A stretch of DNA of 33,450 nucleotides from Planctomycetaceae bacterium (GTDB lineage: Bacteria; Planctomycetota; Planctomycetia; Pirellulales; UBA1268): contig CANGGT010000020.1 of the NCBI GenBank assembly GCA_947453375.1, positions 1 to 33,450 on the forward strand, written 5' to 3'. Positions 1 through 33,450 of this stretch are shown in pieces. The position numbers and the translations under genes are program-made. The notes beneath the pieces are model-generated. The model saw only the letters and a program-made list of their open reading frames with translations, searched no databases and was not told the origin of the DNA. Within the stretch, counting starts at the first letter, position 1. Each line of letters opens with the position of its first letter.

Positions 1-1119
1 CAGCCCAACGGCAACACGCTCATCTGTGAGGGGGTGAAGGGGAACGTCTTCGAAGTCACGCCGGCCGGCAAGACCGTGTGGCGCTACGTCGATCCCGACA
101 TCGCCGGTGGCAACACGCTCACGCAAGGGGCCTCAGCCCCGCCGCTCAATATCAGCGGCACGCCGGGCGTGTTCACGAACCTCACCTTCCGGGCCCTGAA
201 GTACACCGCCACGTCCCCGGCCCTCGCCGGGCGGACACTCACCCCCGGCAAGCTCGTCGAGAAGTATCCCGCCTTCTTCAGCACCGTCGGCTTCTACGAC
301 GCGGCCAGCCGCTCGTGGAGCTTGAATCACCACGCCGACGGCACGTCGACGGCCGTCACGCCGATCAAGCCGGGGAACGCCCCGCAGGTGGCGACCAGCG
401 CCGCGGCACTCCCGGTCGCCGGCGACTTCGACGGTGACGGCGTGACCTCGACCGGCGTCTACGACGGCGCCACGGGATCGTTCCGCCTCGATTTCGACAA
501 CGACGGCACGGCCGATTCGATCGTGCCGATCACCGGCGCGAAGTCGTCGTGGCAGCCCCTCGCCGGCAACTGGGACGGTGTCGGGGGAGATGACCTCGGC
601 CTTTACGATCCCTCCACCCACACGTTCCGCTTCTACACCCTCCAGGGGACGCAGGCCTCGGCCCCGTTTGTCACCCCCGCGCTCCCCGCCACCTGGCGTC
701 CGCTCGCCGGGGACTGGAACGGCGACGGCAAGGACACCGTCGGGCTCTACGATCCCGTCGGCAACACCTTCTATCTCAACGACAAGATCGACGGATCGAT
801 CTCGGCACTGACGATCTTCAAAACGCCGAGGCTGCCCGCCAACTGGGTGCCACTGGCCGGCGATTGGAACGGCGACAAGAAGGACACCGTGGGCCTCTAC
901 GACCCCGCGACCCGAACGGTCTACCTCAACAACCGAATCGACGGATCGATCACGAACCTCGTCGTCTACTCCCTGCCGGCGAGCGTCACCGCCACGCCGG
1001 TGGCGGGCAACTGGGGGTCGTTTCCGCAGCCGAAGCCGACGGTCAGCCCGACGCTGCTGGCCGCGGCAGTCTCCTTCGATCCCACCAAGCCAAAGACGAA
1101 CCTCAGCGTCCGCCCCTGA
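1..1119 (+). CDS. 3' part of a secreted/extracellular protein with arylsulfotransferase/NHL-like N-terminal remnant (QPNGNTLICEG..GNVFEVTPAGKTVWRYVDP) and C-terminal FG-GAP/VCBS-like repeats; 5' end outside window
   Basis: Frame open from base 1 (cag ccc aac ggc aac...) through the listed ORF at 34; repeated LAGDWNGDGKDTVGLYDP units; stop at 1117-1119. Confidence 0.75.
   Translation, partial: QPNGNTLICEGVKGNVFEVTPAGKTVWRYVDPDIAGGNTLTQGASAPPLNISGTPGVFTNLTFRALKYTATSPALAGRTLTPGKLVEKYPAFFSTVGFYDAASRSWSLNHHADGTSTAVTPIKPGNAPQVATSAAALPVAGDFDGDGVTSTGVYDGATGSFRLDFDNDGTADSIVPITGAKSSWQPLAGNWDGVGGDDLGLYDPSTHTFRFYTLQGTQASAPFVTPALPATWRPLAGDWNGDGKDTVGLYDPVGNTFYLNDKIDGSISALTIFKTPRLPANWVPLAGDWNGDKKDTVGLYDPATRTVYLNNRIDGSITNLVVYSLPASVTATPVAGNWGSFPQPKPTVSPTLLAAAVSFDPTKPKTNLSVRP
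415..999 (+). repeat. Four tandem 48-50 aa repeats (144-150 bp) of FG-GAP/VCBS-like type: 415-558, 559-702, 703-852, 853-999
   Basis: Aligned by eye: VAGDFDGDGVTSTGVYD.. / LAGNWDGVGGDDLGLYDP.. / LAGDWNGDGKDTVGLYDP.. / LAGDWNGDKKDTVGLYDP.., followed by a partial VAGNW. Confidence 0.8.
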
Positions 1120-1149
1120 TCCGTGGTCTGCCGTGCCCTGCCGGCGCCA

Positions 1150-4100
1150 TCAATGCTGCGCCGCCACGCTCGTGGCGGGGCCGGTGGCTGCCGATGTTGA
1201 AGGAGCGACCGGGCGCGCCCGAACGAAACGGCGGGTGAGGGTGTCAAGATAGAGATAGACCACCGGCGTCGTGAACAGCGTCAGCATCTGACTGACGATC
1301 AGGCCGCCAACGATCGCGATCCCCAGCGGCCAGCGGAGCTCTGCTCCGGGGCCCGTTCCGAGCGCCAGCGGCAAGCCTCCCAGGAGCGCCGCGAGCGTCG
1401 TCATCGTGATCGGGCGGAAGCGGAGGATGCAGGCCTGCTGAATTGCCTCGCGCGGCGCAAGGCCCCTGGTCCGCTCCGCTTCGAGGGCGAAGTCGATCAT
1501 CATGATCGCATTCTTCTTGACGATCCCGATGAGGAGAATGATGCCGATCATCGCCATCACGTCGAGCTGGCTCCCCGTCCACTCGAGCGCCAGAAGTGCC
1601 CCCAGACCGGCGCTCGGCAGCGTGGAGATGATCGTGATCGGATGAACGATGCTCTCGTAGAGCATGCCGAGGACGAGATAGACCGTGACGACGGCCGCGA
1701 GGATGAGGAGCGGCTGGTTGGCGAGCGCCTCGCGAAACACCTGGGCTGTCCCTGAGAAACTCCCGCGGACGGTCGCCGGCATTCCCAACTCCACCGTCTT
1801 CGCCTCGACCGCCTCGACCGCCGTCCCGAGCGACACGCCGGGGGCGAGGTTGAAGGACACCGTTGCGGAGGGAAACTGCGCGGTGTGATTGACCAGGAGC
1901 GGCGCGTTGCCGGTGGTCAGCGACGCCAGCGATTCCAGCGGAACCTGTAGGCCGCTCGAGCCGGTCACATGGAGGCTCGAGAGAGCTTCAGGCCCCTGGA
2001 GGAATCCCGATTCGAGGCCCATCACGACCCGGTACTGGCCGAGCGGCCGGTACATCACCGACACCTGCCGTTGGCCGAAGGCGTCATAGAGGGCGTCGTC
2101 GATCTGGCGGGGCGTGATCCCGAACCGGGCCGCCGCATCGCGATCGATCGTCAGCCCTGCCTGGAGCCCACGGTTTTGCTGATCAGAGCGGATGTCGGCC
2201 AATTCGGGCATGCCGCGCATTGCCCGGACGAGCTTCGGCCCCCATTCGTTGAGATCGTCGAGGTTGTCGCCCCGGAGCGTGAATTGATACTGCGAACTGC
2301 TCGGCCGGCCGCCGATCCGCAGGTCCTGCACCGGCTGCATGATCATCGTCGCGCCGGTGAGCTGGGAGAGCTTCCCCCGCAGCCGGCCGATCACCTGATC
2401 GGCCCCCATTCCGTCGCGTTCCTCCTTGGGCACGAGGCTGATGAACATCCGCGCCGCGTTCGGGCTCCCCCCCGCGGCGCCGCCGGTCGACCCGGTGATT
2501 CCGGCGACCGCCGGATCCTCCTTCACGGCGAGTGAAAACTTCGTCAGCAGCCCGGTCATCGTCTGAAAGGAGGTGTCTTGATCGGCGTCGAGGGTGCCGG
2601 TGATCCGGCCGGTGTCCTGTTGGGGGAAAAACCCCTTCGGCACATGGACATACATCCACACCGTCAGCGCGATCGTCGCCAGATTCACCGCCATCGTGAT
2701 CCGCGGATGCCGCATGACGACGCCGAGGAGACGGGCGTAACACCAGGTGACGCCGTCGAGGAATCGCTCCGTGAGCCGGCTGACGAGCCCTTGCCGGACA
2801 TGCCCGGAGGGGCGCAGGAGCCAAGCACACATCATCGGCGTGAGGGTCAGCGACACGACCATCGACACGAGGATCGCCACCGAGAGGGTGACGGCGAACT
2901 CGCGGAACAACCTCCCCACGATCCCACCCATGAGGAGGATGGGAATGAAGACCGCGACGAGCGAGATGCTGATCGACAGCACCGTAAAGCCGATCTCCCG
3001 CGCCCCGAGGAATGCCGCCGCCATCGGGCTCATCCCCTCCTCGCGGTGCCGCGCGATGTTCTCGAGAACGACGATCGCGTCGTCGACAACGAATCCCGTC
3101 GCGATCGTCAGCGCCATCAGGGAGAGATTATCGAGGCTGTAGCCGAGGGCGTACATTGCCGAGAACGTGCTCACCAGCGACACCGGCACGACGACGCTCG
3201 GGATGAGCGTAGCCCGCCAGTCGCGGAGGAACACGAACACCACCCCGACGACGAGCACCACCGAGAGGAGGAGCGTGTGCTGGACATCGACGATGCTCGC
3301 GCGGATCGTCGCCGTCCGGTCCATGGCGAGATCGAGCCGCATCCCCGCCGGGATCTGCGCCCGCAGCTGCGGAAGGATCGCGAGGACGTTGTCGACGGTG
3401 CGGATGATGTTGGCATTCGGCTGCCGGTAGACGATCACCATGATCGTCGGCTGTCCGTTGTAGACGCCAGCGACTCGGACATCCTCGACCGAGTCGGTAA
3501 CCGTCGCGACGTCACCGAGCCGGATCGGCGCGCCGCGCCGCCAGGCGACGATCAGTCGGCGATACTCTGCCGCGGTAAACAGCTGATCGGTCGTGGCGAT
3601 CGACCAGGTCGTCACCCCGTCGTCGACGGAGCCCTTCGGGCGGTTTGTGTTGGCTTGCTGGAGGCAGATGCGAACGTCGTCGAGCCCGAGATCGAAGCGC
3701 TCGAGGACCATCGGATTGACGGCGACGCGGACGGCCGGCGGCGAGCCGCCACTGACGACCACCTGGCCGACGCCGGGAACCTGCGAGAGCTTCTGCTGGA
3801 GGAGCGTGCTGGCGACGTCCTGGAGGCGGGGCTTGTCGTGGAGATCCGACGTCATCGCGAGGATGAGGATCGGGGCATCGGCGGGATTGACTTTGCGGAG
3901 GTCGGGATTGCGGGGAAGGTTCGAAGGGAGACGGCCGCGCGCGGCGTTGATCGCCGCCTGGACATCGCGGGTGGCGGCATCGATGTTGCGGTCGAGATCG
4001 AACTGGAGCGTGATCGAAGTCTGCCCGAGCGTGCTCTGGGAAGTCATCTCCGTGACGCCGGCGATGAGGCCGAATTGGCGCTCCAGCGGCGTGGCGACCG

Positions 4101-4284
4101 CCGAAGCCATCGTCTCCGAGCTCGCTCCAGGCAGCCCGGCTCCGATGTTGATCGTCGGATACTCCACCTGCGGCAGCGGCGACACCGGGAGAAGGAAATA
4201 GCAGATCGCCCCCACGAGCGTCATCGCCACCGCCAGCAGCGACGTTCCTACCGGGCGCCGAATGAACCATGCGGAGATGTTCAT
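1150..4284 (-). CDS. mdtC: RND-family efflux transporter permease (MdtC-like, HAE1)
   Basis: MNISAWFIRRPVGTSLLAVAMTLVGAICYFLLPVSPLPQVEYPTI..., TM4 GFVVDDAIVVLENI, FFPQQDTG, IVKKNAIMMIDFA; start ATG at 4284 overlapping the upstream gene's TGA; the longer listed ORF to 4851 is an out-of-frame extension into mdtB. Confidence 0.9.
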   Translation of the reverse strand: MNISAWFIRRPVGTSLLAVAMTLVGAICYFLLPVSPLPQVEYPTINIGAGLPGASSETMASAVATPLERQFGLIAGVTEMTSQSTLGQTSITLQFDLDRNIDAATRDVQAAINAARGRLPSNLPRNPDLRKVNPADAPILILAMTSDLHDKPRLQDVASTLLQQKLSQVPGVGQVVVSGGSPPAVRVAVNPMVLERFDLGLDDVRICLQQANTNRPKGSVDDGVTTWSIATTDQLFTAAEYRRLIVAWRRGAPIRLGDVATVTDSVEDVRVAGVYNGQPTIMVIVYRQPNANIIRTVDNVLAILPQLRAQIPAGMRLDLAMDRTATIRASIVDVQHTLLLSVVLVVGVVFVFLRDWRATLIPSVVVPVSLVSTFSAMYALGYSLDNLSLMALTIATGFVVDDAIVVLENIARHREEGMSPMAAAFLGAREIGFTVLSISISLVAVFIPILLMGGIVGRLFREFAVTLSVAILVSMVVSLTLTPMMCAWLLRPSGHVRQGLVSRLTERFLDGVTWCYARLLGVVMRHPRITMAVNLATIALTVWMYVHVPKGFFPQQDTGRITGTLDADQDTSFQTMTGLLTKFSLAVKEDPAVAGITGSTGGAAGGSPNAARMFISLVPKEERDGMGADQVIGRLRGKLSQLTGATMIMQPVQDLRIGGRPSSSQYQFTLRGDNLDDLNEWGPKLVRAMRGMPELADIRSDQQNRGLQAGLTIDRDAAARFGITPRQIDDALYDAFGQRQVSVMYRPLGQYRVVMGLESGFLQGPEALSSLHVTGSSGLQVPLESLASLTTGNAPLLVNHTAQFPSATVSFNLAPGVSLGTAVEAVEAKTVELGMPATVRGSFSGTAQVFREALANQPLLILAAVVTVYLVLGMLYESIVHPITIISTLPSAGLGALLALEWTGSQLDVMAMIGIILLIGIVKKNAIMMIDFALEAERTRGLAPREAIQQACILRFRPITMTTLAALLGGLPLALGTGPGAELRWPLGIAIVGGLIVSQMLTLFTTPVVYLYLDTLTRRFVRARPVAPSTSAATGPATSVAAQH
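1161..1178. other. GC-rich 7-bp hairpin CCGCCAC-GCTC-GTGGCGG near the convergent 3' ends of the repeat protein and mdtC
   Basis: Perfect inverted repeat 1161-1167 / 1172-1178 with 4-nt loop; no T-tract, lies inside the last codons of mdtC. Confidence 0.4.
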
Positions 4285-7200
4285 CGCACGCCCTCCGCCA
4301 TGCCGGCAGGATCCACGGCCTGGTCGGTCGCTTCCCGTCCGACCGATCCGCGTGCCCACCGTCCGACGGCATCGAACCAGAGATAGATCACCGGCGTCGT
4401 GTAGAGCGTGAGGAGTTGGCTGACAAGGAGGCCGCCGATGATCGTAATTCCCAAGGGGCGCCGCAGCTCCGATCCGACGCCGCTGCCCAGTGCCAGTGGC
4501 ACCGCGCCGAGGAGCGCGGCCATCGTCGTCATCATGATCGGCCGGAAGCGGAGAAGGCAGGCCTGCTCGATCGCCTCGCGCGGCGTCACCCGTTGTCCCC
4601 CGATGCCACGGCGCTCCGCCTCCATGGCGAAGTCGATCATCATGATCGCGTTCTTCTTGACGATCCCGATGAGGAGGATCACCCCGATCAGCGAGATGAC
4701 GCTCAAATCCGTTCGGCAGACGAGCAGCGCGACCAAAGCCCCCACCCCGGCGCTGGGGAGCGTGGAGAGAATCGTGATCGGATGGACGGTGCTCTCGTAG
4801 AGGACGCCGAGGACGATGTAAACGGTGATGATCGCCGCGAGGATCAGCCACCCCTGGTTGGCCAGCGACGCCCGGAAGGCGGCGGCCGTTCCCTGGAAGG
4901 CCGTCTGGATCCCGGCGGGCATCCCCAGGTCGTACCGGGCCGTCTCGATCGCGTCGACGGCCCTCCCGAGGGCCACCCCCGGCGCGAGGTTGAACGACAC
5001 CGTCACCACCGGAAACTGCCCCTGGTGATTCACGGCCAGCGCCGCGCTCGTCTCCTCGAGTCTGGTCACCGCCCCCAGCGGCACACGCGTCTCCCCCGGT
5101 CTGCCCGGCACTCCGGCCCGGACGTACATCTGCGCCATGTCCTGCGGCGTGTCGCGGAATCCGGGAGCCACCTCGAGGACGACCCGGTATTGATTGAGCT
5201 GCGTGAAGAGCATTGAGATCTGCCGCTGCCCGAAGGCGTCGTACAGCGCGTCGTCGATCATCTGCGGCGTGATCCCCAGACGCGAAGCGCTGTCACGGTC
5301 GATCACGAGCCGCGCCTGGCGGCCATCGGTCTGCTGATCGCTGGCGACGTCGGCAAGCTCCGGGATCTGCTGGAGCCGGGCGACGAACCGGGGGGCCCAC
5401 GCCGCCAGCTCCATCGCATCGGGCGACTCGAGGCTCACCTGATACTGCGTCCGGCTGACCCGGGTCTCCACCGAGAGATCCTGAACCGGCTGCATGAACA
5501 GGCCGATCCCCTCGACCGCGGCGAGCTCCCCCTGGAGCCGGCGGATGACCTCGACGGCACTGATGCCGCGTTCCTCGAGGGGCTTGAGATTGATCTGGAT
5601 CCGGCCGCTGTTGAGGGTGACGTTCGAGCCGTCGATGCCGATGAAGCTCGACAAGCTCTCCACGGCCGGATCGGTGAGGATCACCCGATTGAGCTCCAAC
5701 TGACGGTCGCGCATCGCTTCGAACGAGATGCTCTGCGGTGCCTCGGAGATGCCGAGGATGACGCCGGTGTCCTGCACCGGGAAGAACCCCTTCGGAACGA
5801 TCTGCGCGAGATACCACGTCGCCACGAGCGTCGCCACGAACGTCGCCATCGTGGTCGCCTGGTGGGCGAGCACGAACCGGAGCGTCGCGGCATAGAGCCG
5901 GGTGAACAGGCCGGGCTCCGCCGAGCCATGCCCCCCTCCGCCATGCGCCGATCCGCCGGCGCGCTGCGAAAGGAGCACGGCACACATCATGGGCGTGAGC
6001 GTCAGCGACACCGCCGCCGACACGAGGATCGTCACCGACAGCGTGACGGCGAACTCGCGGAACAACCGGCCGACGATATCACCCATGAACAGGAGCGGAA
6101 TGAGCACGGCGATCAGAGACACCGACAAGCTGACGATCGTGAAACCGATCTCCGCCGATCCCTTGAGCGCCGCCGCGAGGGGCGTCTCCCCCTCCTCCAC
6201 GTAGCGGACGATGTTTTCGATCATCACGATCGCGTCATCGACGACGAATCCGGTGGAGATCGTCAGCGCCATGAGCGTGAGGTTGTTGAGGCTGTAGCCG
6301 AGGGCATACATCACGGCGAACGTGCCGACGAGCGACAGCGGCACGGCGACGCTGGGGATGATCGTCGCCGTGACGCTTCTGAGGAACAGGAAGATGATGA
6401 ACACCACCAGCGCGATCGTCAGGAGCAGCTCGTGCTGCACCCCTTCGATGCTCGCCCGGATCGTGAGCGTGCGATCGGTGAGGACGTGCACTTGCACCGC
6501 CGCAGGCAACGAGGCCTCGAGCTGCGGAAGGAGCGCCTTCACCGAATCGACCACCGCGATGATGTTCGCCCCGGGCTGCCGCTGGATGTTGACGATCACC
6601 GCCGGGATGTCGTTCATCCACGCCGCCTGACGGACGTTCTCCGCGCCGTCGACCACCTCGGCGACGTCGACGAGCCGGACGGCCGAGCCGTTGCGGTAAC
6701 CGATGATGAGCTCGCGGAACTGGTCGCTCGTGAGGAGCTGGTCGTTGGCGGCGATCGTGAACGCCTGCCGCCGGCCGTCGAAGCTCCCCTTCGCCTGATT
6801 GACGCTCGCTTGCACGAGCGCCCCGCGGAGATCCTCGAGATTCATTCCCAGGCTGGAGAGTGCCGTGGGGTTCACCTCGATGCGGATGGCCGGCTTCTGT
6901 CCACCGGAGATGCTCACCAATCCGACGCCGGAGAGCTGCGAGATTTTCTGCGCGAGCCTCGTGTCTGCGAGATCCTGAACCTTCGTCAACGGGAGCGTGT
7001 CGCTCGTCAGAGCGAGGGTGAGGATCGGGGCATCGGCGGGGTTGGTCTTCGTGTAGACCGGCGGGTTGGGGAGGTCGCGCGGGAGTACGGCCGCAGCGGA
7101 ATTGATCGCCGCCTGAACCTGCTGGGTGGCGATGTCGATGTCGAGGGCGAGATCGAAGCGGAGGACGATCACCGAACATCCCTCGGAGCTACTCGACGTC

Positions 7201-7439
7201 ATCTGCGTCAGCCCCGGCACTTGGCCGAACTGCCGCTCGAGCGGCGAGGTGACGCTCGAGGCGATCACCTCCGGGCTCGCCCCGGGATAGAAGGTGAGCA
7301 CCTGGATCGTCGGATAGTCGACCTGCGGAAGCGCCGACACCGGAAGCTGACGGTAGGCGACGACCCCGACGAGGACGAGCGCCACCATGAGGAGGCTCGT
7401 CGCCACCGGCCGGAGGATGAAGGGCCGGGAGAGGTTCAT
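4281..7439 (-). CDS. mdtB: RND-family efflux transporter permease (MdtB-like, HAE1)
   Basis: MNLSRPFILRPVATSLLMVALVLVGVVAYRQLPVSALPQVDYPTIQV..., GFVVDDAIVMIENI, IVKKNAIMMIDFAMEAER. Confidence 0.9.
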   Translation of the reverse strand: MNLSRPFILRPVATSLLMVALVLVGVVAYRQLPVSALPQVDYPTIQVLTFYPGASPEVIASSVTSPLERQFGQVPGLTQMTSSSSEGCSVIVLRFDLALDIDIATQQVQAAINSAAAVLPRDLPNPPVYTKTNPADAPILTLALTSDTLPLTKVQDLADTRLAQKISQLSGVGLVSISGGQKPAIRIEVNPTALSSLGMNLEDLRGALVQASVNQAKGSFDGRRQAFTIAANDQLLTSDQFRELIIGYRNGSAVRLVDVAEVVDGAENVRQAAWMNDIPAVIVNIQRQPGANIIAVVDSVKALLPQLEASLPAAVQVHVLTDRTLTIRASIEGVQHELLLTIALVVFIIFLFLRSVTATIIPSVAVPLSLVGTFAVMYALGYSLNNLTLMALTISTGFVVDDAIVMIENIVRYVEEGETPLAAALKGSAEIGFTIVSLSVSLIAVLIPLLFMGDIVGRLFREFAVTLSVTILVSAAVSLTLTPMMCAVLLSQRAGGSAHGGGGHGSAEPGLFTRLYAATLRFVLAHQATTMATFVATLVATWYLAQIVPKGFFPVQDTGVILGISEAPQSISFEAMRDRQLELNRVILTDPAVESLSSFIGIDGSNVTLNSGRIQINLKPLEERGISAVEVIRRLQGELAAVEGIGLFMQPVQDLSVETRVSRTQYQVSLESPDAMELAAWAPRFVARLQQIPELADVASDQQTDGRQARLVIDRDSASRLGITPQMIDDALYDAFGQRQISMLFTQLNQYRVVLEVAPGFRDTPQDMAQMYVRAGVPGRPGETRVPLGAVTRLEETSAALAVNHQGQFPVVTVSFNLAPGVALGRAVDAIETARYDLGMPAGIQTAFQGTAAAFRASLANQGWLILAAIITVYIVLGVLYESTVHPITILSTLPSAGVGALVALLVCRTDLSVISLIGVILLIGIVKKNAIMMIDFAMEAERRGIGGQRVTPREAIEQACLLRFRPIMMTTMAALLGAVPLALGSGVGSELRRPLGITIIGGLLVSQLLTLYTTPVIYLWFDAVGRWARGSVGREATDQAVDPAGMAEGVR

Positions 7440-9493
7440 CGTTCGATGCCGCTGGCGGCGGCAGGCTGCCGAGGCGGCCGGGCCGCCGGCTGTGGAGCAT
7501 CGCCAGAGAGGCTCAGGGCGATCGCACGCACCATCGCTTCATAGGGACCGCGGTAAACGCCCCGCATCCCCTCGGGCGAAACGTGCTGGCCGTCGGTGAA
7601 ATAGACGTGAGACCGGTCGCCGATGAGGCTCTTTCCGTCGGCGGTGAACCAGGCATCGCGGGCCGGCGTGATCCGGACATCGGCCTTGGCAGCAGCGGCA
7701 GCGAACGCCTCGAGAGTCGCGCCCTGTACGCGGTCGTACGCGGCGCGATCGACGCCCTGCGGAACCGGCCGCCCGAGCAAGGCCGACCAGACAAGCCAGC
7801 GGATCGGATCGGCGGACTGGTAGGGCTGAGGTTCGATGAGCCACACCGTCGCCCCGGATTCGTTGAGGACCCGGCACGTGTGCACGAGGCTTCGCGTGAG
7901 CGTGGCCTGTCCGTCCGACGGGGCCTCTGGAGCGAACGTGGCTTCATCGAGCGTCGCCGATACCACGGATGGCCAGTCGGCGATGAGGAGAACGTTCTTG
8001 ATCCGATCGGCCCGGACGCGCGCAACGACGCTGTCGGCCCATTCGAGCCACGGCCTCCTCGCGAACGCCGGCATCGGCCGGGTCGTCCCAAGCAGTGGGA
8101 AGTGGGCATTACGGGTCGCCCAGGCTCCGCGGATTCCGTGTTCCTCGAAAAGGTCGTCGAGAAGCCCCAGGGAGGCCGCCGAGTGGCTGTCTCCCCACAC
8201 GAGACAGTCGACCGGCGATCCGGCAGCCGTGGTCCCGTCAAACTTCCTGACGAGGAGTTCGGGCCTGCGGACCTCCACCATTGCCTGAAAACGCTGGTCA
8301 TTTCGGTCGTTCTCCGTGGACCGGAGATAGGTAGCGGCCCGCGGTGGAAAGCGCCCCGGCAGTCCGCCACCGGCCATGATCCCGACCGAAGTGACGATCA
8401 GCACGACGGCGGCGCCGACGACGATCCGCAGCGCCTCGACGAAACCGATCGAGCGCATCCCGTGGCGGAACGGGGTCTCGATCCAACGCCACGACAGCCA
8501 TGCAAGCGCAAAGCTTGCGACATAGAGCATCACCGTCACGCTTGTCGGCATCACCCCCCAGGTGCCATAGCTCGCGTAAACATGGAGCGGCCAATGCCAG
8601 AGATAGAGCGAGTAGGAGATCAGGCCGATCGCCACCGCGACTGGAGAGGAGAGGACTCGGCCGACAAGCGTCCGGTCGTGCGTGCCGGCGAAGATCAGGA
8701 AGCAGGCCCCGAGACAGGGCGGAAGGGCAGCGAGCCCTGGAAACTGCATTCTCTCGACGTAGGTGACGCACGGGACAACGATCAAGCCGAGGCCGAGCAG
8801 CGCCAGGGCATTCGCCCGCGCGGCTCCCAGCGGTCGACGGGGTGTCTCGAGCGCTGCAAGCCCGCCCAGGAGAAGCTCCCACGCCCGGAACGGGAGGAGG
8901 AAAAACCCCGCCATGCCTGCCCGGTAACTCGTGGCGTAAACCGAGAAGACGAGCGAGACGACCATCGCCCCCCAGAGGATCGCCCGCACCAGCCCCCGGC
9001 GGCGCATCGGGAGGCGGGCGAAGAGGAGCGGATAGACGAGATAAAACTGCTCCTCGACGGCCAACGACCACATGTGGAGCAGCGGCCGCGGACGATGGGT
9101 GTCGAAGTAGTTCATGTTTCGCCACTCGTAGACATTGGTGAGCATCGTCTGCTGGGCGATCGTCGCTTTCGCGAGTGGCACCAGATCGTTCGGCATGAGA
9201 AGGCACAGCCCGGTTACGAGCGTCACGATCGTGACGACAAGTGACGCCGGAGCGATGCGCCGCAGGCGACGCGTCCAGAAGCGACGCAGCGAGAAGGTTC
9301 CCTGTTCCACTTCTCGGGCGAGAATGCCGGTGATGAGGAATCCCGAGATGACGAAGAAAACGTCGACGCCGACAAACCCGCCGGACAGCGCGCCTCCGAA
9401 GTGGAAGACGAGCACGGCGAGGACTGCGACGGCCCGCAGGCCGTCGATGTCGGGACGATAGTGCGCGGGCATCTCGGGGAGCGAGTTGGTCAT
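7436..9493 (-). CDS. Acyltransferase 3 family membrane protein with C-terminal SGNH domain (OafA/YrhL-like)
   Basis: YRPDIDGLRAVAVLAVLVFHFG..GGFVGVDVFFVISGFLITGIL, LLHMWSLAVEEQFYLVYPLL; SGNH blocks VWGDSHSAAS and YFTDGQHVSPEG. Confidence 0.92.
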   Translation of the reverse strand: MTNSLPEMPAHYRPDIDGLRAVAVLAVLVFHFGGALSGGFVGVDVFFVISGFLITGILAREVEQGTFSLRRFWTRRLRRIAPASLVVTIVTLVTGLCLLMPNDLVPLAKATIAQQTMLTNVYEWRNMNYFDTHRPRPLLHMWSLAVEEQFYLVYPLLFARLPMRRRGLVRAILWGAMVVSLVFSVYATSYRAGMAGFFLLPFRAWELLLGGLAALETPRRPLGAARANALALLGLGLIVVPCVTYVERMQFPGLAALPPCLGACFLIFAGTHDRTLVGRVLSSPVAVAIGLISYSLYLWHWPLHVYASYGTWGVMPTSVTVMLYVASFALAWLSWRWIETPFRHGMRSIGFVEALRIVVGAAVVLIVTSVGIMAGGGLPGRFPPRAATYLRSTENDRNDQRFQAMVEVRRPELLVRKFDGTTAAGSPVDCLVWGDSHSAASLGLLDDLFEEHGIRGAWATRNAHFPLLGTTRPMPAFARRPWLEWADSVVARVRADRIKNVLLIADWPSVVSATLDEATFAPEAPSDGQATLTRSLVHTCRVLNESGATVWLIEPQPYQSADPIRWLVWSALLGRPVPQGVDRAAYDRVQGATLEAFAAAAAKADVRITPARDAWFTADGKSLIGDRSHVYFTDGQHVSPEGMRGVYRGPYEAMVRAIALSLSGDAPQPAARPPRQPAAASGIER

Positions 9494-9543
9494 GGCGAGG
9501 CATCACCCTGCGGTCATCGTTCGGAGAAACTCACCCGTGATCG

Positions 9544-10893
9544 TCATGGCCGCGACGACGACACGTCCGCGCCACGCCCTGCCGGTCGATCGCGCGGCGT
9601 GCCGTCGTTCGGCTCCGGGTTCCCCGCTTCCGCTGGGCGGCCCGCCGACTTGCGTGTCCCGTCGTCTGCGGGCGGAGCCATCCCGCGGACGGCGACCTTC
9701 GCCTTCGGACTGAGCTTGTCGATGCCGTCGGTGACCACCAGTTCCCCTGGCTCGAGGCCACTGGTGATCGCGACTTGATCCCCCTGCGTTGGACCCGCCT
9801 GGACGGTGCGGACGCCGACGGTCGAGTCTCCCTGAACCACCCACACGAACGTCGATTCCGGTCCTCGCTGGAGCGCCGCCAGGGGAACGATCGTTACATC
9901 CCGCAGCGTCTCGACGAGGAGCCTGGCATTGACGAATTGATTCGGGAAGAGCGTGTCGTCGTCGTTGGGGAACACCGCCTTGAGCTTGACCGTTCCGGTC
10001 GACGGATCGACCTGGTTGTCGATGGCCGAGAGCATCCCGGCGGCGAGCCGCGTCTGGAAGTCGCGGTTGAAAGCCTCGACGGCGAGGCCCCCCTTGCCGG
10101 CGAGGGCCCGCTGGACGCGGATGATTTCGTCCTGGGGAATCGTGAACGTCACGGCGATGGGACGGATCTGGGCGATGACAGCGATCCCGGCCGGATCGTT
10201 GGCGCGAACGAGGTTGCCGGCGTCGACCAGACGGAGGCCGATTCGGCCGTCGATCGGCGCCTCGATGCGGCAGTAGTCGAGTTGGAGCTTGACGTTGTCG
10301 ATCAGCGCCCGATCGATCTGCATCGCCGCCTCGGCCTGTCGGACGAGGGCCCGCTGCGCGTCGATCTGCTGCTGGGTCACCTGGCGGAGGTCGGCGAGCG
10401 ACTCGGAACGCTCGAGATCGAGTTCCACGGCGCGGTGGGCTGCCTCATCGCGGGCGAGCTGGGCCTCGGCTTGACGGAGCTGCACCTCGTAGAACCGCTG
10501 ATCGACTTCGGCCAACAGATCTCCGGCCGCGATCACCTGCCCTTCGGTGAAGGCGACCCGGACCAATTCCCCGTCGACCCGGCTTCGGACCGTGACGGTA
10601 TTGAACGCTGCCACCGTTCCCAGCCCGTTGAGGAACAGCTCCATGTCCCCTTGGCGGGCCTCTGACGCCGACACCGGCACCACCCGGGGCGGAAGCGCCT
10701 TGGGGGCAGGGGCCTTCGGCTCGACGAGCGCCCGCCCCTTCTCGATGAGCGTCGGATCGAGCCAAACAGCCCCGGCCAGGCCCCCGCCCAAAAGGAGCCA
10801 GAAGCCCCAAGCGAGCCATCCCCGGCGCCGCGGCCGGGCGGCGGGGGTTGCGGGAGGGCCCGGCGGCAGTGCGGTCGTTGATTCGGCGTCCAT
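9544..10893 (-). CDS. mdtA: RND efflux periplasmic adaptor / membrane fusion protein (MdtA-like)
   Basis: N-terminal TM, lipoyl/hairpin region VRSRVDGELVRVAFTEGQVIAAGDLLAEVDQRFYEVQLRQAEAQLARDE, CRIEAPIDGRIGLRLVDAGNLV, VPLAALQRGPE..VWVV. Confidence 0.92.
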   Translation of the reverse strand: MDAESTTALPPGPPATPAARPRRRGWLAWGFWLLLGGGLAGAVWLDPTLIEKGRALVEPKAPAPKALPPRVVPVSASEARQGDMELFLNGLGTVAAFNTVTVRSRVDGELVRVAFTEGQVIAAGDLLAEVDQRFYEVQLRQAEAQLARDEAAHRAVELDLERSESLADLRQVTQQQIDAQRALVRQAEAAMQIDRALIDNVKLQLDYCRIEAPIDGRIGLRLVDAGNLVRANDPAGIAVIAQIRPIAVTFTIPQDEIIRVQRALAGKGGLAVEAFNRDFQTRLAAGMLSAIDNQVDPSTGTVKLKAVFPNDDDTLFPNQFVNARLLVETLRDVTIVPLAALQRGPESTFVWVVQGDSTVGVRTVQAGPTQGDQVAITSGLEPGELVVTDGIDKLSPKAKVAVRGMAPPADDGTRKSAGRPAEAGNPEPNDGTPRDRPAGRGADVSSSRP

Positions 10894-11058
10894 CGGGCGA
10901 CCATCTTACACCGCCGCTCCCTGCCTCCACCGCCACTTCCGCGGGCTTCACCCCTCAGGGGGAGCGTTCCGCGACCGCCAACGAGACCGATCGCTATGAT
11001 CGTGCTAACCGGCCCCCCCAGCGGAAGGCGTTTCGATGGTTCTCCTCTGCCCTCCGCT

Positions 11059-11121
11059 CCCGGCCCTCTGTCTCCCGATCCCGGCCCGCTGTCTCCCGCC
11101 CCCGGCCCTCTGTCTCCCGAT
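11059..11121. repeat. Three tandem copies of a 21-bp unit CCCGGCCCTCTGTCTCCCGAT (11059-11079, 11080-11100, 11101-11121; middle copy with 3 mismatches)
   Basis: Direct reading: cccggccctctgtctcccgat / cccggcccgctgtctcccgcc / cccggccctctgtctcccgat. Confidence 0.9.
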
Positions 11122-11179
11122 CCCGGGAAGGGCCCTCCGCTCGACCTCGGCCCGGGGACGTCGGGGAAACGTCTGGACG

Positions 11180-13852
11180 GTGGCCAGTTTCCAGCGGATC
11201 GCCTGGCTCGCGATCGTGGGCGTTTCCCTGGCATGGCCGGCCGACGCCCCGGCGGTCGTTCTGACGGTCACTTCCCAACGACTCGACGTCGCCAACGCGA
11301 CCCAGCGCTGGTCGTGCCTCCGCGACGGCGACGGACGGATTGGAATCCTCACCTCGGTCCGCGACGATGCGACCGACGCCCCGCCGTGGCGACCGCTCTT
11401 CGACGGCCTCAGGCCGCTGGTCGAGGGAGCAGATTTCGATCTCCACCCCGAGGGCTGGACGGTCGTGGAGCAGTCGCCATCGCGGGCTGTGATCCTCCTC
11501 ACCGGGAAACACCCCGACCACGGCTACCCCTGGGATGCACGTCTGGAGGTCGATGACCGGACAACGCTCGTCCGCCTGGTCGTCACCTGCCGGCTTGACC
11601 GCCCGATCGTGCTCCGCGATCTCGAGCCCCAGTTCGCTCTGTGGATGAACAGGCCCTCCGTCAAAGTCGCCCTCGACCAGGGACCGGGAAGCATCGATCA
11701 GGGTCCGGCCGAGAGACAGTGGGGCAACTCGTTCCCCGCGGCCTACCTCTGGGAGGATGGCAGCGAGGCGGCGCTGTTCGTCGACGGAGGAGCGCTCGAC
11801 TGGATGTCGCCGAGGAATCTCTACCGCTTCCGCGACTGCCGGGTCGCGACCTTCACCGATCCCCCCCGCGGCCAGACCGGGCTCGGCTTGCAGGTCGTGA
11901 AGCGCAACTTCCACGAGTTGGCCGCCGGCGACATCGTCTGGGACGTCTGGATCCATGCCGCGCGGGCCCCGGAGCCGACGCTCCCGGAAGCGCTCTCCCG
12001 GCTCATGGCATCGTTCGCCCCGCTCCACCCGTCGACCGCGCCCCCCCTCGTCGACCGCTTCACGGGCCGGACTCCGTCGTGGCGGACGATTGCCGCCGGC
12101 GTCGATGTCGATCTCCGCCGCCGCGGCATCGCGTGGGATGACGTCCCGCTCGGCGACGCAGCCTGGAACGACGCGCCCCTCTTTCCCGAGGAGACGGTGA
12201 CCTCGCTCCGGGTAGCCACCGACTATGGCCTCGCCTCGTCGTGCGATCCGGCCCGCGACCGAGCGCACGTCGCCGACGGCTGGGACTTCTCCACCTGCCA
12301 CAACGGGCTGGGCTGCTGGCTCGGGCACGACCGGATCGTTCCCGATGCCGACCGACGCGCCTTTCTCCGCGAGAAGCTCCGCGGCCTCAGGCTGTTCTAC
12401 GACTCGAGTTCGGGGCTCATCCGCCACGGCACGCGAATCCCGCCCCATGTCGGCGACAAGGAGATGGCCTGGCAATCGCTCATGTTCGCGATCGAAACGG
12501 CGCGGATCTGGCAAACGCTCGAACGCGACGACGTCGATCCGGCCATCGGTGGGATCGCGCTTGCCGGGACCGATGGCCTCGTCGAGCTGGCCGTCGCCAA
12601 CGACCACCTCTTCCCGCAATGGTTCGATCCCGTCACGAAGCTCCCCCTGCCACAGGCCGATCAGCCGGAGCTCGGAGTGGTGTTCGAGCCGTGGCAACTC
12701 GGCAGCTACGCGTGGCTGCTCACGGAGGCACACGGCATTGACGGCGATCCCCGGCGGATCAAAGCGGCGGCCGCGGCGCTGACGCGCCTCTCCGATCCGC
12801 GACCGTGGCGGGTGGCGAATGCCCGCTATGACGTCACATACGACGATCCTACCTCGTTTCCCGTCACCGAGATCTTCGGCAATGCCTGGGGAATCGCCGC
12901 CTGCTGCCGCCTCCGCGCGATCACCGGCGAGGATCGCTACGACGCCGTCGGCGACGCCTTCCTCGACACCCTCCTCCGCCTCACCCCCTGGTACGAGAGC
13001 GCCCTCCGCGACGACCCGCGCGACCGGGCGGTGCGGAACGCGGGGCTGTTCCGCAACCACGCCGGAGCATTCACCGGCTCCCCCTGGGAAAACGTCGAGG
13101 CGGCGCTCGCCCTCTCGGTGAGGATCCGCGACGACCTGCTCCGCGACCGCGTGCCGCGGACACCGCTGCTGGGGCTGATGAATCTCCAGCGGGTGAACGC
13201 CGCGACATTCTTCCCCCGCTGTGTGCCCGACGCGGCACAGGCCTGCCCGCGCCTCACCGACCATCCGGCCTCATCCCTGCCGATCGAGGATGCCTACACG
13301 CCGGAGCATGGCGGCCTCCATGGCGGCCTCGGCCGGGCGGTCTATATGGCCGGCGCCGCCTTCGCCTACGAACGGCTCTTCGAGGCGCTCGGCCTCGTCG
13401 ACGACCCCGACCTCATGCTCCTGAACCTCGACGCCGTCGAGGGGGCCGAGGCCTCGCTCCGCGGCCTCGAGCGGCACTTTGTCCTTTTCAACCCCACCGG
13501 CGACACGCGTCGCGTCCGGCTTTCGATCGCCCCTCTCCCCGCGGGCCACTACGAGGTCGGAATCGGCGCCGGCAACGCGATTCTCCACACGGCCGACGAC
13601 CTTCGCAGCGGCTTCTTCCTCGACGTGGCGGCTGGCGACCATCTTCTCATCGCGGTTCGGAAGGGGGACGCCGCAGCGGATTGGGACCGGCTCGCGGCCG
13701 ACCGGCGCGACGCCGACAGCCTCGCTGCGGAGTGGGCCGCACTCCACCGCGACCTTCGCCGCGACGGCCCGTCGGAATCGCTTTTTCTCCGCCGCGACGC
13801 CTGGCGGAACGCCCGGGCCAGCTTTCGCGAAGGCGGTGCCGTTCCCCCGTGA
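11180..13852 (+). CDS. Large secreted protein of unknown function, glycosidase-like architecture suspected (helical-barrel-like middle region)
   Basis: In-frame GTG at 11180 gives a signal peptide (V/M)ASFQRIAWLAIVGVSLAWPADAPA; the listed ORF start at 11036 would translate through the 21-bp repeats; middle region DGWDFSTCHNGLGCWLGHDR..DKEMAWQSLMFAIETARIW, C-terminal beta-rich FVLFNPTGDTRRVRLSIAPLPAGHYEV. Confidence 0.65.
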   Translation: MASFQRIAWLAIVGVSLAWPADAPAVVLTVTSQRLDVANATQRWSCLRDGDGRIGILTSVRDDATDAPPWRPLFDGLRPLVEGADFDLHPEGWTVVEQSPSRAVILLTGKHPDHGYPWDARLEVDDRTTLVRLVVTCRLDRPIVLRDLEPQFALWMNRPSVKVALDQGPGSIDQGPAERQWGNSFPAAYLWEDGSEAALFVDGGALDWMSPRNLYRFRDCRVATFTDPPRGQTGLGLQVVKRNFHELAAGDIVWDVWIHAARAPEPTLPEALSRLMASFAPLHPSTAPPLVDRFTGRTPSWRTIAAGVDVDLRRRGIAWDDVPLGDAAWNDAPLFPEETVTSLRVATDYGLASSCDPARDRAHVADGWDFSTCHNGLGCWLGHDRIVPDADRRAFLREKLRGLRLFYDSSSGLIRHGTRIPPHVGDKEMAWQSLMFAIETARIWQTLERDDVDPAIGGIALAGTDGLVELAVANDHLFPQWFDPVTKLPLPQADQPELGVVFEPWQLGSYAWLLTEAHGIDGDPRRIKAAAAALTRLSDPRPWRVANARYDVTYDDPTSFPVTEIFGNAWGIAACCRLRAITGEDRYDAVGDAFLDTLLRLTPWYESALRDDPRDRAVRNAGLFRNHAGAFTGSPWENVEAALALSVRIRDDLLRDRVPRTPLLGLMNLQRVNAATFFPRCVPDAAQACPRLTDHPASSLPIEDAYTPEHGGLHGGLGRAVYMAGAAFAYERLFEALGLVDDPDLMLLNLDAVEGAEASLRGLERHFVLFNPTGDTRRVRLSIAPLPAGHYEVGIGAGNAILHTADDLRSGFFLDVAAGDHLLIAVRKGDAAADWDRLAADRRDADSLAAEWAALHRDLRRDGPSESLFLRRDAWRNARASFREGGAVPP

Positions 13853-13913
13853 CGCCCCGCAACCTCGGGCACACTTTTCCCATCCGACCCTCCGGCGCTG
13901 CATAATCCCTCCC

Positions 13914-15989
13914 ATGCTTCCGCGCAAGATCAAGCTCCGGGTGACGATCTTCGTCGGGGTGCTCCTCATCACCACGGCGCTGGCCTCGCTCCTCCTTCTC
14001 CTCAACTGGCTGTCGTCCGCCCGGGCCGTGCGGACCTTCACACGCGACCTCCTCGATCCGGTCGCACTCCAGGTCACCGAGCAGACGCGCAACATGCTCG
14101 ACAGCGCCGCCTCGGCGGCCGAAGTCGCTGCCGCGGTGATCGCCGATGCCCCGCCGGAACTCCGTCCCAGAGCCCTCGACGTCGTCGGCTTTGCACTCCT
14201 GTCGAGTGAGCCGGCGATTGCGTACGTACAACTCGGTCTCCCCGACGGCGGCTGGGTCCGGATCTCCCGCAGCGATGACGGGAGCCTCGAGTCGCACCTT
14301 CGACTCATGTCGGGCGCCAACGCCACCGCTCCGCGCACGATCCACCGCCGCCGTGCCCCCGGTGCCGAACTCGATGCCATTCTCGGGCAAACCGAAGACA
14401 TTGACGACTATGACCCCCGCACGCGCCCCTGGTACTCCGGCGCGCGTGCGGCCACCGGCGTGTACCTCACCGATGCCTACGCGCACTTCCCCGACCAGGC
14501 GATCGTCGTTACCGCAGCCATCGCTCTCCCGGCTGAAGAAGGCGTCGTCGCGGTGGCAATCACGCTCACCGACCTGGCCGAGATGCTCTCGAGGCTGCGG
14601 GTCGCCGGCCGACCGATCCGGGGCTTTGTCCTCGATCCCCAACAGCGGACGCTGGCGGCCGCAGGGGCAGCGCCGGTCCGTGCCGACAGTGGGAACGTGA
14701 CCCTTCCCAGGCTGGCGGATACCGATCCACCGGTCCTCCGGGCCCTCGCCAACAACTCCGAGTTCCAGAAGGCGATCGACAACGATACGGAAGCCTCGAT
14801 CGCCTTCGTCGCCGAGGGCGCCCGCCAACTCGCCGTCGTGCGCCCGATCGCCATTCATGGGCGTGAATGGCTCGCCGGGGCGGTGGTCGCCGAGGACGAC
14901 TTCCTCGGCACCATCCGCCACGACATCACCCGCAGCATTCTCGTCAGCCTGGGGATCCTGGGGCTGTTCCTCGTCGGCGCGGCGCTCCTCGCCAAGTCTA
15001 TTTCCGCGCCGCTCCACGCGATCGCCGTGGAGACCGAGCACCTCCGCCGCCTCGATTTCTCCGACCGCCCCCTCCCCCACACCGTCTTCGAGGAGATTGC
15101 CGACGTGAACGGCGTCTTCGGGAGCCTCAAATCGGGCTTGAGAGGCTTCGGGAAGTACGTCCCGCTCAAGCTCGTCCAAGGGATGCTCGCCGACGGCACC
15201 GAGCCGGAGCTCGGCGGCCGCTCCGAGGAGCTGTCGATCCTCTTTTCCGACATCAACGGCTTCACAGGCTTTGCCGAAGAGATCGGCGCGGCCGCCACCG
15301 CGAAGGTCCTTGGCGACTATCTCGCCGGGATCGCCGGGATCGTCGCCGACGAGTCGGGGACCGTCGACAAGTACATCGGCGACGGGATGATGGCCTTTTG
15401 GAACGCCCCCCGCCCCGTCGCCGACCACGCCGAGCGGGCCGTGATCGCGGCGATCCGCTGCCGCGATGCGATTGCCGCCATGCCCCGTGCCGCCCAGCTC
15501 CACACGCGTTTCGGGATCCACACCGACCGGGTGATCGTGGGCAACTTCGGCGCTCCCGATCGCTTCGCCTACACCGCCATCGGCGATGGCGTGAATCTCG
15601 CCGCCCGCCTCGAGCGCGTGAACAACGAATATGGCACGGCGATCATCGCCAGCGACCAAACCCGCCGGCTTGCCGGCGATTCCATCGCCTGGCGGCGTCT
15701 CGACCGGATCGCCGTGAAGGGGAAGCGGGTTCCGACGGAGATTCACGAGGTCCTCGGCCTCGTCGGCCTCGTCCCCGAGCGCATCCTCGCCGCGGCAGTC
15801 GAATACGAAGCTGGCCTCGAAGCCTACTTCACGCGCGACTTCATCCGCGCCGTGGAACGCTTCGACGAGGCGCTCCGCCTTCGCCCCGACGACGCCGCAG
15901 CGACGATCCTCCGCGAGCGTGCCGTCGCCTACGCCGCCTTCCCGCCCTCAGGCCAATGGGACGGCGTCCACGTGATGCTCACGAAGTGA
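13914..15989 (+). CDS. Class III adenylate/guanylate cyclase with extracytoplasmic Cache domain, HAMP linker and C-terminal TPR-like tail
   Basis: TM LRVTIFVGVLLITTALASLLLLLNWL; dCache motif DPRTRPWYSGARAATGVYLTDAY; HAMP after second TM; catalytic LSILFSDINGFT..DKYIGDGMMAFWNAP..YTAIGDGVNLAARLE; start ATG 13914 chosen over the ORF start. Confidence 0.88.
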   Translation: MLPRKIKLRVTIFVGVLLITTALASLLLLLNWLSSARAVRTFTRDLLDPVALQVTEQTRNMLDSAASAAEVAAAVIADAPPELRPRALDVVGFALLSSEPAIAYVQLGLPDGGWVRISRSDDGSLESHLRLMSGANATAPRTIHRRRAPGAELDAILGQTEDIDDYDPRTRPWYSGARAATGVYLTDAYAHFPDQAIVVTAAIALPAEEGVVAVAITLTDLAEMLSRLRVAGRPIRGFVLDPQQRTLAAAGAAPVRADSGNVTLPRLADTDPPVLRALANNSEFQKAIDNDTEASIAFVAEGARQLAVVRPIAIHGREWLAGAVVAEDDFLGTIRHDITRSILVSLGILGLFLVGAALLAKSISAPLHAIAVETEHLRRLDFSDRPLPHTVFEEIADVNGVFGSLKSGLRGFGKYVPLKLVQGMLADGTEPELGGRSEELSILFSDINGFTGFAEEIGAAATAKVLGDYLAGIAGIVADESGTVDKYIGDGMMAFWNAPRPVADHAERAVIAAIRCRDAIAAMPRAAQLHTRFGIHTDRVIVGNFGAPDRFAYTAIGDGVNLAARLERVNNEYGTAIIASDQTRRLAGDSIAWRRLDRIAVKGKRVPTEIHEVLGLVGLVPERILAAAVEYEAGLEAYFTRDFIRAVERFDEALRLRPDDAAATILRERAVAYAAFPPSGQWDGVHVMLTK

Positions 15990-16054
15990 CCGGCTGATCC
16001 CTGACCTTGTCCCAACCGATCAGCGAGTCCCGACGCGGGTGCCGCTCCCGCCCA

Positions 16055-16711
16055 TCACTTCCCGGCCGGCTCGTCGGCTTCATGAAGCCGCTTCATGAGC
16101 TTGTCGTGATCGGCGTGGGAGGCGCGGAGGGCGTCGTTGACCTTTTGGGCGAGCGTCATCGCCGTCTGCGGCGAAATCGTCTCCTCGGCGTGATGCTCGT
16201 GGAGATCGGCATGGCCGCGGCGGGCGACGCCGAGATTCTTCTCGATCGAGGCGAGGATCGAGAGCGCCTCCTTGTCACCGAGTTCTTCGGCATGCTTCAG
16301 CATCCGCTTGACGTGGCGCTGGATCCGCTCGATGTCGTCGCCGATCGCGTCGCTCGCCTCCCGGGCCACCTCCGCATCGACCGCGCCGTGGGCGGCGATG
16401 TCCGCCCCCACATCGATCGTCGCCGGGGTCGCCACGCGAGCGACCGGCGTCTGGGGCCGTTCCACGACCACGGCCGGGGCCGGCAGCGTGGTGAAGGCCT
16501 CGGTATGGGCAGGCACCGCCACGCCGTGGGTGTCGCGGAGATAGCCCTGGTAGCTCTCGACGTGCGAGCGGGCGCTCGAATACGTGTTGTGCGAACTGCT
16601 GCCGTAAAAGCCGTAGCTGCCGCGGGCCTTCGCGCCGGCGTCGGGAGCGGCCGTGACGACGGCGGCGGAAAGGCAGAGGGTGATCGCCAGCGCGACGCGA
16701 ACAGACCGCAT
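16055..16711 (-). CDS. Small secreted alpha-helical, His-rich protein of unknown function
   Basis: ATG at 16711 gives signal peptide MRSVRVALAITLCLSAAVVTAAPDAGA; helical C-terminal half RIQRHVKRMLKHAEELGDKEALSILASIEKNLGVARRGHADLHEHHAEE. Confidence 0.65.
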   Translation of the reverse strand: MRSVRVALAITLCLSAAVVTAAPDAGAKARGSYGFYGSSSHNTYSSARSHVESYQGYLRDTHGVAVPAHTEAFTTLPAPAVVVERPQTPVARVATPATIDVGADIAAHGAVDAEVAREASDAIGDDIERIQRHVKRMLKHAEELGDKEALSILASIEKNLGVARRGHADLHEHHAEETISPQTAMTLAQKVNDALRASHADHDKLMKRLHEADEPAGK

Positions 16712-16839
16712 GGGGAGAGCTCCGAGGGGGGAAACGAGGTGTTCTCCCGATTGTGGCCGGCTTCGATCATGGCGGGCAAGGCTTCGGATCGCTTTGCGGT
16801 GAATTGCCCGGAGGGCGTCGGCCACGATACGCTCGCCGC

Positions 16840-19800
16840 ATGGCCACGCCCCTCACGCTCGCCACGCGTCCCCTCCTCCGGCTCGTCTTCTGCTGCGCGA
16901 TCTACGTCGCCCAAGGGATTCCCTTCGGCTTCGTGACGGTGGCCTTGGCGGCGTGGCTGGCCAGTCACGGCGGCGGGGAGAACGCCGTTGGCACATGTAT
17001 TGCGATGGCCGTCCTCCCCTGGAGCTTCAAGTGGCTGTGGGGCCCGGTCGTCGATTCAGGCCTGGCTGCGGCGCTCGGCCGCCGGCGACCGTGGCTGATC
17101 CTCGCGCAGTCGATGATGATCGTGACAGCGCTGTTGTTGCTTCGCGCCGGCGGCGACGCCGCGCTCCTCGGCTGGCTCGTCCTCCTCCACAACGTGTTCG
17201 TGGCCCTCCAGGACGTGGCGATCGACGCCCTCGCCGTCGACATGCTGGAAGGGAACGAGCGCGAGCGAGCCAGCGGGATGATGTACGGCTCGTCGTATGT
17301 CGGCACGATGCTCGGCGGCGCGGGGCTCGGCCTCGTGATGGCCCGCTTCGGCCTTCCCACTGCCGTTCTCGCCCTCGCCGCGATTCAGGCCGTCACCCTC
17401 GCCGCCGTCCTCGCGATCCGCGAACGGCCGACGGATCGGTTTTTCTTCGGGAGCTCGCGAGCGTCGCAGGCCGCCGCCCCTGCTCCCCATGGCCTCGGCC
17501 CCGCAGCCCTCCTCTTCCAATTGGCGATCGCCATGGTGCGCCCCGCGGCGCTACGAACGGGTATCGGCGCGGTGCTCATGAAGATCCTCCCGGCGCTGCT
17601 CTACGTGACAATGACGGTGCAGCTATTCAAGCAGCTCGGTTGGTCGGAGGCCCGCTTCGCCGAGGTCAGCGGTGGCTTCGGCAATCTCCTCGGCCTGGGG
17701 GCGGCGGTCGCTGCCGGCTTCCTCGCCTCTGTTATCGGCCCCAAAACCACCGCCGTCGCCGCCAATTCGATCCTCGCCGCCTCCTGGATCCTCCTCGCGG
17801 CCAAGCCCTCGCTCTGGGAGTTCGAGATGACGATCTATCTCTGGTTTGGGATCCACGAAGCCTGCCTGGCATTTCTGTCGGTGTCGCTCTTCGCCCTCTT
17901 CATGCGGGTCTCGACGCCGGCGGTGGCCGCGACGCAGTTCACCGCCTCGATGGCGCTGATGAATCTCGCGACGAGTTGGGGCTCGTGGTTCGCCGGGCCG
18001 GTGAGTGGCTTCTTCGACGCCCCGACGACGTTTCTCCTCGCCGGCCTCCTCCAGCCGCTCGGCGCGATCCTCCTCCCCGACGTTCGCTCGATCGGCCGCG
18101 GGCCGGCGCCCCTTGCCGTCGACGGCCATCTCCCCCCCCGCGGCACCGCCGCGGCGACGAGCGAAGCCGGTCCGCCGCCGGGGGCGAGCTTGGCGACAGG
18201 CCCGGTCGCCGCCTTGATCGGTGGGCTCCTCGTCGCGACCACGGTCTGCTTCTCTGTACCGGCCGAAGCCGAGCCCGCCAGTGAATGGACCTCGGCGGCC
18301 GAGCGTTCCCAGGCAACGCTCATGGAGCGGGAGACCTTCTGGGACCGATGCGATCAGGCGTGGTTTCTCGACAACGTTCCCCTCCTCGATTGCCCCGATC
18401 CCGACATCGAGACGACGTGGTGGTATCGCTTCGAACTCCTCACCAAGCATCTCACCTACGGCTCGCCCGACACCGGCTACGTGTTCACTGAGTTTCTCGA
18501 CCGGCCGTTCTGGTCGGGAGCCTACGGCGCGATCTCCTGCCCTGCCGGCCACCAGCTCGCCGAGGCCCGCTGGCTCCGCTCGCCACGGGTCGCCCGTGAC
18601 TATGCCCGCTCCTGGGTGAACACCCCCGGCGCCCAACCGCGCAACTATTCCACCTGGCTTGCCGATGCGGTGTGGGGCGTCCATCTCGTCCATCCCGCTC
18701 GTCTCCATCTCGGCGCGGCCGGCCACCCTGCCGCCACGGCTGCGACCGTCTTTCCCGGCGACATTCTCCCCGGCCTCGAAGCGAACACGCAGGCCTGGCA
18801 CGATCGCCACTTCGTCCCCGCCACCGGACTTTACTGGCAGGTGGGGCACGACGACGGGATGGAGTTCAACATCAGTAGCCGGCAGACGACCGACATCCTC
18901 CGCGGTGCGCCGAGCTATCGGCCGAGCTTCATCGCCTACCAGTGGGCCGATCTCCAGGCGCTTGCGCGCATGGAGGATCTCCTCGGAGAGCCCGCCAAGG
19001 CTGCCGCCCGCCGGGCCGCTGCCGACACGCTGCGGGAGAAGATGGAAGCAGCGCTCTGGGACGAGCGGCGGGGCTTCTTCCTTGCCGCCTTCCGCGACGA
19101 TGAAACGCTCGACGGCGCCACCGTCACCGCCGGGAGCCGGATCTACGACAGTGGCCGCTTCGCCGGCAGCCCCCATGGCCGCGAGTTGATCGGCTACGTC
19201 CCCTGGCAGTTCGACATGCCGTCGCGGGGCAAGGGATTTGAAGAGGCCTGGAAATATCTCGGCGATTCCGAGTTCTTCCAAGCGCCCTTCGGCCCCTCCA
19301 CGGTCGAGCGGCACGACCCGCTGTTCATCCTCCAGCCCCACTGCTGCTGGTGGAGCGGCCAGAGCTGGCCCTACGCCACGACGCAGACGCTCAAGGCGTT
19401 GGCCAACGTTCTCCAGTTTCGCTCCCCCGGCTTCGGCAACGAGGGCCCGGGGCTCCAAGAGGTGGTGTCGGCCAAGGATTACGTCTCGCTTCTGAAGACC
19501 TACGCCCGCACCCACCGGAAGAACGGTCGGCCCTACCTCGCCGAAGCCTGTCATCCCGACACCGGGAGCTTCGAGGGGCACGATGCCTACAACCACAGCG
19601 AGCACTACTTTCATTCGGGCTACGCTGATCTCGTGATCACGGGGCTTGTCGGCCTCGTCCCCCGCCCCGACGACACGCTCGAAGTTCGCCCCCTGTTTCC
19701 CCCGGACTGGGATTTTCTGCGGCTCGACCGGGTGATCTACCGGGGCCACGAGGTGGCGGTGGTGTGGGACCGCGACGGCACGAAATATGGCCTCGGCCCC

Positions 19801-20943
19801 GGCCTCCATCTCCTCGCCGAGGGCCGCGTGATCGCCTCGTCGCCGGGGGTGGGACGGCTGACGGCCGCGCTTCCGCCGGTGTCGGCGGCGCTCGTCGCGG
19901 CAGAACTCGTCGACGATGGCCTGAAGCCCGGCATCGTGCCGACGCGGGTCAACGTCGCCGTCAACAACGATGGCACCTACTTCCCCCGGATCGTGCCTGG
20001 CTCGATCCGCCCCGGCACATCCCCGTCAGCGATGGCCGACGGCGTCGCCTGGTATCTTCGGTCGCCGCCGAATCGCTGGGAGAGCGCCACGGCCGGGGTG
20101 CCCGAGACGCTCGTCCTCGATCTCGGAATTTCACGCCGGGTCGACACGCTCGCGCTTTCCCTCCTCGACGACGAGCCCGAGCTCCTCGCCGGCACGGCCG
20201 ACGCCGCCGTGCCGGGCCGCGACGCCCTGCCCTCAGACGTCCGGGCCCCGAAGGCGATCGCGGTCGAGACGTGGACAGGCAGCGGATGGGACATGCTGCC
20301 GATCGAGGCGCGGTTGCCAGAGACCCCCGCGGGGCACCTGGCAAATCACATCCATTTCGCCCCCCGCGAGATCACGAAGCTGCGGATCACACTCGTGCCC
20401 CGCCCAGGGATGCGCGTCGGGCTTTCGGAAATGGAACTGTGGGGAGGCGCGATCCTGCCGCTCGAGCCCGCGCCCGCGCCGGCCGGCAACCTCGCCTTCA
20501 ATCCCGGCAGCGAAGGCTCACCCGAATACCCAAAGGCGAGCGCGTCGCACACCTCGCGCTACGACCGGGTCGAACGGGCCATCGACGGGATCGTCTCCTA
20601 CCAAACAAACCCGAACAACCGCTGGACAGCCTACGAATCACCAAACGCGACGGACTGGCTGGCGGTCGATTTTGGCGAGCCGAAGACCTTCTCCCGGCTG
20701 GAGCTGGCCCTCTACGACGACCGTGGCGGCGTCCAGCCGCCGGAGCGGTTTCATGTCGAGGTCTTCGTGGACGGGGTATGGCAGCCCGTCGAGAACGAGG
20801 TCCACTTGCCCGAGCAGCCACTCGGCAACGCCCTCAATGAGGCGCGCTTTACGGCGGTGACGGCTCGGCAGATGCGCGTCGTCTTCACGCATCGCGGAGC
20901 GGCCCGCAGCGGTGTCTCGGAGTTCTTCGTATGGGAGGAATGA
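16840..20943 (+). CDS. AmpG-like MFS transporter fused in frame to a secreted MGH1-like/(alpha/alpha)6 glycoside-hydrolase-like region plus two F5/8-type-C-like domains
   Basis: ATG 16840; MFS part YVAQGIPFGFVTVALAAWLASHG..WSFKWLWGPVVDSGLAAALGRRRPWLILAQ; junction VAALIGGLLVATTVCFSVPAEAEP; hydrolase part WQVGHDDGMEFNIS, YVPWQFDMPSRGKGFEEAW, HCCWWSGQSWPYATTQTLKAL, DAYNHSEHYFHSGYADLVI; C-terminal discoidin-like ASHTSRYDRVERAIDGIVSYQTNPNNRWTAYESPNATDWLAVDFGEPKTFSRLELALYDD. Confidence 0.82.
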   Translation: MATPLTLATRPLLRLVFCCAIYVAQGIPFGFVTVALAAWLASHGGGENAVGTCIAMAVLPWSFKWLWGPVVDSGLAAALGRRRPWLILAQSMMIVTALLLLRAGGDAALLGWLVLLHNVFVALQDVAIDALAVDMLEGNERERASGMMYGSSYVGTMLGGAGLGLVMARFGLPTAVLALAAIQAVTLAAVLAIRERPTDRFFFGSSRASQAAAPAPHGLGPAALLFQLAIAMVRPAALRTGIGAVLMKILPALLYVTMTVQLFKQLGWSEARFAEVSGGFGNLLGLGAAVAAGFLASVIGPKTTAVAANSILAASWILLAAKPSLWEFEMTIYLWFGIHEACLAFLSVSLFALFMRVSTPAVAATQFTASMALMNLATSWGSWFAGPVSGFFDAPTTFLLAGLLQPLGAILLPDVRSIGRGPAPLAVDGHLPPRGTAAATSEAGPPPGASLATGPVAALIGGLLVATTVCFSVPAEAEPASEWTSAAERSQATLMERETFWDRCDQAWFLDNVPLLDCPDPDIETTWWYRFELLTKHLTYGSPDTGYVFTEFLDRPFWSGAYGAISCPAGHQLAEARWLRSPRVARDYARSWVNTPGAQPRNYSTWLADAVWGVHLVHPARLHLGAAGHPAATAATVFPGDILPGLEANTQAWHDRHFVPATGLYWQVGHDDGMEFNISSRQTTDILRGAPSYRPSFIAYQWADLQALARMEDLLGEPAKAAARRAAADTLREKMEAALWDERRGFFLAAFRDDETLDGATVTAGSRIYDSGRFAGSPHGRELIGYVPWQFDMPSRGKGFEEAWKYLGDSEFFQAPFGPSTVERHDPLFILQPHCCWWSGQSWPYATTQTLKALANVLQFRSPGFGNEGPGLQEVVSAKDYVSLLKTYARTHRKNGRPYLAEACHPDTGSFEGHDAYNHSEHYFHSGYADLVITGLVGLVPRPDDTLEVRPLFPPDWDFLRLDRVIYRGHEVAVVWDRDGTKYGLGPGLHLLAEGRVIASSPGVGRLTAALPPVSAALVAAELVDDGLKPGIVPTRVNVAVNNDGTYFPRIVPGSIRPGTSPSAMADGVAWYLRSPPNRWESATAGVPETLVLDLGISRRVDTLALSLLDDEPELLAGTADAAVPGRDALPSDVRAPKAIAVETWTGSGWDMLPIEARLPETPAGHLANHIHFAPREITKLRITLVPRPGMRVGLSEMELWGGAILPLEPAPAPAGNLAFNPGSEGSPEYPKASASHTSRYDRVERAIDGIVSYQTNPNNRWTAYESPNATDWLAVDFGEPKTFSRLELALYDDRGGVQPPERFHVEVFVDGVWQPVENEVHLPEQPLGNALNEARFTAVTARQMRVVFTHRGAARSGVSEFFVWEE

Positions 20944-21059
20944 GGGCGGGCCGACGGGAGGCTTTCCTGACAGCCCCGCGTCCCAACGGTTGGCGGCGAA
21001 AGGGCGATCTGCGAGACTGAATCCAGGGGTCTGCACGCTCGTCCACCGGGAGATTTTCC

Positions 21060-22343
21060 ATGCGTCTGCCGTTCACCGTCGCTCACGGTCTCCTGCTCGC
21101 TGTGGCGTTCGCCGGCGCGGCGAGCGCGGACGAGCGGGTCGTCATGAGCTATCCGCTGGTCCTTCCCGAACCGACGCACCGGATCGTCGCGGTCGATGCG
21201 GCGAAGCGCGAGGCGCGGATCGAGCGTGCCGAGGGGGCGATGTTCTCGATTCCCGCTGAGGGGCAGGCCGTGCTCGTCGTGCCATCGAAGCCGGGCGGGC
21301 CGCTCGACTCGCTCGTTCGCATCGACGTCGAAGAGATTCTCGAAGGGAATGTCGCCGTGGCGACGTTTGGCCCCGGCGCGATCTCGGCCGTTCAGAAGGG
21401 CCCAGCCGTCCTCGGCCGTCCGTTCGCGGGCCTGTTCGGTGAGCGGGCCACCGACACCGCCACTACGAAAGCGATCCGCAGCCTCCCCGATCTCCTCGTC
21501 GCCAAGGCCCAGCCGACAGGCAACGGGCCGGGCGATTTCAACCCGATTGCCAAGGCCCGTGCCGCGGCGCGGCGTACGGGTTCGATGAACCACCTCAAGC
21601 AGCTCGCTCTCGCCTTCCACAACTTCCACGATGCCTACGGCTGTTTCCCGCCCGCGGCGGTGATCGGCCCCGATGGCAAGCCGTGGCACTCGTGGCGCGT
21701 TCTCCTCCTGCCGTTCATCGAGGAGCTCGACTTGTACAAGCAGTACGACTTCTCCCAGCCGTGGGATTCGCCGAAGAATCTCGCCGTCGCCGAGAAGATG
21801 CCCGCGGTGTTCCGCGATCCCGCCCGCGAGGGACCGCCCGACACCTTCGCCGACTACGCGGCGATTACCGGCGACGCGGCGATCTTTCAGCCCGAAGCGG
21901 TCTCGATGACGTCAGCCGATGACTTCCCCGCCTGCCTGACAGCCGGGGAGAAGGTCGGCTTCGCGAGCGTCACCGACGGCACGTCGAACACGATCCTGTT
22001 TGCCACGGTCGATCCCGCCCGAAAGATCCCCTGGACGAAGCCGGAGGACCTCGTCCTCGACGACGCCTTCCCGGGGATCGGCAAGCCGGCGGGGATCGGC
22101 GCGATCCATCCGCTCGAGGGCGCTCATGTCGGTCTCGCTGCTTTTGCCGACGGCTCGATCCAGACGCTCGCCGACTCGGTCGACGCCGACACGCTGCGGC
22201 CGTTTCTCACCCGCGCCGGCGGTGAACTCGTCGACCGCAGCCTCCTCCTCGCTCCCGGCGGTCGCGACGCAGCCTCCGCCGGCCCGCCGCTGGTGAAGAT
22301 CATCGCCGATGACGACGGCAAGCTGCGGCTCGAAGTCGACTGA
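21060..22343 (+). CDS. DUF1559-like protein with cleavable-type signal peptide (no prepilin-type N-terminus seen)
   Basis: Signal MRLPFTVAHGLLLAVAFAGAASA; DUF1559 hallmarks RRTGSMNHLKQLALAFHNFHDAYGCFPPAAV..WHSWRVLLLPFIEELDLYKQYD and C-terminal AIHPLEGAHVGLAAFADGSIQTLADS; GGGAG Shine-Dalgarno-like sequence upstream. Confidence 0.8.
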   Translation: MRLPFTVAHGLLLAVAFAGAASADERVVMSYPLVLPEPTHRIVAVDAAKREARIERAEGAMFSIPAEGQAVLVVPSKPGGPLDSLVRIDVEEILEGNVAVATFGPGAISAVQKGPAVLGRPFAGLFGERATDTATTKAIRSLPDLLVAKAQPTGNGPGDFNPIAKARAAARRTGSMNHLKQLALAFHNFHDAYGCFPPAAVIGPDGKPWHSWRVLLLPFIEELDLYKQYDFSQPWDSPKNLAVAEKMPAVFRDPAREGPPDTFADYAAITGDAAIFQPEAVSMTSADDFPACLTAGEKVGFASVTDGTSNTILFATVDPARKIPWTKPEDLVLDDAFPGIGKPAGIGAIHPLEGAHVGLAAFADGSIQTLADSVDADTLRPFLTRAGGELVDRSLLLAPGGRDAASAGPPLVKIIADDDGKLRLEVD

Positions 22344-22368
22344 CTCCATGCCTCTGACAGGGTGCATC

Positions 22369-23460
22369 ATGTCCCGTCTCAGCCTCAGATTCCTCGTCGC
22401 CTTGATGTCGGTGAGCCTGCTCACCGTCAGCCCCGCCCCCGCCTGCTGCCCTGCCTGGCGGCGCGGCGAGCCGGTGCGAATCGCCGATCAGCAGATCCTC
22501 GTCGTTTGGGATCCGGCCACACGGATGGAGCACTTCATCCGCGAGGCGAAGTTTGCCGCTTCACCCGGCGCTCGGCAGGAGGGATTCGGGTTCCTCGTCC
22601 CCTCGCCGACGGTTCCCGAGATCGCCGCGGCCGACGGCGCCGTCTTCGCGCAGCTCAATGACCGAATCCAGCCTCGCGTCGTCGAGGTGACGCGCTGGGA
22701 CAACCACTATTCGCTCCTTTGGACATTGTTCGCGCGCGAGAGCAAGGCTCCGGCCAGCCGGGCTCCCGATGCCGCCCCGCCACCGATGGCCGCCGTCGAG
22801 GTGATGAAGCGGGCGCGCGTCGGTGGCTACGACGTCGTCGTGCTCAAGGCAGCCGACCCCGCCGCACTCACCGAATGGCTCTCCGACAACGGCTACGACT
22901 CCCGGCCGGAGCTTGCCGAATGGTCGCGGCCGTACGTCGAGAAGGGGTGGATGATCACCGCCTTCAAGTATGCGACCGACGCCACGAGCATCGACGTCTC
23001 TGCCGTCCGGCTCTCGTTCGAGACCGATGCCCCCCTCTTCCCCTACCGTGTGCCGACCGATCAGATCGATCCCGACGCGCCGCGGCGCAACACCCTCCGC
23101 GCCTTCGTCATCGGCCCCGGGCGGGCCGAAGGGACGCTCGGCGAGGGGACTACGGCCCGTCCGTGGGAGAAAGGCAACGTCGTCTACTCCCATCCCCTCG
23201 AGGTCAACGCCTCGTTCCTCGGAGGCGTCCTCCCCGAAGGGACCGCCGGCGGCGCGACCAACGTCTGGCTCACCGCCTTCGAGGACTTCACCTGGCCCTC
23301 CGGCACCGACGACCTGACGTTCGCTTTCGACCCGGCCGGAGCCAAGTTTCAACGCGTCGAGGAGCATGTCACCTGCCACGACCGGCTCATCCCCCTCGAC
23401 GCCATCGCCCTCGCCGGTCTGGGAGTGCTGATGGCCGTCCGACGCCGCGGCTCTCGTTGA
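22369..23460 (+). CDS. DUF2330 family secreted protein
   Basis: Signal MSRLSLRFLVALMSVSLLTVSPAPA followed by CCPAWRRGEPVRIADQQILVVWDPATRMEHFIREAKFAASP..GFGFLVPSPTVPEI; alternative in-frame ATG at 22348. Confidence 0.75.
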   Translation: MSRLSLRFLVALMSVSLLTVSPAPACCPAWRRGEPVRIADQQILVVWDPATRMEHFIREAKFAASPGARQEGFGFLVPSPTVPEIAAADGAVFAQLNDRIQPRVVEVTRWDNHYSLLWTLFARESKAPASRAPDAAPPPMAAVEVMKRARVGGYDVVVLKAADPAALTEWLSDNGYDSRPELAEWSRPYVEKGWMITAFKYATDATSIDVSAVRLSFETDAPLFPYRVPTDQIDPDAPRRNTLRAFVIGPGRAEGTLGEGTTARPWEKGNVVYSHPLEVNASFLGGVLPEGTAGGATNVWLTAFEDFTWPSGTDDLTFAFDPAGAKFQRVEEHVTCHDRLIPLDAIALAGLGVLMAVRRRGSR

Positions 23461-23474
23461 CGGGTAGCTCGCGT

Positions 23475-25817
23475 CTATTTCTCTTCCATCACCCAAACGC
23501 CACTCCAATCCGAGGGAGGTGGCGTGTCGGTAAGGATCCGGCAGCGCTCCAGATAGAGCTTCGCTGCCTTGTCTGCCGGGTTGAGCGAAAGGACCTTCTC
23601 GAACAACTCACGTGCCGGCCCGAAGGCCCGCGCGCGGTACTTGTTGAGCCCGTCGCGGAAGTGGCCGAGGCAATCGACGAGATGCGGGAACGTCTCCTCG
23701 GTGTGGTGATCGAGGATCTCGTAGACGCCCACCGGCTGGGTCTTCCCCTTCACGACCACCAGATCGATGTCCCGGGCCCGGTAGGTGCCGCGGAGCTTCT
23801 TGTAGGTGTATTCGCTGACGAGGATCTGCGCACCGTACTGCTTGCAGGCCGACTCCAGCCGGGCGGCAAGATTCACGCCGTCTCCGATCATCGTGTAATC
23901 CATCCGCTTCTTCGAACCGATATTTCCCGACACCACGACGTCGGTGTTGAGCCCGATGCCGATCTCGATCGGCAGTTTCCCTTCGGCGACACGCTGCACA
24001 TTCCAGCGACGGAGCTCCTTGATCATGGCGATCGAGGCCCGCATCGCCCGATCGACGTCGTCGTCATGGGCCACCGGGATCCCGAATCCGGCCATGATGG
24101 CATCGCCGATGAACTTGTCGAGCATCCCCCCCTCGTGCTGGATGCAGTCGACCATGAGCGTGAAATACTCGTTCAGCATCGCCACCGTGCCCTGGGCGCC
24201 GAGCCTCTCGGTGTGCGTGGTGAAGCCGCGGATGTCGGAGAACAACACCGTCGCTTCCACCGACTGCCCCCCGAGCACGTCCGCGCCAGAGGCGACGAGT
24301 TTGTCGGCGATACCCGGATCCATGTAGCGCGACATCGTCGACTTGAGCCGCTTTTCGCTGGAGATATCCTCGATCATGAGCATCGACCCGATCCGCTTGT
24401 GCTCGACCGAAGCGAGCGGCAGCACGGTGACATTGCTCGAGATCGTCTCCTCCCCGAACACGAGCTCGGCATCCATCAGCACCTCAGGCGTGCCGCTCGA
24501 GCTGACGGTCTCGAGCTTTCCGAGCACCCAGGCGTTGCCGCCGGCGAAGAAATCGGCCACCGGCTTGTGGAGCACCTCCGCAGGCGTCGCCCGGAGAATC
24601 CGCAGACCAGCCGCATTACAGGTGACGATTTTTCCCTTGTCGTCGATGGTCACCACTCCATTCGACATCGATTCGAGCATCGCCTCGCTGTAGTTCTTCA
24701 TGTTCTGCACGTCGGCGAACAGCTTGGCATTCTCGAGCGCGATCGAGATTTGGGCGGTGAACGCCCGCAGACGCGACTCATCCTCGGCCGTGAACGGGCC
24801 TCCGCGCTTGTTGAGCACCTGCGTGACGCCGATCACGGCCCCGAGCTTATTGATGATCGGCACGCAGAGGATCGAGCGGGTGAAATAACCGGTACGTTTG
24901 TCGAAGGCGGGATTGAACCTGAGATCGGCATAGGCGTAGGGGATATTGATCGACTTGCCCGACGTGAAGACGGCGCCTGCGATGCCGAGGTGATTGGGCA
25001 GACGGATCTGCATCGACTCCAACCCCTGACCAACCTCCGACCACAACTCCTGAGTCTGCTCGTCGTGGAGAAAGAGCGTGGACCGGTCGGCGTTGAGGAG
25101 CCGAGTCGCCTCCCCCATCACCCTGCGGAGGAGCGACCCGAGCTTGATGTCGGCGGTGACCTCCGAGACGATCTCGACAAACTCCATCTCCTGAGCCCGC
25201 ACCGCCTTCATCCGCTCGATGAATTGGGCCCCCTGCAGGGCGACGGTTCCCTGGGTGGCCATCGCTTCGAGGACCTCGAGGTCTTCCTCGTCGAACGCTC
25301 CGTCGATCTTGTTGATCGCCTCGACGACGCCGATGATCTCACCCTTCACCGTCTTGACCGGCACACAGAGGATGCTCCGAGTCACGAATCCCGTCTGCTC
25401 GTCGTTGGCCCGACTGAACCGCGGATCGGCATACGGATCGGCGATGATCAGCGACTCGCCACTGGTGAACGCGTGGCCCGCGATGCCGGCGGTGTTGAGC
25501 AGCCGGATCTCGCGTCTGACGTTGCCCTGTGCGACGCGTGAATAGAGCTCGTTCGTGGTCGGATCGTTGAGAAACAGCGAGCCCCGTTCGGCGCCGACTT
25601 CTCTGGTGGTCATGTCGACCAGCGCGTGGAGGACGTCGTCGAGCGTGTCATAGGCGGCCATGCGCCGCGACACCTCGAGCAGCAGTTCGATCAACCGGAC
25701 CCTCTGCGAACGAGGAGAGGTGATGCCCCTGCCCCTGCCCTTGGCCGGGCGATCGGCCGGACTTACGGCTGCTACCCGGCGCGCGCCCGGCGGCGAAGGC
25801 GTTTCGTCTGCTGTCAT
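23475..25817 (-). CDS. Class III adenylate/guanylate cyclase, GAF-GAF-PAS-cyclase architecture with TPR-like C-terminal tail
   Basis: Two GAF repeats (RGSLFLNDPTTNELYSRVAQG..; RSTLFLHDEQTQELWSEVGQG..), PAS-like MLESMSNGVVTIDDKGKIVTCNAAGLRILR, catalytic ATVLFSDIRGFT..LDKFIGDAIMAGFG..YTMIGDGVNLAARLES; ATG 25817 is preceded by AAGGA at SD spacing, in preference to ATG 25835. Confidence 0.9.
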   Translation of the reverse strand: MTADETPSPPGARRVAAVSPADRPAKGRGRGITSPRSQRVRLIELLLEVSRRMAAYDTLDDVLHALVDMTTREVGAERGSLFLNDPTTNELYSRVAQGNVRREIRLLNTAGIAGHAFTSGESLIIADPYADPRFSRANDEQTGFVTRSILCVPVKTVKGEIIGVVEAINKIDGAFDEEDLEVLEAMATQGTVALQGAQFIERMKAVRAQEMEFVEIVSEVTADIKLGSLLRRVMGEATRLLNADRSTLFLHDEQTQELWSEVGQGLESMQIRLPNHLGIAGAVFTSGKSINIPYAYADLRFNPAFDKRTGYFTRSILCVPIINKLGAVIGVTQVLNKRGGPFTAEDESRLRAFTAQISIALENAKLFADVQNMKNYSEAMLESMSNGVVTIDDKGKIVTCNAAGLRILRATPAEVLHKPVADFFAGGNAWVLGKLETVSSSGTPEVLMDAELVFGEETISSNVTVLPLASVEHKRIGSMLMIEDISSEKRLKSTMSRYMDPGIADKLVASGADVLGGQSVEATVLFSDIRGFTTHTERLGAQGTVAMLNEYFTLMVDCIQHEGGMLDKFIGDAIMAGFGIPVAHDDDVDRAMRASIAMIKELRRWNVQRVAEGKLPIEIGIGLNTDVVVSGNIGSKKRMDYTMIGDGVNLAARLESACKQYGAQILVSEYTYKKLRGTYRARDIDLVVVKGKTQPVGVYEILDHHTEETFPHLVDCLGHFRDGLNKYRARAFGPARELFEKVLSLNPADKAAKLYLERCRILTDTPPPSDWSGVWVMEEK

Positions 25818-25845
25818 CGTTCGTTCCTTGTCCATGTCTTGGCTC

Positions 25846-26400
25846 TCACCGGCCTCGCTGCCGTGCGCTCATCTCTGTCTCGAGCCGTTGGCGCAACTCC
25901 AGGATCGTGCCCTGCAGTTGGGCGATCTCCGCGCGATCCTCAGCCCGTCCCGACTGGATCGCCTGCTCCCGGGTGGCACGATCATTGTCGATCTGCCCGC
26001 GCAGTGCCGCGGCGGTGTCGCGCAACTGGATGATCTCGTCGTTGGTCTCGAGCCGCGTCTGGCGGATTCGCTCGTCCCTGTCGGCCCTCTCCTTCTCGAG
26101 CTCCTCGCGGAGGGCGACGACGGTCTGCTTCAGCTGGCCGATCTCCCCGCTGGCATCGGCCAGGGTGGCAGCCACCGCACGCTGGGTATCCGCTCGGGCA
26201 CGCTCGAGTTCGTCGCGCAGCGTTACGACGGTGGCCTGGAGTTGGGCCGCCTCGGCCCCCCCCTCGGCGACGGCCCGTTGCACTGCGGCGTTCATCGCCG
26301 ACCTGGCCGCCTCGAGCTCCCCGCGCAAGGCGGTGGCATGGTTCTGCAGATCGCAGATCTCCAGCCGCAGGGGACTTGAGTCGTCGGAGTCTTTGCCCAT
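25846..26400 (-). CDS. Coiled-coil protein made of five 36-aa tandem repeats (unknown function)
   Basis: 184 aa = 13-aa lead + 4x36 + 27; SD-like AGGAAAG upstream of ATG 26400; stop is 28 bp before the cyclase ATG. Confidence 0.8.
   Translation of the reverse strand: MGKDSDDSSPLRLEICDLQNHATALRGELEAARSAMNAAVQRAVAEGGAEAAQLQATVVTLRDELERARADTQRAVAATLADASGEIGQLKQTVVALREELEKERADRDERIRQTRLETNDEIIQLRDTAAALRGQIDNDRATREQAIQSGRAEDRAEIAQLQGTILELRQRLETEMSARQRGR
25849..26361 (-). repeat. 108-bp (36-codon) tandem repeats: 26361-26254, 26253-26146, 26145-26038, 26037-25930, 25929-25849 (last truncated)
   Basis: EICDLQNHATALRGELEAAR.. / EAAQLQATVVTLRDELERAR.. / EIGQLKQTVVALREELEKER.. / EIIQLRDTAAALRGQIDNDR.. 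/ EIAQLQGTILELRQRLETEM.., each exactly 36 aa apart. Confidence 0.85.
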
Positions 26401-26438
26401 CTGCTCGCTTTCCTGCCGGTCGCGTTGATCCGGGAGGA

Positions 26439-26468
26439 AGGATAGTCCGGTCAGCCGCAGTCCCGCAA
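26439..26468 (-). promoter_or_regulatory. Possible sigma70-like promoter TTGCGG-N18-TATCCT for the coiled-coil/cyclase pair
   Basis: Minus-strand reading: TTGCGG (26468-26463), 18-bp spacer, TATCCT (26444-26439), about 40 bp upstream of ATG 26400. Confidence 0.3.
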
Positions 26469-26658
26469 ACGCGTGACGACCAACGTCCAGGGGCCGAGGG
26501 TCTTGACCCCCTCGACGCGCGCGTCCAGGGCCCCTCCGCCGGCCCCAACCAAAGCTCCGGCGGTCTGCGCCGATGCATGGGGGCCTCTGCCAACCGACCA
26601 GGTGTCGCTGGCCAACGCCGCGCCGGTCCTCTCCCCGTTCTTCAACGACGGTCCACCT

Positions 26659-28140
26659 TCACTTCGCCGGCGCGGCTCGTCCGACCATCTCCGGCTGCTT
26701 CACCGGACCGAAGCCGACGTTCGCTTCCGACTCCATTCGCACCTCATCGTCCGTCATCGTCAGCCGGACGGTCGTCACGAACGGCGTCTCGACAAAGCAG
26801 AGCCGCAGCGTGAACGTCTCTCCCTCCCAGCCCCCGGCGACGGCCGCGGGGCGCGGAGGATAGCCTCCCCAGGCGACGTCGCCACGGCGCCACGCCCCCC
26901 GGCCGCACTCGATGCGGTGCTCCTTTCCGGCGGTCCGAAACACGACCGCATCCCCGTCAGTGCCAGGAACGATCGTCACCGTTTCGAGTGAAGCGCCGTT
27001 CTCGCCGAAGGTGAACAGCTTCCCGGAAACCTTCGCAGGCACCGCGCCGGCCGGCGGCAGGGGCACCTGGAGCGCGGCGAGCTTGGCGGCGAGCCTTCCT
27101 GCGGCCGCGTCGTCTGCCGGGAGCGGCACGCGTCGGAAGGCCGGGAGGAGCTTTTCCCAGACGATGTCGAGAACGCGCTGCATGTCGCGCGTGCCCGACG
27201 TGATCGCCACGACGGCATCCTCCTCCGGCAACACGATGCAATATTGGCCGAAAGCCCCGTCGCCGCGGAAGGCCCCGTGCCGGCAACGCCAGAACTGGTA
27301 ACCGTAGCCCTGGTCCCAGTCACTGTCGGGATTGCTCCCGTTGGCCACCTGCCGGCTCGTCGCTTCCTCGACCCAGGCCGCGGGGACGATCTGCCTCCCC
27401 TCCCACGTTCCCTTCTGGAGGAGCATCTGGCCGAAGGTCGCGATGTCGCCGGTGCGGACACTCAACCCGAAGCCACCGACGCTCATCCCCTCTGGGCTCT
27501 CCTCCCAGGTCGCCCCCTCGATGCCGAGTGGCGCAAAGAGCCGCGGCCCGAGATAGTCGATGAGCTTCTCGCCGGTCGCTTTCTGGACGATCGCCGACTG
27601 CATGAAGGTCGCCGGTGTGTTGTAGAGGAAGTGGGTCCCCGGCTTGAACGGGACGGGATGGGCGAGGAACTGCCGCACCCACGGCTCGCTCCGCAGATGC
27701 GGCGGCTCCCCCTGATGCCCCGTCGCCATGCGGAGGAGGTCAGCCACACGCATCGCCTTCAGATGGGCCGACGGATCTGCCGGGGCTTCGGCCGGAAAGA
27801 ACGTGAGCACTGGATCATCGATCCGCAGCTTCCCCTCCGCGGCCGCGATTCCCACGGCCGTCGACGTAAAACTCTTGGAGAGGGAATAGAGCTGGTGGCG
27901 CAGCTCCGGCTTGTACGGCGCCCACCAGCCCTCGGCGACCACATGGCCATGCCTCACGACCATCACGCTGTGGAGACCATCGGCCACCGTCGCGTCACCC
28001 GCCGCGTCGAGCGCCTCGACGAACGCGAGGAGGTCGACCGACGACACCCCCTGCGCTTCAGGCGCGCTCCGCGGCAGCTCCGCGGCGGGGACGACGGCAC
28101 TCGACAGCGCCAGGAGAAGCAGACAAACGAGACGGGGCAT
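26659..28140 (-). CDS. Secreted serine hydrolase, beta-lactamase (class C)-like family
   Basis: Signal MPRLVCLLLLALSSAVVPAAE; SxxK motif YSLSKSFTSTAVGIAAAEGKLRIDDPV; FLYNTPATFMQ Tyr-Asn-like motif; C-terminal extra domain. Confidence 0.85.
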   Translation of the reverse strand: MPRLVCLLLLALSSAVVPAAELPRSAPEAQGVSSVDLLAFVEALDAAGDATVADGLHSVMVVRHGHVVAEGWWAPYKPELRHQLYSLSKSFTSTAVGIAAAEGKLRIDDPVLTFFPAEAPADPSAHLKAMRVADLLRMATGHQGEPPHLRSEPWVRQFLAHPVPFKPGTHFLYNTPATFMQSAIVQKATGEKLIDYLGPRLFAPLGIEGATWEESPEGMSVGGFGLSVRTGDIATFGQMLLQKGTWEGRQIVPAAWVEEATSRQVANGSNPDSDWDQGYGYQFWRCRHGAFRGDGAFGQYCIVLPEEDAVVAITSGTRDMQRVLDIVWEKLLPAFRRVPLPADDAAAGRLAAKLAALQVPLPPAGAVPAKVSGKLFTFGENGASLETVTIVPGTDGDAVVFRTAGKEHRIECGRGAWRRGDVAWGGYPPRPAAVAGGWEGETFTLRLCFVETPFVTTVRLTMTDDEVRMESEANVGFGPVKQPEMVGRAAPAK

Positions 28141-28173
28141 GAGCGAGCAACTCCCATCGGGATGACAACGGAC

Positions 28174-29940
28174 TCAATGACTGTGCCTCGGCACCGTTCG
28201 ACAGACGTCGCGGAACGTGCAGGCGAAGTCGAGGCAGCCGCCGGTGTGCAGCTGCCCGACGTGGTCGCGGTAGAGCTGCTGCCAGGGGGTGGCGCCGGGG
28301 GGAACGGTGTCCCAGGCCGAGGTGTCGCGCGCGGCCCATTCAGCCGCCGGCACGAGCGCATCGACAGCCCGCTTGCCGAGATCGACGCGGACCCGGTCGC
28401 CCGTCCGCAGCCGGGCCAGGCCACCACCGGCAAAGGCCTCCGGAGAGGCATTGAGGATCGAAGGGCTCGCCGCGGTGCCACTCTGCCGGCCGTCGCCGAG
28501 CGTCGGCAGCTCCGAGATCCCGCGGCGGACGAGCGCCTCCGGCGGAAGCATGTTGACCACCTCGCCACTCCCGGGGAAGCCGAGCGTGCCACAGCCCCGG
28601 ATGACGAGGAGCGTCGTCTCGTCGATGGCAAGCGTCGCGTCGTCGATGCGGGCGTGGTAATCCTCGGGGCTGTCGAAGACGACCGCCCGGCATTCGAACG
28701 TCTCCTCGGCCCCCGGCTCCGAGAGGTAACGGCGACGGAAGTCGGTGCTGATGACGCTCGTCTTGAGGAGCGCCGCCTCGAAAAGATTCCCGGAGAGGAC
28801 GAGGAAGCCGGCCTGCTCGCGGAGCGGCGCGGCGACAGAACGGATCACCCGCCCGTCGGGGGGCGGGGCCGCGGCGACGTTCTCCGCCACGGTCTTCCCG
28901 CTCACCGTCAGCGGCGCGCCGTCGAGGAGGCCATGCCGGAGGAGTTCGGCCATCACCGTTGGTAGACCACCGGCCCGATGAAAATCCTCGCCGAGGTGCG
29001 CGCCGGCCGGTTGGAGGTCGACCAGCAGCGGCAGGGCATGGCCGTGGGTCTCCCAATCGCGGATGTCGAGGTCGATTCCGGCATGGCGGGCGACGGCGAT
29101 GATGTGCGGCGGGCAATTCGTGCTCCCGCCGAGGGCCGTGTTGACGCGGATGCCATTGAGGAGCGCGGCGCGGGTGAGGATCGTCGCCGGCCGGAGATCC
29201 TCCTCCACCATCGCCACGATTCTTTTTCCCGCCGCATGGGCGGCCTGACCGCGCTCGCGGTAGGGGCCGGGGATCTGGGCCGAGCCGGGGAGGGCCATCC
29301 CGAGCGCCTCGGCGAGGCAGTTCATCGACAGCGCCGTTCCCATCACGTTGCAATGGCCGACGCTCGGCGCCGAGGCGGCGAGGAGATCCATGAACTTCCG
29401 CTCGTCGATCTCGCCCGCCGCGAGGCGCCGCCTGGCCTCCCAAATGATCGTGCCGGCGCCGGCCACCTCGCCGTCGAGGTAGCTGTTGAGCATCGGCCCG
29501 CCGTTGAAGATCAGCGCCGGGAGGTTGCAGGTGACCGCGGCCATGAGCGCTGCCGGCGTCGTTTTGTCACACCCGGTCGTGAAGATCACGCCGTCGAGGG
29601 GATAGCCGTGGAGGATCTCGACGAGACCGAGGTAGGCGAGATTGCGGTCGAGGGCGGCCGTCGGCCGGCGGGCCGATTCCTGGATCGGGTGCATCGGGAA
29701 GACCAGCGGCAGCCCCCCGGCATCGCGGACGCCGTCGCAGAGCCGCTTCACCGACTCGAGATGGACGCGGTTGCAGGGGGTGAGGTCGCTGGCCGATTGG
29801 GCGATGCCGATCACGGCCCGCCCCCCCTGGAGCTCCCCCGGGGTCAGTCCCGAGTTCAAAAACCGCTCGAGGTACAGCGCCGTCATCCCGGGATTGCCCG
29901 GTTCGTTCCACCACTGTTCCGACCGCAGACGCGTCGTCAT
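28174..29940 (-). CDS. IlvD/Edd family dehydratase (dihydroxy-acid or, more likely, sugar-acid dehydratase)
   Basis: [105 protein letters not shown]; start ATG at 29940 overlapping the upstream stop. Confidence 0.88.
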
Positions 29941-31421
29941 GCCTCCACTCCCGGCTTCGGTATCGAGATCACGCGAGTCTCGAGGAACTCGCGGATCCCC
30001 TCCTCCCCTCCCTCGGCGCCGATCCCGCTTTGCTTCACGCCACCGAAGGGAATCTCGGCCTTGAGGGGCCGCCATTCATTGACGCCGACGATCCCCGCCT
30101 CAAGCGCCGAAGCGACGCCGCGGAAGCGTCCCAGATCGGTGCCATAGACGTAGGCCGCCAAGCCGTAGGGGGTGGCATTGGCACGCTCGACGGCTTCGGG
30201 AAGCGTTCGGTAGGAGAGGAGCGGAATCACCGGTCCGAAGATCTCCTCGCTCGCCAGCCGCATCGAGTCACTCACGCCGGCCACGACCGTCGGCGGCGAG
30301 AAGTTTTCTACCGTCAATCCAGGGGTCGCTTCAAAGCTCCGGTTCTCCGCCACGATCCTGGCCCCCGCCGCCACCGCTTCGTCGACGCGGCTCCGCACAT
30401 CGCGGCTCGCCGCGGCATGAATCAGCGGCCCGGCATCGACGCCCTCAGCGAGGCCGTTGCCGACGCGGAGGGCCGCGATCCGGGCGGCGAGCCGCTCGAT
30501 GAGCTCGGCCTCGCGGTCGCCATGGACGAAGATCCGGTTGGCGGTCACGCACACCTGCCCTGAGACGAACATCTTCAGTCGGACGAGTTGGTCGGTGACG
30601 AAGTCCAGATCGGCGTCGGGGAGGATGATGAAGGGGGCGTTGCCACCGAGTTCGAGCGAGAGCCGCTTGATCCCCGGCGCGGCGGCAGCCATCAGGCCGC
30701 TGCCGGTCGCGGTCGAGCCGGTGAGGCTGAGCACGCGGACGCGCTCGTGGGCCGCGAGGACGGGACCGACGACGCTCCCCTTTCCCGGCACGATCTGAAG
30801 CACGCCTGCCGGCAGCCCCGCCTCGGCCAGGATCGGCGCCAAGGCAAGCGCCACCAGCGGCGTCGCCTCCGCTGGCTTCCACACCGCCGTGCATCCGGCC
30901 GCGAGCGCCGCGGCCACTTTCTTCGCCCCCTGGGCAAGCGGGAAGTTCCACGGGGTGATCAGCCCGGCGACCCCGGCCGGACGCTGCTCGACGAGAAACT
31001 CCCGCCCCGCCTCGGGATGGGGGACGATCCTTCCCTGAACGCGCCTCGTCTCTTCGCCAAACCACTGGAAGAAGCTCGCCGCGTAGTCGACTTCGCCGGC
31101 TGCCTGGAGGTAGGGCTTGCCCTGCTCCGCGGTGAGGAGGCGGGCAAACTCGTCGCGGCGAGAAAGCAAGGCCGCCGCCGTGGCTTTGAGGATCTCGCCT
31201 CGCGCGGCCGCTGGAATCGCGCGCCAGCCACGCCCGGCACGATCCGCCCCCTCGATCGCTGCCGTGACGGTCGCGGCATCGGCACGCCCCACCTCGGCAA
31301 GCGTCTCGCCGGTGGCGGGGTTGCGGACGGTGAACACGTCGCCGCCGCGCTGATCAATCTCCCGCCAAGCGCCATCGATCCACGGGGCGGGCTCGAACCA
31401 GAACGGTGGGCAAGTTTTCAT
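29937..31421 (-). CDS. NAD(P)-dependent aldehyde dehydrogenase (succinate/ketoglutarate-semialdehyde dehydrogenase-like)
   Basis: GVAGLITPWNFPLAQGAKKVAAALAAGCTAVWKPAEATPL, LSLTGSTATGSGLM, LELGGNAPFIILPDADLDF, GQVCVTANRIFVH, EEIFGPVIPLL, PFGGVKQSGIGAEGG. Confidence 0.9.
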   Translation of the reverse strand: MKTCPPFWFEPAPWIDGAWREIDQRGGDVFTVRNPATGETLAEVGRADAATVTAAIEGADRAGRGWRAIPAAARGEILKATAAALLSRRDEFARLLTAEQGKPYLQAAGEVDYAASFFQWFGEETRRVQGRIVPHPEAGREFLVEQRPAGVAGLITPWNFPLAQGAKKVAAALAAGCTAVWKPAEATPLVALALAPILAEAGLPAGVLQIVPGKGSVVGPVLAAHERVRVLSLTGSTATGSGLMAAAAPGIKRLSLELGGNAPFIILPDADLDFVTDQLVRLKMFVSGQVCVTANRIFVHGDREAELIERLAARIAALRVGNGLAEGVDAGPLIHAAASRDVRSRVDEAVAAGARIVAENRSFEATPGLTVENFSPPTVVAGVSDSMRLASEEIFGPVIPLLSYRTLPEAVERANATPYGLAAYVYGTDLGRFRGVASALEAGIVGVNEWRPLKAEIPFGGVKQSGIGAEGGEEGIREFLETRVISIPKPGVEA

Positions 31422-31509
31422 GATGGATGTCGGACGGCATGTCAGACGGTGAGAAGGAGGCTCGTCATGTGGTCTTGATTCACAGTCGCGATGCGGGCTG
31501 TCGAAGAAC

Positions 31510-32670
31510 TCACTCCCCGACATGGAGAACTTCCGCATAGATCCGCTCGGCATCGGCCGCCGTCACGGCAACGGGGTTGGGGTCGATGAGCCGGCGGTTG
31601 CTGGCGGCGGCGCTTGCCATCGGGGCGATGGCCGTAGCAGGGACGACGATCCGGTCGAGCGTCGCCCGAAGGCCGATGGCCCGGGCGGTGGCATCGAGCC
31701 GGTCAGCGAAGGCGGCAGGCTCGAGCGCCCCCCACTCGAGCGCCGTCCCCAGGGCGGCAAAGTCGTCGGCGCAGGCCGGAGCGTTGTGCCGCATCAGCGC
31801 CCCGGCAAAGCAGCCGGTGATCACGCCATGGGGGATGTGAAAGCGGCCCCCAAGAGGGAGCGCGAGGGCATGGACGGCGCAGCACGAGGCGTTGGCGAAG
31901 GCCATGCCGGCCAGATGCGAGCCGATCGCCATCCGATCGCGGGCGACCTCATCGCCGGGATCGCGGCAGACTCTCTCGAGCGCGGGGCCGATCTGCCGGG
32001 CCGCCTCGAGGGCGAGGCCACGGGCGATCGGCGTCGCCACGCGGGCGATGAAGGCTTCGATCGCGTGGACGAGCGCATCCATCCCTGCCGCGGCCGTCAC
32101 CGCCGGCGGAAGCCGATCCGTGAGAGCGGGATCGACGATGGCGATGTCGGCGAGGAGCGACGGATCGACGACCCCGACCTTGGTCCCGGCGGCCGCGTCG
32201 GTGAGGATTGCCACGAAGGTCGCCTCGGAGCCGGTGCCGGCCGTCGTCGGCACGAGAATCGTGGGGAGGCCCCGTCCCCCGGCCCGACCGATGCCGACGT
32301 AGTCCGCCGGCGCTCCTCCGCGCGAGGCCACCAGCGCCGCCACCTTCGTGGCATCCATGACGCTCCCGCCACCGAGGCCGATGACGACATCGACGGCTGC
32401 TTCACGGATCTCGCCGGCGAGCCGCGCGACGTCGGTCAGCGGCGGCTCGGGGGTCACCTCGGCAGACGCCCCGGCGAGGATCCCGGCCGCGGTCAAGGAC
32501 GCAGCCACCGGGGCAAGAAGACCGGCCGATTCGACCCCCCGATCGCTGACCAGGAACGCCCGGTTCCAGCCCCGGCCGCGGCACACCTCAGCCAAGCGGC
32601 CACTGGCCCCCCGCCCGGTGATCACGCGACGGGGAAGATTGTTTTCGTAGCCCTGCCGCACGTCCACCAT
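31510..32670 (-). CDS. Iron-containing alcohol dehydrogenase / maleylacetate-reductase-like protein
   Basis: ATG 32670 with GGAG SD; VDVVIGLGGGSVMDATKVAALV, ILVPTTAGTGSEAT, AAGMDALVHAIEAF, CAVHALALPLGGRFHIPHGVI. Confidence 0.9.
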   Translation of the reverse strand: MVDVRQGYENNLPRRVITGRGASGRLAEVCRGRGWNRAFLVSDRGVESAGLLAPVAASLTAAGILAGASAEVTPEPPLTDVARLAGEIREAAVDVVIGLGGGSVMDATKVAALVASRGGAPADYVGIGRAGGRGLPTILVPTTAGTGSEATFVAILTDAAAGTKVGVVDPSLLADIAIVDPALTDRLPPAVTAAAGMDALVHAIEAFIARVATPIARGLALEAARQIGPALERVCRDPGDEVARDRMAIGSHLAGMAFANASCCAVHALALPLGGRFHIPHGVITGCFAGALMRHNAPACADDFAALGTALEWGALEPAAFADRLDATARAIGLRATLDRIVVPATAIAPMASAAASNRRLIDPNPVAVTAADAERIYAEVLHVGE

Positions 32671-32888
32671 TCGCTTGCTCCCCGCGTGGCTCCCCCGCCC
32701 GCTTCTCCCTCGCCAACCCACACTCAGGGGCGGAAAGCGTCGGAGCCGGATCGTACCAAACAGCCGCGAGCCGACGGGGCAACGCCATTCCCGTCGAATG
32801 GACAACGCCGGCGAGCCGCTCACGAACCGGCTGCTCTGGAACAGGCAGCGCCCTAAAAAAAGTCTCCTTGTTTCACAGCGCCGGTCGA

Positions 32889-32918
32889 TTGACTTCTTCA
32901 GGGAGCGCGGACTATCAT
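32889..32918 (+). promoter_or_regulatory. Candidate sigma70-like promoter TTGACT-N18-TATCAT
   Basis: TTGACT at 32889-32894, TATCAT at 32913-32918, about 85 bp upstream of the ATG at 33003. Confidence 0.45.
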
Positions 32919-33002
32919 CCGTCAAGGGGTGGATTTCCGAGGCGATCGTGCAGGCCTGCTGCCGCTCGCGACCCATCGCCCCCCGAAACGCGTACCACCG
33001 CC

Positions 33003-33434
33003 ATGCTCCCGGCTTTCCACCATCCCGTGACGCGGTTTCTCCGCTCCTGCGGGGTCGTGGTGGCGCTGGTGCTGATCGCTCTGGGCTCCTTCCAGTCGGC
33101 CCAGGCCAGCTGTGGTGATTGGCTCGTCGGCCACGACATGCCGGCTCATGCCTCGGAAGTGACCGCTGGCGACGCTGGTGAAACGTCCGCAGCCAAGCCG
33201 GCCGAGTCTCCCCGGCGTCGCCCCTGCAACGGCCCCTCCTGCGGCCGGGCCCCGGTCGCTCCTCTCGCCCCGAGCGAAGCACCGACCACTCCCCTCGAAC
33301 TCGATCGGGCCGCGCTCCTTTCCGATCCGACGCCGGCCGAGATCTCGACCGCCGGTGCCTGGCTCGTCCTCGACGAGCCCCTCTCAATTCCGGCCGTCTC
33401 CGGCCCCCCCGAGCGTCCGCCCAGGGTCGCCTGA
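33003..33434 (+). CDS. Small secreted Pro-rich protein of unknown function with CGDWL and CNGPSC motifs
   Basis: Signal peptide HHPVTRFLRSCGVVVALVLIALGSFQSAQAS followed by CGDWLVGHDMP, RRRPCNGPSCGRAP; stop inside the window. Confidence 0.65.
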   Translation: MLPAFHHPVTRFLRSCGVVVALVLIALGSFQSAQASCGDWLVGHDMPAHASEVTAGDAGETSAAKPAESPRRRPCNGPSCGRAPVAPLAPSEAPTTPLELDRAALLSDPTPAEISTAGAWLVLDEPLSIPAVSGPPERPPRVA

Positions 33435-33450
33435 CGACGGCGTGGGCCCC

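Follow-up and report, generated by a model that had tools for sequence, protein, structure and literature searches.

The window analyzed here, a stretch of 33,450 nucleotides of a planctomycete contig, contains at positions 16840 to 20943 of the forward strand a single gene, running from ATG to stop codon, that encodes a protein of 1,367 residues. Translation reveals no internal stop, in agreement with the preliminary description of this DNA, which had reported one uninterrupted frame. From the N terminus to the C terminus, the protein comprises a 12-helix MFS transporter, a proline-rich linker, a hydrophobic segment, a GH142-like glycosidase, and discoidin-like modules. The domain sizes estimated earlier were roughly correct, the MFS domain covering ~412 residues instead of ~430 and the part after the linker covering ~890 instead of ~900. 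The ATG at position 16840 is likely the start codon because the open frame in genome G008 is only three codons longer than the protein (1,370 versus 1,367). A profile search of the window's own genome detected no paralogues, the fused gene being the sole PF22422 copy and the sole AmpG-like copy. This genome is of the metagenome-assembled type (334 contigs) and has a GC content of 69%, at which 82 open codons are expected by chance in about 1 in 5 cases (estimated from base composition); an open junction in one genome is therefore weak evidence.

The transporter domain (residues 1 to 412; positions 16840 to 18075, forward strand) was assigned on the basis of profile matches spanning residues 15 to 410, Foldseek, and an AlphaFold model with 12 helices. 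Its best profile and fold matches fall in the AmpG/RhtX-FptX/SLC33 branch of the MFS, namely, TIGR00901 (AmpG; E value, 7e-27), RhtX/FptX (E value, 1e-22), and, among the many MFS structures matched by Foldseek, AmpG (8zgz; E value, 7.5e-12). The PF07690 (MFS_1) match scores 34.4 bits, above the gathering threshold of 33.4. The designation "AmpG-like" holds only loosely: AmpG is the closest in fold, but the TIGR00901 score of 94.1 bits (97.9 in the genome search) lies well below the curated cutoff of 350. The fused transporter also differs from this branch in being joined to an enzyme.

The half previously called hydrolase-like is indeed matched by PF22422, by Glyco_hydro_65C, and by BT_1020 of Bacteroides thetaiotaomicron (5mqr). 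The GH142-like catalytic region (residues 507 to 1006; positions 18358 to 19857, forward strand) includes PF22422, an MGH1-like glycoside hydrolase domain (residues 562 to 920; 228.6 bits against a cutoff of 27), and Glyco_hydro_65C (residues 944 to 996). BT_1020 is the nearest solved enzyme (E value, 8e-72; 38% identity over 442 aligned residues) and also the best Foldseek match of the enzyme half (E value, 6.5e-35), followed by HypBA2 (6m5a). The matched part of BT_1020 is a GH142 beta-L-arabinofuranosidase (PMC7263609). In the AlphaFold model (mean pLDDT of the enzyme half, 84.7), the enzyme has an (alpha/alpha)6 fold and, as in BT_1020, a C-terminal beta domain. Glu551 (positions 18490 to 18492, forward strand), present in 37 of 37 homologues, aligns with Glu694 of BT_1020, the putative catalytic residue of that enzyme (PMC7263609). 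The residue types of the BT_1020 pocket residues Tyr702, Gly805, Trp943, and His1019 mismatch at the published numbers; the numbering is apparently offset by one in the alignment, and therefore only Glu694 was used. Sequence, fold, and putative catalytic glutamate all indicate kinship to the BT_1020 catalytic domain. However, BT_1020 has ~650 further residues ahead of the matching domain and no transporter, whereas in the fusion the MFS transporter precedes the enzyme and discoidin-like modules come after it. The GH121 HypBA2 equivalog NF041578 scored only 70 bits against 3200, and the sequence match to 6m5a was partial.

The preliminary description had also assigned F5/8C-like modules to the C-terminal part. 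The second module (residues 1232 to 1355; positions 20533 to 20904, forward strand) is F5/8 type C (CBM32-like), with matches to PF00754 (E value, 2e-12; 47.7 bits over residues 1234 to 1353 against a gathering threshold of 28.2) and PF22633 (E value, 2e-11). The first (approximately residues 1035 to 1205; positions 19942 to 20454, forward strand) is a discoidin-like beta-sandwich predicted from the secondary structure of the model, with no Pfam match in the profile search.

In a set of 59 relatives, four additional genomes from the window's genus, which consists of lake planctomycetes, carry the whole fusion on one contig (80% to 91% identity), and six more genomes contain fragments of it, mostly ending at contig ends; one such fragment extends ~20 residues into the linker, where the contig ends. 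In one genome of the genus (~91% complete), neither half was matched, owing to either loss or an assembly gap. At the level of the class, 82 of 398 genomes contained the enzyme and 47 contained the transporter, and the two were joined only in the window's own genome, the sole listed member of its genus with a match in this sample. In the 81 other class genomes having the enzyme, it occurs alone, with its own signal peptide. Longer glycoside hydrolase frames (1,076 to 1,350 codons) were considered as further fusions in the class and rejected, as they are located in genomes with no MFS match. A sister genus of the same family has the transporter alone (55% to 58% identity), its frame stopping ~10 to 20 residues past helix 12 with no adjoining enzyme gene, and another genus of the family has the enzyme alone. 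The comparison of fused and split versions proposed at the outset therefore found the fused form in five members of the genus and split forms elsewhere in the genomes examined; judged from these sequences, the fusion is genus restricted in the genomes searched and joins two otherwise separate genes.

The proline-rich linker (residues 413 to 453; positions 18076 to 18198, forward strand), delimited in the alignment of the five genomes, is predicted to be disordered and contains the near-invariant sequence LPPRGTAAA..E.GPPPGA. All indels among the five fusions are multiples of three, and the variable sites of the linker are biased to the third codon position (11, 9, and 33 sites at positions 1, 2, and 3, respectively). 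The pN/pS ratio is 0.23 in the linker, compared with 0.20 in the MFS domain, 0.15 in the enzyme, and 0.64 in the hydrophobic segment, a pattern indicating that the linker is under purifying, protein-level selection. The earlier claim of a true fusion is upheld by the five intact copies, the low linker ratio, and a frame that is never broken, and none of the observations that the preliminary description had listed as refuting it was encountered.

The linker is followed by a 13th hydrophobic segment (residues 454 to 475; positions 18199 to 18264, forward strand) with a Kyte-Doolittle value of 2.04, the second highest in the protein; its sequence drifts, yet it is hydrophobic in all five genomes. 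Linker and signal-peptide- or transmembrane-like segment are both present as described previously. In the AlphaFold model of residues 1 to 1015, residues 417 to 478 are of low confidence (pLDDT of <50 for the linker and segment 13), and a short helix is predicted at residues 454 to 470; the model thus does not prove the topology. At the end of the segment lies a signal-peptidase-I-like A-x-A site (A475-E-A477; positions 18262 to 18270, forward strand), with a cut predicted before E478. The site reads A-E-A, A-A-A, A-D-A, or A-Q-A in four of the five genomes and I-R-A in the fifth, but the hydrophobic core is longer than usual for signal peptidase I (a run of 16 to 25 residues, versus a median of 13 in the split homologues). 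An arginine directly precedes the site in several genomes, and the alanine codons of the site are unchanged at synonymous positions as well.

A hydrophobic, signal-like N terminus occurs at the place of segment 13 in 78 of 79 distinct split enzymes, many of which have N termini ending in AAEP or A-x-A, some with the same AAEP ending as the fusion. For this reason, the junction is best read as the old signal peptide of the enzyme without its start codon, segment 13 corresponding to its h-region, in line with the ancestral signal peptide suggested initially.

We consider it likely that this one gene encodes both an MFS importer of the inner membrane and a GH142-like glycosidase that is exported. 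What the sequences show directly is that the two are fused in frame, that the fusion is confined to one genus among the genomes searched, and that a segment resembling a signal peptide has been retained. A 12-helix MFS protein ends in the cytoplasm. After the 12 MFS helices, the chain would accordingly be back in the cytoplasm. From that side, the conserved linker would feed segment 13, the old signal peptide, into the membrane, and the enzyme would emerge in the periplasm together with its sugar-binding modules. Because of this cytoplasmic end and the further hydrophobic segment, and in keeping with the exported appearance of all but one of the relatives examined, the enzyme is most likely exported beside its importer. 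Planctomycetes bring macromolecules, including polysaccharide, into the periplasm (PMC5394234), and a periplasmic glycosidase beside an importer therefore makes sense. The enzyme could trim sugars, by kinship perhaps beta-L-arabinofuranosides, off polysaccharide already inside the planctomycete periplasm, and the importer could take up the product. The fusion would set both parts at equal dose and would make a separate signal peptide unnecessary.

The exported enzyme might be released or remain attached. Because A-x-A survives in four of the five genomes, one gene may give two products, and whether signal peptidase cleaves after this site appears roughly evenly balanced. That segment 13 is an internal signal peptide, cut by signal peptidase I after A-x-A to give the transporter and a free periplasmic glycosidase, is a serious possibility, if somewhat short of an even one: four genomes keep the site, each with its own middle residue, I-R-A in the fifth would be tolerable, and the split homologues bear the same cleavable type of site. 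However, the invariance of the alanine codons at synonymous sites means that the conservation of A-x-A may be due to chance, and both the long hydrophobic run and the preceding arginine are more anchor-like. Segment 13 may instead be a permanent 13th helix that tethers the glycosidase to the importer in a single cut-and-import machine, as the preliminary description proposed, a reading almost as probable as cleavage; the longer hydrophobic run and the predicted helix favor it, and the conserved linker would act as a spacer, but the A-x-A site survives although a whole protein has no need of it.

It is improbable that segment 13 is not inserted and that the enzyme is cytoplasmic, as might be supposed from the uncertainty of AlphaFold about this segment, given its strong hydrophobicity and the exported appearance of 78 of the 79 split relatives. 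Even less probable is the production of two proteins by internal initiation, with the fused frame merely apparent. The window genome does contain TTG codons at positions 18190 and 18214 (codons 451 and 459), whose conservation as a start the preliminary description had named as evidence against a fusion, but both are missing from three of the five genomes, and internal initiation at these codons was rejected. No ATG, GTG, or TTG codon is common to all five genomes across residues 405 to 494, where one genome (L031) has none whatever, and the five first share a start-type codon at Met495, where the enzyme begins. The linker, moreover, evolves as protein, in a frame unbroken in all five. Conservation in five genomes and the lack of a common start codon make a conserved second start or an assembly error unlikely. 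An assembly artefact or binning chimera, conceivable for a metagenome-assembled-type genome in many contigs, was rejected as extremely improbable, as the identical junction recurs in five genomes that were assembled separately and derive from different samples, and the downstream synteny matches among relatives.

The two halves would probably cut and import a glycan. In Akkermansiaceae (Verrucomicrobia), including Roseibacillus, the same two protein types are encoded side by side at four loci (L097, L098, L100, and L102), and this adjacent pair independently supports a link between the functions of enzyme and transporter. It differs from the fusion in consisting of two genes, with the enzyme gene first and, immediately after it, an AmpG-like MFS gene, the product of which is ~36% identical to the fused MFS. 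Orthology of the two transporters was considered and not adopted, since the tree does not resolve it and the sister grouping is unsupported. The HypBA2 system of Bifidobacterium longum (GH121 and an ABC importer) works alike, an anchored enzyme freeing sugar for a dedicated importer (PMC7263609), and the fold of its enzyme is related to that of the fusion enzyme (second-best fold match). In contrast to the fusion, it consists of separate proteins in a Gram-positive bacterium, with an ABC importer and an enzyme anchored by itself.

No precedent for a glycosidase-MFS fusion was found in the literature searched, with most subscription journals outside the search; as far as the searched sequences and literature show, this is a new architecture of known parts. 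Cleavage and import are normally spread over several genes, whereas here the secondary transporter shares one gene with a glycosidase that is exported. There is an even chance that this one gene links the cleavage of glycans in the periplasm with uptake through a secondary transporter. Its product would be either a 13-helix transporter to which the glycosidase is permanently tethered, with the cleavage product passed on, or a bacterial polyprotein from which the enzyme is freed by a cut at the internal signal peptide behind the transporter. The persistence of split forms in relatives allows the states before and after fusion to be compared. The gene also offers a natural test of whether a signal peptide placed behind 12 transmembrane helices serves as an anchor or is cleaved as an internal signal, and the fusion hints at the cargo of an orphan AmpG-like transporter subfamily.

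The substrate may perhaps be beta-L-arabinofuranosides, on the basis of GH142 kinship and the retained putative catalytic glutamate. Against the proposed coupling, no sugar-uptake operon was found around the fusion gene in the window, where the nearest annotated genes encode cyclase-domain, DUF1559, and DUF2330 proteins. An Fe-alcohol dehydrogenase, an aldehyde dehydrogenase (SSADH/KGSADH-like), and an IlvD/Edd-type dehydratase (PRK13017) are encoded in a row at positions 28174 to 33387 (reverse strand), 7 to 12 kb downstream of the fusion and on the opposite strand, possibly as a sugar-acid oxidation cluster; a search of the window's own genome gave several IlvD/Edd paralogues and no L-arabinose isomerase match. 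In one genome of the sister genus, the transporter gene follows genes for an aldo-keto reductase and an L-fuconolactonase-like protein. Taken together, these observations are weakly consistent with an L-sugar being broken down oxidatively, whereas other neighborhoods point elsewhere. Assignment of a substrate from neighboring genes was abandoned as inconsistent, the L-fuconolactonase-like gene (one genome), YegS (three), and hydroxyproline epimerase (two) being in disagreement.

The solo transporter gene of the sister genus adjoins, divergently, the lipid kinase gene yegS in three genomes (L202, L203, and L204). Two more distant solo AmpG-like MFS genes (L170 and L172; genomes G376 and G147) lie beside a 4-hydroxyproline epimerase gene and perhaps encode hydroxyproline-related transporters; in G376, genes for a D-amino-acid dehydrogenase-like protein and for a GntR regulator are close by as well. 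In the window, adenylate/guanylate cyclase-domain genes flank the fusion at positions 13479 to 15989 (forward strand) and 23475 to 25835 (reverse strand), one of them with GAF and PAS sensors; the second, together with the DUF1559 and DUF2330 genes, is syntenic in relatives. A gene at positions 26659 to 28140 (reverse strand) encodes a beta-lactamase-fold protein with a match below the cutoff to 3-succinylated cholic acid synthase. At positions 7436 to 9493 (reverse strand), an acyltransferase-3 domain is fused to an SGNH domain, beside two RND pump genes and a gene for an HlyD-type adaptor.
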